From: Macrocystis pyrifera
Lineage: Eukaryota > Sar > Phaeophyceae > Laminariales > Laminariaceae
NCBI GenBank assembly: GCA_031763025.1
Contig: JASSKH010000015.1
Coordinates: 558,001-622,000 of the forward strand
Direction of reading: 5' to 3'
DNA: 64,000 bases
The position numbers and the translations under genes are program-made. The notes beneath the pieces are model-generated. The model ran no database searches. It saw only the letters and a list, made by a program, of their open reading frames with translations, and was not told where the DNA came from. The number at the start of each line of letters is the position of its first letter. Position 1 is the stretch's first letter. Below are positions 1 through 64,000 of this stretch, one piece after another.

Positions 1-37
1 AGATCACTATTAATAATTAGCACGCCAAATACCACTA

Positions 38-142
38 TTACGGAGGGCCACAGTAAATAGCACCTGCGGTACACACAAAAACCTGTATATTTCCAAATTT
101 TCACTAACAAAATTTGGTCCCATTTACTATGGTCCCCCGTAG
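38..142. mobile_element. Mariner/Stowaway-type MITE, copy 1
   Basis: This element of about 105 bp begins TTACGGAGGGCC and ends GGTCCCCCGTAG, with TA flanking both sides (36-37 and 143-144). It shares its ends and internal CTAACAAAATTTGGTCCC sequence with copies at 2843, 35797 and 58621. TA target duplication with inverted termini is the rule for Tc1/mariner-type MITEs. It is non-coding. Confidence 0.75.
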
Positions 143-311
143 TAGTCGGGTCTCGACCTACAACACCATAAAGAGTACTGTACACTACAACACCATAGCA
201 CAATACAAACACGCCTTCTTGGCAATGAACAACCAAGTACATAGACTACAGTTTGGTGTTAGGCGATCGTATCGATGATGTTATTGAGTGATGCATATAG
301 TATATACTCAC

Positions 312-412
312 TTGAGCCATATGTTTTTCGCCTCCTCGTCGGGTCCCAGTCCAAGTTTTTCGTCCCCACCGAAGTACGTCGCGTACAGCCGCGAAGCATC
401 GAGCCCAAACAC
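312..412 (-). CDS. AARS: Alanyl-tRNA synthetase exon 4 (last exon inside the window)
   Basis: This 101-bp exon follows acceptor GGTGACAG and ends at donor CTCAA|GTGAGTA (phase 2). It encodes [18 protein letters not shown], then [15 protein letters not shown]. The string [11 protein letters not shown] is characteristic of eukaryotic AlaRS immediately after the SFG-YFK segment, so the order is correct. The next expected exon (the [21 protein letters not shown] region) is not present in bases 1-311, so the gene runs off the left edge. Other frames here give His-rich or Ser-rich ORFs that only reflect CAC/CAT repeats in the intron (418-482). Confidence 0.92.
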
Positions 413-1333
413 CTGTCACCACCATCAGCACCATCAGCACCACCATCACCATCATGGACACCATCACCAGCAACACCATCAACACTATCAGATCGATAAC
501 TTGGGGGTGGTATGATACGAGGAATTACAGTAGCCACTATTCAATGTACAGGCAATGCATAATTCATCCCAAAAAATGTACCTGGTATATAACTTACGTT
601 TAATATTGCTGTAATCGAAATATTCAGAGTGCGATAAAACGATGACAAAACGAAGCTCACAAGACACCCTCGTACATGTAGAGCGCTACAGCAACACGAC
701 GTTACCTGTATATTTACAAGTATATTGTGTTGGCAGGGCCGGATTCCGTGCGAATATGCAACTGAACGCCAAACGGCTATCTACTCGAGTTTTGCAACAC
801 AATGATACTGTCAAGTCAGACTCTGAATACTATGAATACAATGAAAACAATGAACACAGCAAGTATCCTGCAGCAGTCGGACGAGCGACACGCCACATGA
901 CCGATATGGCCAAGATCTACGGTAATAGGATCAAGTGCGGAATGGTCATATCCCACACACGCCCGAGCTTACGCTTTCTTCGACTACAGTAGGTTCGCCG
1001 GTACTACTGCCCATACGACTCACAATACTACTGTCCATACTACAGTCTACCCATAACAGGTACGTACGATTAAGCAGCAATATACTGTACTACAGTAGTA
1101 GGTGTACAGTACGCGAGGTATGAACGAGGGCGTGTACGACGTTGGCACGCACTATTTAATACTATTCTATTAATAACTGCTACACTGCTAAACTGCTAAA
1201 CTGCGTACCAGGTATCCATTAACTACCAGGTACGAGAGTATATGGTAGTTTTATGCTGTTTTGATGGGGTGAATATTGATAGGCTATTAAAATAATATTG
1301 ATAGACAATTGATACTGGTGCAACAAAACTCAC
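413..1333 (-). other. AlaRS intron 3
   Basis: This is a 921-bp intron with GTGAGT donor and ACAG acceptor. It holds a CAC/CAT-rich stretch near the acceptor (about 418-482) and three copies of TACCWGGTA (579, 1206, 1224). I see no conserved coding sequence in it on either strand. Confidence 0.8.
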
Positions 1334-1394
1334 GTCGGTCAAGCACTCCCAGGAGTATTTGATGGCTTCCTCTTTGAAGTAGTTCCCGAACGAC
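1334..1394 (-). CDS. AARS: Alanyl-tRNA synthetase exon 3
   Basis: This small 61-bp exon lies between acceptor CGGCAG (ending at 1395) and donor GAC|GTGAGT. Its first G completes the Trp codon begun by exon 2 (TG+G). It then encodes SFGNYFKEEAIKYSWECLTD, matching the conserved EMLGNWSFG-YFK-EAI segment of AlaRS. The exact phase match to exon 2, 5.5 kb away, is strong evidence that both exons belong to one gene. The short ORF around it (1223-1462) is simply this exon read into both introns. Confidence 0.92.
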
Positions 1395-2185
1395 CTGCCG
1401 TTCAAATCCAAGTTCAGCGCACGGTGCCCTTTTGTCGAGGAGTGTTCGATGGCCCCTTTCAAAACTTATCGTGACAGCCTACAAAGTGAGGTAGTTAGCT
1501 ATTCAAGGGCCATGACCGACATACGACCGTTACGTCACCGTGACCGCTACATGACCGCTACGCGACCCTTCTATATTAAACTCAGCGTTACAATCTAAAA
1601 AACCAGTTGGCCAACGGCGGTTAGATGACCTTACATTACCACTACACGACCGCTGCATACCAGGTACGCGTTATGCGTTACGTGGGAGAAAATACGGTGA
1701 GTACGTACTGTAGCTCGGCCGATGCACCGACAAATTGGGATCAGCGGAACAACGTAATATCCATTATAGTAATGCAATAGGTGCAATAAACCGTTGTTGC
1801 TCCCGACCAGCGATAACATGTCGGAAGCTACATGGTACGGACAGATTTTCTTGTAAAACCCAGGCGAACAAAACATCTAAACATGTAGTGTCGTCGCCGA
1901 CCGCGAACGAACGCGGCTAGATGTTGTGGTGTAGTACAGTGCAAAGAACGCCACACAGAGAGCTGCTACTACTTCGCCCAGCACGTGCACTTCCCGATAT
2001 AATCAGCACGGGTACCCACTGCAGTGCATAGACTGTCGTGGTTCCCGAACATAGCCCCATAGCTGCTACCACTAGATTATCGCGGGCGCTCCACAGGAAG
2101 CCAGCGTTACAGCCGATACGGACCGACGATTGAGATGACAACCACGATACTGTGACGGTGCATTTTTTTGTCACCACGATTAGTT

Positions 2186-2365
2186 TCAGCTCAACTCGTG
2201 GAAGGTTTGAAAACCCGCAATAACCCTTCAGTAGCCTTCTCGTCTACAGTAGCCGTGGTCGCGGGTGTCTACCCCCCTCCCTCCCCCCATAAGTGCGTGC
2301 CTTCATTTTTTACGCACACAGGGTTCAACATTACTTCTGCTCGTCGATTTCCATCGGACTACGTT
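2186..2365 (-). mobile_element. SINE-like repeat, body copy A
   Basis: This stretch aligns by eye with 10985-11293. Shared blocks include CTCAACTCGTGGAAGG, GCCGTGGTC-GGTGTC, a C-rich run, GTGCCTTCATTTTTTACGC, AGGGTTCAACATT and GCTCGTCGATTTCCATCG. The tRNA-like head seen in the 11-kb copy is not evident here, so this is a truncated body copy. Confidence 0.55.
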
Positions 2366-2501
2366 TATTGTTGATGTTCTTCATTCGCTTTTCCTTTCAG
2401 CTCAACACCTACCTCATAACCTCAACACCTCAACTTGCAGAAGCTTTTCCACTCAACCACCTTCTAGACGGCCGAACAAACGTGTTCATAACATAACCAG
2501 C

Positions 2502-2712
2502 TCATCTCGTGGGGGGTTTTATCCTCAGCGGCCTGGACTTCAAATATACATAGTACTAATAGATAAATACTATATACAAAGACTATGTCCAGACTATAAC
2601 TATAGCCGTGGTCAGGGAATATACCAGGTATGTCATTGTACTTCGAATTTGTCACTATTTATCTTCGCTTCTCCCCGAAGGTGCTTGCTCTTTCATTTTT
2701 ATCGCTGCACCT
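2502..2712 (-). mobile_element. SINE-like repeat, diverged body copy B
   Basis: Shared blocks with the family are CTCGTGGGGGGTTTTATCCTC, AGCCGTGGTCAGG, then CTTCTCCCCGAAGGTGC and TTTCATTTTTATCGC. A TACCAGGTA word and unrelated sequence interrupt it. It lies close to copy A, suggesting duplication or nested insertion. Confidence 0.4.
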
Positions 2713-2842
2713 ACTAACTCAACACCATAAAAGCATAATGTCAGATTATAGAAAGAACTATAAACTCGTCTGGCGCGGTCGGTCGCTAGCTGGGCCCTTC
2801 GGTAGACATTCGCTAGATTTTCACTAGCCATCAACCATGATA

Positions 2843-2945
2843 TTACGGGGGACCATAGGAAATAGGACCAAATACTGTTAGTAAAAATAGTTAAATATAA
2901 ATGTTTTTATGTATACCATAGGTTCTATTAACTATGGACCCTGTA
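2843..2945. mobile_element. Mariner/Stowaway-type MITE, copy 2
   Basis: The left end TTACGGGGGACCATAGG is preceded by TA. The right end ACTATGGACCCTGTA is slightly decayed. The interior GTTAGTAAAAATAG and the CCATAGGTTCTATTAAC block match the copy at 58621-58725. The copy lies inside AlaRS intron 2. Confidence 0.7.
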
Positions 2946-5279
2946 TTGGAACTCTTCGTGGGAGTAACTTTTCACCTTTCAGTTTTCGGGAATAGCTTCG
3001 ACAGGACTGTCAGGTTCATTGAGCTATTCGCCACATGCAGCAGTATGCAGCTTTCAAAACATTTATTTTTGTTTCGGCTTATTGTGAACGACAACAGCAG
3101 TACGCTCCGCTGCGGAATACTGCTGCATGGCTGTAGCTTTTGCTCGCAGCTTCCCCGCGGGCAGGGCTCAGCATTCACACCTATATTTCGCGTCTGCGGA
3201 TTAGCTACCTGCCCTGTTGTTTAAATACAGGGCGAACGAATTCGTAGCTGGACTGCTAGCTGCGCTTGTGGGTTGTTTTGGTGGTAAGTAGTGTTTTACT
3301 AGCTGCAAGCAAGTTTTGACGCAATACCAACTTGGAATTTGAGTGAACACTGCTGTATGGTCCCAACGGTCCAAGAGTCTGGTCATATCGTATGATAGTT
3401 ACTTTGGTGGTGTCATAACCGCACACACAGCGCAGAACAGCACATCGTAGCTCGCCAATGCCCTCACGCGGTACGTAAATATCTGCCTTGCTGCTGTTGA
3501 AGTCTGATCGTGGGCCGCTGAGGACTGATCGGCCACATCCTCTTCGGTTGCCGAAGTTGGCTGGAACGGTCGAATCACTGTTTTAGCGTGTGGTGATATG
3601 TGCTGTACGTACGAGTAGCTGGCGACGAGTCAAACATATTGTTACAACAAATAGGTAGCTTTCACGAGAATTTGGGGTGCAGATATTCTTCTTACGATCA
3701 TAGCACGAGTACTGCTTGCTGCTGTATGTATCCAACAACTGCTGGACCAATTCTTGATGTACTGTAGTTCAGGTCTCCTTCAACAATAACCAAGTGCTTA
3801 GCCGCGCAACCATGTTTTATTATATATATACAAGGGGGGCTTCGCTGCGGCGGGCTGACGCCCACCTGCGGCTCCGCGCATGCCCGTAATGGCTAAGGGC
3901 GTACCGGTGCGCAACTCGAGGCTGTCAATGCGACAGTACTGCCAAGGGGTGAATTAAAAAAAACAATTTGGAGTCAAGAGAAGAAAATGCTGCAAACACG
4001 AGAGAAACAAACATTGCCATCCGCCATCCGGCCCAACAACGCATTACTCGTTCGCATACAGCAGCAACCAGCACTACAGAGTACTACGCACGAGACGCTC
4101 GGCGTCCGAACTGCATACTTCCTGTACAGATAGATACTAAACAATTAGTTGAGCAGCAGTCGATCGAGTTTAATCAACAGTACGAAGCACCGGCGATTAC
4201 GTTGGTGCAGCGAGTTCAGCAGCAAGCAGCAGCATAGCGTACAGGTACATATCAAACGAAAATTACGTTGGCACGAGACCTCCGCCGAGACGCCATATAA
4301 ACGTCAATTGCGAGACGGTACTCGTACAGCTTCCAAAGCAGATGGATCCGTCTTTCAGCTTTAAGATGCGGAGATACATCACCGAGCGGAGTTGACTTGA
4401 AACCATGCTTACACGGGGGTCAGCAGCAAAAACATATCGCAGACAAAGCAACAGCACTAGCAGAATAGAACAGAAGCAGGACATACATAGCAGTAGCACC
4501 AGGGCAGCGGATGAACAGCGGCAGCAGCAGCAGCAGCAGTAGCACATCACGCACGTCCGAGGCTGCCTCTGGCACAACAGTCGGGGCAGGGGAGCCCGGT
4601 GGCGCACGAGGAGGAAGAAGCACGACGTCGTCGTCGTACCTCGTCGTAACCGGTACATGTTCATGACTTTAATTTATGCTTGGCGGTTACACGATAAAAA
4701 GAAAAACGCCTTCACAATACTACCGAACCTCCACGCCTCATGTGATACTGGAATGACTATAATAGTAATTCCCACTGATGGCAATCATTGCCATTGCTGT
4801 TGCCTGCTGCGTGTAAACAAAAAACAAAATCGTAGCCACCGTGTGTACCTCCACCACTGTACCGCTCCTCCCGCGGCGTAGACTCATCCGATCCGAAACC
4901 AAAGACCCCGTCTTCTCTGCTTCACGGAGCCTGATCGCCCGGCGTGCACAGCAGCCGAAGAAGCTCATGACGCTCGTTTCCCGACCAAATACTAGCCTAC
5001 AAATCTCAACATTTTTGCGAAAACTTGTGCTTTCACGCGCAAAGTAGCCCGAATCGGAATTTCGACACTCGTTTCTGAAACGTCCAACCCTCAACGCACA
5101 AAAAACGGCGGAGCATGAAAACCCGCCACCCCAGCCCATATTCCCCACACTCTTGCCGCCATGAGCTGTCGAAAGTCGCAGAGGATTCGGCCTCTCCCGT
5201 TTCGGCCAAAGGAGAAGAGGTCCAATCTGGATGCTGGCAACATAATATTTTTACCGTCGAGCAGAGATGTCGGTTGACG

Positions 5280-5790
5280 GCACATTTGTCCCTTGACAGG
5301 CAGCCGTCAAGGACATCCCAATGATCAGAACAATTATATTTCAGGAACCGGTTTGACGGGTCAAAGGTAGGCCTGACCAGGCAAAGGTAGGCCGCCAACC
5401 AAAATCTTTGGCCACGAGACTGTGATAAATCAAGTATTGACCACTCAACTCGTCCCGCTCACAGCTGATGTTTTTATAAAAAGCTTCTGCAAGAAACCAC
5501 GAGACTGTGATAAATCAAGTATTGATCACTCAACTCGTCCAACTCACAGCTGATGTTTTTATAAAAAGCTTCTGCAAGAAACGAGCACAGGACGCCCGGC
5601 CACAGCTGTCAAGGACATCCAAACGGTAAAAACTATACCTGGTAATATTTTATGAAAGAGGGTTGACGGGCCAAGAGTAGGCCTGACGGGGCAAAGGTAG
5701 GCCGACAACCAAATTCTTTGACCACGAGACTGTCATAAATCAAGTATCGACCACGCAACTGGTCCAACTCACAGCTGACGTATTCACACC
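5280..5790. repeat. Nested tandem repeat in AlaRS intron 2
   Basis: An 85-bp unit (CCACGAGACTGTGATAAATC, then CTCACAGCTGATG and TTTTTATAAAAAGCTTCTGC) is repeated at 5412 and 5497, and in part at 5722. A larger unit containing GTCAAGGACATCC, TTGACGGG and two AGGTAGGCC words occurs at about 5305-5415 and 5608-5720. The unit end resembles motifs at 20960, 32299 and 59623. Confidence 0.8.
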
Positions 5791-6956
5791 CGGCCAGTCG
5801 GCAGCCAGGGCACGGCGCAAGCACGCCGAGGCCGCCCCCGACACAGTCGGGATTGGGGATCACGATGAGGCAGTTTCGTCCCGTGAGGTGAACCTCATCT
5901 CGCGGTGGCACAAACAACGCAAAAAAATACGTCTAAGAAACGCTGAGGAGCGCTGAGACTTCAGGGCCAACAATATCGTATATATACTTGTATATGTGGA
6001 AACCAGGGTCGGAGATATCGTAGATCTCATAACACGCACGCGCGAAGGACACGTCACCGATCAAGCAATATCAAATCTCGGGTCACGAGCGGTCTCACGT
6101 CATTGACGGTGTTGACCCGTCCCCGGGAGATAGCAATCGGGAGATTATCCGCCGCAGACTCTGGGGTGACCAAAAAGTGTCCCCCACCGAGTCAGACCAG
6201 CTCTAGCATCTCCTTGCTAAATATCAACGAAGAACTCTGCTCGGCTTACGTCGGCCGTAACGACGGCTACAAGGGACCCTCGCCACGCGACCTCATCACG
6301 GCGACCTCTCCGCGACTTCGACACTGCGACGCCTCCGCGACTACATCGGTACGAACGACGAGCACAGGAACTACATATATATCAAATATATATGTCCACC
6401 TCACAACATCACGACGAGTACGAGTGTCTTTGTTGTCTTTGGTACCCGAAAAAATACCCGGTACATTATATGTCGATTCCTCCAGAATACTCGTACCAGC
6501 AGACTATACATGCTTCTCTCTGCTGCTGTAGCTCTGTATTGCTGCTCTGTTCTAGGTCTTATTTGTCTTTCGTTGCCCCAATGTGGAGTGTTTGATTAGT
6601 GGCATCACATCTGGTACCTGGTACAACATTTTGAAACCGCATCGGGACGCAAGTACAGCAGTCTCCTCGTTACGTACAGTATACCTGGTACATACATACC
6701 TGGAATTCGAAATAGCAAATAAGTAAAGCAATAGGGGTAAGTCTCTTGCGTCACCCTCTGAGAACTTAATTCACCGTAGCTTTCTTTGTGTAGCTGGGCT
6801 TGGACATTTCCGTACCTGTTGTACTTCGAAGTAATATCTTACGACACCTGCTCTTGTCGTATTGGCCTAGTCGTTACGTATCAATCCGGAGGGAAATCTT
6901 GTACCTGGTAGACTACTAGAGCAGCGTATTTTTCTTCTTGTTTTCGTATTTTCTCA

Positions 6957-7118
<162 letters not shown>

Positions 7119-7139
7119 CTAAACTAACAACCACAACCG

Positions 7140-7231
7140 CAATCACAGAAACAGAAACAGAAACAGAAACAGTCAGAGAAAGACCAAGAGAAGAGAGAGC
7201 GAGCGAGAGAGCGAGAGAAAGAGAGCAAGAT
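7140..7231. repeat. Purine-rich simple repeat
   Basis: Repeated CAGAAA units pass into an AGAGAG/GCGAGA-rich tract. It lies within AlaRS intron 1. Confidence 0.85.
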
Positions 7232-7261
7232 TGCGGTCGGTGTCACCGGCATACGACTGCA

Positions 7262-7475
7262 TCTTAGGGCCCATCTTATCGAGGACTTTCGGTTCTTCCA
7301 AGCAGACTTGATTTTTTTTTCTAATTTAATTCAAGGGCCCATCTTATCGAGGACTTTCGGTTCTTTCAATTTGACTTGATTTTTTTTCTTTCTAATTTAA
7401 TTTAAGGGCCCATCTTATCGAGGACTTTCGGTTCTTTCAATTTGACTTGATTTTTTTTTTCTAATTTAATTTGCA
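7262..7475. repeat. Three-unit tandem repeat, ~68-71 bp
   Basis: GGGCCCATCTTATCGAGGAC starts near 7267, 7335 and 7406. Each unit continues with TTTCGGTTCTT, GACTTGA, a T-run and TCTAATTTAATT. The units are nearly identical except for T-run length. It lies within AlaRS intron 1. Confidence 0.9.
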
Positions 7476-7494
7476 TCTGATTGAACGAAATTTA

Positions 7495-8049
<555 letters not shown>

Positions 8050-8069
8050 TTAGTGGTTAAACCTTATCG

Positions 8070-8165
8070 AAAGTATACATGAGGTCGATTTCGCAAGTTT
8101 CAGTCCCCCCCGGGGAGGGCTTTTTCTTGCGCAAAAATTGGCTGCATCAAAGCGCCTAATAGCGT
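8070..8165 (+). mobile_element. SINE-like repeat, head-proximal fragment
   Basis: Read on the plus strand, GTCGATTTCGCAAGTTTCAG, a C/G-rich link, then GGGCTTTTTCTTGCGCAAAA matches the reverse complement of the 11.2-kb copy (GATCAATTTCGTGAGTTCGAG, then GGGGCTTTTTCTTGCATAAA). The B-box-like part is mutated. Confidence 0.45.
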
Positions 8166-9002
8166 GTGTATGCGCACAACTCCACGCGAGTCGACGAAGA
8201 AAGACAGTGCTCAACTCTTGTTGCGATACAAACGGAGGCATGCACCATATAGGAGTGCCCGTTATGTTACTTACCAGGTAAGAAGCAGAGTTCTAACTCA
8301 CGAAAAGGGGGCAGCGGAGAAGTACGGCACAAAAATACCACATGGGATGGGGAAATAAGAAACAAAAAGGGGCGGGGGCGGGAGGTGTCAGTGTTCGTGT
8401 CGGGCGGGGAACGCTCGTCCTCTTGTGCATGAAACTACGCTACTGCTACTGCTGCAATGCAATCATACGATGCAAGGATACACTACAACAGAACTGGTAC
8501 AAAACAACAGTAACAGTACAATAACAATAGTAGTAGTGTAGATACCATGTCCCAGGAACCAACACGCCTACCCATATAGTCGAACCCCAACGTCTTTCGA
8601 GAAAGCTCTTCCACAAGCTTTACTCGGGGAACTCGGGAGATTGTCATGTCTGGATCTCGCCACGGAGCCTTATCCTCCATGTTCCGCTGACGGATCCTCG
8701 GCGGCAGCTATTCTGCCTAGCGGGTTCTCCGCAGCGGGAGTTAGGGAAGCCCCGCTGAATTGTCCTTTGACCCGAGCGCCGCGAGAGCAACAATGATTGC
8801 TCGCCCCTTGGATCTCACTCACCATCTCTCCCCGTCTCATCCTGTCATCGGACTGCTGTCCCAGCCCCAGCTGTCATACACTCTAGCCGTCGTAGTTCAA
8901 CAGTAAGAATTCTCTGCGAACGCATAGAGAGGGGATCACGACCCGAAACGACTACGAATATTACTGGCAAACAAAAATATTACGAATCTTAGCAGCAATA
9001 GT

Positions 9003-9010
9003 AAATAATA

Positions 9011-9045
<35 letters not shown>
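9003..9045. repeat. TAA/ATT microsatellite
   Basis: This is an almost pure run of AAT/TAA triplets with one TAG interruption. It explains the poly-Tyr and poly-Leu ORFs on the opposite strand. Confidence 0.95.
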
Positions 9046-9479
9046 CTATTACAAGGTTCCCCTCCGGGAGGTGTCGTATGAATAGGGGAGTGGCGCAGAG
9101 CGAAAAAATATTCGTATGCAACCCTGCACACTTGTGTAGAAGTAGTACCTGCATCCACCCATCATTTTAACGTGAAGAACACACACTACATATTTTTGAG
9201 GACAGACTAATATACTGTTCGCGGAATTAGTGTGGGATAATTACTACAATAATAATATATAATAGGGTAGCGATAAGTGGATGATTGATCCAGCCGACTC
9301 GCGGCGATTAAGTTAATTCGTACAAAAAAAGTTGCGCGAGGTCGAGGTCGCGCCATAATACTTTTGTGACCGGTTGAATAAGGTACAGCACATACATACT
9401 GGTACAATGTATATATATGTTCCCCCAAAATAAATGTTTCTTGGTGCTCAGGGTAACATCAAGGTTTTTCACAGATAAA

Positions 9480-10260
9480 TGCTCGGCGAGAACAAATCGT
9501 AGTCCGAGCACTAAAAATATTGGAGTACTGGCGGCAAAAATACTGCCAGCACTGAGAAGCCCCAAATACTGAGAGTAATGAAAGTGTGAGCAGTACCGAA
9601 CCCCGAGAATACAGGAAAGTATGTACCCGCAGTAGCATCGAAACACGAAATACTTGGAGTAAAGGCAATATGCGCAGTACAGAACCTCGAGATACTGAGA
9701 GTATTCGCAGTACATGCATATATATTCCTCGCACATGCGCATCTTGAAATACTGCCAGACTGCTTCAAGTACTCAATCAAGTTGTCTCCAGCGAAAGTGG
9801 TTTGCTCCAACTCCCACTCGTGTGGGAATATCTATTAATAGGTGTGTTTAGTGCCGAACGCTGGGCCTGAGAATTGTCGACGCGGTGCACAGACGGTTGA
9901 AGTATACATCTTACTCACTCGAAGTATACTGGGCATGTTGAAGGTATTTCATTACTGCGTGTACTGAGTCTCGCAGAAGTATAGCAGTACGAACACTACG
10001 AACGGACGAAATACTGCTACTGTAGACTAGAATACTTGTAGTACCCGCGGTACAGAACCCCGAGACACTTGAAGCACAACAGGGGGTATCCACGCCAGCA
10101 GCAGTAGCGAACCCAGCATTAGTGCGAGCCCGAAAGGTCGTATACGAAGTAGTATCGACAGAACCTCAAAATACTGCGAGTACTCGCAGTATCTCGAGTG
10201 CAAAACCCCCTAAATACTGCGAGTGTACGAAGTACCTACGATAATAACAGCAGTATTTTC
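9480..10260. repeat. Field of degenerate ~30-60-bp repeats
   Basis: Variants of GCAGTACAGAACCTCGAGAT followed by ACTGAGAGTA recur near 9590, 9676, 10046, 10155 and 10190, mixed with AAATACTGCGAGTA words. The units are diverged and irregularly spaced. No protein or RNA role is evident. Confidence 0.6.
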
Positions 10261-10984
10261 TCGAACATACTTTGCTTTACTCCCAACTATTGGGAGTAGC
10301 TGTGAAAAATGTTGAGGTGTGAACGCACGCCACACGTAAGCGCGCCCAAACTCTTTACCTTATTGGGTAAAAACACACAAGTAACTACAATATCATATTA
10401 TACGTTCAGAAAAGCAAGGTGGATGAATGTATGTACTGGTCGGTACGAAAAAAAACAGAAGTGGAAAATAAACACACACAACTTATTATATTACAATATA
10501 CTTCGAGTATCATACTTCTTACTACCTACACGCTCAGAAAAGCAAGGTGTGGACGAATGTATCATTATTAATAGTACTACGAGTGTAGTCTTGGTGCAAA
10601 AAAAGTTAAAAAAAAAAGTGAATTTGAAAAAAAAAAATGTGGATGGTGCGAGTCGAACCTCGGAAACGAAAATTTTAGAGCGGGCAGTATAGACATCTAC
10701 GCTAGAACAGTGCTCGAACAGCTGACACGTCGGGATTTTTACGCAATCTAAAACACTTTGCACGATCTCCTACAGCAGTAGAGTAGCTTGTACAGGCACG
10801 ACTGCATGTACAGCAGTACTGCTGGAGAATGCCACGCGAGGAACGTACGTGTACTGACCCCCTTTCAGCTGGCTCTAGGATCTATCGGTCAGCAATGTAG
10901 GACACACAGCAATGAGAACTACTGCTGTATTACAACAGTAAGTATGTTTTGTACGAACCCTGCTGTACGAATAATGTGTTGTAC

Positions 10985-11293
10985 AGCATTCACTTTTACT
11001 TTCCAGCCCACTCGTAGGAGGTTTTACCCTCGACGATCTTCTGGACAAGCCGTGGTCACAGGTGTCGTCCCTTCTCCCCCCCGGTACGTGCCTTTATTTT
11101 TTATCGCGCATAGGGTTCAGCATTCCCACTGCTCGTCGATTTTCATCGAATGTACAGCTAACTCACGCTCTCGCGCTTTCCGCTAATCAATTTTATGCAA
11201 GAAAAAGCCCCTACGAGCATGCACTCGGTGAGACTCGAACTCACGAAATTGATCTTGATAGGCTCGCGGACCACCTACCAAGCCACCGGGGAC
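10985..11293 (-). mobile_element. tRNA-derived SINE-like element, fullest copy
   Basis: On the minus strand the element starts with a tRNA-like head at about 11220-11293. The head has an A-box-like TGGCTTGGTAGG, a plausible D-arm (GTGG paired with CCGC), and a perfect 5-bp T-arm GTGAG/CTCAC around TTCGAGT (B box). The anticodon arm and acceptor stem do not pair properly, so I do not call a functional tRNA. The body then runs to about 10985 and is shared with copies at 2186, 2502 and 8070. An RNA polymerase III internal promoter is the natural reading of the A and B boxes. Confidence 0.6.
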
Positions 11294-12326
11294 GCATATG
11301 CGATTTGTTGTTGTACTCGAGACGACGAATATATCGATCCGGGGATAATGGGTCACACACTGCGCAAGGTACGTGCATCGGCCAATGCCGATGACAACAA
11401 CAACGAACTACAGTAGTAGTACTGAGCTTACAGCGCGGATCTTCCATATGCGCATAGTACCCTGCCCGCTGCTGCTGTTCGCGCGCTGTGCTGAGCACAG
11501 CTGGAGCAGTGGCAATGTTGGATCACACACAGCAAAATAAGCAGAAGAAGAGGATTCTGAAGCAGGGAGGGAGGTGTGTGATGCTGGTTGTGTGTTCGTG
11601 GCGTGGTCAAGTGACCGATCGAATAAACCAACTGTGATAGCCGCAGTACGATCATCCATACGCGCAAGGTGTGCCCACTGCTGCTGCTGCTGTGGGCAGC
11701 AGGGTCGTGGTGCTGTAGGAAGCTGGAGGTAAGCACGCTCTGTGCACTGCTGCTGTGGCTATTGTTCTCTAGGCGGTGGTCCGTGCTTCGTGCAACACAA
11801 AAAATATGTACAGGGATATATACGCCATCTTGGGTATATACGGATCAAAAATGCGGACTGCAGGCTCCGACAAACGCAACCAACCACAGCAACACTGCGC
11901 ATAAGGGTGTGTCGCGCACGCACGGCGGGTGGGCGGCAGCGTTGGAACGTTGGGATCTGTGCATGTTGTCTGTTGTGTACCTGGCATATGTCTGAGCTGT
12001 GTGCTCATAGCTCGTGAGAGCCTGGGGGAGAAAACAGACAGCATGATGACATGTCATGAATGTATGTACGGATACGTACGTACAAAGTAAGGCCTCTTAC
12101 GACTGAAACCAGGGAAATCGTCTTATCCACTCCCGCCGGAAAAAAAAACTTTGAGCGCCCGCCACGCGCTTCAGAGTGCACGGATCGCGCCGAGACCTAG
12201 ACCAATGTGTCCCGCAGGGCTTCCCGTGTCCGTGTACTTAGTGTTTTGCCTAAAAGTGCTCGTGCGAAGAGAAAAGTTGGCAAAAATACGAAAAATTGAC
12301 AAATATACGTATACATATGGAAAAAT

Positions 12327-12690
12327 TTTGAGACGTTATTTCTGGAAATTATTTTTCTAGTTCTGAGGCTCCAGAAATATGTGGATGAAAAATGAGAACC
12401 ATCTATTATGGCTTCTGATCGTCAAAACTGGTTTTATATACAGTACCAGGTAGTATTGATTGGTTGGTTTCGTGACGAGGCGTCCGAGAGCTGTTCTTTT
12501 TTTACGTGGCCGTGGCCCGCAACATTTCCAAGTTGTTTCTCGGTTGACTCGGCGCGGCTTCGCTCGTCACGAACGTTTCATGGCGGGCAAGTCGTCCTCC
12601 TCGTCGTCATCGAGGTCTGCGATTGCAGCGGCTGCCGCGAGCGTGGTTTCATAGTACTAGAGGATCATCGCCGGCCATGTCGAATCGGCA

Positions 12691-12731
<41 letters not shown>

Positions 12732-13092
12732 AGCTAGTAACTGCTGCTGACGCTGCCGCTGCTATCGCTTCTAGGTGATGGAGAGGCCATCTCCCACACG
12801 AGCACCGTAGGCCGGACGTACAGCTAGCCGTTGGTGTGAGTGCAAGGTGTATGTACTGCTGTGGTGGACAGGTGGGCAGCAGAAGGCAGAGCACCCAAAA
12901 TCCAGATTTCTCAGTTCCTAGAGGTACGCGACACCGCTCAGAACTGGGCTTAGTTCTGAGAGGATTTGCTGATTTCTGCCCCCTCCAGGAACTGACACCA
13001 AAAATATCGATGTTTTTCTGACCCATAATAGATGGTTCTTATTTCTGAGCGTCGGAGATCGCTGAAAAATCCAGAAATAACGTCTCAAAAAA
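12327..13092. mobile_element. Foldback-type element with ~75-85-bp inverted arms
   Basis: The left arm (about 12327-12411) contains GAGACGTTATTTCTGG and GAGAACCATCTATTATGG. The right arm (about 13021-13092) contains the reverse complements in mirrored order, CCATAATAGATGGTTCTT and CCAGAAATAACGTCTC. The interior holds a CTG triplet run and GTCGTCCTCCTCGTCGTCAT-rich sequence. I found no transposase and no convincing target duplication. Confidence 0.65.
12693..12731. repeat. GCT/CTG triplet repeat
   Basis: About 13 uninterrupted GCT units, inside the foldback element. In plus-strand frames it encodes poly-Ala, but the surrounding ORFs show no conserved features. Confidence 0.95.
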
Positions 13093-14545
13093 ATCCCATA
13101 ATAGTTGGTCTAATAATAATAATAATAATAATCTAATCATATACCTGGTATAATAATACTGATACTACCAATGCTAACAATAGCACAGATCCCCAGTAAA
13201 CACACCACACCACCATCAACACCACTGGCAGCCGATACATTCCCAACATACCAGGTATTCATTTAGAGATAGCGATAGCGATAGCGAAGATATTTCGGCA
13301 TGATACATACCGTCGAGAAAGAGCGGTTCGCTTCGTAGAAATTCAAGCACTCGACCTCGGGGCGGCAAGCTTGGACGCGCAACAACCCCCGTCAGAGAAA
13401 CCCAACGACCTCATCAACACAAACACAAAATGGCATCGTGTCTAAAAGCTGTATGTTGGTCTGTCCCTCCTGTGTTGTCGGGTACTAGATCAAACTAACG
13501 TCAATCCGTCCCTATTTGCTCGTGGTGTGTACGAGTTCTTTGCTTATTTTTCTAACTTGGACACCTCGACGACGGCAACGAGGAAAACGAATTTCCTGTT
13601 ATGTTCCCGTTTCCTTTTCATTTCCCTTTTCTTTGCATTTTCTTCCCGTAAGCTCTAGGTCCGTACAGCATTGAGTAGGATTGGGATACATACCCACCCG
13701 ATTTCGACCACCTCGGCGTCTTCACCAGCCGACGAACTTCCGTTCACTCGTCAGCTTGTTTCGTCGCAAGTCATATTTCAAATTCCTGTGCCTCGGGTGA
13801 TTCGTGTTTTATTTTTGGGCAAATGCCAAAATCAGTTATACCTGATCCGTTTGAGCCAAAATCAGGTACATTCTAAAACCAAGTAAAAAAACGCGCGCCA
13901 CGAGCGGTGTGATGTCCATGACAATCCGGTAAAAAAAGAATGCGCCTAAAGCATTAAGACACATGGCCTCCAAAATGTGAATTGTTTGTTTTCTTCAGGG
14001 TGTAGGTACCACGGGCTCCACTTGGACCTGCAAAGAGTCACTACTAATATGCTTCGTTTATTTCGCCACGGCGGGAGCGCCACAAGAGTATTTACTCAAG
14101 AGTATTTACTCTGTGTCTGGCGCCCCCCTCCCGTTGACAGCTTTAAAGCTTCCAGACCGTCCGCGGAACCGCCTGCTCGGCACGAAAATTATCTTGCCGT
14201 ACCAAACCTGAGACCACCTCGACGCGGGGTGGTGCAGACGAAACGCCGAGTGTCCATGGTGCTGTAAAGACTGCTGTCAACATCATAGAAGACAACAAAG
14301 TACACACGACAACTAACTGAAGCACATCGCACACCCCAAGGGAGAAAAAGTGAAACCAGCGTACGCATGTATGCATGTATATACGTACTTTTACGTACGA
14401 CGTACGAGTACAGAGTTTATACGTCAATACAGAAGAATTTCAACCGAGGGAGGGCAGACGCACAGGGACAGAAAACACAGTGTACGTATGGCCTCTCTGA
14501 TTGGTTCAAAGTTGGCCAAAATCACTTGAAAGCTAGACAGAGTAG
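13093..14545. other. Gene-poor stretch
   Basis: It contains an AAT run near 13110-13130, a GATAGC hexamer repeat near 13268, two TACCWGGTA words, and CCAAAATCAG words (13828-13875) related to the hairpin at 14546. A 15-bp direct duplication AGAGTATTTACTCA lies near 14088-14112. No coding sequence was recognised. Confidence 0.6.
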
Positions 14546-14697
14546 AAAAAATCAGGTGTACCTTGGCCTTTTCGTGCCAAAATCAGTTACAATGTCAGCT
14601 TGGCCAATAGCAGGGCTCCTGGTGGTGTGTTTTGTACTTGATTTCAGTACTGTATGTAACTGTTTTTGGCACGAAAGTGGCCAGGTATACCTGATTT
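14546..14697. mobile_element. Hairpin MITE-like element with ~46-bp inverted arms
   Basis: The left arm AAAAATCAGGTGTACCTTGG, then TTTCGTGCCAAAATCAGTTA, is mirrored by TAACTGTTTTTGGCACGAAA, then GTGGCCAGGTATACCTGATT at 14656-14697. The two arms flank about 60 bp. Fragments of the same sequence occur at 13828-13875. The family and target duplication are unclear. Confidence 0.65.
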
Positions 14698-15650
14698 TGG
14701 CAAAAACCCCCTTTTTTTCCCCAAATGGCTGTCGCATTTTGTTGTCTCGAGAGCGAACGCGAGTTTCCAATTTGCTCCACGCCGTTCATTTTTAGGGGGC
14801 CCAAACAAATCGCCATGACGTGAAAGTCATATCTACTCACGACTGCCGAGATCTCCGAGAACTACAGAACAAAAAAAACACGGCCAACACTGAAAAAAAT
14901 AAGAGTGCGCGGAAATATCAGCACAGCGGACCCAGCGGACGAACTACAAACGAAACACCCCTATCTCGTAGGTTACGCCCGACGCCCGACTGCCTGTACT
15001 GCACTGCTGTACCTGGTCCTGTGTACACCTGAGGAAAGGATGGTTAGGGGCGATCGCTCACCGATTGGTGGGGTGGCAGGCAGCTCAACGGTGACCAGTG
15101 GGATGGGGTGTGATTGGCGGCGGGTAGGTTAACTGGGGTGTAGTCGGCAGACTCGTGTACGAGTACTTGTCGCACGTTCTGTGCTTTTCGCATCCAGTGT
15201 GTACATTTTATACGCTTTTCGCATACAGTATACCTAGTATACATTTGATACGTTTGTCGTTGGATATTTTGATATACCAGGTATATTTCATCAACACACA
15301 CATCGAATAAAGTGGGCGGCAGTAATTAATATCCTGCTGCGCGAGTTCTTAGCGACAGCCACACTTTATATTTCTCTATCTCGCTATCTTGAAGAATGCT
15401 ATTAATACTAATAATACTGCTGTGTTTTGAGCAATAGGTGTACTTTTAGAACTCACGCACGTTTTGGGGTACTATTTTACCACTATAGCTGTAGTTACGA
15501 TGTAGCCACGTATATTAGTTAGTATATGCTTGTTTTTTACAATTTTACTATTAATCGTAGAAAGGAAACTACTCGAAGCACACGGCCTGCTGCGAGTATG
15601 AGATGTGATTGCCTCGGGTACCGCTCTACCGCTCTATCAATATGATACAC

Positions 15651-15747
15651 TTAACCCTTTTAGTACCGCAGTCCCGTTTTGGGGACAAATCACTTGGAAC
15701 TAGACTGGTTCGTCCCCAAATCGGGACTGCGGTACTAAAGGGGTTAA
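15651..15747. mobile_element. piggyBac-type MITE
   Basis: TTAA directly flanks both ends. The element starts CCCTTTTAGTACCGCAGTCC and ends in the near-perfect inverse GGACTGCGGTACTAAAGGGG. TTAA duplication with CCCTTT-like termini is the signature of the piggyBac superfamily (established knowledge). The element is only about 90 bp between the duplications, so it is non-autonomous. Confidence 0.8.
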
Positions 15748-15800
15748 ATGAGTACCTACACCTATACCAGGTACCAGGCGTCTACTACAGCATACGATAG

Positions 15801-17048
15801 CAGTGTATACCACACCCCCACGGTATACCACCCGGGAGGCCACTATTCTAAATCCTAAACGATCGCCCGAGTTTTCATCCGGGGTACGGTGCATACCACA
15901 CCCCATGATGGCATGCCTCATTATCATTACGACACCCCCAAGTTATCACCGCGGGTTAAAGTGTGCCGCAATGAACAAAACGAGTACCGGTACCGGAACA
16001 GCACAGCAGCAGCACATCAAATTTGCGAGAGTATCACAGCTTACCGCATGGAGCCAGCAGCATGGAGGTGGAGGAGACACCGTGGTCCATCGCAACGGGC
16101 AAAGTGGTTTGGGATGGTGTGGGGCTTCCGGCGACTAACATTTCATCTATGATGGGGTGTGCTTGGTACCGGTAGTCCCGTCTGTAGTCTACGTTTGCAG
16201 CACATGTTGCGTCACCGGCTGCTGTTGAAAACAGCGTGGTTCCATTGATAGAACTTTTGTTTTTCAACCGTTTGCAGATTTGTGTTTTTGTAAGTCTTCC
16301 CTACTTTGTGCTTTCCTTGTACGAGTACTGTGTTTGCTATCTCTACCGGTATGATATTTCATGTTGCATGCAGCTGTACATTTATTGCCTGTTTTTCTTT
16401 TTGTTCATGCGTTCATCATGCATCAAGGTACCGGAAGTTAGGTACCCTAGGTACCGGTATACCGGTAATACCGTACGGTAGTGTACCCCGCCGCAGAAGG
16501 GGATATTGGCTATCCCCGGGTTGCTTAACATTAGATTGCCCTCAGGCAGCTAGCTGCGCAGGAGAATCACAATAGAAAATTGTTTTCAGATAAAATCGCG
16601 TGAAATACGGTATCGGTACGGTACTCGCACCGCTTCGAAGTTCATTACGACACCCCCTTGTTAAAACACCCCTTACTGTCACACGCCTTCGTTCCTGCCT
16701 GGAGTGTGGCAGCAAAACTCCTTTGCAACCGGTGCTATTACACCCCATACGATCACACTCCTTGCCGCCTGCCTTGAGTGTGTCGGCGAAAACTTGCAAC
16801 CGCCGCTGTCACAACCGTTACTATCACCCGCCGTCTGCCTAGAAAATGGCAGCAAGACTCGTTTGTAACCACTGCCGTCACCCCCCGGTGTTATCGCACC
16901 CCTACAGAAATATACCACCTGGGGTGGTTAATTATCTAAAATCCCAAACAATCACCCACTTTATCACCGGGGGTAGGGTGTATACCACACCCCCACGGTA
17001 TACCACCGGAGGTGGTAATACCCAAAACCCGGGGTGTGGTATACACTG
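15801..17048. mobile_element. 1.25-kb element with perfect 18-bp terminal inverted repeats
   Basis: CAGTGTATACCACACCCC at 15801-15818 is repeated as its exact reverse complement at 17031-17048. Terminal sequence GTATACCACACCCCCACGGT is repeated inside near 16981, with further related copies (15828-15890, 16912-16980). A degenerate ~70-75-bp tandem array (about 16655-16905) lies in the interior. No transposase-like ORF and no clear target duplication were seen, so it could be a non-autonomous DNA transposon or a foldback array. Confidence 0.6.
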
Positions 17049-19684
17049 TCATATACCTGGTACTGTACTACGCTACGTACTATTATTAGTCCAGGATGTT
17101 CGTATTTATTCTGACATTGCTACTACTGCTGTAGAACTGCACATTCATTGCAGCAGTCGTTGTTCGTCAAGTGCGAACGTGAGAAACCCGTCGATGCTTT
17201 GGTCGCTGGATAGGTCTTCCGAGTCTTGAAAAATAATGAAAAAAAAGGTAACATTTTATCTTTGCCCATGCCGATTGCCGATTGCAATGTAGCGACAGCG
17301 AGGGAGCTTTCTGCCGGCGACCACCTACTGACCTGGCCGATGAATACTAAGAGATTGAAATTGCTCACTGCAAATGCTTCTTTGGTCCAACGTGTGTAAT
17401 AATATTAATGTAGCTACCAGTGTGTGCGTTCTTCACACTATACCGTTCTTTATACCCGTCGACATATATACGAGGTACATCGCTTCGGTCTGCCCCGACG
17501 TCGGGGTGGGCCGGAGTCCATCGGTACCTACGACCGTCCACCGGTGGTCATACAAGCCCCAGCCTCGGTAGAGAGGAACCCTGTGCGGCCTGGTAAGTGA
17601 ACTACTGACGGCGCAGGGTGGTGGCGATGAGTTTTATTTTAATCCCTATGCTGAGGAGTTCGTTCCAACAACATAGGAGGAGCATCGCCACGGCGGAGGG
17701 CGTAGTGGGTACAGCTGGGGAAAGGAGAGGCTGGGCATCACGTGAGTAAGCAAACACCCTGACAGCGAGGACGAGAGTGTGGGGGTTGGTATGGGCTAGG
17801 CCGGCTGAACCCAGCCTTTCGAAACGAAGGCACGCACCTGGCAGGAAAACAGAGAGCCTACATCGTTACAGCTGTCGACGAATGCAGAAACGAAATTATA
17901 GATGAGTGGCTAGGTATCGGTTCGACTAGCCCTTGAATTGTTTTTGTGTTTATCTTGTTGAGGTGTTCAATGGGAGGGGGCGCGACAGCGGCAGTACTGA
18001 CACTCGACACCGCTATTGACGACAGTAGGAAGGAGACGGCAAAGATGTGGCTAGGTTCCCGAATCGATTTTCAAGCAGAGAAGGGCACCCATGTTACTAT
18101 TACCTCCTGGAGTACGATTTTATATTTTCCCCCCTTTTCTCTTCATTGTTTTTTGCCTTGCCTCTCCGTTTGTTTCCTCTCCCCGCCCCGCCGTCCTTAT
18201 GCCGGTATATTCCTCTCCTTCGTGTCGCTTCGTCCGTGCAGCGTGCAGCAGCAATCTGTCCTCCTCTAGTATGTATGCTTTCCTAATAGCAGCCATTCTG
18301 ATCTCTTTTGTTGTTCATATGCTATGTCATTTCAGGATTATTTTTGTTTGTATTTTTCCTAGGTATATTATTTGGGACCTTGCTTGTGTTGCTGTGTTCT
18401 CGTACCCCGTACGCTGGCATTTCACTTGCTTGATCCATGAATTTGCGATTATTATAGTTTCAACGTCCGTCTCACAACTGTAGTCTAGTCTGTGACCACG
18501 TAATTGGTACATCTCTAGGAAGAGGAATCAGGACGGGCACTGGGTGTACTGACGAAGCTGGGTAGAAAGGACCACTACTACTGCTGTAGAAGTAGAGACA
18601 ACACACACATCCAGCACAACCAGTGTCCGTGCCGATTCTTCAGTCCTAGCGAGACACATGTTCTGTGGTGACAAAACTACAGCAGCAGCAGCACAGCAGC
18701 AGCACAGCAGCAGCAAGCAGTACATACACAACACAAACACACGACAATAGACCAATAGACGCAATCTGGCACGCACGTCTCTCTTTTAATCAACACACCC
18801 AACCAATCTCTACTTTGACGTAGATTACCTACGGTCAAGTCTACGCATCCATCTCCATTTGTATACATTGTAGTTGTAAATATAAATATTAGTACAGCAG
18901 CAGTAGTGCATACGCAACAGGCAATACTGCAGGATACCTGATACTGATAGAGTGTGGAAGCTCTTTCAGTAACACAAGTGTGAACAGCAAGTACGTTGGG
19001 TTGTACTCAAGGGCTCAGGTGCTCACGTAGATATCAGGCCCTCCCCCTACACCGTACGTAGTGTCGCATATAGAATTGTTGGTACACTACTGCACTCACC
19101 GGTCACCTGGACGTCTGACAGATGCACCTCGCCCTCCTCCTTCCCTTCCATGCTTGGTGGAAAACGAAAAAATGTCTATCGGAGTAAAGCCAGGGCCTCT
19201 GCTTCTGCTGCTGGTGTTGTTGCTGCTGCCGCTGCCGCTGCTGCTGTTGCTGTTGCTGCTGCTGTTGCTTGCTGCTGCTGTATATAGCAACGTGGACCAA
19301 CAGTGCTTGCTATGCTGAAGCTTTGCGGATAATATGACCCGACAGCACGTGGAGTAGTTGATTGCAAATGCTCTGCGGGAGGAGTGCAGCACTGATGTGC
19401 TCTTATGGCTGTTGGCGCTTGGCTTTTGATAGAGGAACTGTCGCAGAGACGGAGCGTGTGGTGGAGACAATTGCGCTATGATCTTGCGAGGCGTGTTTGA
19501 ACCGGGCAAGTACCACATGCAATACACACATAGCCGGCAAATTTTATACGTCACGGGACAGCTTACGCGGACTTTAATTGCGCGCCGCGCAATGTATGCA
19601 AAACCCCTGTTTTGGCAGATACTGGAGCGCGATGTATAGTCATTCCCAGTGACTAGAGGCAACCTTTATGAGAATCCTCGGCAG
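17049..19684. other. Gene-poor stretch
   Basis: It contains CAG/CTG-rich tracts (about 18680-18716 and 19198-19285), short C/T-rich DNA (18120-18200) and splice-donor-like GTAAGTG near 17591. No conserved peptide was found in any frame. Confidence 0.55.
19198..19285. repeat. CTG/TTG triplet-rich tract
   Basis: Interrupted CTG, GTT and CCG triplets. They give poly-Leu, poly-Gln or poly-Ser in different frames, with no supported gene. Confidence 0.9.
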
Positions 19685-20125
19685 ACATCGATCGACAAAA
19701 CCAATGACACCGTCATGAAATCTGAACGGAATGCGCTGGTTAAGGTCTCCGACCCAGCCTAGTGTCACAGTGCTCACACCTCGGTCGGTGATATGTGGCG
19801 TGGGCTGACCAGGCGTCTGATAAAAAAACATTTTGGCACTGGTCTGTCGAAGACAGACGACAAAAAATCTCTACCCCTCACCGATGGCAAAAAATAGACA
19901 ATTTCTCAGGTTTGACATCGATCGACAAACCCAACGATTACGTCACGAACTCTGAATGAAGTGCGCTGGTTAGAGGCTCCGACCCACACTAGTATCACAG
20001 TTCTCACACCTCGGGCGGTGATATGTGGCGTGGGTGGGCCAGGCGTCTACTAAAGACATATTTGGCAGCTGGTATGTAGAAAATAGACGGCAAAAACTCT
20101 CGATTCCTCTCCGTTGGCACGAAAC
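19685..20125. repeat. Direct tandem duplication, ~230-bp unit
   Basis: Copy 1 (19685-19914) and copy 2 (19915 to about 20125) share ACATCGATCGACAAA, GTGCGCTGGTTA, GGTGATATGTGGCGTGGG, CCAGGCGTCT and GACGGCAAAAA blocks in the same order. They differ at many single bases, so the duplication is old. No function is apparent. Confidence 0.85.
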
Positions 20126-21289
20126 AGAACTTTTTGAAAGCTCTGACGAAGAGCATAGGACGCCGCGGCCAACCTCTCGCCCCCTAGACGACGGATTCCA
20201 ATTATACCTCCCAGGCCATAATTTGCACTCATTGGCCTTGCCCGGTACCAAGTTCGTTGACCGTGGGTGGAGTATATGTCGAGATCGAAGGTCAATCGTC
20301 GCGTGACTGCCGGTGTGCGAGCTGCGAGCTGTGTCTTTCTTCTTCTAGTTTGTGTGCGGCGTGATTTCACGTGGTTCCCGTGGTTCCCGTTAATACGGCG
20401 ATTTTATTGGAAGATGGCTCCCGTCGTTCGCGTTATTTCAGCCATTTGATTGGAAGATAGCTGGCGTCAACTGCCCCGTGTTATTTTAGACTTGCCCACA
20501 TAGCCCACAGCGTGCAGTTGCACTGCACGCGGATCCCAGTGAGATCCTGCACACGAAGTTCAGGATTGGCCAAAAAGACGAGGCTATCCCGCCGCACGAG
20601 GTAGTAGGTCGCAGGAAGTGCCCAATAAGAACATAATGCTCACGTTTTGGAGAAGAAAAATTGGGATAAGAAAAACGGCTCAGAAGTGGTGAACCCGGTT
20701 GTTTGAAGATGGCGCCCCAATAATAAGAACCTCAGGCTTGCCCAGATTAGGTGTGTCTTGTTGACGGACCCATACTGCACTAACTCATCGCCACAACAGC
20801 ATGTGGTTACAGGACAGGCTCCAGCAACCCTGGTGATGACTACCAATAGGGCCCAGTCTTATCAAAATCGGCACCGGTATTATAAAAGCCCGATGAGAGT
20901 GTCTTCTGTATCACGCAGCTTGTAAATAAAGATGACGTTGAACCACTCACTCGGCCGTACTCACAGCTGCTCTACGGCATCAGAACAGATAGCCGTGCCC
21001 TTTCCCGTGAGGGTGGGGTTCACGTACGCCCATGTTCCGTCCAACCGTGTTCGTGTACCAAAATAACGCGGGAAGAGCTCGAACTAACGTGGCGACAGAG
21101 GCAAAGTAGGCAAGCTGTTCTCGTTGGTGCTTCCGGTGGAGGCGCGTTCAACGGCAGAGTCGACATCACGCGCCCACTACTGAAGGTCGCTCCACATGGC
21201 CGATTGGACGAGTTGGACAAGGCCGGACTGCGGTAGGCGAAGATCACTCTGCCGGAACTGCAGCACACTCACCCCCCCCAATAGGGTGG
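20126..21289. other. Stretch with no firm gene; possible LTR-like remnant
   Basis: Around 20880-20970 a TATA-like TATTATAAAAGC, an AATAAA (about 20925) and CTCACAGCTG occur in order, reminiscent of an LTR or a terminal UTR. No matching partner repeat was found in the window. On the minus strand, 21050-21290 has open frames with donor-like GTGAGT at both ends, but no recognisable domain. Confidence 0.35.
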
Positions 21290-21423
21290 AGGAATGAACG
21301 GTGGATAGGTCACGTTAGCGACGTCCCTCCTGAAGGCGACAAATAGGACAGATCCACCTTGTTGCTGCTGTCGTCTACCGAACGCACGCCAACATTCTAA
21401 GGGGCCGTCCTCCACAGCGTTCG

Positions 21424-22011
21424 CTAGGCCATTTTCATCGTAAGGCAGGCCGTCGTCAACGCGGACTTCGTGTACTTGGCGAGGAAGAGGCTGGTGTGAT
21501 ACCATTCGCGCGAACCCAGGAAGGGACGATACCACGACCGCTGATCCACATAATAACACGCAAACAGTGGTAGGCATCTCTCGTCAGAACTTGTAGAATA
21601 CTTACTTCCCGTGTGGCGGATAATATCGTCCACGCAAGAGCGGTGAAAAGTGTGTCCACAAGGCAGCTCGACCGTGCCGTAAGGTGACAAGTGTTCCTCA
21701 GTTGACATGAGTTGATTGCAAATAGCACTTCCTACGTATTTGGCAAGAGCAGCGTGTTTTTCTAAACTAGTGCCGAACGAAGTCTTCCGGGAGCTGACTG
21801 CGGCTGCTACGTCTATATACCCAAACCAGGAGATGTGCGTGTAGAGTGAGCCTGAATTGATTGCTCCTCCGTCATGCCAATGTATGCTTTGGCATTTCCC
21901 CAGGGTTCTACCGTCACCGTCAGAAGTGCCCACTCTCAGCACAGGTTCGAAAACCGCTTGATTGGGTAGTTTCGCTAAATAATGTTGCCGATGCAACAGG
22001 GCCGTCCGCAA
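21424..22011 (-). CDS. Possible RING-H2-like exon or fragment
   Basis: This 195-codon open frame contains LPCGHTFHRSCVDDIIRHTG at about 21605-21665. That matches the central half of a RING-H2 finger (Cys-Gly-His, Phe-His, Cys). The preceding C-x2-C pair is incomplete (ICNQL), and the following Cys pair is irregular (CLPLFAC), so a complete zinc finger cannot be shown. RING proteins usually act as ubiquitin ligases. A frame change or intron may break the gene, and the downstream frame runs to a GTGAGT donor near 21273. The start codon is uncertain. Confidence 0.35.
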   Translation of the reverse strand: MRTALLHRQHYLAKLPNQAVFEPVLRVGTSDGDGRTLGKCQSIHWHDGGAINSGSLYTHISWFGYIDVAAAVSSRKTSFGTSLEKHAALAKYVGSAICNQLMSTEEHLSPYGTVELPCGHTFHRSCVDDIIRHTGSKYSTSSDERCLPLFACYYVDQRSWYRPFLGSREWYHTSLFLAKYTKSALTTACLTMKMA

Positions 22012-22734
22012 CGGTTGTTAGCCGCGTCACATAATCGGGCATCAGTTCGTGGCATGTCGATGGAAGATCTATGTCATGGCCGCCGTAGTTCATGACGAGT
22101 GGAAGGATTATTCGTCAGCTTAAAAAACGTCTCGCCTGGTGGCACTAGCATTGATATAGCTTCAGTTCGTGTTTTGTTTATCCCATCATCCGTCAACGTA
22201 TAGAATCAGGTGAGCTAGCCTGCAGAGTTCTCAAAAACATAAATGTCTTGGCATGTTCACTGGACGTTTTCCCTGCTGAAGGGGTCTGCCGCCATCGACA
22301 TGAGATCCCTGCTCTTCACCTGTGCTATTTTTTCGGCCACATCCGCGGACACTTTCCCGCGTAGTTTGAACTGCATATAGGATATAGATTCGTGCCTGAA
22401 AATTATGGCGGCAGCACAGAAAATAATAACCCTGTCTTTCCGTCAAGACGAGTCGCGACGGTTGAGCAAAATCCGGAGCCATTTCACGAATAAACACTTC
22501 TTTGACGAGTTGTGTCAAGCGGTCCTCCAGAACTGGGAACAAGTGACCGAACGCCCCCTTCAAGGCATTATTATTGCGAAAGTCAGAAAGAATATCGCCA
22601 TGCGGAACAGTTACTACAAGAGCATTCTCCGTCCCTTCAGGTGGCGGCCTGCCTTCCTTGAGACAGAGCAGGTTGAGATGCTGCCACGACATTGAGATCG
22701 AGATCGTGCCCCAATCTTCGTAGCACACTCGGAC
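22012..22734. other. Host DNA left of the copia insertion
   Basis: A plus-strand ORF (22405-22695, 96 codons) and a longer minus-strand open frame (from the insertion site down to 22231) overlap. Neither shows a recognised domain. In the reconstructed empty site the minus-strand frame stays open into the 29.7-kb flank, so a host gene may have been interrupted here. Confidence 0.35.
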
Positions 22735-23209
22735 TGTTATGGAAATGTTAGCACATGACCATGTTTGTGTCAATGTTCAAGTAGCACTGCTCTTGTGTCG
22801 TAGATCATAGTCTATGTACCGTTTCGGCTTGTAACGTATATTATGCGGAGGAATAGCAGCCGTATCGTCCCTGCTCGTAGGACTGAGTATTGCAGCCATA
22901 TCGTCTCTGCTCGTAGGACCGAGTATCTCACTCTCTGATGTGACCTTTATCCGGATCGTGATGGTATCCTAGCTGCCTATCCATCTCTGGAAGCTGCCGT
23001 CGTCTGGACTCTTGCATTCTCTGTGGCGTACATCTGTGTGTGTTGGCCATCTAAGCGCCAGTGTTTACGTGTTATCACGTCTTCTTCTCTCTACAGCACG
23101 GGAGTATCTTACTCCCCGGGCCATCGCTAGCCCGGTGTCATATCTCGGGTAACACCGAGGACACAGCCTCTGTCTATATTGCCAGGGTACAACGCAATTA
23201 TCCATAATA
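22735..23209 (+). repeat. 5' LTR of the copia element
   Basis: 475 bp, with TGTTAT/ATAATA imperfect inverted termini. It contains an internal near-repeat (GCAGCCGTATCGTCCCTGCT and GCAGCCATATCGTCTCTGCT). It should carry the promoter, but I could not fix a TATA box with confidence. Confidence 0.95.
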
Positions 23210-23223
23210 GGTTAATGAGCCTC
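23210..23223 (+). promoter_or_regulatory. Candidate primer binding site
   Basis: GGTTAATGAGCCTC directly abuts the 5' LTR. Its complement resembles the anticodon stem-loop of a Met tRNA (GGCTCAT-AACC) with one extra base. Drosophila copia is known to prime from an internal initiator-Met tRNA fragment. The match is imperfect, so this is tentative. Confidence 0.35.
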
Positions 23224-24093
23224 GCGTTGTGCGTGTAGTGAACACACACATCTTCTCTGCGGAGGTTTTCTTCTGCTGGAGGGAGCTTTCTGCTGGAGGT
23301 CTACATTGAGTCAACACGTCTGCTGTTGGATCCGGACTGATCACCTGGATTCTCGGCTGCACATTCGGTACGCTACTGCTGTGTGTAAAGCATTCGGGGG
23401 TACAACTTCTAAGCGTTGATTCAGGTCGGCGAATAGAGTTGTGCAGGGTTGTTGGTTCGCATGTGCAGAGTACCGTTCAGGTATTCTGGGTCTGTGTAAT
23501 TGGCTTCTCGAAATCACCTGCGCGTGTCGTATCGCGAGGTGTAGTCTGTCCAAGATACCTTCTAGCTGCTGGGTGCCGACTCAGTAGCGTGTGTAAGGGT
23601 GAGGATCTGGCTTGGCTGGGTGCATCCGTTGTGGCAGCCTCATCAAATAAATATAACGTGCTCCACGTTTCCTGCGCGTGCGTCGTCATGCGAGGTAGGG
23701 TTTACATCCAAGACTACCTTCTCGTACCGGTTTGTGGTGCGTGCGTAAGGTTGCGGATTCGACCTGTCTGAGCAGTGCATCTGACCCGTGTGACTGCAGG
23801 ACGTGGCCGGAGTTGACACCTCCGACGCCATACACCGCAGGCTAGTCATCTGTGGTAGGTTATTCCTGTGTCTCCCGGAGCATAGGAGTCTGGGCGGATA
23901 CTGGTGAGTGTCCGGCGGACAAGGGTTGTGAGCTCCAGGGCTGCAATCCTGAGAAGCCTACATCCGTATAGCAACAAGATCTTGCACCGTCCCTTGCGCG
24001 TCGAGATACTCAGGTACTCGGGGCGTTACGCGTGTGAGGAAAGCCTACGCGCCTTGAGCGTAGCCCCGTTCCCTGGAAAAGGATCGGGAGGCG
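23224..24093 (+). other. Copia leader region
   Basis: This is about 870 bp between the primer site and the gag ATG. It contains a degenerate internal repeat (GCGCGTGTCGTATCGCGAGG near 23520 and GCGCGTGCGTCGTCATGCGA near 23673, each followed by CCAAGA and a TACCTTCT word). It should hold packaging signals, and no ORF is recognised. Confidence 0.6.
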
Positions 24094-25496
24094 ATGACAG
24101 AATCGCCTTACACTGCGTTGAAAAAGACGCTCGAAACCGTTGGTCAATGCAAAGATCAACGGAACTACCGCGAATGGGCTGAAAAGTTTCGAATGGCGGT
24201 GGGTCTTCATTCGCAGGACCTGCTGAAGATTCTTGACGGAGAATCGTGCCCCAGTGGCACTGGGATGGACGCTGCTACAGTAGTTCAAACTGGAAAAGTC
24301 GGAACAACCAGTTGTTCTCCCTCATTTACTTCTCCACAGTTGAATCCGCTAACATTACCACGAAGCCTTTTCAAGGGAAGACTGGGGGTGAAATGGGAAT
24401 TAGAGCTGCGGCTTGGGCGGCCCTGAAGGAACGCTTGGCCGGAAACACAAAAGAATCCCGGCGAGCCCTCAGGGAGCAACTCCACTCTGCCAAGCTCCGA
24501 CACGGTCAGAACGTCATCGACTTCCTGGCAACCATGGACGACTTAAAACTTCGGCTTGAAGATATGGGTGAGACCACGCCGGAGGAGACATTCGAGGACT
24601 TAGTGTTAAACACTCTCGTTCACTCGTCGGACTACAGCTTCATGCGGGACATGCATTACCGGCAACCGTTTCCAAATGTCAAAGAAATAAAGCGAACCGC
24701 TGTGAATTACTTTATCGACGCACAATCGAGGAAGTCGTCGGGGCCCGCAGTCTCCGGCCGTGGTGCGGCAATGGCCGCGACCAGCAAAGACCGGTGCCAC
24801 AACTGCAACGAGTACGGACACTTCCAGCGAGATTGCCCTAAGCCAGCCAAGAAGAGCCGGTCGAAGTCGGGAAAGTCGCGGTGGAAGGACAAGGGCAAGA
24901 AGGCCGGCGACCCCTCTCCAAAGTGGTGCAGCTATCACAAGACTACCAGCCACAGCGACAACGAGTGCAAGGCTCAGCGAGAGATCCAGTCGCTGACTGC
25001 ACGCCTGGCGATGCTGCAGTCTCCGGGGCAAGGCAGTTTCGCTCATGTCGGGAGCGCACATCCGGCCGCTTTTCCACCACAACCGTCGGGTGCCGCTGGT
25101 TTCGCTCATGTCGGGAGCGCTCACCCCGCCGCTCTTCTTCAACCACAGTCGGGGGCTGTTGGTTTCGCTCATGTCGGGAGCGCACCCGTGGCTCCGCCTC
25201 CTCCGCAGACCAAAACGGTTTTGGCTACTCGTTCACCGCGATGGGAGTGCCCCTGCCAGCGGCGGCCACGCTTTCTCATGGGGCTCCCACCGCGGAATCC
25301 GGGGCAGAATCGGGGGAACTTGCGTCTGCTCAGGCGGCATCACAACCGACCTACCGTCTACCCGATGGGGTTTTTCGAGCGCTCATGGCGAGCACTCCTG
25401 ACCTGTCAGGTGAAGGTGGGCTTCGTACCAACGGCACCTACATTGAGCTATTGGTGGACAGCGGGGCATCATTCAACTTCGTCGATCCGGAGCTGA
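24094..25496 (+). CDS. gag: Copia Gag polyprotein (with one frameshift)
   Basis: The likely start is ATG 24094 (MTESPYTALKKTLETVG). This frame gives the first ~60 residues, including YREWAEKFRMA. The Gag homology then continues one frame over from about 24286 (WKSRNNQLFSLIYFSTVESA) to a stop at 25496, so a one- or two-base indel lies near 24280-24286. The middle is the UBN2-like copia Gag region (LREQLHSAKLRHGQNVIDFL, then LKLRLEDMGE). A CCHC zinc knuckle, CHNCNEYGHFQRDC (CX2CX4HX4C), lies at about 24796-24837 and is followed by a Lys/Arg/Ser-rich stretch. The C-terminus contains three 21-residue repeats (FAHVGSAHPAAF-like). Pol overlaps in the -1 frame. Confidence 0.9.
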
Positions 25497-28400
25497 CCCC
25501 GGGACTGCTAGCCTCAATGCGGGACTATGAACCTCTTCAGGTTCCCCACCAGATCGTCGCAGCTGGAAAGCACATCCTGTACGGGGTAGCTGCAGGCACC
25601 GTCAACGGCACCATTACCGATGATGGTGGGAACAACCAGGATTTCTCCTTTCGTGCAATCATCGTCCCTGGGCTGGGAACGAACCTGTTTTCCGTCTCCA
25701 TGGCCATGGTGGAGGGGATGGCTGCACTGTTCTACCCGGAGAAACCGAGGTTCGAAAAGGACGACCTCGTTGTGCCGATGAAGACTCTAGGCGTCGACGC
25801 AACGACCGGACAAATCATGTGCTCCATCGCTGTCGCGATCGAAAACCGTGCTGGTACCTCCGTGAAGCCTAGTGGTGCTGCCTTAAAGGTGGTTTCTGCT
25901 GACCTGTGGCACCGTCGCATGGGGCATGCCAACCGAAACAGCATGGAAGTTCTTCGGAAGATGCCGCACAGCGGTGTTGAGTACAACGGTGACCTGACGC
26001 CGTGCGACGTCTGCCCATTCGGCAAGAGTGAGCAGCAACCCCACCCGAAACAAGCGTCGTATGACGTCCAGCGGCCGTTTGAACATGTCTCTGTTGGCAC
26101 CATGGGACCGATCAACCCTCCGGCACTGGGCGGCTACACCTACGTCACCAAGTTTGTTGATCAGCTGACGAAGTGGAAGGAGATTTACCTCATCAAGAGC
26201 AAGACACACACCATCGACTCCCTCGTGCTGTTCAACAAGGCCGTCGTGATTCCGTCCGGAGAGCGTTTAGTCCGCCTGAGAGGGGACAAAGGTACAGAGT
26301 TTACGAGTGAGGAGTTCCGCCAGTACTGTCTAAACATCGGCGTCAAGTTGGAGTTTGCTTCTACCAATACCCCTCAGCAGATCGGCGCAAACGAGCGGGC
26401 AGGTCGAACGCTTGCTGGTATCGTGCGCTGTTTGCTTGCTGATTCGGGTCTCCCGAGTTTTCTCTGGGAGGAGTTGATGCTGACTGCAGTCTACCTGAGC
26501 AACCGGGTCCCACATGCGGCGTTGAGCAACGGTACGCCCTACAAGGCACTCTACGGCAACGATGCTTACCTCGGGAACATTCGAGTTATCGGGGCTAGGT
26601 CGTTTGTACACGTAGAGACCCACACCAAGAAATTGGAGCCGCGTGCTTGGGAAGGACGCCTGGTTGGATATAGCACAGACAGCAAGTCTTGCCGGGTCTA
26701 CAATCCAGCGACGAAACGTGTCAGAGAGAGTCGAAATGTTGTCTTCATTGAGACGCCCTCTGCACTGCCTCGCGTGAAGGTCGGTGGTTTCGACAACAGC
26801 AAGCTCACGTACGACGAAAGTGACGACTTGGTAAGGGATGTGCGTGAATACACGTCTAATCAAGATATCGGTTCGCCTTCTCCTAACCTGGACGCTGCAG
26901 AGCCGTTAGTGACCGACTTTTTGGAACAAATCCGTGATGTCACCGATCGCGATATTGGCGTTAGCCCTGTTGCTCCTACCCCGCCTGTTTCGCCTGGGGG
27001 AGTGAGCCCTTCCGCTTCGCCATCGGGATTTACGCCGTCTGGTGCTACGCCTGGTGGTTCTGCGCTTGGAGGTTCTTCGCGTGGTGGTTCTTCGCGTGGT
27101 GGTTCTTCACGTGGTGGTTCTGCGTCGCGCGGAGGTCGCGCCATTACACCGGCCGTGACCAGATCTGCCTCAAGCCAACCTAACGCCAGAACACTTAGCG
27201 AACTGAGACGGCTCGGCTTTGCGTACATCACGAAGGGGAAGTGCCAGGACGTAGCTCACAAGAACGTCATGTCTAGATTCGTGGAGTACGCGTATGCTGT
27301 ACAGACCATGCAGTCGGGAGTCCCCAAGTCATATGCTGAAGCCATGAAGCTTCCAGACGCTAAGTTTTGGGGAGCTGCCGCGGACAAAGAAATGGCCAGT
27401 CTGAACGAACTAGGAGTGTACAAGCTGGTACCGCCATCATCTGTTTCTCCGGGACAGAATGTCATCAACTCCAGGTGGGTTCTGAAGCGTAAAGCTGATA
27501 ACTCATACAAAGCGCGGGTTGTGGCTCAAGGCTGGAACCAGGTTCCGGGCCTGGACTGCGGCATTACGTTTGCTCCGGTTTGCCGTCTGCAAAGCATCCG
27601 ATTGGTGCTAGCAATTGCAGCGGAGCTGGATCTGGAGGTATTTCAGCTGGACGTGAAAACTGCTTTTCTGTATGCCGACATTCAAGAGGAAGTGTTTGTA
27701 GCTCAGCCACCTGGCTACCAGACCAAGGACAAGGATGGAGGCCCTCTGGTCATGAGGCTGGAGAAAAGCCTCTATGAGCTAGCTCAGAGCCCCGAGAACT
27801 GGTTCCATACCATTGATCCCGTCCTCAAAGTCATCGGTTTCATCCCGCTGAAGTCCGACACTTGTGTCTACATATACCAGCATGGGGGTGTCACCGTCAT
27901 CCTCACCTTGTACGTGGACGATCTACTCGTGATTGGTGGCAACATCGAAGTAATCGAGAGGATCAAGGCACAGCTCATGGACAAGTTCAAGATGACTGGC
28001 ATGGGAGATGTGTCGCGTGTACTTGGGCTGCAGGTCACCCGCAACCGTGCCGAAAGGACGCTTACAATCGACCAGGAGGACTACACCAAGTCCGCGCTGG
28101 AGCGATTCGGTTTCGCCAACTGCAAGCCAACACTGACTCCCGGATACGGACCTGAACTCTCCACAAAGCAGCCGGAGGAGACCCTACTGAACGCCGACGA
28201 GAAGCAGAGGTACCAAGCGATCGCAGGCACGGTCATGTACCTGGCTTCTGTACTCAGGTATGACATAATGTACAGCTCGGGTCAGATTTCTCGTGCCATG
28301 TCAAATCCGTCGAAAGTGCACATGGTGGCGGCCAAGCACATTTTGCGGTACCTGGCAGGGTCCACCGACTTCAAAATTGTGTACAAGAAGGGAGGCTTTA

Positions 28401-28867
28401 AGCTCACGGCCTTCTCGGACTCAAACTGGGCTAATAACCCGGACAACGGCAAGTCGACGTCGTGTTACGTCATGATGTTGGCCAGGGCTCCAATCAGTTT
28501 CAAATCTGGTCTTCAAAGCCTAACAGCCATGTCCACAATGGAAGCAGAGCTGGTCGCATCGGCACTCGCGATGAAGGAAGCCGTGCTCTGCATGAACATG
28601 CTGACGGAGCTAGGGTTTGGGGAGCAGTTCGTTCAAGTGCCGCTTCACTGCGACAACACTGCAACTCTGCATGCGCTTGGAAACCGTTCATATAGTTCTC
28701 GAACCAAGCACATTGCACTCCGTTACTTCTACATTCGCGAGCTGGTATCCGAGGGGAAGATTTCGACTCACTACATCTCCACAAAGGACAACCCCGCCGA
28801 TATCGGGACCAAGCATTTTGCTAAGCCGCGTTTCCAACAGCTACTGGACACCATCAGCAGCTTCTGA
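24881..28867 (+). CDS. pol: Copia Pol polyprotein (PR-IN-RT-RH)
   Basis: One long open frame, in -1 relation to gag, so Gag-Pol would need a -1 shift in the 24881-25496 overlap. Protease: LLVDSGASFNFV near 25450. Integrase zinc finger: LWHRRMGHANRNS with CDVCPFGK. In the integrase core the first Asp position reads HVSVGTMGPI where the family has Asp two residues before Met. The second Asp (RGDKGTEF) and Glu (QQIGANERAGRTL) are present. Reverse transcriptase: RWVLKRKADNSYKARVVAQG, QLDVKTAFLYA and the catalytic LYVDDLLVIGG (about 27910-27942). RNase H: AFSDSNWANN, MSTMEAELVA, HCDNTATLHAL and DNPADIGTKHF near the stop. The upstream end is open without a natural Met. An RGGSS 15-bp repeat (27050-27130) lies between IN and RT. 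Confidence 0.95.
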   Translation: MEGQGQEGRRPLSKVVQLSQDYQPQRQRVQGSARDPVADCTPGDAAVSGARQFRSCRERTSGRFSTTTVGCRWFRSCRERSPRRSSSTTVGGCWFRSCRERTRGSASSADQNGFGYSFTAMGVPLPAAATLSHGAPTAESGAESGELASAQAASQPTYRLPDGVFRALMASTPDLSGEGGLRTNGTYIELLVDSGASFNFVDPELTPGLLASMRDYEPLQVPHQIVAAGKHILYGVAAGTVNGTITDDGGNNQDFSFRAIIVPGLGTNLFSVSMAMVEGMAALFYPEKPRFEKDDLVVPMKTLGVDATTGQIMCSIAVAIENRAGTSVKPSGAALKVVSADLWHRRMGHANRNSMEVLRKMPHSGVEYNGDLTPCDVCPFGKSEQQPHPKQASYDVQRPFEHVSVGTMGPINPPALGGYTYVTKFVDQLTKWKEIYLIKSKTHTIDSLVLFNKAVVIPSGERLVRLRGDKGTEFTSEEFRQYCLNIGVKLEFASTNTPQQIGANERAGRTLAGIVRCLLADSGLPSFLWEELMLTAVYLSNRVPHAALSNGTPYKALYGNDAYLGNIRVIGARSFVHVETHTKKLEPRAWEGRLVGYSTDSKSCRVYNPATKRVRESRNVVFIETPSALPRVKVGGFDNSKLTYDESDDLVRDVREYTSNQDIGSPSPNLDAAEPLVTDFLEQIRDVTDRDIGVSPVAPTPPVSPGGVSPSASPSGFTPSGATPGGSALGGSSRGGSSRGGSSRGGSASRGGRAITPAVTRSASSQPNARTLSELRRLGFAYITKGKCQDVAHKNVMSRFVEYAYAVQTMQSGVPKSYAEAMKLPDAKFWGAAADKEMASLNELGVYKLVPPSSVSPGQNVINSRWVLKRKADNSYKARVVAQGWNQVPGLDCGITFAPVCRLQSIRLVLAIAAELDLEVFQLDVKTAFLYADIQEEVFVAQPPGYQTKDKDGGPLVMRLEKSLYELAQSPENWFHTIDPVLKVIGFIPLKSDTCVYIYQHGGVTVILTLYVDDLLVIGGNIEVIERIKAQLMDKFKMTGMGDVSRVLGLQVTRNRAERTLTIDQEDYTKSALERFGFANCKPTLTPGYGPELSTKQPEETLLNADEKQRYQAIAGTVMYLASVLRYDIMYSSGQISRAMSNPSKVHMVAAKHILRYLAGSTDFKIVYKKGGFKLTAFSDSNWANNPDNGKSTSCYVMMLARAPISFKSGLQSLTAMSTMEAELVASALAMKEAVLCMNMLTELGFGEQFVQVPLHCDNTATLHALGNRSYSSRTKHIALRYFYIRELVSEGKISTHYISTKDNPADIGTKHFAKPRFQQLLDTISSF
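25037..25225 (+). repeat. Three 63-bp tandem units in the gag/pol overlap
   Basis: TTTCGCTCATGTCGGGAGCG starts at 25037, 25100 and 25163. Because 63 is a multiple of three, both overlapping frames carry a 21-residue repeat (FAHVGSA in gag, FRSCRER in pol). Confidence 0.9.
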
Positions 28868-29239
28868 CGTCAGTATCGTCGTCAACATCTTATGTTATTT
28901 GTTTGTGTCATCAACACTGTGTTTGTGTTTGTGTGTTTGTTTTGTGAACCTGTTATTTGTGGAAATCAGCTTGCTATTTCAATGGTCAACATTCGTCTCG
29001 AACCATTACTGGTTGAACGAGACATGTAGGATTGAAGGTTATGGTAAATTTGGTTTGTGCAGGAACGATAGCAGTACTTTTGCAAGCACATAAATGTATG
29101 CACGTAAGGCACAAAGCATTGTTAAAATTGTACTAGTAAACGAATCGAACTACTATATTGCAGGAAATGGTTTCTTGACTGTTTTCTATTTTATCACTGA
29201 CTGAAATTGTTTTTCTTGGTTTTATCATCGAATTTCACA

Positions 29240-29250
29240 TTGAGGGGGAG
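29240..29250 (+). promoter_or_regulatory. Copia polypurine tract
   Basis: TTGAGGGGGAG directly precedes the 3' LTR, as expected for plus-strand priming. The 28868-29239 stretch between the pol stop and this tract is T-rich untranslated sequence. Confidence 0.85.
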
Positions 29251-29725
29251 TGTTATGGAAATGTTAGCACATGACCATGTTTGTGTCAATGTTCAAGTAG
29301 CACTGCTCTTGTGTCGTAGATCATAGTCTATGTACCGTTTCGGCTTGTAACGTATATTATGCAGAGGAATAGCAGCCGTATCGTCCCTGCTCGTAGGACT
29401 GAGTATTGCAGCCGTATCGTCTCTGCTCGTAGGACCGAGTATCTCACTCTCTGATGTGACCTTTATCCGGATCGTGATGGTATCCTAGCTGCCTATCCGT
29501 CTCTGGAAGCTGCCGTCGTCTGGACTCTTGCATTCTCTGTGGAGTACATCTGTGTGTGTTGGCCATCTAAGCGCCAGTGTTTACGTGTTATCACGTCTTC
29601 TTCTCTCTACAGCACGGGAGTATCTTACTCCCCGGGCCATCGCTAGCCCGGTGTCATATCTCGGGTATCACCGAGGACACAGCCTCTGTCTACATTGCCA
29701 GGGTACAACGCAATTATCCATAATA
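29251..29725 (+). repeat. 3' LTR of the copia element
   Basis: 475 bp, identical in length to the 5' LTR with six single-base differences counted by eye. It is followed directly by the CGGAC target duplication. Confidence 0.95.
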
Positions 29726-29741
29726 CGGACGTTGTCGCGAA

Positions 29742-29803
29742 GACGTCGCAGCGTCTTCCCCATACGTCGCAGCGTCTTCCCCATACGTCGCAGCGTCTTC
29801 CCC
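29742..29803. repeat. 20-bp tandem repeat next to the copia insertion site
   Basis: About three copies of CATACGTCGCAGCGTCTTCC. On the minus strand two frames are open through it: one gives a 20-bp-based mixed repeat around GEDAATY, the other around GKTLRRM. Confidence 0.85.
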
Positions 29804-30515
29804 AGAGTCAACGACGGCAAATGTGTCAATAATGTAGGCTTCCCCATCTTCTGCCGTAACTTCCGCTCTCTCTATCATATCGTCCGCCGACGCGATATCG
29901 CCGTTGGCCTCGGCCGTCGCAATGTCGTCTTCACGCCTTGCCTATCGTTCGTATACGACTCCGATTCTCTTCCTCTTGAGTTGTAAGGAACTTCTGGTGT
30001 TAACATTGTCCTAAAAACTTCCTCAGGAACTTCCGTCAGATGGATAAGTATCGAGGTTAGGCTGACTGAACGCAGCTTCACGTACGAGCTGAAACTCGCA
30101 GACCAAATTATTTTCGTCCTTCATATATTTAATGAGGTCACCCACGACGGTCTGCTCCGATTAAGCGCTTAAGCTGGGACGCCGTTGGCTTGTGTTTTCC
30201 AGCGAGCACTATTGTGAACATATCCAATAAACCGGTCGCAGCCATAGGCAACTCAGTCGCAACGGATGACGAATCGTTCGCGTAGAAACTATGTCTGGCG
30301 AAGAGATCGTTGGGCGGAACCGGATAAGTCTATAGCCTTCCTTGATTCCAACGCGACAACATGTCCCTTGACGCGAACGGGAAAAGCAGCAGTCTACAGT
30401 AACTGTCGTATCCTGGAGATGGTCTGGTAACGCAGCCTCCGGAATCTTGTTTGACTGCTGGGACTTGCAACTTGCCCGGGTCTGATTCGTCGAACCCGTG
30501 CACACTTAGAACTAA
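29804..30515. other. Stretch without a recognised gene
   Basis: Minus-strand open frames (for example 29875-30081 and 30209-30505) show no recognisable domain. The first could be an exon of the interrupted host frame noted at 22012-22734. Confidence 0.4.
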
Positions 30516-31231
30516 GGGCCACTCCTAACGAACAAAAATAATCACGATTCGTGAGATTTTTAACGTGAATCGTGATTTTTTTTGTCGTGAATCACGACAA
30601 AAAAAATCACGATTCATGATGCCATTTTTTTAGCTTTTCCCTAAAAAAAAACAAAATCACGATTCACGACATTTGTCGTGTCTCAAAATACGCCTGATCA
30701 AGGCACTACGCAACCCACGCGCACCAACGGTACCCGAAGGTCGGTATAGGGGCATGGCAGACTCTGCTTGGTACGTCGCTTGTGGACAACGGGCGGCTAC
30801 CCAAAGACACCGCTGGGCGCGGGCTAACGAGGAGGTTGCGGCCTCGAAATTTCCAGGAGGAGGAGCCACTGCTGGAAGACAAACGGGAAAATGACGTGGG
30901 GATGTCACAGGCCAGGCCGGGAAGACGACGGTCGGTGAAATCGGAATCTCGCAGGCTGGGTCAGGCTTCGGCCCGTGACTCGAATATATCACGGGCTGGG
31001 CCAGGTGCGGACGGCCCAGCCCGGCGTGGCCGTGCGCTACTCTCGAGAGTTGACTCCACCCATAAAAAACGTTGGGTTTGAAATATCAGAATTTTTAGTA
31101 GTTGAAAATATCACGAAACGCGACGTTTTTCGGCTTTTTTGGTTAGAACTGAAATGTCACGGATCGTGATCTTTTGGCATGCCAAAAAGTCACGAATCGT
31201 GATTTTGTTTTCGGTTCGTTAGGAGCGGCCC
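30516..31231. mobile_element. PIF/Harbinger-type MITE, copy 1 (716 bp)
   Basis: The ends are GGGCCACTCCTAACGAAC and GTTCGTTAGGAGCGGCCC, with the 3-bp duplication TAA on both sides (30513-30515, 31232-31234). Behind the termini are arrays of the near-palindrome TCACGATTCGTGA separated by A or T runs. The middle is GC-rich. A 3-bp TWA duplication with GGGCC-like ends fits PIF/Harbinger (Tourist-type). No transposase was recognised in the interior. Confidence 0.85.
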
Positions 31232-31234
31232 TAA

Positions 31235-32870
31235 GCCATCGAGGACACCGTCAACATCATGCGGATACTTGCGAAATCCCGACATTACTTGATCATGCCT
31301 TTGAAGAAAACCTGTCGCTTTGAGGAGATCTTTGTGAGGTAATCAACACGGCGTCAACATGTGTTGTTCCGTAACGTGGGTCCTCTTGTCGCACACACCG
31401 CAGGGAAACCTGTACGCAGAGAACGGGTTAATATAATTGAGTGTTACCGTCAGATATGCGTTGTTCTGTTTTAATAACAACGAAAAAGATATATCTTTCG
31501 AGCTGCGCTACAGTAAACACAACTCACCGTGTAATGCCCAAAAACATGCGTTTATTAAAGGAATCGATGGCCCCCAAGAGAAGTTCGGGTAGAAGTGGGC
31601 CTGCTAATTCGACGCTGTCTCTGCACTGTTGCTGACCTAGCGGGGTGTCGATAGCAGCAGTTCGCCGTGATGGTATAAAAACTGGACAGGATCGTGCCGA
31701 ACGACGAACCCGCGCTCGCGAAGGACTGGGGCTTGTTGTACCTGTGCAGCTACAACAGCGCAAAGCAACCTTGCAGCCAAGAACTTAAGAAACAGAACGT
31801 CGCCAAGAACTCACCGACCAATACTTTAAACAAGTAAATTTTTCTGACTCTTTCAAGTCTGCTTTCCAGTCATTTTGCAGCAAAGTGTCGGGCACGTTTT
31901 TGAATTTGAACAAACGCCCGGTCTACCTGTCGGCCGTTGTCAATGCTGGAGTCGTAGTCCTCCTCATATCTAACCTCCTTGGTTTACGTCGTAGACGCAT
32001 CTACTAATCTCGACGGCGGAAAGCTCTCGGCCACTACTATAGTAACTGCTGCTGCCGCTGGCGCTACTGCTACAAGCCGTGCGCTCGTAGAGTGTGCTGT
32101 TGTGGTGGGGGGGTCCTATCTAACGTACCAGGTATATCCTGGACGACAAGCACAACGCATGAACGGGTGATACGACTTAGGGCAGGTGTACTTGTGGTTA
32201 TCTCTGTCTACTGTGTGATGTGCGTCCGCCGTCACCTGGGAAACCGTGGTTGCTGAAAAATCTCGAACCGTGCCTGTTTTTATAAAATTATGAAATACGT
32301 CAGCTGTGAGCTCGACTGATTAATTATATAGTTGCTCCCGACGGTTGGTATTACGTCTGTGTTGTCCAAACAAAGAATCGTCGGAGGAGTACGTCCTAAA
32401 AACTACATCTCATATGATACCATAGATCAGACGCCTGTTGTTGTTGTTTGTTGCCGTTTTCGCTAATAAAACGCGTGCTGCATAGGATTGAACATAAAAA
32501 GGCGAGACCCATGCCAGGGGGAGGGAGTCGATAAAAACAGAGAACTTTTTCAGTATCACAAAACAGACGATGGTATATGGGTGGTATCAACATAGCTTGA
32601 TGTCCTGCCCTTTCGCACCTTTGTCTTAAGAAAAACGCCCGACGTTCTCGTCTCAGCTGCGACTTGATCTGCAGGCTTAGCGTTGGTCGGCGAGCATGGG
32701 TCGAGATGATCGCCGCCTACCAAGAAAAAATTACCAGGTAGGTAAACAATTCGGCGGGCTAAGCGTTGACCACCACAAGTGCATTACGAGGCTTTACACT
32801 AACAATGAACAATCAGAGGGTACGGTGGGATTGGTTGGTAAGCACGGCAGTAGTACAGCAGCAGTAGTAC
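31235..32870. other. Stretch with few features
   Basis: It contains the ORF remnant 31789-32007, a CTG-rich patch (32045-32080), one TACCAGGTA (32126), another near 32732, and the CTCACAGCTGACG motif on the minus strand (32299-32311). No conserved gene was recognised. Confidence 0.5.
31789..32007 (+). pseudogene. ORF remnant with a C-terminal membrane-like helix
   Basis: After an in-frame TAA at 31786 the frame is open for 72 codons without a Met start. It begins ETERRQELTDQYFKQVNFSD and ends in a hydrophobic segment (YLSAVVNAGVVVLLISNLLG) followed by Arg-rich RRRR and a stop, like a tail-anchored or membrane-inserted tail. Upstream sequence is open in the same frame with charged residues. 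A diverged inverted copy of 31771-31860 lies at 34700-34790, so this may be part of a dispersed element. The function is unknown. Confidence 0.35.
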
Positions 32871-32873
32871 TAA

Positions 32874-33643
32874 GGGCCACTCCTAACGAACAAAAAAAAT
32901 CACGATTCGTGAGATTTTTGTCGTGAATCGTGATTTTTTTGTCGTGAATCATTTTGTCGTGAATCACGACAAAAAAAATCACGATTCATGACGCCATTTT
33001 TTTAGCTTTTCCCTCAAAAAAAAACAAAATCACGATTCGTGACATTTGTCGTCTCAAAATACGCCTGATCAAGGCACTACACAACCCACGTGCACCAACG
33101 GTATCCGATGGTCGTCATAGGGGCATGGCAGACTCTGCTTGGTACGCTGCTTGTGGACAACGGGCGGCTACCCAAAGACACCGCTGGACGCGGGCTAACG
33201 AGGAGGTTGTGGCCTCGAAATTTCCAGGAGGAGGAGCCACTGCTGGAAGACAAACGGGAAAATGACCTGGGGATGTCACAGGCCAGGCCGCGCAGACGGC
33301 CTGCGAGATGAAATCTCGCGAAACGAGCTTGGCCGACGGCCGGTGAAGTTGGAATCTCGCAGGCTGGGTCAGGCTTCGGCCCGCGATTCGAATATGTCAC
33401 GGGCTAGGCCAGGTGCGGACGGCCCAGCCCGGCCTGGCCGTGCCCCACTCTCGAGAGCTTGCTCCACACCCCCAAAAAACGTTGGGTTTGAAATATCAGA
33501 ACTTTAACTATTTGAAAATATCACGAAACGCGACGTTTTTTTTCGGCTTTTTTCGTTAGAACCGAAATGTCACGGATCGTGATCTTTTGGCATGCCTAAA
33601 AATCACGAATCGTGATTTTTTTATGGTTCGTTAGGAACGGCCC
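32874..33643. mobile_element. PIF/Harbinger-type MITE, copy 2 (770 bp)
   Basis: It has the same termini and interior as copy 1. TAA precedes it (32871-32873) and TAG follows (33644-33646), consistent with a mutated TAA duplication. It carries an extra block in the GC-rich middle (GCCTGCGAGATGAAATCTCG) shared with copy 3. Confidence 0.85.
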
Positions 33644-33646
33644 TAG

Positions 33647-35796
33647 CAGCAGCGACCGCGATCATACAATAAATAAATACTACTACTACTACTGTTGTAG
33701 TACATCTATCGTCTTTTTTGGGCACTCTGCTGCTGCTGATTATATTGGCAATACACCAATGCGAGATGAGCAGCACGCAGCGATCCACAGCGCGGAGGCC
33801 CGCATCGGTACACAACATAGCAACGGGCCCGAAAAAGCGGAGCAGCAGTTGAGACAAACTAACGCGCCGAGTATACCCGGATCTACTACCATACACCGCG
33901 ACGTACAGCATGCCCAATGGCCTGTGTTGATGTTGTAACGCTCGAAAATATGCGATGTCACGAGTCAGGAGTCACGAGACGGCACTTTCATACCTTGACG
34001 ACGGCTACTGTCGTTGACGGACGCTACTATTATTAATACTAACGTTTTAGCGTGGGTACCAGCTCTACCTGCAGCCTGGTAATCGATGAACATATCGAGC
34101 GGCGTAATTTGTACCGTATGATTTGTTTATGTTTGGCGTTACATTTCGGTTGGACCGCACGCCTACCTGTGGTGTGCGTGTGTGAGTATGGTATGTCTGG
34201 AGTCTGGAGTCTGGACGTCTGGACGATCCTTGATCGTCCGCTCTCGGTTTCTCGATTTGTTTCTCCCACGGTATTCGCGTACAAGTACTCGTATAGTGTT
34301 AAACCCTTTAACGGCCAAAGCTCTGAGCAGCAGCAGCAGCAGCACGCTGCAGCATGCTGCAGCTCTGTGTCTGGCTGACTACAAGGAGGTTGTTTTGACA
34401 CAGAATCACGCAGCTTGGAAAGTTGTGAGCTTCAATCACATCTCTCAATCGGTCGTTTTCACACCTGAGCCGACGCACGCATGAAAACACCAGGTGGCAG
34501 CTTTTTTTGGCTATACCCTGGGGACCTCGTACATGTCACAAAACGGTCAGTCAAGGACAAAGGTGCCTGTACTCGTATAATAGGTATACGAGTATTGCCT
34601 CTCGAAGTGGCCGCGGGTGTCCCGACTGAGGTGTACGTATGACATTTGCTTCATAATTCGAAGACAGATGCTGACCTCCTTTGACAATACTGACATCGAT
34701 GCAGATAGAACGAGTCAGAAAAAATTACTTGTAGAAAGTATTGGTCGGTGAAATCCTGGCGACGTTCTGTTTCTTAACTACTTGGCTACAAAAGGACTTT
34801 GACAGTTGATTAGGCTACAGAGCCAAATTCTGGTTCACTTGGATAAAGTCGGAAATTCTAGGGAGGGGATGGTTAAAAATCGATGGAATTAGACTTGAAA
34901 ATAGTGAACAAAAGGAGGGGATTTGAGGATCGTAAATGTTTATTGGTTGAGAGCCCAGTGACTACGTCACTGGGAATAGTGAACAAAAGGAGGGGATTTG
35001 AGGATCGTAAATGTTTATTGGTTGAGAGCCCAGTGACTACGTCACTGGGAATAAACTGCTGACGCTGTAGGACTTGGTTCGTTGGTTTGGCGGCTACTGG
35101 TCTGTGGCCCGTGGCCTGCGGCCCTGGCCTAGGGCCTGGGGCCTGGGATTTGCCTGCGGGTTGTAGATTGAGGGCTTTTAGGCCTCGAGGCATTCCGTTA
35201 CGTCGTCTCGGCATCACGCTGTGCACTGCTGTACACATATATATAGGGCGTGGGCAAACCGCAAAATGCGATCCGTACTCGTCGTCTCATCATTTATTAT
35301 TATCGTTTATCGTACCGCAAACTGGTAAAAAGCTTTGGGACGACGTTGGAGGAACAGCAGTAACCACGCACAACCCCAGCAGTAACAATGCCGGTACACG
35401 TCGCATCTGGGCTGTGGGCTGTGGGCCGTGGGTGCTGTGGACTGGAGATTAGCGACGGGGTCGTGAGGTATATGTCGCTTTTGTCGTCACGTCCTTACGT
35501 TTGAGACACTTGATCTTGGGTGGCTGTATGATTATTCCAGTCGTTTGTTGTTACATGCGCCGTTGCTCCCTTCCGCCGTGACATCATACATCATACCCAA
35601 AAATACATACATACCCGGTACGTGGTACATCCGGCCGTGGTGGGTGAAATGAATGCAAACTGAAACTGTGCCGTGTATTCATTGTACGGCTGGAGGCATG
35701 ACTCAAGTCGCACCTGTGGCTGGGTCCGTAGGCTGTGGGCTGTGGACTGTAGGCCGTAGATTTGGTGTTGCTATAGGTGCGATAATTAAGAGTATA
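33647..35796. other. Stretch without a recognised gene
   Basis: It contains short CAG/CTG runs (33720, 34328-34350), the inverted relative of the 31.8-kb ORF remnant (34700-34790), a perfect 75-bp tandem repeat (34900-35049) and GGCCT/GTGGGC-rich low-complexity DNA (35100-35150, 35405-35440, 35725-35755). Confidence 0.55.
34900..35049. repeat. Perfect tandem duplication, 75-bp unit
   Basis: AATAGTGAACAAAAGGAGGG begins at 34900 and 34975. The units look identical. Each ends with a short hairpin, CCCAGTGAC-TAC-GTCACTGGG. Identity implies a recent duplication or an assembly artefact. Confidence 0.9.
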
Positions 35797-35905
35797 TCAC
35801 CGAGGACTACAGTAAACAGGACCATATATTGCTATTAATAGTAAAATACGTAAATATATAGGTTTTGTGTGTACCGTAGGTCCTATTTACTATGGTGCCC
35901 CGTAA
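35797..35905. mobile_element. Mariner/Stowaway-type MITE, copy 3
   Basis: The left end is diverged (TCACCGAGGACTACAG) and the right end is good (CTATGGTGCCCCGTAA). TA is present on both sides (35795-35796 and 35906-35907). The interior ATATATAGGTTTTGTGTG and CCGTAGGTCCTATTTAC matches the family. Confidence 0.65.
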
Positions 35906-35907
35906 TA

Positions 35908-37154
35908 GTAACTGGTGGGGTGTTGAGGAATGAGTGTCGTCTGTCTGTCGTTGCATAATACAGCCAGTCGAGTCGAAAAAGTACCAACACGTTTTTCTGT
36001 CGTTTCGTCATTATTACGTGTTACGCCATATATAGGGAGGGTGGGGAGTGGGTGGGTGGGTGATCAAGGAAGTTGTTACCGCGTCGTCAGTCAGCCAATC
36101 AAACAGTAGTCAGTCACTTACTCAGGTAACGGTAACCTCCTTCCAAACTAGGCTATGTATAATCTTATTCCAGCCTCTGGTTAGGGGTATCACCATGGGC
36201 GCAGATATATCTACCTGACCCTTCCTAATCTCGAATCGCAGCATCGTTACCAAACCCCAACAAGTGCATTTATCCTCTTTTAGTTCCGATACAGTAGATG
36301 CAAACGGCACATCGTCGGCGAGGTGTATTACTCCGGATAATCGAAACCCGGGTATCCGGCGGGTATAACCCGGATGGGGAAAACCCGTGACGGGTTTGAG
36401 TTTGACTTGAAACCCGCGGGTTCTGGAGATGACTAAAACCCGGGTACTCGGCGGGTTCGAGTGCCCGGGTACCCGTATGTTTGACATGTCCCCCGTTTAG
36501 AATGCCTCGCAATACCTCTAGAAACATTTTTAATCGACAGAAAATGGCGTCCCTGACTTGTCCATATAGTTTTCCACTGTTTTTTAATACGCGTGCCTGT
36601 CACGCTGATCTTTTCGATATGAGGGATACTACTGATTTACGGAAGGATGTTCGGTTTATATAGGAACGGCATCTACGCTACATTAATTGTCGGAAGGCAT
36701 AACAATAATAATATATCCGTGGGGTCAACATAGGCATGTCTTTCTTTTACTTTAGCCAAGACACCTGCCCACCATGGAGACCTGGGGACCCCACCTAGTG
36801 TTGCGCACATCATCAGGTCAATCTGTCTTTCGCTACTATATACCTGAATGTGCTCAATTCAGGGGTGTAGGTGTGGGTATCTGCATTTTCGCGTACAGCC
36901 ATAGACTACATATGCCGTACGCTACTACTCGTGCAGCATGTCTCTATATTTGTACATATACTCATCATGCTGTGCAGCTGCGCAAAACATTGGCAGGTAC
37001 GTGGTGCTCTGTAGTGTGTATCATGTAAAACACAAAAACCAAGGCAAGCTGATTGCTTTTGGTTGTAGTTTCTTGTTATTCTGATTGAATTATTGAATGA
37101 TTGAATACTCGACGCTCTGTTTGCTTGTTGATGGTTATCATGTATGTGTTGTTA
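35908..37154. other. Stretch without a recognised gene
   Basis: It contains GGGTGGGTGGGTGG-like DNA (36040-36062) and a block rich in ACCCG/CGGGT words (about 36345-36480). A similar block on the opposite strand lies at 37965-38110, sharing ACCCGGGCACTCG. No conserved ORF. Confidence 0.5.
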
Positions 37155-37877
37155 GGGCCGTTCCTAACGAACAAAAAAAAAATCACGATTCGTGATATTT
37201 TTGTCTTGAATCGTGATTTTTTGCCGTGATGACAAAAAAAAATCACGATTCATGATGCCATTTTTTTTAAGATATTCGCTAATAAAACAAAATCACGATC
37301 CGTGACATTTTTACACCTGACCAAGGCACAACCCAACCCACGCGCACCAAAGGTATCCGAAGGCCGGTATAGGGACATGGCAGACTCTGCTTCGTACGCC
37401 GTTTGTGGACAACGGGCGGCTGCCCAAAGACCCCTTGGCGCGGGATAACGAGCACGTTGTGGCCTCCATAATATCGAGGAAGAGGAGCCACAGCTCGAAG
37501 ACAAAAGCGAAAATGACCTGGGAATGTCACAGGCGAGGCCGGGCAGACTGCCTGCGAGATGGAATCTCGCGGACCGGGCTTGGCCGACGGTCGGTGAGAT
37601 TGGAATCACGCAGACTGGGTCAGGGTTCGGCCCGTGATTCGAACATATCACGGGCCAGACCGGGCGTGGTCGGCCCGGCCCGGCTTGGCCGTGCTCCACT
37701 CGCGAGAGTTGGCTCCACCCGCAAAAATCGTTGGGTTTGAAATATCGAGAAAAAAAAAAAAATCACGAAACGTGACGTTTTTCGTTTTTTTTGTTAGAAC
37801 TGAAATATCATGGGTCGTGGTATTTTGCGCCAAAACGTCACGAATCGTGTTTCTTGTCGGTTCGCTAGGAACGGCCC
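37155..37877. mobile_element. PIF/Harbinger-type MITE, copy 3 (723 bp)
   Basis: The ends GGGCCGTTCCTAACGAAC and GTTCGCTAGGAACGGCCC are flanked by TTA on both sides (37152-37154, 37878-37880), a clean 3-bp TWA duplication. The interior matches copies 1 and 2. Confidence 0.85.
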
Positions 37878-37880
37878 TTA

Positions 37881-39948
37881 TGCTGTACTTCTTGCTCGTT
37901 TCCACATCAAATCATAGCACGCCCTGTCCTCTGCTTGTGGTACCTCTTGGTGACCGTGAACGAAAACGGGTTGTCCGAGTACCCGGTAACCCGGGCACTC
38001 GTTGAATCCGTTTGGTTTTATCTGAAAACCCGGGTTACCCGCGACGGGTTCGGGTTTCACTTTCAGAATTTTCCGAGTACCCGTTTTGTGACGGGTGCTC
38101 GCCGGGTTACACCTCTGGTGTACCGGTATACTCGCAATACAAACCCGGCAACATATGCTCTACCGGTACCAACAATACACACAGCCAGTATTGGATAGTC
38201 TCGTGACCCAATCACGGAGGCACCGAGAAGTAGGTTTTTCGTTCCCATTTTCCCCAAATCTGAAAGTCGAGGAACAAATGGGATGAGGGGGCGAGGACCA
38301 AGCGAAACGTAGAAGGAATGCCGACTGTGGCAGACGTTATGCGTGCTTGATTAGACGAAAGCGTATGGTAACTGCGGTGGGGGGCGGGCTGCGGTATCTG
38401 GGAAAATATAGTGTGGGAGACCACCTACATATAAGCTCCGCCTATGTCGCCCCTCAAGCACGACATGAGCGTGTGTTAGTTCCGGAAGAACCGCACGGAG
38501 ACACGCTACAACACTGCGTGCCGACAACCAGGTAAACGCGTTCCGGGTGCATCACACCGCGATCGCATACTTCAGCGCGTATCATCGTCGGAGGGGTATG
38601 GAAAATCGTACACGACGTTCCCACGGGACAACCAACGGTAGCATAACCCCTATTCAACTAGGCTACAAGTTTGGGGACAATAATGAATAGAAGGCACCCG
38701 CGAAAAGGATACGCATCAAACGAGCAACGACATTGAGATATGAAAAGGGTCAACAAGTATGGGTGTGATCTCATGCCGCAGCAGAAGGAGGCCTCATTGA
38801 TCCCAAAATATATACCTGGTACCTGGTACGAATTAACGTAGGACACGATGTTACAACAGTAATCTGGAACAGAAAAGAGGGGACGCCAGCAGGGTGGATC
38901 CCTTTTCGGGAAAGCCTCATAGTTGTATGGGGAGCCAGTGATTGAGTATCACTCCGTGAGCGATATCGCAGCTCTACAACAGCACGACAAAGTCGAAAGA
39001 GGCTAGGAAAAAACAGACCATCTCGCCCGCCCATCGTTGGTAGCGAGGTGTACCGTCGACAACATCAGTTTTGTTAGTGTTTATTTTACCGGGGTACTTA
39101 CTCTCTGCGACGAGGTGCCGCGTTGATTGCCAGACAACCAAAGCGGGAGTAGTAACCGTGGGTGAGAGTCTCCGGCTGGTCGCAGCAGGAGGCCTCATTG
39201 ATCCCAAACTATGTACGAATTAACGTACGACGCGATGTTACAATGTTATTACGTTACCCTTTAGATCTTCCCGATATCTAACATGTGTCAGTGGTAAAAC
39301 AGTGTGGCGGAGTAACATCAGGTAGCCGTGTTATCCAATTTCGCCGACATCCCAGTACGGGATACTTACGAATATATCTCCGGGGGGGAGGATAGCATGG
39401 CATCCCCGGTAAAAAAAAAACTCCATATTTTTAAAACCCCAAAACAGGAGGGATGTAGGAGGGATCCCCGCAAAAAAAAAAACGCCTCTTTTTTGGAAAC
39501 CCCGTCAGTTCGTTCTACGTCTGTAACACAGTACGTTATCCGTCTAAAACGTAATTTGCACACTCACACGTACGAGCTATCACGGCAGTAACATATTGTT
39601 GATGTTAGATTGGGGGTGTACGTTATCTGCTAACTTGTGTCACTACGTACATTACGAGCCAACACATTAACATAATGCTAGTGTTTTATCGATAGTAAGC
39701 GCTATCTGTTTGACATATATGTTATTGCAGCAAGACTTCCGATAGCACCGTCACATCATGTCGCTCGAGACGGACTGCTGCTGCGGCTGATACGGTAGCA
39801 TAATGCTAACGTTGTATTGACCACATATGTTATGCCTCTAATGTGTGTTGCGATAGCCACTAGGAATCTCACTAACACTCTAAAATAGTGTTATGTACGC
39901 GTTTATTTGGCCGTGTACGTTGTCCGTCGAAAGGGTGTTACGGTAGCT
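37881..39948. other. Stretch without a recognised gene
   Basis: It contains the ACCCG-rich block (37965-38110), a direct repeat of ~75 bp (AGGAGGCCTCATTGATCCCA near 38785 and 39188, continuing through GTACGAATTAACGTA), two overlapping TACCTGGTA words (38813, 38820) and A-run-rich DNA (39410-39495). No gene was seen. Confidence 0.5.
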
Positions 39949-40446
39949 GTGATGTGGAGAGGGCATGAGTGCCAACAGATGATGGTCCACAGAAGAAGTG
40001 TGACACAGGTGTCTGTGCTTGGTCAAACTCAGACCCAGTTCGTATTGACGTTCTCTTGTATTCTGGATGTGAGGCTTGCTCGAAGGGGCAAGAGAGACGA
40101 GGAAGAAGGAGGGGGGGGTGAAGCAGGTGGTTTTCGAAGCCAGAAGTATCATCTGACTTCAACCAGCTACAATCTACTGGCAAGGGTACACGTGTCACCC
40201 TCAACTTCAATAGTACATTACCCTGTAAAACCTGACGTATGGATATGCCACGTGCGTACATCTCCGTCTCCTCGGCTAATTAGATACTAGCCTGCGTATC
40301 CTTTTTGCAAATACAAATATCTTATTCCGGACGACAAACGGGGTACGTGTACGAAGGAAAACTAGCCTGCGTACCGGTATTCCAAATACGAAATATCTAG
40401 TTCCGGACGGTAAAAGGAGTAAAATCTAACTGGAAGAATAATCTCT
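39949..40446. repeat. Dispersed repeat R, copy 1
   Basis: It runs from GGGCATGAGTGCCAA through CAGACCCAGTTCGTATTGAC, GAGGCTTGCTCGAAGGGGCA and ATGGATATGCCA to GGAGTAAAATCTAACTGGAA and GAATAAT. The same sequence occurs at 59104-59716. Both strands have open frames conserved between the copies, but I recognise no domain. It may be the terminal part of a transposon. Confidence 0.85.
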
Positions 40447-41334
40447 AACGGCCCCTGCTGCTGGTTAGTCTATTTACTATAATCCAAGGTACTCTATCAC
40501 CTTAGCCCACCTTGAATAGTCGTAGATGCAGATCCCACGACGGTATAGAGATGGCTACTTAGACATCAGAAAATCGAAAGAGGGGGGTCGAAGATACTGC
40601 TATTCAAAACAATCGACAGCCAAACGAGACCATAGACCTACCCACACCTCGTGAATGAGGCTCAGACGCCTCTGGTAGGGGCTGTATTCGCGATAAAAAA
40701 ATAAAACGAAAAGGAAACGAAAAGGTAAAGACACAAGGGATGTTCGTCGTGGTACAATACGAAACTAGAAATACCAAGGGGAGGCCGGCATTTGTGGGCC
40801 CGATGTAACAAGTCGTGGCTATCCGCGATGTAAGCATATGAGAAAGCGGAAGATACCGAGCAACGTAAGGCATGAACTAGGAAGCTAAATGAAAAAGCCG
40901 GCAATAGACTTGATATAGAGCGAAGTCTACACGGAGCTAACGCGAGAAGGACACAACAAGGTCCCTACGTATTTTAACCAAAGAAAAACGAAGAAAAGAC
41001 ACAAAAAGCAAGGAAAGAACGAAGGACCGAAAAAAAAAAAAAACAAGAAAGAAAGAAAGAAAGAAAAATAAAGACCGAGGGACCGCCCCGAAGAAAATGC
41101 AAAAGGAGACACGACATAAAAGGTAGACCCTGGAGGTACAATTACACTTTTGCTGCGAATAGCGTCCTAGCGAAACAAACGAAACGTCAGGTGCTAGGCG
41201 GAATCAACGCACAAAGCAAACGCGTGTCAAAGACAACGGACGCACAATATATACCGATCCCAAAACTAGTATACGACAATCTAACGCGTCCGCCGACCAT
41301 CAGCTACGGTTTACTGGTCGAGTGGACGAGTGGT
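40447..41334. other. Stretch between repeat R and the poly-G tract
   Basis: On the minus strand it is pyrimidine-rich with TTTC runs (about 41015-41070), giving Phe-rich frames. It may be the 5' untranslated part of a second minus-strand non-LTR element. No conserved coding sequence was seen. Confidence 0.4.

Positions 41335-41382
<48 letters not shown>
41335..41382. repeat. Poly-G tract, 48 bases
   Basis: An uninterrupted G run. The ~75 bp to its right (TACTCATTTGTTGCTTGCCT through GACGGAGCACCGT) is repeated after the G run at 45126-45148. Length in the assembly is likely unreliable. Confidence 0.9.
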
Positions 41383-41383
<1 letters not shown>

Positions 41384-41576
41384 ACTCATTTGTTGCTTGC
41401 CTTAGTCATTTGACCATTGACCACGCATCCCTTTCGAGACGGAGCACCGTTCCTACTCCTAATAGAGACACCTCCAACCATTGGGCGCTCATTACGTTGT
41501 TTCCATACATTACGTAGTAACTTTTTGCTAATCTTATCCCCTTCCTGCTTGGCCTCCTGTGGCCACCATCTATCTC

Positions 41577-42305
41577 CTAGGATAACAATCGTTTTCTCGC
41601 GCTACTATTCATAGTATCAAACTCCTCCATGTCACATTCGTCTATTTTCCTCATCTCCTCTTCTAACATATCCCGTTCCTCCTTGTGTATTTCACATTCT
41701 CCTACTATGTGAGTTCTACTCTCTATTGTTTTGCCACACGGGCACATCTGTGCGTCTACTTCCCCCTCCTCCCGGCTACTGGTGTACCTCTTTCTTCTTT
41801 CTGGCAGGTCCAGGTCCCCTACACGAAAGCGCAGTTTCAGCGTTTTCGCGAAGTCCATTGGGCCATGCAAATACGTTTTCATTCCTATTCCTTCCCTCAA
41901 TCCCCCGTATATCTCTAAGTGTTTTTCCGATTCCACCTTGTTTCTTAGCGCTAGCCTTTCCCTTTTTTCTATCCTTTCTTCTACTTCTGCCTTGTCCCTC
42001 CCAAACTTCCCGGCGGACATCATTTCTTCTTGGTTTCCCCCTATATCCTTCCATACTTTCTCAACTACGCCATCCCACCTTATTCCAGGTCGCCCTTGAG
42101 TTACTTTCTCCCATACAGCTCTATCAACTATGGCTGGCAACCTCTTTTTTGGCATGTTCCTTACTTTATTTTGCCAGTTTAACTTTCTCATGTCTCTATT
42201 TGTCTTGAGTGGGCTCATTCCCAGTTCTGCTCTTAATACTGTATTACTAGTCGTACTTGAGCATCTTAGGAGTTTTTTAGCTGCTGTCATTTGTACTGTT
42301 CCCAA
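41577..42305 (-). CDS. LINE C-terminal region with Cys-His motif
   Basis: This is the longest intact piece (242 codons). It has a conserved post-RT helical region (LNWQNKVRNM, then QGRPGIRWDG) and near the end CPCGKTIESRTHIVGEC, matching the C-x-C...H...C motif at the C-terminus of many LINE ORF2 proteins, followed by an acidic tail. It is in a different frame from the upstream YLGVEIS piece (42277-42546). Confidence 0.8.
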   Translation of the reverse strand: MGTVQMTAAKKLLRCSSTTSNTVLRAELGMSPLKTNRDMRKLNWQNKVRNMPKKRLPAIVDRAVWEKVTQGRPGIRWDGVVEKVWKDIGGNQEEMMSAGKFGRDKAEVEERIEKRERLALRNKVESEKHLEIYGGLREGIGMKTYLHGPMDFAKTLKLRFRVGDLDLPERRKRYTSSREEGEVDAQMCPCGKTIESRTHIVGECEIHKEERDMLEEEMRKIDECDMEEFDTMNSSARKRLLS

Positions 42306-43622
42306 CTGTTTTTACGAGTTTCGCGTTCCCTTCCCATACTTCTCCTGCATATTCTAGCTTTGGTACTATCACATTAATCAAGATACATCTCTTAATCCTA
42401 GCGTCAAGGTTCGGGTTTGTTAGGATCTCATCCATCTTGCCTACTTGTGCCTTACCCTTTCCTATTACTTTTGCTATATGTGTATCCCAAGAGCAGTCTT
42501 TTGAGATCTCTACGCCAAGGTATGTATACTGGTCTACGACCGGCAATTCATCTTCTCCCCACTTTCAACTAAAATTTACCGGGTTAACCTTATCTTCGTT
42601 GCAAACAACTACTGTGCATTTCTTGACGTTCGCCGTCACCCTCCATTTCCTGGTGTATTCTAGCGCCTTCTCTATTTGTTTCTGCATCCCCACGAAGTCA
42701 TCCGCAAACATCAATCTCGATACCGTATCTTCCCCTACCGTGACTCCCTGCCTTGCTCCCTCGACTGTTACTATCAGGTCGTCAATATATATCTTGAATA
42801 CGTTAGGTGACAACGTACATCCCTGTGCAACTCCTTGTAAAATACCAACATAATCGAATATTTCCCCGTCCAGCATCACAGCACTTCTTGCACATTCCGT
42901 CATCTTTTTCATCATTCTCCGCATCTTTCCTCTGATTCCTATTTTCCACAGTTTTTTCCAACAATCCATTTCTCCATACTGTGTCGTAGGCTTTCTGCAC
43001 ATCTAGAAAGAAACAGGACGTTGTTAGTCCCGCGTCTTTCCTACCTTGCATAATTTTACCTAAGGTGTAGACATGGTCTACGCAGCTATGGTTTGGCCTA
43101 AACCCTGCTTGCCCTTCGCTTATTTTGTCTTCCGTCTCCATCATCGTTCCCTCTATCGTTCAAAATCTTACAAAATGTTTTGCCTACTGTGCTTAGTAGC
43201 GTTATCCCTCTTTAGTTCCCCGGGTCAGCCTTATCTCCTTTCTTGAATAATTTACTACTACTCCTTCTCTCCACCTCCTAGGTGCGTACTCGTTTTTCAA
43301 TATCCAGTTATACAACATAACCATCATGGTAAGCATTCCTTCTCCCCCGTACTTCATAAATTCATTCATTATTTGGTCTGCCCCTGCTGCCTTTCTATTC
43401 TTAAGTTTAGCCACACACTTCCTTACTTCTTCCCTTGTGAACTATCTCTGTAACCCTCCCGAACCACTGTCTTCCCCTTTCTGATGTATCTACGTTAGCC
43501 TCTGCCCACGCGTTGATTTCCTTCTCGAATTCTGCATCGAACGTTTCGTTGGCTGTGGGTGTTCCTAGCTTTCGGTAATGCTCTACTAGTGCTTCTCTTT
43601 TCCCCTTCGAACTACTAACCAT
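42277..43622 (-). pseudogene. LINE reverse transcriptase region (several frames)
   Basis: Successive minus-strand pieces carry LKNRKAAGADQIMNEFMKYG (about 43350-43405), GQAGFRPNHSCVDHVYTL (about 43060-43115), motif A FLDVQKAYDTVWRNGL (about 42960-43010), motif B QGVAQGCTLSP (about 42805-42837), motif C FADD (42697-42708) and YLGVEIS. These are the ordered motifs of a non-LTR reverse transcriptase. The catalytic residues are present, but frames change at least three times. Confidence 0.9.
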
Positions 43623-43806
43623 TTTACCGTTCTGTGCTCTTAGAGTAGCTATCCCGTGTCTGCCTCTCCTGCTTGTTTGTCAAGTATCCCTTTTATCCCT
43701 ACCCATATCTGCTTCATCCCGCCCTCAAAGTCTTCATTCGTTTTATTTGCTACGTCTTTCTATATCCCTTTCTTCTTCTCTACCATCTCTTTTACTTTCT
43801 TTCCAG

Positions 43807-45104
43807 CTATAGCATATTCCTCCCCCACCCTGTCGAAGTTTTACTCGGTGTAAACCTTGCGTGTGCCTTTCTCCTTGCTCTTATAGCCTTTTGCACTTCT
43901 TCATCCCACCATTTTACTGCTCTGTTGCATACTATCAACTTCTTCCCTATTACTTTACTTGCTGTGGTCTTGACCAACTGCTCCCACCCTTCTATTATCC
44001 TAGCTCCTGCATCATCCCTTTCTATATCGTTCCTTGTTGTACCTATTCTTTCCAACAGCCCAGAAAATTCATCTGCAGTTTTGGCCATCTCTTCTTGGAA
44101 CTCTTCCCGTTTCTCTTTTGCTTCTAGTTTATCTATTCTCCATCGATACAATTTCCTACCTCTTCCATGTTTGATAACTCTCGTCTGTTGACTGTCTGTC
44201 CATATTAGACAGTGATCCGTAGTTCCGATGTCCGCTGCGCATACATGTAGTTCCGATTCCTTACCACTTCCATTTTCTACTACTATAAAGTCAAGGATAG
44301 AGCTTTCTCCCTTTTGTATGCACTGTCTAGTCCATTCCGGTTCTGCCTTTTTTACTCTGTCGTTCAACGTTTTCATCTCGTTGTGCTTGAGGAACTTCAA
44401 CATCTATTCCCCATTCTTATTATTTGTTACTTCCCCATGTTGTCCAATGTTCTCATTCAGTTTGCTTGCCTTCCCAATTCTTAAGTTAAAATCTCCCACT
44501 AGTACTACTTCTCCTTGCCTCTTATACTTCTGTACATCTACTGCTACTTCTCCGAACTTCCTCTGTATATATTTTATCGTAGTCTTCGACTCTGGGGGCA
44601 TATATGTGTTTCCTAAGAAGTAATCTTTCGCTCCCCGCTCGCCTGGAATCTTAATCCATATGCTTTCGTCGAATTTAGTGTCTTTGATCACCTCTATTAT
44701 GTCACACAGGTATTCTTTGACTAGGAACCCCACACACCCCGCCCCCCCCCCCTATTCTTGCTATTCTGTCCCTTCCTCTTTTTCCCTGTCCATGCGTACT
44801 CTCCAACTTTGCATCCTATCTCCCCTCCTTCTTTCTCCCACGACTCTTGAATTCCCACCATGTCTAGGTCGCGCTTACTTACTTGTTCGGCAATTTCGAT
44901 TATTTTGCGTTCTTCCGTGGCGAAGCCACATACGTTCCATGATCCTATTCTCAGCCTCCTTTTCGTTTCACTATCCACTCTAGTCTTAACTGTTCTTTCT
45001 CCGTTGTCGCCACGAGTATTTCTGTTATCTCTTCGTTGAACATTATTTTCGTTTCCGTTCCTGTTCTTGTCTGCTTGTTCTGCGCCCCTATGTTTCTCCC
45101 CCAT
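43807..45104 (-). pseudogene. LINE endonuclease region (three frames)
   Basis: The first open piece (44721-45104) has RIGSWNVCGF and LDMVGIQESWEKEG, the start of an exonuclease-endonuclease-phosphatase fold. The second (44404-44733) has VVLVGDFNLRIG with the GDFN motif. The third (43807-44403) has SILDFIVVE and TTDHCLIW, the terminal SDH-like motif (Asp-His retained). The pieces follow in order in different frames. In an intact element this domain nicks target DNA. A charged coiled stretch follows the domain. Confidence 0.85.
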
Positions 45105-45125
45105 TCCCTTTGAGCCACGAGTGGT

Positions 45126-45148
45126 GGGGGGGGGGGGGGGGGGGGGGG
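45126..45148. repeat. Poly-G tract, 23 bases, plus shared ~75-bp flank
   Basis: It is followed by GTACTCATTTGTTTGCTTGC through GACGGAGCACCGT, nearly identical to 41383-41456, then an 11-base G run (45220-45230). It lies in the 5' untranslated region of the LINE on the minus strand. Confidence 0.9.
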
Positions 45149-45350
45149 CGTACTCATTTGTTTGCTTGCCTTAGTCATTTGACCATTGACCACGGATCCC
45201 TTTCGAGACGGAGCACCGTGGGGGGGGGGGTGCATGAGCATTACGTAGTACACCGCGTGCTAGTCCTCCGGCCTGATGACGCTGAAGGCACGAGGATCCT
45301 TGGGTCGCGCTCCGTGAAGTGGTGTAGAGGGACGGGAGGAGTGTAATCTA

Positions 45351-46308
45351 GATTGGATCCGGGTCGTCGAGGAAACGGACGGTGTAGGAGTCTGCGGCGG
45401 GGGTGTCGGTCGAGGCGCGGAGGGAAAGTTTGCCGAACAACCAGAGACCATCGCGGGCCCTATACCAGAGGTGTGCCCCGGCGGGGAGGGGTGAAGAGCT
45501 GAAGCGGTGAAGCCAGAGGGTGCATGGGACGAGGCTGTACCCGGGAGCGAGGAAGATATCACCCCGGGACCGCGATAGTTCGCGGTGAGCGGCCCCGATG
45601 CGCATCTGGCAGTATAAACGGTTGGTCTGGCGGTGCTGTGAAGGGGTGCCACAACATAGCGGAGGATGTGGAGTCGGTGGAGCTGTAGGTCTCGCTCGTA
45701 TTCCCACGAAGGGCAAAGGAGTCCGGCCCAGTGTGTTTCGTACAACACGGTGAGAACGCCTCCCCGGCCACAAACGAGTTGGTGTCCCGAGATCTGGTGG
45801 ACCTCGAAGCATTCGGGCGGTGGAGAGATGTCGTCGAAGGTGACGTGGAAGGGCGGGGACTTGGTGGAGAAGGAGCTGAGAACGTACTTGGTCAGGTCGG
45901 CCGGAAGTTGTTTGGGAAGATCGTCGATGTCGTCGGGGTTTCGGCAGGGCTTGCAGCGGAGAACGGAGACGCGGTGTTTGGAGTCACGTCCCGCCATGTC
46001 CGAGGGAAGATCGAAATACAGGAGTTTGCCGTGAAGGGGCCGGACATCCGGGCGGCTGAGGCTGGTGCTAGGCCCACGGCAAGGATGTTAAACGGGCCGA
46101 TCCAGTTGAAGGAGAGTCTTGAGAACGGTGGCGTCGGTGCCTTTCTTGGCGCGCCATGGCGAATGGTGACAGCGGTGTTGTAGATCCATGCCCAGCTGTC
46201 GGCAGAGAACGGAGGGGAAAGGCGGGGGGCGTCCATGATGGGGGCGTTGCGGCGTTCGAGGCGCGAGACGTAGACAGCGTGGAGCTCCCGGACGGCGCGG
46301 TAGGCGCG
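45351..46308 (-). pseudogene. Gypsy-1 integrase C-terminus with chromodomain-like and Tudor-like parts
   Basis: After the core, IGPFNILAVGLAPASAARMS is the GPF/Y-type module. At about 45653-45808, CFEVHQISGHQLV, LTVLYETHWAGLLCPSWEYE and DLQLHRLHILRYV look like a diverged chromodomain (Phe-Glu-Val start, Trp, Trp-Glu). In a neighbouring frame (about 45351-45470), LWYRARDGLWLFGKLSLRAS and YTVRFLDDPDPI resemble a Tudor/SH3-like module at the C-terminus. Such modules target integration to chromatin in chromoviruses (family knowledge). Confidence 0.65.
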
Positions 46309-47527
46309 TTACTGGCGAGCAGTGGCGAGGTCGATGTAGGCGAGCTGATCTCGATTGAGGCTTTGATGTCCGCCAATGCTAAGGAAGTCGAATACGGTGA
46401 GGGGGAGACGAGGCAGTCGGCCCATGTGTACTTTGTTGGGGGCCAGCCCGGTGTCGGCACTAACGGAGTTGTTGTAGGCGCTTTCGACGGGGGAAAAATT
46501 CAAGTCCCAATCGTTTTGTAGTTCGTTTCCGACCATGGCGAGCATCAAGACCATGGTGTGGTTGACGCGTACGATGCCGCCGTTGGTGCAGGGGTGGTAG
46601 GAACTCGTGGAGAGTTTGTTGATGCCGAGGCGCTCATAGAGGGTGCGGGAGAATTTGGCGCAAAATTGAAGACCGTTGTCGGAAAGGAGAGTAACGGAGC
46701 ATTCCCAGAGAGGGATGTAGCGATCGACGAGGATGTCGGCCGTGCCGGATGCGGTGAACCCGGCCTCAGTGGTGGCGTACATCGCGGCGGCTGAAACGGT
46801 CGGTGATAAGGAGGATGTAGGCGTTTCACCGAGGCGTGATGGGCAAGGGCCCGAAATAGTCGACTCAGACGAGAGTACCGGGGCCATTGGGTAGCGGTAG
46901 GGAGAGGGTTGGCCAACGAATTGTTTGGCACGAAGACTTACACGCCTGGCACTTGAGGCAGCGGCGGAGCCACCAGCGGGTGGAGATGTCCATGCCAATC
47001 CACCAGTAGAAGCGCATAAGCTTGCTGAGTGTCTGAGCAACACCCAGGTGGCAAGAGGTGGTAGAGTGACATGTGTGTAAGACCCACGGTCGCATCAACA
47101 TTGGAACGTAAATGCGAGGTTGCGTTGTGAGGGGCTGCGGTGTAGTCGTACGAGCTTGGCCCAGGGAAGCCGTGTGTGGTCGGTGAACGAGATGGACTGT
47201 GTCGTCGTCGGTTGTATGGAGCTGACCTTCCGCGGCGAGCACAAGGACCTCCGAGAGAAGAGGGTGACGGGTCGAAGGGATGTAGTCCAAGAGGTCGCCC
47301 GGTGGTGGTGAATGTGAGCCCAAGCAAAGATCTCGTATGGTGGCTGACCAAAGAGGTTCGGTGCGTTGTTCGCGCGCCCAGTCGGTGTAGGTGTAACGCT
47401 CAACGCAGGAACCAGGGTGTGGGTCGTCAGCAGACCGGACAACGGGTTCAGGTAATGGGGGTGGTTGAGTAGGAGAGGGTGGGGGAGAAGGCCCTGGGGT
47501 GGCGAACTGTTGTGGAGGCAGTAACAC
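46309..47527 (-). pseudogene. Gypsy-1 integrase
   Basis: The HHCC zinc finger is in the first piece: HTCHSTTSCHLGVAQTLSKL, WWIGMDISTRWW and CLKCQACK (about 46960-47080). In the core, the first Asp (VDYFGPLPITPR) is followed by a stop, then NAYILLITDRFSRR. The second Asp is in LLSDNGLQF. The expected Glu in the TNGxxERVN motif reads GGIVRVNHTM (Glu to Val). DWDLNFSPVESAYNNSVSAD and LAPNKVHMGRLPRLPL follow. The enzyme would be inactive. Confidence 0.88.
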
Positions 47528-47990
47528 TGGAGGAGTAGCGCTGGCTGGGGTCGCTGCGAGGGCAAGTCTTGAGCGGCGCTGCGGCGAACTGCATCCGGTC
47601 GCCGAAACAGTGGCCTGGGCGCGACGGCGGGCGGACGGCGGTGGGTTGGTGACGGTCTTGAGGCTGCAGTAATTCGATGGCCAAATCCGTAGTCCGTGGA
47701 AGGAAGGGGAGTTCCAGCGGCAGCGGCGGAGCGGCGATGGGTCCGAGAAGAAATCAGACCCAACGAAGAACGAGGAGTGGCCGGAAGTGAGACGTCCAAG
47801 CTGGACGATGGAGAGACGAAGGGTGGCCTGGAACCCACACTAGCAAGAGCGTCAGCGGTCACGGTGGTTTTCTCGGGGCTGGAACGCGATTCGGCCATGG
47901 GGTCGAGGATAGAGAAGTGACCGACGAAGGCACTGCGAAGCGAGTCGACGGTAGGGTCTTAGGCAAAGAGTGGGCCGGCGGCAAGTTTGC

Positions 47991-48240
47991 GAGACGATCC
48001 AGCGGCGGTATCTTGAGCAAGGCGGGGGCCGGTGGGAAGGCTGCGAGACGATCCAGCGGCGATATCTTGAGCAAAGCGGGGGCCGAGGGGAAGGCTGCGA
48101 GGCGATCCAGCGGCGATATCTTGAGCAAAGCGGAGGCCGGAGGGAAGGCTGCGAGGCGATACAACAGCGGTATCTTGAGGAAAGCGGGGGGGGCGGGGGG
48201 AAGGCTGCGAGGCGATCCAGCGGCGGCATCTTGGACGGTG
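47991..48240 (-). repeat. 54-bp tandem repeats in the gypsy-1 RNase H-integrase linker
   Basis: GAGACGATCCAGCGGCGGTA recurs every 54 bp, about five units, giving an 18-residue repeat (KISPLDRLAAFPPAPALL) on the minus strand. The linker (47100-48570) is unusually long and Pro/Ser/Arg-rich. Confidence 0.85.
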
Positions 48241-48570
48241 GCAGAGGCCCCAATAGGGTAGTGGATACGAACCAAGTCCGAATTTTCAGTACGTGGTCCG
48301 TGGCGGCGGAAGTCGCCAAAGTCGTTGTCGGTGCAGGGTAGTGGTGGGATGGTGTCGCAGGGAGCGATTGAGGATGGGAAGAGCTGACCCAAACTGATGC
48401 CCGGGGTGAAGGGGTCAATCGGAGTAAAACTACAGGCTTGGATAAGGTAGATACCGATGGTGTCGGGAGTGGTGAGGCGGTTGGGTCCGGTGCGGTCGAG
48501 ATCGGTCGCTGGTTGTAGGAGTCGAGAGAGGAAGTCGGCATTGCCTCATTATCAGAGCCTTTGCGGTACT

Positions 48571-49126
48571 CTAGGGTGTAGGAGTAGGCGGAGAGGATCT
48601 CCAGCCAGCGTTGGACGCGAGCGTTGTGTTCGCCGACTTTAGTGATACTCTCGACTGCCTTGTGGTCAGAGTAGATGTGGAACTTGGTGGACCAGAGGTG
48701 GCCGCGGAGGTGTTTGATGGCCCAAACGATGCTACCGGCTTCGAGGTCAAGGGGGGTTCAGGATCGTTCGTTGTCGAGATTGGTGCGGCTGATAAAGACA
48801 ATGGGACGGACGGAACCGCCCGGTTGTTCTTGTTCGAGAGTCGCGCCAAAACCGTCGATGCTGGCGTCGCAGTAGGGGCGGAAAGGGCGGGAGGTGTCGA
48901 CGACGGCATCCCAGTCCGGGTATACCAAGATCGGAGGAGTAGCGAGTTCGTGGGGGATCTGGCGGACGACAGTTTCCATTTCCGAGGTGAAAACGAATTT
49001 AACCCCTTGTTTGAGCAGGGCGTTAATGGGTCCTAGCCGAGCGGAGAGGTTCTTCAGGAATTTACGGTAGTATCCAATGCATCCGACAAGTGAGCGCACT
49101 TGCTTGGTGTTCGTAGGCATGGGCAT
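48571..49126 (-). pseudogene. Gypsy-1 RT thumb and RNase H
   Basis: The piece at 48758-49126 has VRSLVGCIGYYRKFLKNLSA and RPYCDASIDGFGATLEQEQP, with the RNase H first Asp in CDAS. A frame change near 48760 leads to HLWSTKFHIYSDHKAVESIT, with the TDHK-like motif as SDHK, in the 48600-48720 region. The order and motifs are those of Ty3/gypsy. Confidence 0.8.
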
Positions 49127-49259
49127 CTGGGTTAGGCGGCAACCTTGTCAGCGTTTGGGCTAACGCCAGAGGAGGAAATGGCGTGTCCCAAAAAGTCGGC
49201 GCTGGTAGTGCCAAGCTTGGCTTTGGAAGGGGAGAGTTTGAGGTTGTGTTTTCGAAGGC

Positions 49260-50498
49260 GTTCGAAAAGGGAGCGGATATTTTCTCGCGTGGGCCGTGGG
49301 GTCGAGGTCGAAAACTATGGCGTCGCGAGGTAGGCCGCTACGCGGTCAAGGGCTTTGATTACCTCGTTGATGATCTTGACGAACCAGCCAGACGCGGCCA
49401 TGCTGCCTTGAGGCATGACGAGCCACTCGAAGAGTCGAGTGGGCGTGCAGAAGGCAGTCAAGGGTATGGTGTCCTTGTTGATGGTAATTTGGTGGAACGA
49501 AGACACGAGATCGAACTTGGAGAATATGCGGCCTTTTCCGAAAGAGTCGAGGACCTCCTCAGCGCGAGGGATGGGCAGTTGGCCCAGGGAGCTGATGGCG
49601 TTAAGCTTTTTGTAGCTCACGCTTATCCGAACGTTGCCGTCTTTCTTGGGAATGGCAGCCATAGGGCTGGCGTATGGGGAGGTGGAGTCCTGGATTAGGC
49701 CTGCAGCCAGGTTTCGGTCAAGGACAGCATCGACCTGCTCGGCGAGAATAGGGTTGATGCGGTAAGGATGGGAAAATACGGGGGAGCTATCCGGGGGATG
49801 GAAATTTTGAACGGAAGTAGGGAGCACGAGCCAACGTCGGTTTTGGACGTGGAGAAAACATCGGGAAACTCACGAAGAACTTCCCCCAGGGCTGTGATGA
49901 CCGAAGGGGACCAACCGGAACCGCGGAGGTCAAAGACGACGTCGCAAAGGTGTAGCGGGAGTCGGTCCCAGAGGCGGAGGAAGCTTGTCCGTTGGTCGGC
50001 AGTCAGGCGTTCCAGGATGTTGGAGCAAGGGGTCTTGGGGGGATCAACAGGAGGAGTACCGTCGTCGTGTACGGGGATGTTGTCGTGCAGGGCGTGGACG
50101 TCGGCAACAGCTGGGGCTATAGATGGCGTCGTGGAGAGACTTTGCAGTACTGAAACAGGAATTTGTATGAGGGGAGAAGAGGAAGTCCCCAGAAGGTCGC
50201 CTGGTTCAAGGTCAGTGAATCCCGAGAGCGGGATAGTTTTGGTAGACGTTGGCAACGAATATTTCAGTTTCGGAGCAAAGACCGTCACGGGGAAGCATGT
50301 CAACAAGGTAATGGACAGTGGGCGCCGGAATGCCGGAGGGACGCACCAAATTAACCGGGACGAGTGACGGCGTAGACGAAAGTAACATTGCGTGAACGCC
50401 GGCGAACTCGAGGTGTACGGTGTCGGGGGAAGGGCGGTTGTCGTGGACGAAAGTGGAGAGACCACCCTTCTGCAGGGTGGTGAGGGAGAGCTCGCCAA
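49260..50498 (-). pseudogene. Gypsy-1 reverse transcriptase
   Basis: The N-terminal piece (49695-50498) has LEPGDLLG, NILERLTADQRTSFLRLW and EFPDVFSTSKTDVGSC. The RT fingers and palm follow at 49315-49827: HPYRINPILAEQV, LIQDSTSPYASPMAAIPKKD, SVSYKKLNAISSLGQLPIPR, FSKFDLVSSFHQI and FEWLVMPQGS. A frameshift then falls inside the catalytic YLDD: the frame reads AYLAT and the shifted frame resumes DAIVFDLDPTAHARK (about 49270-49310). The RT is inactive as written. Confidence 0.88.
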
Positions 50499-51160
50499 AG
50501 AGCGGTCGCGAGGGGAGTCGGGGCAGGATGGTGTTCGTGAGTTATTCGAACCGCATCCAGCTGTCGCGTCCCAGGAGAACGGTGTGTTGCATAGTCCAAG
50601 GTGGCACGATGCACGCCCATACGGCGAGTTCGGCGGAAGAGGTGTTGTCGTGCAAGAACTGGATGCTGAGTCGAACGGAAAATCGAAGTGAGGAGGGGAG
50701 TGGATTTACCGAAACCACCCCAGGAACGAGGGGAAGCGTGTCGCTCACAGATATCCGACGCGGCGTTGCTGTGGAGGTCCCAAGCTTCTGCGGAGATGAA
50801 GGTTTGGCGGGCGTCGGTGTCCAGGAGAGCTACTAGGCCGTAGCGGTTGGATGCGGAGGGTCCACTGTGTACTTTGATCCTGGTCATGAAAGAGGCGTCG
50901 TCGATGGTAGTTATATCGCTCGAGAGGCCCGGTCCATGTTCGGCAATGAGGGGGGGAAGTGCAGGGGGAAGGGCAGCTCCGGACAAGATGGCAGAGACCA
51001 ATGTGTGCGGAGGAGTTGCTTCAGGGAGGGAGGGGCAGTAGGTGGTCCAGTGTGGAGGGCGCGGTAGGAGCTGGAGCCGTTGCACTGATCTCGTGAATCC
51101 CATTCTCGGAGGGTGAGACGCGAGAGCCGCCGAGAGGGGGCGGAGGTGGAGGGGAGGCAA
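50351..51160 (-). CDS. Gypsy-1 protease region
   Basis: The open frame contains ITTIDDASFMTRIKVHSG and the retropepsin-like core GLVALLDTDARQTFI (about 50803-50830). The family active site is Asp-Thr-Gly; here Gly is Asp (gypsy-2 has DTGS), so activity is doubtful. The flap and tail (LAVWACIVPP, VLLGRDSWMRF) lie in an overlapping frame at 50542-50748. The frame begins in the tail of the NADAR region. Confidence 0.75.
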   Translation of the reverse strand: MPPLHLRPLSAALASHPPRMGFTRSVQRLQLLPRPPHWTTYCPSLPEATPPHTLVSAILSGAALPPALPPLIAEHGPGLSSDITTIDDASFMTRIKVHSGPSASNRYGLVALLDTDARQTFISAEAWDLHSNAASDICERHASPRSWGGFGKSTPLLTSIFRSTQHPVLARQHLFRRTRRMGVHRATLDYATHRSPGTRQLDAVRITHEHHPAPTPLATALWRALPHHPAEGWSLHFRPRQPPFPRHRTPRVRRRSRNVTFVYAVTRPG

Positions 51161-51607
51161 GCTGGTGGCGGATCTTCATGAGGATGTCGCCTAACAGGTT
51201 GAGTCCTGGTCAATGTGGAGGTTGTAAGGCTCGCATATCGTCAGACCTGAAGCCGATGCTCCAGACGAGATCGTGAGGGCTGGCTTCGGCGAGGAACTTG
51301 TCGCCGGTGTCTACGAGTTGTTGGAGCAAGGGGGGAGCCGAGAACTTGGCGAGGTTACCCTTGAAAACGATGTCGTACCGATGCTGTAGCCAACGCTCTT
51401 GGTTAAAATTGGAGACGGAGCGGCCGAGGTGTTTTTGTTGTGCGGGATTCGGAGAGGACACGATCTTCCGGCGAGCTGCTGTGTCGCCGAAAGTTTGGCT
51501 TTCTCCGGCACCATGTAATGTTCCGCGCAGTTGTATTGCTCGTTGTTCACGGTGGACGTCGAAGGGTACCACATAGAGAAGACCGGGGATTGGTCCAAAA
51601 AAAAAAA
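51150..51607 (-). pseudogene. NADAR (YbiA/DUF1768-like) domain in gypsy-1, broken
   Basis: Frame one (to about 51490) reads FSMWYPSTSTVNNEQYNCAE then HYMVPEKAK, including the catalytic-type Glu in CAEHYM and the Lys-Ala that follows. After a frameshift the domain continues (51210-51560) with LGRSVSNFNQERW, KGNLAKFS, LVDTGDKFLAEASPHDLVWS and IGF. A TGA then replaces the family Trp (PPH-stop-PGLNLLG), and the same frame runs on as PGLNLLGDILMKIRHQL, the NADAR C-terminal LGxxLMxxR helix. Essentially the whole ~150-residue domain is visible. NADAR enzymes hydrolyse ADP-ribose linkages (family knowledge). Location between Gag and protease matches gypsy-2. Confidence 0.88.
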
Positions 51608-52604
51608 ATGGGAGGGGCTCGGGGTCGGGGGGGATGGGGAGGGGGGCGTGGTGTGGGACGTTATCGAGGAAGGCGTGGGTAAGACGGCTTTGGTCCCCGA
51701 AAACGTGTGGGGTGAGGTCGATCGTGTCGAGACCCCGGGAGGATGCACATGTCGGCGTGATGCTCGTGACGAAGCACCCTGAGAGTCCCTGCTAGCGGCA
51801 TTCAACGTACGCGGAGGAAGGAAAACTCGGAAGAACGTGCGGTACCTGTAGTAGTCCGTGACCGGGGCGTGGGTGTCGGTACAGGTGGCTCCTGGCATGA
51901 TCTTGGTGACGTGGTCGAGTCTTCCGCGGATCCGCGGGGAAACTGTCCCTTGGATCCAGCGACAGTGGTGTGGTCAGGGCGGGGCGGGCAACTACGAGAT
52001 CGGGAGAACCTGTGAAAACAACGGAGGTCGAAGTATGTGCTGTCCGGGGTCGGCGGACGCTGGGTGACGTGTGCCGATGACATCGTTGGTCAGAGGACAC
52101 AGACGAGTCAGGGGTCGATGGCCCTGGGGGGGAAATAGGGCTGATGAGGGAGTGGATACCGCTGTTGGCCGTTGTTGTCGTGTCGTCCGCAAGATTGGCA
52201 AGGTCCGCAGAAATTTCGGCAATGTTGGGCAAGGCACGGCGTCGCTCATCGACTGGGGACGCCGAGGGGAGTAGTGTGGGAGTGCTCGGTGTGCCCACCT
52301 CCTCCCGCCCACACCTCAACCCAACCGCTTGAACAATGGGGCTAACCCTAGATCGAGTGGTTGATGTTGAAGATAGGTTAAAAGGGGGGTGAAAAGAGGG
52401 GGGGGGGTCGGGAGAGTAAGTGGAGCCAGCGGCTCCTGGAAAATACTCTGCCCGAGAATTCAGAGAGGTACCCAGTGCGGACGCTGTAGTGCCGCCGGTG
52501 AAGTCGCGAGCGGTTTTTCACCATCGGCTAGTCAGTTAGTACGGAAGGTGTCCGGTTGACGGGAGTTTTGACTCCCGCCGTGTTGTGAGGGGCCGAGGCG
52601 CATG
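51608..52604 (-). other. Gypsy-1 linker between Gag and NADAR
   Basis: Ser/Thr/Pro/Arg-rich open frames (for example 51792-52319) have no recognised domain. Gypsy-2 has a similar low-complexity linker at the same place. 52330-52600 has G-rich low-complexity DNA and broken frames. Confidence 0.5.
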
Positions 52605-52816
52605 TTAGCTGGGGGGGGGAGGTCTGGGTTGTGAGACCGGTAACGGTGGGGTCTGATTAAGGAGGTCCTTGGGGGGAGGGGGGGGTGATTTGCTGTGGCG
52701 AACTATCCCTAGTTTGTTGGTTGTCGTGAGAGTAATTGGTCCACTGAGAGCCTGTAGTACTGTTGGAGTTGCCGTGGGAGCGCTTGTTGTTAGAGTTGGA
52801 GTTGTACCGGCGGTTG

Positions 52817-53428
52817 TTATTTGGGACTGCCGATAGAATTGTGTCCCCTCGAGTTGGAACGCTTGGAATAAGAGTTCGAGTTCCGTTGTACATTGCGTTC
52901 GGACTGTCCCCGACGGTATGAGAGCATACGTTGTTGCCACTGTTGAAAAGCGTAACCTCCGTCGTTGAGGCGGCCGAGCCGGGGATTGAGAACACCTGAT
53001 TTGTTTATGAAGGGGCTTTGGCACTTTTTGACGTTGTGGGCCTGTCCGCCGCAGTTGAGGCATACCCCACGCCATGTGCGAAGGGTGATCGCTCTGGCAA
53101 TAGCGCTAAGGAGAGGGGTCCAGAGAGGAGGGTCGGTGGTCGAAAACGTGGTGGACACCATGTACACTTCATCTAAGTGTTCGAGAGGCCAGTAGTAGTA
53201 GCCCAGAGTAAAAGGGTCAGTGTCTCGGGACGTAGAGACGTTTATGACATAGGGGGTTTGCGTTGGGTGCCTTGTTGGTTTTGGTTCGAATGATTGCGCG
53301 AGCGCGTCTGCTGAGCAGGAGCCGATGACGGTGGGGACGACGAAAAGGTCGTGTGGCCTCCAAGGGAAGTGAAAGAAAATATTTTTCGCCATTAATGGCG
53401 GGTGTATTATTCGTGGCGTATACTTCAT
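52817..53428 (-). CDS. gag: Gypsy-1 Gag C-terminal region with CCHC knuckle
   Basis: The open frame has TDPPLWTPLLSAIARAITLR, then the zinc knuckle CLNCGGQAHNVKKC (CX2CX4HX4C, about 53021-53062). It continues GVLNPRLGRL and YAFQQWQQRMLSYRR, matching gypsy-2 at 60430-60530. The knuckle would bind element RNA. An Asn/Ser-rich tail follows. Confidence 0.85.
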   Translation of the reverse strand: MKYTPRIIHPPLMAKNIFFHFPWRPHDLFVVPTVIGSCSADALAQSFEPKPTRHPTQTPYVINVSTSRDTDPFTLGYYYWPLEHLDEVYMVSTTFSTTDPPLWTPLLSAIARAITLRTWRGVCLNCGGQAHNVKKCQSPFINKSGVLNPRLGRLNDGGYAFQQWQQRMLSYRRGQSERNVQRNSNSYSKRSNSRGHNSIGSPK

Positions 53429-55928
53429 GAGCTTCCCACATGGCCGAGACCGAAGGGAAAGACTCTACCGCAGTCATCAAGTCGACCGGGTACAAAACAG
53501 GAGTCAAGGCTGGAAACTGTCTACTAACACTGGTACGCACTACCTCGAACACCATGGCGTCGCTAGGTTTTAAAATCTTTTCAGAGCCTTGCACCACCGA
53601 CGTCAACTCCCTCAAAGCCCGCAAAATAATTGAACACACCGTGCCTGTTGGTACTCCGAACGCCTGAAGTTTTTCGAATGCATGGCCTTGGTGGCCGTGG
53701 TCGAAGTGTGTGCTCAGCTGACGCAATAGTAAGCAGGAGGCAGATGGTCCAGCATTGTCCTTCTGCCGAAGGTGATCGCGCACCTGTTTGAAAAATAGTT
53801 GATAAGGAGGGACATCCGGAAGTTGGTGCCTGTCTTAATTGCTTTCCGGAAGCACCGGTGAAGCGGGGTGATCCATCCTCGTGACCAACGCAGGGAGTCT
53901 AGGGTACCATTCGGGGAGTCGTCACAGCGTGAGAGAATGTCCGCCAATACAAGTTTGGTGCTTGCTGTGAGTTGTCGAACCCCTACACAGTCGTCGGTTC
54001 CCGCGGGAAAAGGGAGTGGGTCGACGAGCTCCAATTTTTGTGTGTCCAAGTCGATGTACTAGCAGCTGACATCAAAGTCGTGGGTACTAGCTGTAGTGGT
54101 TTGGGGCGTAGTTGGAATTGCGGCGGGGGGGGGGGGGGGGGGTGGTGAGAGTGGGAGCGACTTGGTGCTGAGGGGGTAACGATGCAATGGGGATCGAGCT
54201 ATTTGGGAAAGGGGTTGGAGCCTGCACCGGTGCAATGGAGATTGCGCGCCGTTGGAAGCTGAGGGGCCTGGGCTGCAACGGAGGTTGCATTGGTGGGTAG
54301 GGGGGTGGGAGTCACTGGACACTGTGGAGGTAGTGGTGCGATATTAGAGGGGGGATTGCGTTGTTTTGAGGGGGGGGCGGGAGCCGGCAGCGGCGGAATA
54401 GAGATTGCGCGGCCGGGCGCCGCGGGATACGGAGAGGTCAGGGCCGCAACGGGGGCTGTGTTGAGAGGCAGTGAGGCGGGAGTCACTGGATACTGAGGTG
54501 GTAGCGGTGTGATGGAAGCTGCATTGGGAGGCAGTGAGGAGGGAGCCACTGAATGCTGAGGTGGTAGCGGTGTAATGAGGGGTGCGATATTAGAGGGGGG
54601 TGAAGTGCCGCCCTGTAGCGACGCAGTGGGCTGATACTGACCAGGCGGTGGGTCAATAGAGATTGCGGTGCCGGTTTGGGGGGAAAGCGGGTACTGAGGG
54701 GATGATGTCCAAACGGGTGGTTGCCGCAAAAGAAACAGATAGCGGGGCAATATCAGAATCAGTCACTCGCCTGTTATCCTCCGAGATGTAGTCCTCGTCG
54801 GTTGTCAAGGAGAAATAGTCGTCACTGTGCTTCCTTGGGCGTTGTTCAGGCCGGGGGGGGGTTCCGCTGTTGCCGGACCGGGGGTGGGGGTGGTAGAGCT
54901 GGACGATGGCGTAAGGCGGGTCGGGATGTTGGAGTTGCTGGTGTCGTTGTTGTTGTTATTGCTGTCACGGTCATGGTCGTCGTTTGGGCGCCGTCGGTTG
55001 ACCGGCAAGCGGCCGTCCGAACAGGCCGCCATCCGCTGATGGCGTTGACCTCGAGAGGCATTGTATTCGGCCACGGAGGGCCATGTGTGGTGATTCGAGG
55101 AGTGAAAAGTCCTCAAAGTTGCGACCAACCTGAGTAGCTTGATCCGTACATTGGAGTTGGTCACGTTTGGGAGGGCCTCGAGGGCTTGCCGGAGGGTCGT
55201 GGTGCTCGAGTGATATAAGCCCTTTATGGTCGATGCAGCCGACGAGATGGCTGCCCGGCTGTCCTCGGGGACATTGTGTGAGGATATAAGCGGTCGGATC
55301 GACGTTTCTAGGAAAACAATGTCCGTAAACTCCAGCACAAAGCTCAGACGTGCTGGAGTTGGTGGGAGTGACGCAGGGGTGGGGGGGGTCGAGGTGGTGG
55401 GGGCGGGGGCTGAAGCGGCAGTAGAGGCAGTCGAGACTGGGAGAGCAGCGGCCGTAATCGTGCGGGTGGGAGGGGGGGGGAGGCCTTGAGAGGCAAGGGT
55501 CAGGGCTTGCTGAGCCCGGAGAGATGCCACGACGAGTTCTGTTCCCGCTATGGCCGCACTTTCCCGGGTGTTTTGTTCCTTTAACAACCTTGAGAGTCGC
55601 GCCTCACGTCTCGAGCGTTTCTTGGCGTGTTTGGTGAGCCACTTCTGAATCTCTCGTACGGTCAGCTCATCCCCCGAGGTTGTTAGCGCAGCGTCAGTCG
55701 GGACATTCCGGTGGTCGTGGGTGTGGGGCGAGACGTTCGGGTGGTCGTGGGTGTCGGGCGGGACGTCCGGGTAGTTGTGGGTGTCGAGAGTGTTGTCCGT
55801 AGGAGCTGGGGTGTTGGCGGTCGATGATACAGAGTCGTCATTGTCGGGCGAGTGGTGGTCGGCTTCCTCTTCGTTGGGGAGTCGGACCCGTAGTCCACGC
55901 CGTTATCCTCATCCTTGACGTTTACCAT
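53217..55928 (-). pseudogene. Gypsy-1 Gag N-terminal and capsid-like region
   Basis: The probable start is the ATG at 55928 in context AAACCATGG (MVNVKDEDNGVDYGSDS). Later pieces are a basic helical stretch (LTVREIQKWLTKHAKKRSRR), a 260-codon piece ending at 54805, and a Pro-rich piece (54199-54750, PPQYPVTPASLP-like repeats). The gag core at 53714-54049 and 53217-53783 contains KLQAFGVPTGTV and TPAINGEKYF. The core aligns with gypsy-2 gag (HNFGVANGTP, then TPAVNGEKYF). An 18-base G run (54125-54142) interrupts it. Frames change several times. Confidence 0.7.
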
Positions 55929-56992
55929 GGTTTCTGTTTGTAGAATCCGACGACAAGGGAGCGAAAGGGGGGAAGGGGGACGAGAATAGTCCTAAGAGAT
56001 GTACCATGTGGCGTAGCGAGCGAGGTGTAGGGGGGGTGGAAGCTTATGGGACCTGTCATCCATGTGCGAGCAAAGGCTAAAGCGACCGGGAGTGGCATCT
56101 GAGTGCCGCCATGTGCGCGCTCCGTTCGTATAATTGCACAGTTGTCTCAGTTGGCTCTTTTGTTTAATCCTGCGTTTGTACGGACTGAGGTGATCCCGCT
56201 CGTGCCCCGTGATGGAAGGAGGTATAGAGATACGACCTTGTAGACCTGTATGAAGAGGAAGTATAGAGACACTTCTGTGGACCTGGTTGGAGTCACGAAG
56301 TATATAGAGACACTCCGTTGGCTCGCAACAGTATCTTGGGTTTCTAGAACGACGCAGACTGGCCCGGGGGTTTCGTATTGGAGAGGGTGAAAAAAGGACC
56401 CGTGCCCGGGCTGGTTTGGGAGGGCGGGAGTCACATACCCGGAGGAAGAGGGTTGTACTTGATAGGAGAGATGTACTCGACCTCATGCATGGCCGTGGTC
56501 GTATGATCATAGACCCTCGCATCCCTACAATGCCGGGACGGAGCATGTCGGGTTTTCACCGACCAGGCGGACATTGCTTGCACCAAGCACGAAGCGCCGT
56601 GAGGTGTCCGGCGAGTCGCATGAAGGGTGAGCTGCATCCTACTAAGAACCGCTTGTGAGGCGGACTTGCATATGGATGACAGCTTCAATGAGTTAGTTTA
56701 ATTTCCGGTGTGGCCACTTCCAGAGAGAGCAATGGGAGTACTATGTAACTGCCTCTTGAGTGCCTTACCGTGAACACTACGTGATACGGCCAATTCCCTT
56801 GTGCAGACTACAGGTTCTTTACTTCGCACAAATGATCCAACTAGACGACCAGCTGTGGGCGACCGCCAAAACAAAAGCAAAAAAGAAACAAAAAAACGGT
56901 ACCCTGGATGTCTAGCTCACGTAGTGAGCGGCATGTTTTACTGTGTCGTTGCCAACCGACGCCAACCCAACCCATATAATATATATATAATA

Positions 56993-57041
<49 letters not shown>

Positions 57042-57389
57042 CGAAAAAAAATAATCAAACGAAAGGCAAAAGTCCGGAGTAGGGGGGGCACGGGAAGGTG
57101 GTGTCCGTTGAACGGGTGGAAGAGGGTGCCCTACCAACCATGTACGCGACTCACTCGGGGGTTCAAAAACAAAGTTCCCAGAGAAAGCATCCTCAAATTG
57201 TTCACTCTGTATCTGAGAACCGCTGTCGGTTGCTGTCAGATTCAGAGACCGATTAACTCGGCTGGTGTTTGCGTCTACTACGTCGCGAAATGTGTTACTA
57301 TTCCTCCAAGGTTCGGCTGAATTTTCATCCAGAAAAAAAAAAATCATCAGCGCGGCTCAAACTCCCAGTCGTATCGGTTAAATTTTTCG
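55929..57389. other. Flank right of gypsy-1
   Basis: The 5' LTR would be expected here, but no repeat partner was found. The stretch has a partial repeat GAGGTATAGAGATACGA and GAAGTATAGAGACACTTCTG (56217-56310) and the 46-base poly-G tract. No supported gene. Confidence 0.45.
56993..57038. repeat. Poly-G tract, 46 bases
   Basis: An uninterrupted G run preceded by an AT-rich stretch (ATATAATATATATATAATA). Its flank differs from that of the other two long G tracts. Confidence 0.9.
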
Positions 57390-57965
57390 TCGCATTTGTT
57401 GAAGGCTGCAAAAGCGTGCAAATCTATAAAAAAATGTGATTTTGTCGGCCTAAAATTACGTTCGTATCGCCGAAAATTCCGTTCTCTTTATCCAAAGCCG
57501 CAAAAGTGTGCAAATCTGGAAAAAAATGCTATTATGCCGTCCCAAAATTACTCTTGTATCGTCGAAAAGTTCGTCATATTTATCCAAAGCTAAAGCTGCA
57601 AAGGTGTGCAAATCTGGAAAACAAATGCGATTAGGACGGCTAGAATTTTCGTCAAAAAATGAAAAATTCATCACTCGGGGGACCTGTGTGTTTTGGCAAA
57701 TCTGAAAAAAAAGTGCGATTAGGACGACTAGAATCTACGTATGTTTCGTCGAAAAGTTCACCACTCAGGGGACCTCCGTGTTTTGGCAAATCTGAAAAAA
57801 AAATGCGATTAGAGCGACTAGAATTGACATATGTTTCGTAAACAAAATCACCACTCAGGGGACCTGCGTGTTTTGGCAAATCCGAAAAAAAGTGCGATCA
57901 GGATGGCTAGAATTTACGTTCGTATGTTTCGTCGAAAAAAATCATCACTCGGGGGACCTGCTTTC
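57390..57965. repeat. Minisatellite, ~80-90-bp diverging units
   Basis: About six units share GGCAAATCTGAAAAAAAATG or GTGCAAATCTGGAAAAAAATG, GCGATTAGGACGGCTAGAAT, TTTCGTCGAAAA and, in the right-hand units, TCACCACTCAGGGGACCTGC. Left units are more diverged (GTTTATCCAAAGC variants), so the array may have grown rightward. It gives a repetitive ORF (57659-57841) with no known domain. Confidence 0.85.
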
Positions 57966-58620
57966 AAAAATATACTCTCATTGCGAAGTGAAAAGCAAAG
58001 AGAGCAATATTTTGCGAAGGCGTCAGATGGACTATCGGTGCAAAATATGCTCTCTAAAACGTCACGCTCGTGACTACATTGGTGAGGGAGGCTGGAGCAC
58101 TGCGTTCGGTGTTTCTCTGCGACGCGGTACTTTCGGGATCCAGGTAATTTTCTAGCTCATCAGGGCTTGACGAGAACCAATGAACTGCGTGCTCTGTCTA
58201 AGGGAAATCTGACAAAAGTTCAACATCATCAAACTGTGCGTTATTCAACTCATCATTCGTGAACAGAGCGACTAGGTCCGTGGGTAGGAGCGGGTGAGGC
58301 AACTGCAACCTGTCCATCACATACGCAAAATGACTGTGGTGGTTGGAAGGGTCAGACGCCGGGTGTTCGCCAAAAAAATATACAAGGCCTCTTCGCGAGG
58401 ATATTGTATATGAAAATCGCACGAGCTACAAGCATTGGTCGGCTCTATGAGGGTATCAGGCTGGGTGTTATTGGTCTTCAAACGTGATACTTGGAGCGAG
58501 TAAGCAAGCCTTCAACGCAGCGATAGTCGCTGTTGGTGTGGGCATGAGCTTCTTTGCATCAGCAACAGAGATGTGCATTTCGGCGGTTTCTGGTTCGTCA
58601 TCGTATCCTAACTATAATTA
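57966..58620. other. Stretch without a recognised gene
   Basis: A 74-codon minus-strand ORF (58198-58422, acidic C-terminus) could be a host exon but has no recognised feature. Confidence 0.35.
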
Positions 58621-58725
58621 TTACGGGGGTCCATAGTTAACGGGACCAAATTTTGTTAGTAAAAATGGGAAAATATATAGTTTTTTATGTACACCATAGG
58701 TCCTGTTAACTATGGACCCCCGTAA
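58621..58725. mobile_element. Mariner/Stowaway-type MITE, copy 4 (best preserved)
   Basis: This 105-bp element has near-perfect inverted ends TTACGGGGGTCCATAGTTAA and TTAACTATGGACCCCCGTAA, and TA on both sides (58619-58620, 58726-58727). The whole element could fold into a hairpin with an AT-rich loop. It is the reference copy for the family in this window. Confidence 0.85.
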
Positions 58726-59103
58726 TAGCTTCATGAAAAAGGATTATCTGTGGTGAAATCACTACGGAGGGCTCGCCAGACGGATCGACCATTGTAAATG
58801 CACAATCGCGAGGACCAAACTTACTTAGCAGGCGCGCGCTACGGCGGGCGTCTCCACGGGCGGGTGCAACGCGCGCGTTGTGTTACGTTGCGGTGCTACC
58901 CAAGAAGAACGCGAATGAATGCTGATAGACAGAAAAGACAAAGACAGGAAAAAAAAGGAAGAAAGACAAGGTACTCTGAAATACAGTAACTCGAATCATG
59001 CCAAAAAAAAAAAAGGAGGAAAGCTCACGTCGAAAGCGAGGAGAAGGCTCGAAGAACAGGTCGAGGTGATGAGCAGAGATGTAGTCCTTTCGACGCCGGC
59101 AAT
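58726..59103. other. Stretch between the MITE and repeat R copy 2
   Basis: Purine-rich DNA (58925-59050, AAAAGACAAAGACAGGAAAA-like) with no recognised coding sequence. Confidence 0.4.
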
Positions 59104-59716
59104 TGTGATGTGAACAGGGCATGAGTGCCAAGAGATGATATTCCACAGAAGAGGTGTGACACAGGTGTCTGTGCTTGGTTAAACTCAGACCCAGTTCGTA
59201 TTGACGTTCTCTTGTATTCTGGATGTGAGGCTTGCTCGAAGGGGCAAGAGAGACGAGGAAGAGGGAGGGGGGGGGGGTGAAGCAGGTGGTTTTCGAAGCC
59301 AGAAGTATCATCTGGCTTCAACCAGCTACAATCTACTGGCAAGGGTACATGCGTCACCCTCAACTTCACTAGTACAACACCCCGTAAAACCTGACGTATG
59401 GATATGCCATGTGCGTACATCTCCGTCTCCTCGGCTATTTAGATACTAGCCTGCGTATCCTTTTTGCAAATACAAATATCTTATTCCAGACGGTAAACGG
59501 GGTACGTGTACAAAGGAATACTATTAATAGCCTGCGTACCGGTATTACAAATAAAAATGGAATATATACGAGGCGTATTACGCAGCTTGCAAAATTGAGT
59601 ATCAACTATTTGATCGGTCGAACTCACAGCTGACGTATTTCAAAGTTTATAAAAAAAAAAAAAACGAAATATCTTATTCCAGACGGTAAAAGGAGTAAAA
59701 TCCAACTGGAAGAATA
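59104..59716. repeat. Dispersed repeat R, copy 2
   Basis: It matches 39949-40446 for most of its length. It carries an extra ~130-bp insert (about 59545-59670) ending in CTCACAGCTGACGTATTTCA and an A-run. It abuts the truncated 5' end of gypsy-2. Confidence 0.85.
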
Positions 59717-59739
59717 ATACGCACCAACACGGGGGCAAG

Positions 59740-60426
59740 TTGCATAATTTTGGCGTGGCTAACGGGACCCCTTTGTGCGATTTTGGTCGTGCATTGCGAG
59801 GGGTGGTGTCCACAGCAACGGGGACTGAGCGTGTTTTGGCACCGGGAGTGGAGGTGGTTTTGGAGGTAGTTTGGACGGCAGTGAACGAGCAGTACCCCAG
59901 CTTGATGCCGACGCTGTACCCGGGAGTTATTGCTACGGTATCGAGGCCGTTCGGCACTTTGGACGCCATGTGGTTAGCTTTCGAGACTCTTGCGAATAAT
60001 AAGACACCTGCCGTGAACGGCGAAAAATATTTTTCTTTGCCTGCTTCTTCGACGGGTGCGCGGTCATCCGCCCCGTCGGGGCCCCGGCCCGCCAATATTG
60101 GTCGCGGCCAGGGCCGGACGCTTCCCCAGTCGCCTTCTTGGCAGACGGGATCGCGCAATAATCCGCTTGTGATGGATGTCCACAAATCCATCCCTGACTG
60201 CCTCGACCCGTGGCTTGACACCTCTTCCAACTGCTGGCCCCTTGAAGAACACCACTATGCTGAAGTTCACGCCGTTTGCATGTCCATCCAGACCGAGGAC
60301 CCTCCCCTCTGGAGCGGCCTACTTTCATCGTCCGCTCGCGCAGCCGCCCTTAGCGAAAACCGAGGACGCTGTTCAAACTGTCACGAAGACACACACTCTC
60401 TTCGACAGTGTAGACACCCTTTTTAA
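59740..60426 (+). CDS. gag: Gypsy-2 Gag (C-terminal half) with CCHC knuckle
   Basis: The open frame includes LTPTLYPG-like capsid sequence (YPSLMPTLYPGVIATVSRPF), TPAVNGEKYFSLP, DPPLWSGLLSSSARAAALSE and the zinc knuckle CSNCHEDTHSLRQC (60370-60411, CX2CX4HX4C). It ends at TAA 60424-60426 (HPF-stop). Gypsy-1 continues in frame past this point, and gypsy-2 also resumes in the same frame (NLSGILNPDLG), so the TAA is a nonsense mutation or a readthrough stop. The start is uncertain because the element is truncated. Confidence 0.85.
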   Translation: MHNFGVANGTPLCDFGRALRGVVSTATGTERVLAPGVEVVLEVVWTAVNEQYPSLMPTLYPGVIATVSRPFGTLDAMWLAFETLANNKTPAVNGEKYFSLPASSTGARSSAPSGPRPANIGRGQGRTLPQSPSWQTGSRNNPLVMDVHKSIPDCLDPWLDTSSNCWPLEEHHYAEVHAVCMSIQTEDPPLWSGLLSSSARAAALSENRGRCSNCHEDTHSLRQCRHPF

Positions 60427-61855
60427 AACCTTAGTGGTATCTTGAACCCCGACCTCGGAACGCTCGGCGACGACGGCGAGGCGTTCCGTCGTTGGCAAGA
60501 ACGCATGATCAGACACCGCCGCGAGAACAAATCACGACCGAACAATTCAACCAGAAGAAACATAGGCGTCGTCCCGGCCCCTCGCGTGGGCAACATCACG
60601 GCCAGGGTCAGCAACACAGACAAGGCGATGGCTACAACACACACGCGGCACGAGGACACCAGCAGTCTCACTCCGGCCATCATGGTGGTTCGACCGCCCC
60701 TACCTCTTCCGCCCCGGCTCCCGTCTCGGGGGTTCGCTACTGTGCCTCGCATACCTCGGGCGGAAACCCGAATGGACGCCAGCCAGGCACCTTCCGCGCC
60801 GGTAACTGACAGGTCGACGGCGGTTCGGCTTCTTCTGACCGCCCGCCGCCAGCATTGTCAGGAGAAAAAACCTTGATTTCACAAGATGCTCGCGTCCCAG
60901 GCTCGCTCAGTACTCCGCTCCCGCCCCGCGCGTTACTCCGTACTTCGGACCGACGCAGCGACTCAGCTCCACTGCTTTTTCCAGGGAGCCCTCGGGCGCC
61001 TTCCCCGACGTCGGGAGCCCGCGCCTCAAACGCCGCTCCTCTCAACCTGGGCACGAGAGCAGGCGCGATAAACGCTTCTCTCCCAAACCACGCACCGCGC
61101 AACACGACGGGTGTCGCGCCGTCGCGTCGTTGTTTTTCAGCGAGGGTGTCCCCCTCCTTTACCTCCCGGCCATGCGGTGGCGGTCGGTTTGAGGTGCGGG
61201 AAGGCAAACACCGAAACCCCGAGATCTCGGTTGAAGCTCGACTCGGCGTTTCCTCGCAATAACGGTGGCCGCTCCACCCTTTTTCCTATTAAGGAGGAGT
61301 CGACAAGATTAGCTACCTCGTCCCCCTTCCCCACCAGGTCTACAAGACGGAAGCCCTCTCCGGTGGACCCTTTGTTGCCCCCCACCCGAGCACCGTTCTT
61401 GAAGACGTCTACAGGGTCTGCAGGCCCTCTTTCGTCTTCGCGCACGCCACTCCACGTGCGCAGCGCTCCTTCGGCTCCAGTGGAACAAGAAAAACCTGGC
61501 ACTGTCCGTCGAGCCAGTGGTGACTCCACGGCCTCCGGTCAGATCAACCGGACAGCATACCCGTTAAATTCGGAAGAATCGCAGCTCTCGTCAAGCAGAA
61601 CGGGCTCAGAGCCCCCTGCCCCCTTTGGTCCAGGACAGAGATCATCAGGCGCAGCAAGAGAGAACCTTCTGGCGATTTTTTGCCTACGGGCAATGGTGAC
61701 ACAAATCCAGTATACGTGGAACCGGACTCGTCTCGTGCACCAGGGACTCATTGTTCTCAGAGAAGCACACCCCCCCTACACACGCCGCAACTGCGGCCAC
61801 CGACGACTCGGCGCCGTCGGTTTTTGACTCTACTCTCGAGTATACAACGGAGCGG
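60427..61855 (+). other. Gypsy-2 post-knuckle Gag tail and linker
   Basis: The same frame as gag continues to 60876 (NPDLGTLGDDGEAFRRWQER, then basic and Ser-rich). Ser/Pro/Arg-rich open frames at 60855-61262 and 61111-61827 follow in other frames. No domain is recognised. A similar linker precedes NADAR in gypsy-1. Confidence 0.6.
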
Positions 61856-62617
61856 GTGGTACTGTTCTGGCAGCCCCCCTCTTATTTTTCGCAGTGGTCC
61901 CCCTCGTCTTTTGTCGTCGACGATATATCATATTCCTGCGCGGAGCAGTATATGATGGCTGAAAAGGCTCGCCTTTTCCAGGACCACGGCACAGCGGAGC
62001 GGATGATGGCCTCGCCAGACCCACGCGAGTACAAACGCCTCGGTCGAGGCGTGCATAACTTCGACTGCGCTATCTGGGACGGTGTTCGGGAAGACGCCGT
62101 CCTTGCTGGTAATTTTGCCAAATTCTCGCAGAACCCGGTCATGAAGCAGCACCTATTGAGCACTGACACCAAAATTTTGGCTGAAGCCAGCCCTTTTGAT
62201 GCCGTGTGGGGCATCGGTCTGCGGGCAGACGACCCCCAAGCTCACGACCCCTCTCGGTGGCATGGAAAACGTTTGCTCGGTAAAGCTCTTTCCGCCGTTC
62301 GCGACACCCTCCGATCAAGTGAGGCCGGGTTGGCACACCCCGCCTCCTCTCACCAATTCTGCACCCCAACCAGACCTGACAGAATTCATGAGATTACACC
62401 AGCGCCGCCCCGCCCTTTGGCCGTGGCCGGCGCTTGCCCAGGTCCTCCTTTGGGGTTTTCGACCTATTTTTCTGACGCGCCGGCTGATCACAGCCCCGAG
62501 ATTTTGGCTGTCGCACCTAGTGTCGACCCCTCCCTCGCGCTGCCAGAACACGGCCCCTGTCTCGTCGGGGGCACCATTACCCGATCACAGCCCCGAGATT
62601 TTGGCTGTCGCACCTAG
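61751..62617 (+). CDS. NADAR (YbiA/DUF1768-like) domain of gypsy-2, domain intact
   Basis: The frame is open from before 61751 to 62617. The NADAR domain spans about 61856-62320 (155 residues). Visible family features: VVLFWQPPSYFSQWSPSSF (Phe-Ser then hydrophobic core), YSCAEQYMMAEKARLF with the key Glu, GRGVHNFDCAIWD, VLAGNFAKFSQNP, LLSTDTKILAEASPFDAVWG then IGL, and RWHGKRLLGKALSAVRDTLR. NADAR proteins bind or hydrolyse ADP-ribose derivatives, including guanine-linked ADP-ribosylation in some bacteria and eukaryotes (family knowledge). In the element it would be expressed as part of Gag-Pol before the protease. The frame leaves the polyprotein at a 97-bp duplication (62486). No frame break falls inside the domain. 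Confidence 0.92.
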   Translation: MFSEKHTPPTHAATAATDDSAPSVFDSTLEYTTERVVLFWQPPSYFSQWSPSSFVVDDISYSCAEQYMMAEKARLFQDHGTAERMMASPDPREYKRLGRGVHNFDCAIWDGVREDAVLAGNFAKFSQNPVMKQHLLSTDTKILAEASPFDAVWGIGLRADDPQAHDPSRWHGKRLLGKALSAVRDTLRSSEAGLAHPASSHQFCTPTRPDRIHEITPAPPRPLAVAGACPGPPLGFSTYFSDAPADHSPEILAVAPSVDPSLALPEHGPCLVGGTITRSQPRDFGCRT

Positions 62618-62679
62618 TGTCGACCCCTCCCTCGCGCTGCCAGAACACGGCCCCTGCTTCGTCGGGGGCACCATTACCC
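62486..62679 (+). repeat. Perfect-looking 97-bp tandem duplication between NADAR and protease
   Basis: GATCACAGCCCCGAGATTTT starts at 62486 and again at 62583. The copies differ by about one or two bases (CCCCTGTCTCG versus CCCCTGCTTCG). Because 97 is not a multiple of three, it throws NADAR and protease into different frames. Removing one copy would restore one frame, which implies the duplication is recent. Confidence 0.92.
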
Positions 62680-63444
62680 TCGATGACGCCCCTTTTACAA
62701 CGAAAATCGCGATGCACAGCGGAGCTGGCGTTCTTGCACCTTTTGGTTGCGTGGCGCTTCTCGACACTGGCTCCCCGCAGACTTTCATCCGACGAGATGT
62801 TTTGAATCGCATGCACTCGGTTGGTGCAGCATCCCTCGCGTGCGAGCAGAAAGGCGCCCCTCGTTCTTGGGGGGTTTTGGCGAATCGGCCCCTCTGAAGA
62901 CTTCGACGAGTGTGCGCCTGAGCGTCCAATTTTTTCGAGAAAATGAGCCTACTTGCTCCCTCGCAGTTTGGGCCTGCGTGGTCCCCCCCTCAGTGATGCA
63001 GCATGCTGTGCTATTGGGACGTGACAGCTGGATGCGCTTTAATAGCCGCTCCTACCGCTCTCTGCCACCTCGGCCGTCTGATCAACGCGTGTTTGGCGAG
63101 CTGGAGTTAGTTCACCACGCCCCACAGGCATGTCCGTGTACGCCATCGACTCCGCCGCTTCGGGTGGAGGCTTCCATCTACGCTACGAGGGCGCAGCAGG
63201 CGTCACCCTGTCCGACGATCCCCAGCTGCTTGCTGTTAATTTGGTTCGAAGCGATGGCTCCCCGGCCCTCACTGGACACTACTTGGTCGACATGATGCCC
63301 CAGCCCGACCTACCCTCGGTCGAGGAGCACTTCGTCTCCTCCGGACGACAGGCTCTTCCCCTCGTTGGAGTGGCGGCTCTCGAGCCGGGGGATGTCCTCG
63401 GCGTCGCCCACGCCCCACTGCTGAGCGTTCCGCTGGACGTTTAG
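62583..63444 (+). pseudogene. Gypsy-2 protease region (several frames)
   Basis: Frame one has ITLDDAPFTTKIAMHSG and the retropepsin active site CVALLDTGSPQTFIRRDV (Asp-Thr-Gly at 62763-62771). At the GGGGGG run near 62870 the frame changes to GGFGESAPLKTS, LAVWACVVPPSVMQHAVLLG then RDSWMRF. A further change leads to 63130-63444, with HYLVDMMPQP and ALEPGDVLG, as in gypsy-1. This protease keeps its catalytic triplet, unlike gypsy-1. Confidence 0.85.
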
Positions 63445-63504
63445 CAGCAGGACAACCGAGCCCCCAGCCCCCCCTCCGGACTAGCTGAGGTGTGTCCGGT
63501 TTCA

Positions 63505-63999
63505 GCAGTTACTGCCCCCCCCCCCTCGCAGCTCCAGCCTCGCCCTCGCCTGCACTGCTTGAGCGTTTGACCTCAGAACAGCGCGCTTCGTTCCTGCGCG
63601 TCTGGGCACGCTTGCCGACACATCTGCGGGAGGTGGCTTTTGATCTCCACGGCACAGGCTGGACCCCTGCGGTCATCGAACAGCTGGGGGACGTTCTTTG
63701 CGAATTTCCTGACGTTTTCTCGAAGTCCAAGTCGGATTTTGGTTCCTGCTCGTTGATGCCTTTCGTGATCTCGGTCTCGGAAGGAAGCGCTCCTGTCACG
63801 TCCAGGCCGCACCGCATCAACCCCATCCTGGCCAAGGAAGTGGAGGTCACCTTGGATCAGTACCTAGCGGCAGGTCTGATCCAGCACTCGACTTCCCCGT
63901 ACTCGAGCCCGCTGGTGGTCATCCCGAAGAAGTCTGGAGGCGTCCGGATCACCGTGAACTACAAAAAACTCAACCAGATCAGCAAACTCAGCCAGCTGC
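63505..63999 (+). CDS. pol: Gypsy-2 reverse transcriptase, N-terminal part, cut by the window edge
   Basis: The frame containing CTG CTT GAG at 63555-63563 stays open to the end of the window. It reads LLERLTSEQRASFLRVWARL, EFPDVFSKSKSDFGSCSLMP, HRINPILAKEVEVTLDQYLA, GLIQHSTSPYSSPLVVIPKK and VRITVNYKKLNQISKLSQLP, the RT finger region, closely matching gypsy-1. It starts just after a C10 run, so its link to the protease frame is uncertain. The catalytic YLDD lies beyond the edge. Confidence 0.93.
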
Positions 64000-64000
64000 C

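Follow-up and report, generated by a model that had tools for sequence, protein, structure and literature searches.

In a 64,000-nucleotide stretch of the Macrocystis pyrifera genome (contig JASSKH010000015.1, positions 558,001 to 622,000 of the forward strand; hereafter the window), a reading made from the sequence alone had placed an intact NADAR (ADP-ribose-processing) domain between the Gag and protease of a Ty3/gypsy retrotransposon, and had suggested that the domain could protect the element's RNA or cDNA from a host ADP-ribosyltransferase. The locus raises the question of whether this domain is an accident of a single copy or a part that a lineage of retrotransposons has kept, and, if it has been kept, what it would do for the element.

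A complete NADAR domain in a frame-shifted Ty3/gypsy element

The element, which we call copy A, lies on the plus strand and is cut by the window end. The following parts were recognized.

59653-60426, plus strand: gag-like open frame, with a zinc knuckle CX2CX4HX4C at about 60370-60411 (by eye)
61700-62617, plus strand: open frame of 305 residues in the standard code, NADAR with flanking linkers
61865-62314, plus strand: NADAR domain (PF08719), residues 56-205 of frame 61700-62617
62486-62679, plus strand: tandem duplication of 97 bp (98% identity) between NADAR and protease, a site of frame change
62637-63121, plus strand: aspartic protease region (LLDTGSPQTF) in two frames (tblastn of the related proteins P0157 and P0141)
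63561-63998, plus strand: start of a Ty3-type reverse transcriptase (RT) and the stretch before it (tblastn of P0141, 71% over 146 aa)

Each of the NADAR motifs quoted in the sequence-only reading was present in frame 61700-62617 (+), and the position that it gave for the domain (61856-62320) agreed with the profile-defined 61865-62314. The PF08719 profile matched the domain over positions 2-163 of its 163 (E 1.6e-48; 165.5 bits, gathering score 35.1), and the NCBIfam model TIGR02464 was likewise above its cutoff (142.8 bits versus 73.7). With a gag-like frame upstream and a DTG protease and Ty3-type RT downstream, the proposed place of the domain between gag and protease of a Ty3/gypsy element was confirmed. 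The claim of intactness stood in part: the NADAR domain itself is uninterrupted and complete, but the element is not intact, because its aligned coding parts switch frame several times (gag in frame 1, NADAR in 2, protease in 3 and then 2, followed by 1, and RT in 3) and it contains the 97-bp tandem duplication.

Neither the gag-like frame nor the protease region of copy A had a Pfam match at E 0.001, and the partial RT frame, cut by the window end, had no Pfam match. The copy A gag is 47-48% identical in amino acids to the gag of a second element in the window, copy B (E 6e-26 and 8e-15), and the gag part of an Ectocarpus gene model, P0162, matches window positions 59887-60666 in the alignment to copy A. 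Over its RT part, copy A shares 71-76% identity with P0141, P0157 and P0158 and 63% with P0162. The 3′ end of copy A lies beyond the window. A 29-bp inverted repeat (97% complementary, arms 51 bases apart) at 58619-58727 is perhaps a small hairpin element.

A second, decayed element of the same layout

Copy B is a decayed, inverted element that runs from about 53.7 down to 45.2 kb on the minus strand and has the layout of copy A.

53009-53699, minus strand: broken gag region with a zinc knuckle (alignment to copy A; knuckle by eye)
51153-51604, minus strand: broken NADAR, with a frame change and one stop in the aligned block (tblastn; PF08719 E 3.9e-22)
50218-50947, minus strand: protease region and part of the following spacer (tblastn)
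48548-49797, minus strand: RT and RNase H, broken into frames (RVT_1 E 9.1e-13, RT_RNaseH_2 E 7.2e-11)
46024-47404, minus strand: integrase, with zinc domain Integrase_H2C2 (E 1.5e-12) and a core found by tblastn only (P0141, 53-55%)
45237-46150, minus strand: C-terminal part, chromodomain-like by eye (tblastn, 50-56% to P0141)

The Ty3/gypsy order of gag, protease, RT, RNase H and integrase is present in copy B and can be followed in copy A only up to RT. The two NADAR domains can be aligned in two blocks (tblastn), with identities of 43% and 53%, and equivalents of the active-site residues E43, K50 and E125, described below, are still visible by eye in the alignment of the decayed copy B domain. 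Copies A and B are far too divergent to be recent copies of each other and therefore probably represent two element families. No LTR-like direct repeat pair of at least 40 nt was found around copy B in 43500-58700. For a chromodomain, no Pfam match was obtained with copy B, P0126, P0141, P0154 or two C-terminal pieces, and there was no PDB match. After the chromodomain-like part, an Agenet/Tudor-like stretch was noticed in the C-termini of P0155 and P0141 and at about 45237-45500 (-) of the window; the P0155 piece matched Agenet below the cutoff (E 0.065), and the P0141 piece had no Agenet match.

Directly 3′ of copy B and on the same strand lies a LINE-type element (41389-45170, minus strand; recognized by eye from its endonuclease and RT). 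A LINE-type RT also forms the end of the Ectocarpus gene model P0162 (gag-NADAR-RT) and is 65-70% identical to window positions 41389-42735. The adjacency in the window and the LINE end of P0162 may reflect chance neighbours, gene-model fusion or something more. The window also contains a Ty1/copia element at 24237-28864 (+), whose gag (419 aa) and pol (1341 aa) frames are both open and long, an exon-like frame at 7495-8049 (-) that matches positions 2-65 of the 552 in the alanyl-tRNA synthetase profile PF01411 (E 5.7e-14), and pure G runs of 48 bases at 41335-41382 and 46 bases at 56993-57038.

NADAR recurs at the same place in related elements

The domain in copy A might have arrived by chance, as a NADAR gene of the host or of a bacterium that inserted into a single decayed element, and the frame of copy A does change before and after the domain. 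Searching with the 305-residue frame found 1175 proteins, of which the best 120 were listed, and a second search for long proteins found 36, for which precomputed Pfam annotations were used. RVT_1 and NADAR occurred together in 20 of these 36 long proteins, including P0154 from Ectocarpus sp. CCAP 1310/34; in each of the 20 NADAR preceded RT, and in 18 of them a protease match lay between the two. NADAR was carried by two clusters, with 415 and 126 member sequences. A one-off insertion, the objection that the sequence-only reading had raised against itself, is excluded because other elements of the same layout carry NADAR, and chance insertion into one decayed element has next to no probability as an account of this locus. 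The same order in copy B and in many relatives also rules out an assembly accident.

Two further proteins without retroelement Pfam domains were noticed. The long NADAR protein P0156 (882 aa) also contains PF10021, presumably of PARG type, and PF03747 (ADP-ribosylglycohydrolase), and four NADAR-like repeats can be made out by eye in P0152 (Patella caerulea, 958 aa).

When the RT-RNase H part of P0141 was used as a third query, 177 proteins matched; among the best 120, a set of 23 (query included) was at least 57% identical, P0170 came next at 43%, and the others lay at 28-37%. Of these 23, 13 were found to contain NADAR (P0161 as a 30-residue piece only), 8 have a frame that starts too late to include it, and P0153 is a chimeric gene model without NADAR. 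P0165 has 262 residues ahead of its protease and no NADAR there.

We placed the two window copies in an RT tree of 35 rows, which left out P0150 (an over-long segment) and, to shorten the tree, P0124, P0127, P0132, P0133, P0145 and P0148; P0125, P0131 and P0135 were not included. All 18 NADAR-positive rows, both window copies among them, fell in a 27-row clade (98/95), with P0164 and P0165 outside it and P0165 flagged as a long branch. Within this clade both window RTs, whose rows fill 19% and 34% of the columns, grouped with Ectocarpus P0154 and P0162 in a 15-row clade (100/100). The simplest reading is that NADAR was gained once, on the branch to the 27-row clade, the alternative being a loss in P0165. 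Among the best 120 of the 1175 relatives of the domain, the named eukaryotes close to it were Ectocarpus sp., E. fasciculatus, Pylaiella and Scytosiphon, all of them brown algae.

The active site is kept

The solved structures related by sequence to the copy A domain were 8bau (E 8.8e-14) and E. coli YbiA, 2b3w (E 1.9e-4), and with a profile of 34 sequences these matches reached E 2.8e-29 and E 2.2e-11, respectively; by sequence similarity, the copy A NADAR is a member of the 8bau/2b3w family. We take 8bau to be the NADAR of Phytophthora nicotianae from a match of its residues to those in PMC11543638. Active-site positions are numbered as in the Phytophthora enzyme and were mapped via the sequence alignment to 8bau. 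According to PMC11543638, E43, K50 and E125 of that enzyme bind the distal ribose and phosphates, their equivalents in E. coli C7 matter for guanine-ADPr hydrolysis or DarT1 rescue, and the K75 equivalent is required for rescue but dispensable for catalysis.

Among 27 long Pol proteins, a set that includes near copies and in which only rows covering a position were counted, E43 was kept in 18 of 18, K50 in 23 of 23 and E125 in 27 of 27, as were K75, R79 and W89 (24 of 24 each) and D130 and W133 (27 of 27 each). Of 24 rows covering the R93 position, 11 have R there and 13 have C; the Y84 position was F in 24 of 24, and the D86 position was never D. Copy A has E, K, K, R, F, C, W, R, E, D, W, in this order, at the eleven positions; it equals the Phytophthora enzyme at E43, K50, K75, R79, W89, R93, E125, D130 and W133 and has C at the D86 position. 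In a wider set of 52 element rows, told apart by the motif after the domain and including broken ones and many near copies, changes were rare yet present (E43 kept in 21 of 21, K50 in 34 of 36 and E125 in 47 of 50 covered rows). A further 58 rows of undetermined type stand outside the element counts, and in these E43 was kept in 22 of 24 covered.

These counts bear on the possibility that the domain is a binding or structural module, such as an ADP-ribose reader or a device for targeting the integration complex, and not an enzyme. Targeting modules would be at home in this lineage, for which PMC12477816 describes putative C-terminal chromodomains. However, E43, K50 and E125 are invariant in all covered long Pol proteins, and although binding alone could demand some of this invariance, we consider a purely non-enzymatic role improbable.

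The E125 position also separates subfamilies: according to PMC11543638, Glu marks the YbiA type, Asp the BC4488 subfamily and His the phage NADARs. Glu occupies this position in the window copy and in all 27 long Pol proteins, so that copy A lacks the Asp of the DarT1-linked antitoxins. The viral-contig NADAR rows also have Glu (35 of 35 covered), and the position does not separate them from the elements. No DarT-type Pfam match was found among the 25 window frames scanned, a subset of the window frames. We conclude that, judged by these residues, the copy A NADAR is YbiA-type and has kept its catalytic residues.

NADAR is conserved between distant elements

We compared identities across 16 long proteins, using those of the 120 pairs with enough overlap, so that pair sets differ between regions and many rows are near copies. 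Mean identity was 65.6% for NADAR (78 pairs), 65.9% for protease, 72.6% for RT and 75.7% for RNase H (120 pairs each), compared with 46.2% for the linker after NADAR (94 pairs) and 44.6% for the stretch before it (18 pairs). The distant pair P0141 and P0126 showed the same pattern (NADAR 55%, protease 49%, RT 61%, linker 28%, stretch before NADAR 23%). Thus, between distant elements, NADAR is conserved about as well as protease and well above its linkers. In 12 elements, a set including near copies, which favour such a correlation, NADAR and RT-RNase H identity rose together (Spearman 0.60, a value reached in none of 5000 permutations), and for the 56 pairs below 80% RT-RNase H identity the means were 52.9% (NADAR) and 61.3% (RT-RNase H).

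Between copies A and B, differences at codon positions 1, 2 and 3 numbered 71, 49 and 94 in NADAR (149 codons, 6 counted twice in overlapping blocks) and 49, 29 and 100 in RT (163 codons, 3 counted twice). The codon-position bias had p 0.004 in one NADAR block and p 0.17, not significant, in the other; the blocks were picked by protein similarity, which favours such bias, and copy B is decayed. From these substitutions, NADAR seems to have been held as a protein, less tightly than RT.

The domain might instead be a metabolite-repair N-glycosidase for riboflavin intermediates that the element merely carries along, as the score of the equivalog-domain model TIGR02464 above its cutoff would allow. 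The model predates the guanine-ADPr work, and such an activity would bring a mobile element no obvious gain, yet the domain is conserved at the level of protease. We regard this alternative as distinctly improbable.

Possible kinship with brown-algal host genes and with bacteria

Four stand-alone brown-algal NADAR proteins (P0049, P0058, P0064 and P0084; 227-252 aa) have no retroelement parts, and the three that were aligned are 53-55% identical to the window domain. Those three have an N-terminal Cys/His motif, C-x4-C-x3-C followed by H-x2-C-x3-H, of which P0064 has a similar version lacking the first Cys; in an unsystematic look, none was seen in the retrotransposon proteins read.

In a quick tree of 94 rows (75 of 185 rows dropped for having fewer than 132 filled columns, and then 16 of 110 as near copies), retrotransposon and stand-alone brown-algal NADARs came together (SH-aLRT 90), the stand-alone rows being Ectocarpus twice, Pylaiella, Scytosiphon and one more. 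Trees of 50 and 95 rows grouped element and host NADARs at 97/92 and 99/91, respectively, apart from bacterial and viral-contig NADARs. Rows of the 50-row tree were picked by hand, as were the element, host, stand-alone and viral rows of the 95-row tree; viral-contig relatives (8 and 27 loci) served as out-rows. The bacterial rows were best matches, not an even sample: 80 of 293 confirmed stretches were kept (79 loci), and 25 of the 79 were dropped as near copies for the 95-row tree. The next group in that tree was bacterial (joint clade 99/93; bacterial group alone 89/89), with 13 genome rows (8 Myxococcota, 4 Planctomycetota and 1 Pseudomonadota) and 11 stand-alone proteins. The nearest sampled bacterial kin in this tree are thus mostly Myxococcota and Planctomycetota, which fits the horizontal transfer suggested in PMC12477816.

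Approximately unbiased (AU) tests did not reject any alternative arrangement. The elements alone as one clade had p 0.357 with 50 rows and p 0.558 with 95 rows (where this constrained tree was 1.15 log units better). Joining the host rows to the other element group gave p 0.222 (50 rows), and joining them to bacterial rows gave p 0.098 (50 rows) and p 0.484 (95 rows); with the host placed outside a group of elements and bacterial sister rows, p was 0.295 (95 rows). Kinship between element NADARs and brown-algal host NADAR genes is therefore a possibility that the trees favour and the AU tests leave beside its alternatives. The element may have captured a host gene, the host may have tamed an element domain, or both may have received the domain from bacteria. 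It is possible, though unlikely, that elements and host share one NADAR lineage since one took it from the other, and that the two now stand on opposite sides of a conflict over nucleic-acid ADP-ribosylation; such a shared lineage, if true, would be a eukaryotic parallel of bacterial DarT-NADAR pairs.

A proposed role in removing ADP-ribose from element nucleic acid

How might such a domain serve a retrotransposon? We propose that a brown-algal Ty3/gypsy lineage acquired a bacterial-type YbiA/NADAR at the N-terminus of Pol, most simply once, and would have retained it as a working enzyme. Packaging into the virus-like particle is expected because NADAR sits in Pol, and the element's own protease would then free the domain. 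There it may hydrolyse ADP-ribose on guanine bases of the element's RNA or cDNA, and in doing so could undo nucleic-acid ADP-ribosylation, by the host or under stress, that would block reverse transcription or integration. We know of no enzymatic activity established for retrotransposon NADAR domains. The presence, place and conservation of the domain and its kept catalytic residues are observations; protection against a host ADP-ribosyltransferase, as the sequence-only reading had suggested, is something we infer. Overall, a hydrolase that travels in the particle and clears ADP-ribose from element nucleic acid is the likeliest of the readings considered, if somewhat short of a probable one.

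In its favour are the completeness of the domain, the retention of E43, K50, E125 and K75, the protease-like conservation, the divergence in step with RT and the codon-position differences between copies A and B. Two analogies point the same way: the NADARs tested in PMC11125620 (four kinds from E. coli and phage plus a myxobacterial YbiA) hydrolysed guanosine-ADPr in vitro, and NADAR is embedded in RNA-virus polyproteins according to PMC9503650. Against it are the non-conserved D86, the variable R93, a NADAR codon bias weaker than that of RT with one block at p 0.17, the changed catalytic positions in broken fragments and the basal relative P0165 without NADAR. A further point against comes from PMC11125620 as well, in which YbiA and phage NADARs gave cells no protection from DarT1 despite cleaving guanosine-ADPr in vitro.

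The catalytic residues do not discriminate between substrates, which weighs on a related alternative, namely that in the RNA stage of the element the domain acts on RNA-linked or small ADP-ribose or NAD products (from NAD caps or RNA repair, for instance), with no attack by the host involved. For these very elements, the authors of PMC12477816 guess at processing of RNA intermediates, and PMC9503650 proposes RNA processing or soluble ADPr derivatives as the business of viral NADARs. We consider this alternative rather unlikely and keep removal of ADP-ribose from the element's nucleic acid as our working proposal.

Comparison with known systems

The caveat in the sequence-only reading that such domains might already be annotated proved well placed: PMC12477816 (2025) describes a whole Ectocarpus Gypsy lineage (Gypsy-12_Ec32 and its kin) with a YbiA-type NADAR at the Pol N-terminus in all families. 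The window elements are not a new kind, because that layout has been published. Both window copies belong to the RT clade of Ectocarpus P0154 and P0162; the present elements differ from the published lineage in being other copies in another genome, and the chromodomain is putative there and seen by eye here. Among the literature matches listed, with most subscription journals and all preprints outside the scope of the search, there was no other paper on NADAR in retrotransposons. What is added here is the invariance of the catalytic site, the joint rise of NADAR and RT divergence and the NADAR-free basal relative P0165, together with the nearest sampled bacterial kin and a possible kinship with brown-algal host NADAR genes.

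Other NADARs resemble the element domain in part. The Phytophthora nicotianae enzyme (8bau) and E. coli YbiA (2b3w) are of the same family by sequence but are cellular enzymes outside retroelement polyproteins, and the stand-alone brown-algal NADARs differ by their N-terminal Cys/His motif and their lack of retroelement parts. The Tx1 LINE ORF1 NADARs of Crassostrea gigas are also retrotransposon domains, but of a non-LTR element and in ORF1, and are called divergent in PMC12477816. The NADAR/Macro domains of RNA viruses are likewise embedded with a polymerase in one polyprotein, although those viruses (PMC9503650) are positive-strand viruses of animals without reverse transcription. Set beside these systems, the published NADAR-Gypsy layout appears, from the sequence comparisons made here, to be old, much multiplied and kept as an enzyme, and so more than an oddity of a single genome. 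Should the domain prove to cleave guanine-ADP-ribose, this would point to ADP-ribosylation of nucleic acids as an obstacle that retrotransposons face in a eukaryote.
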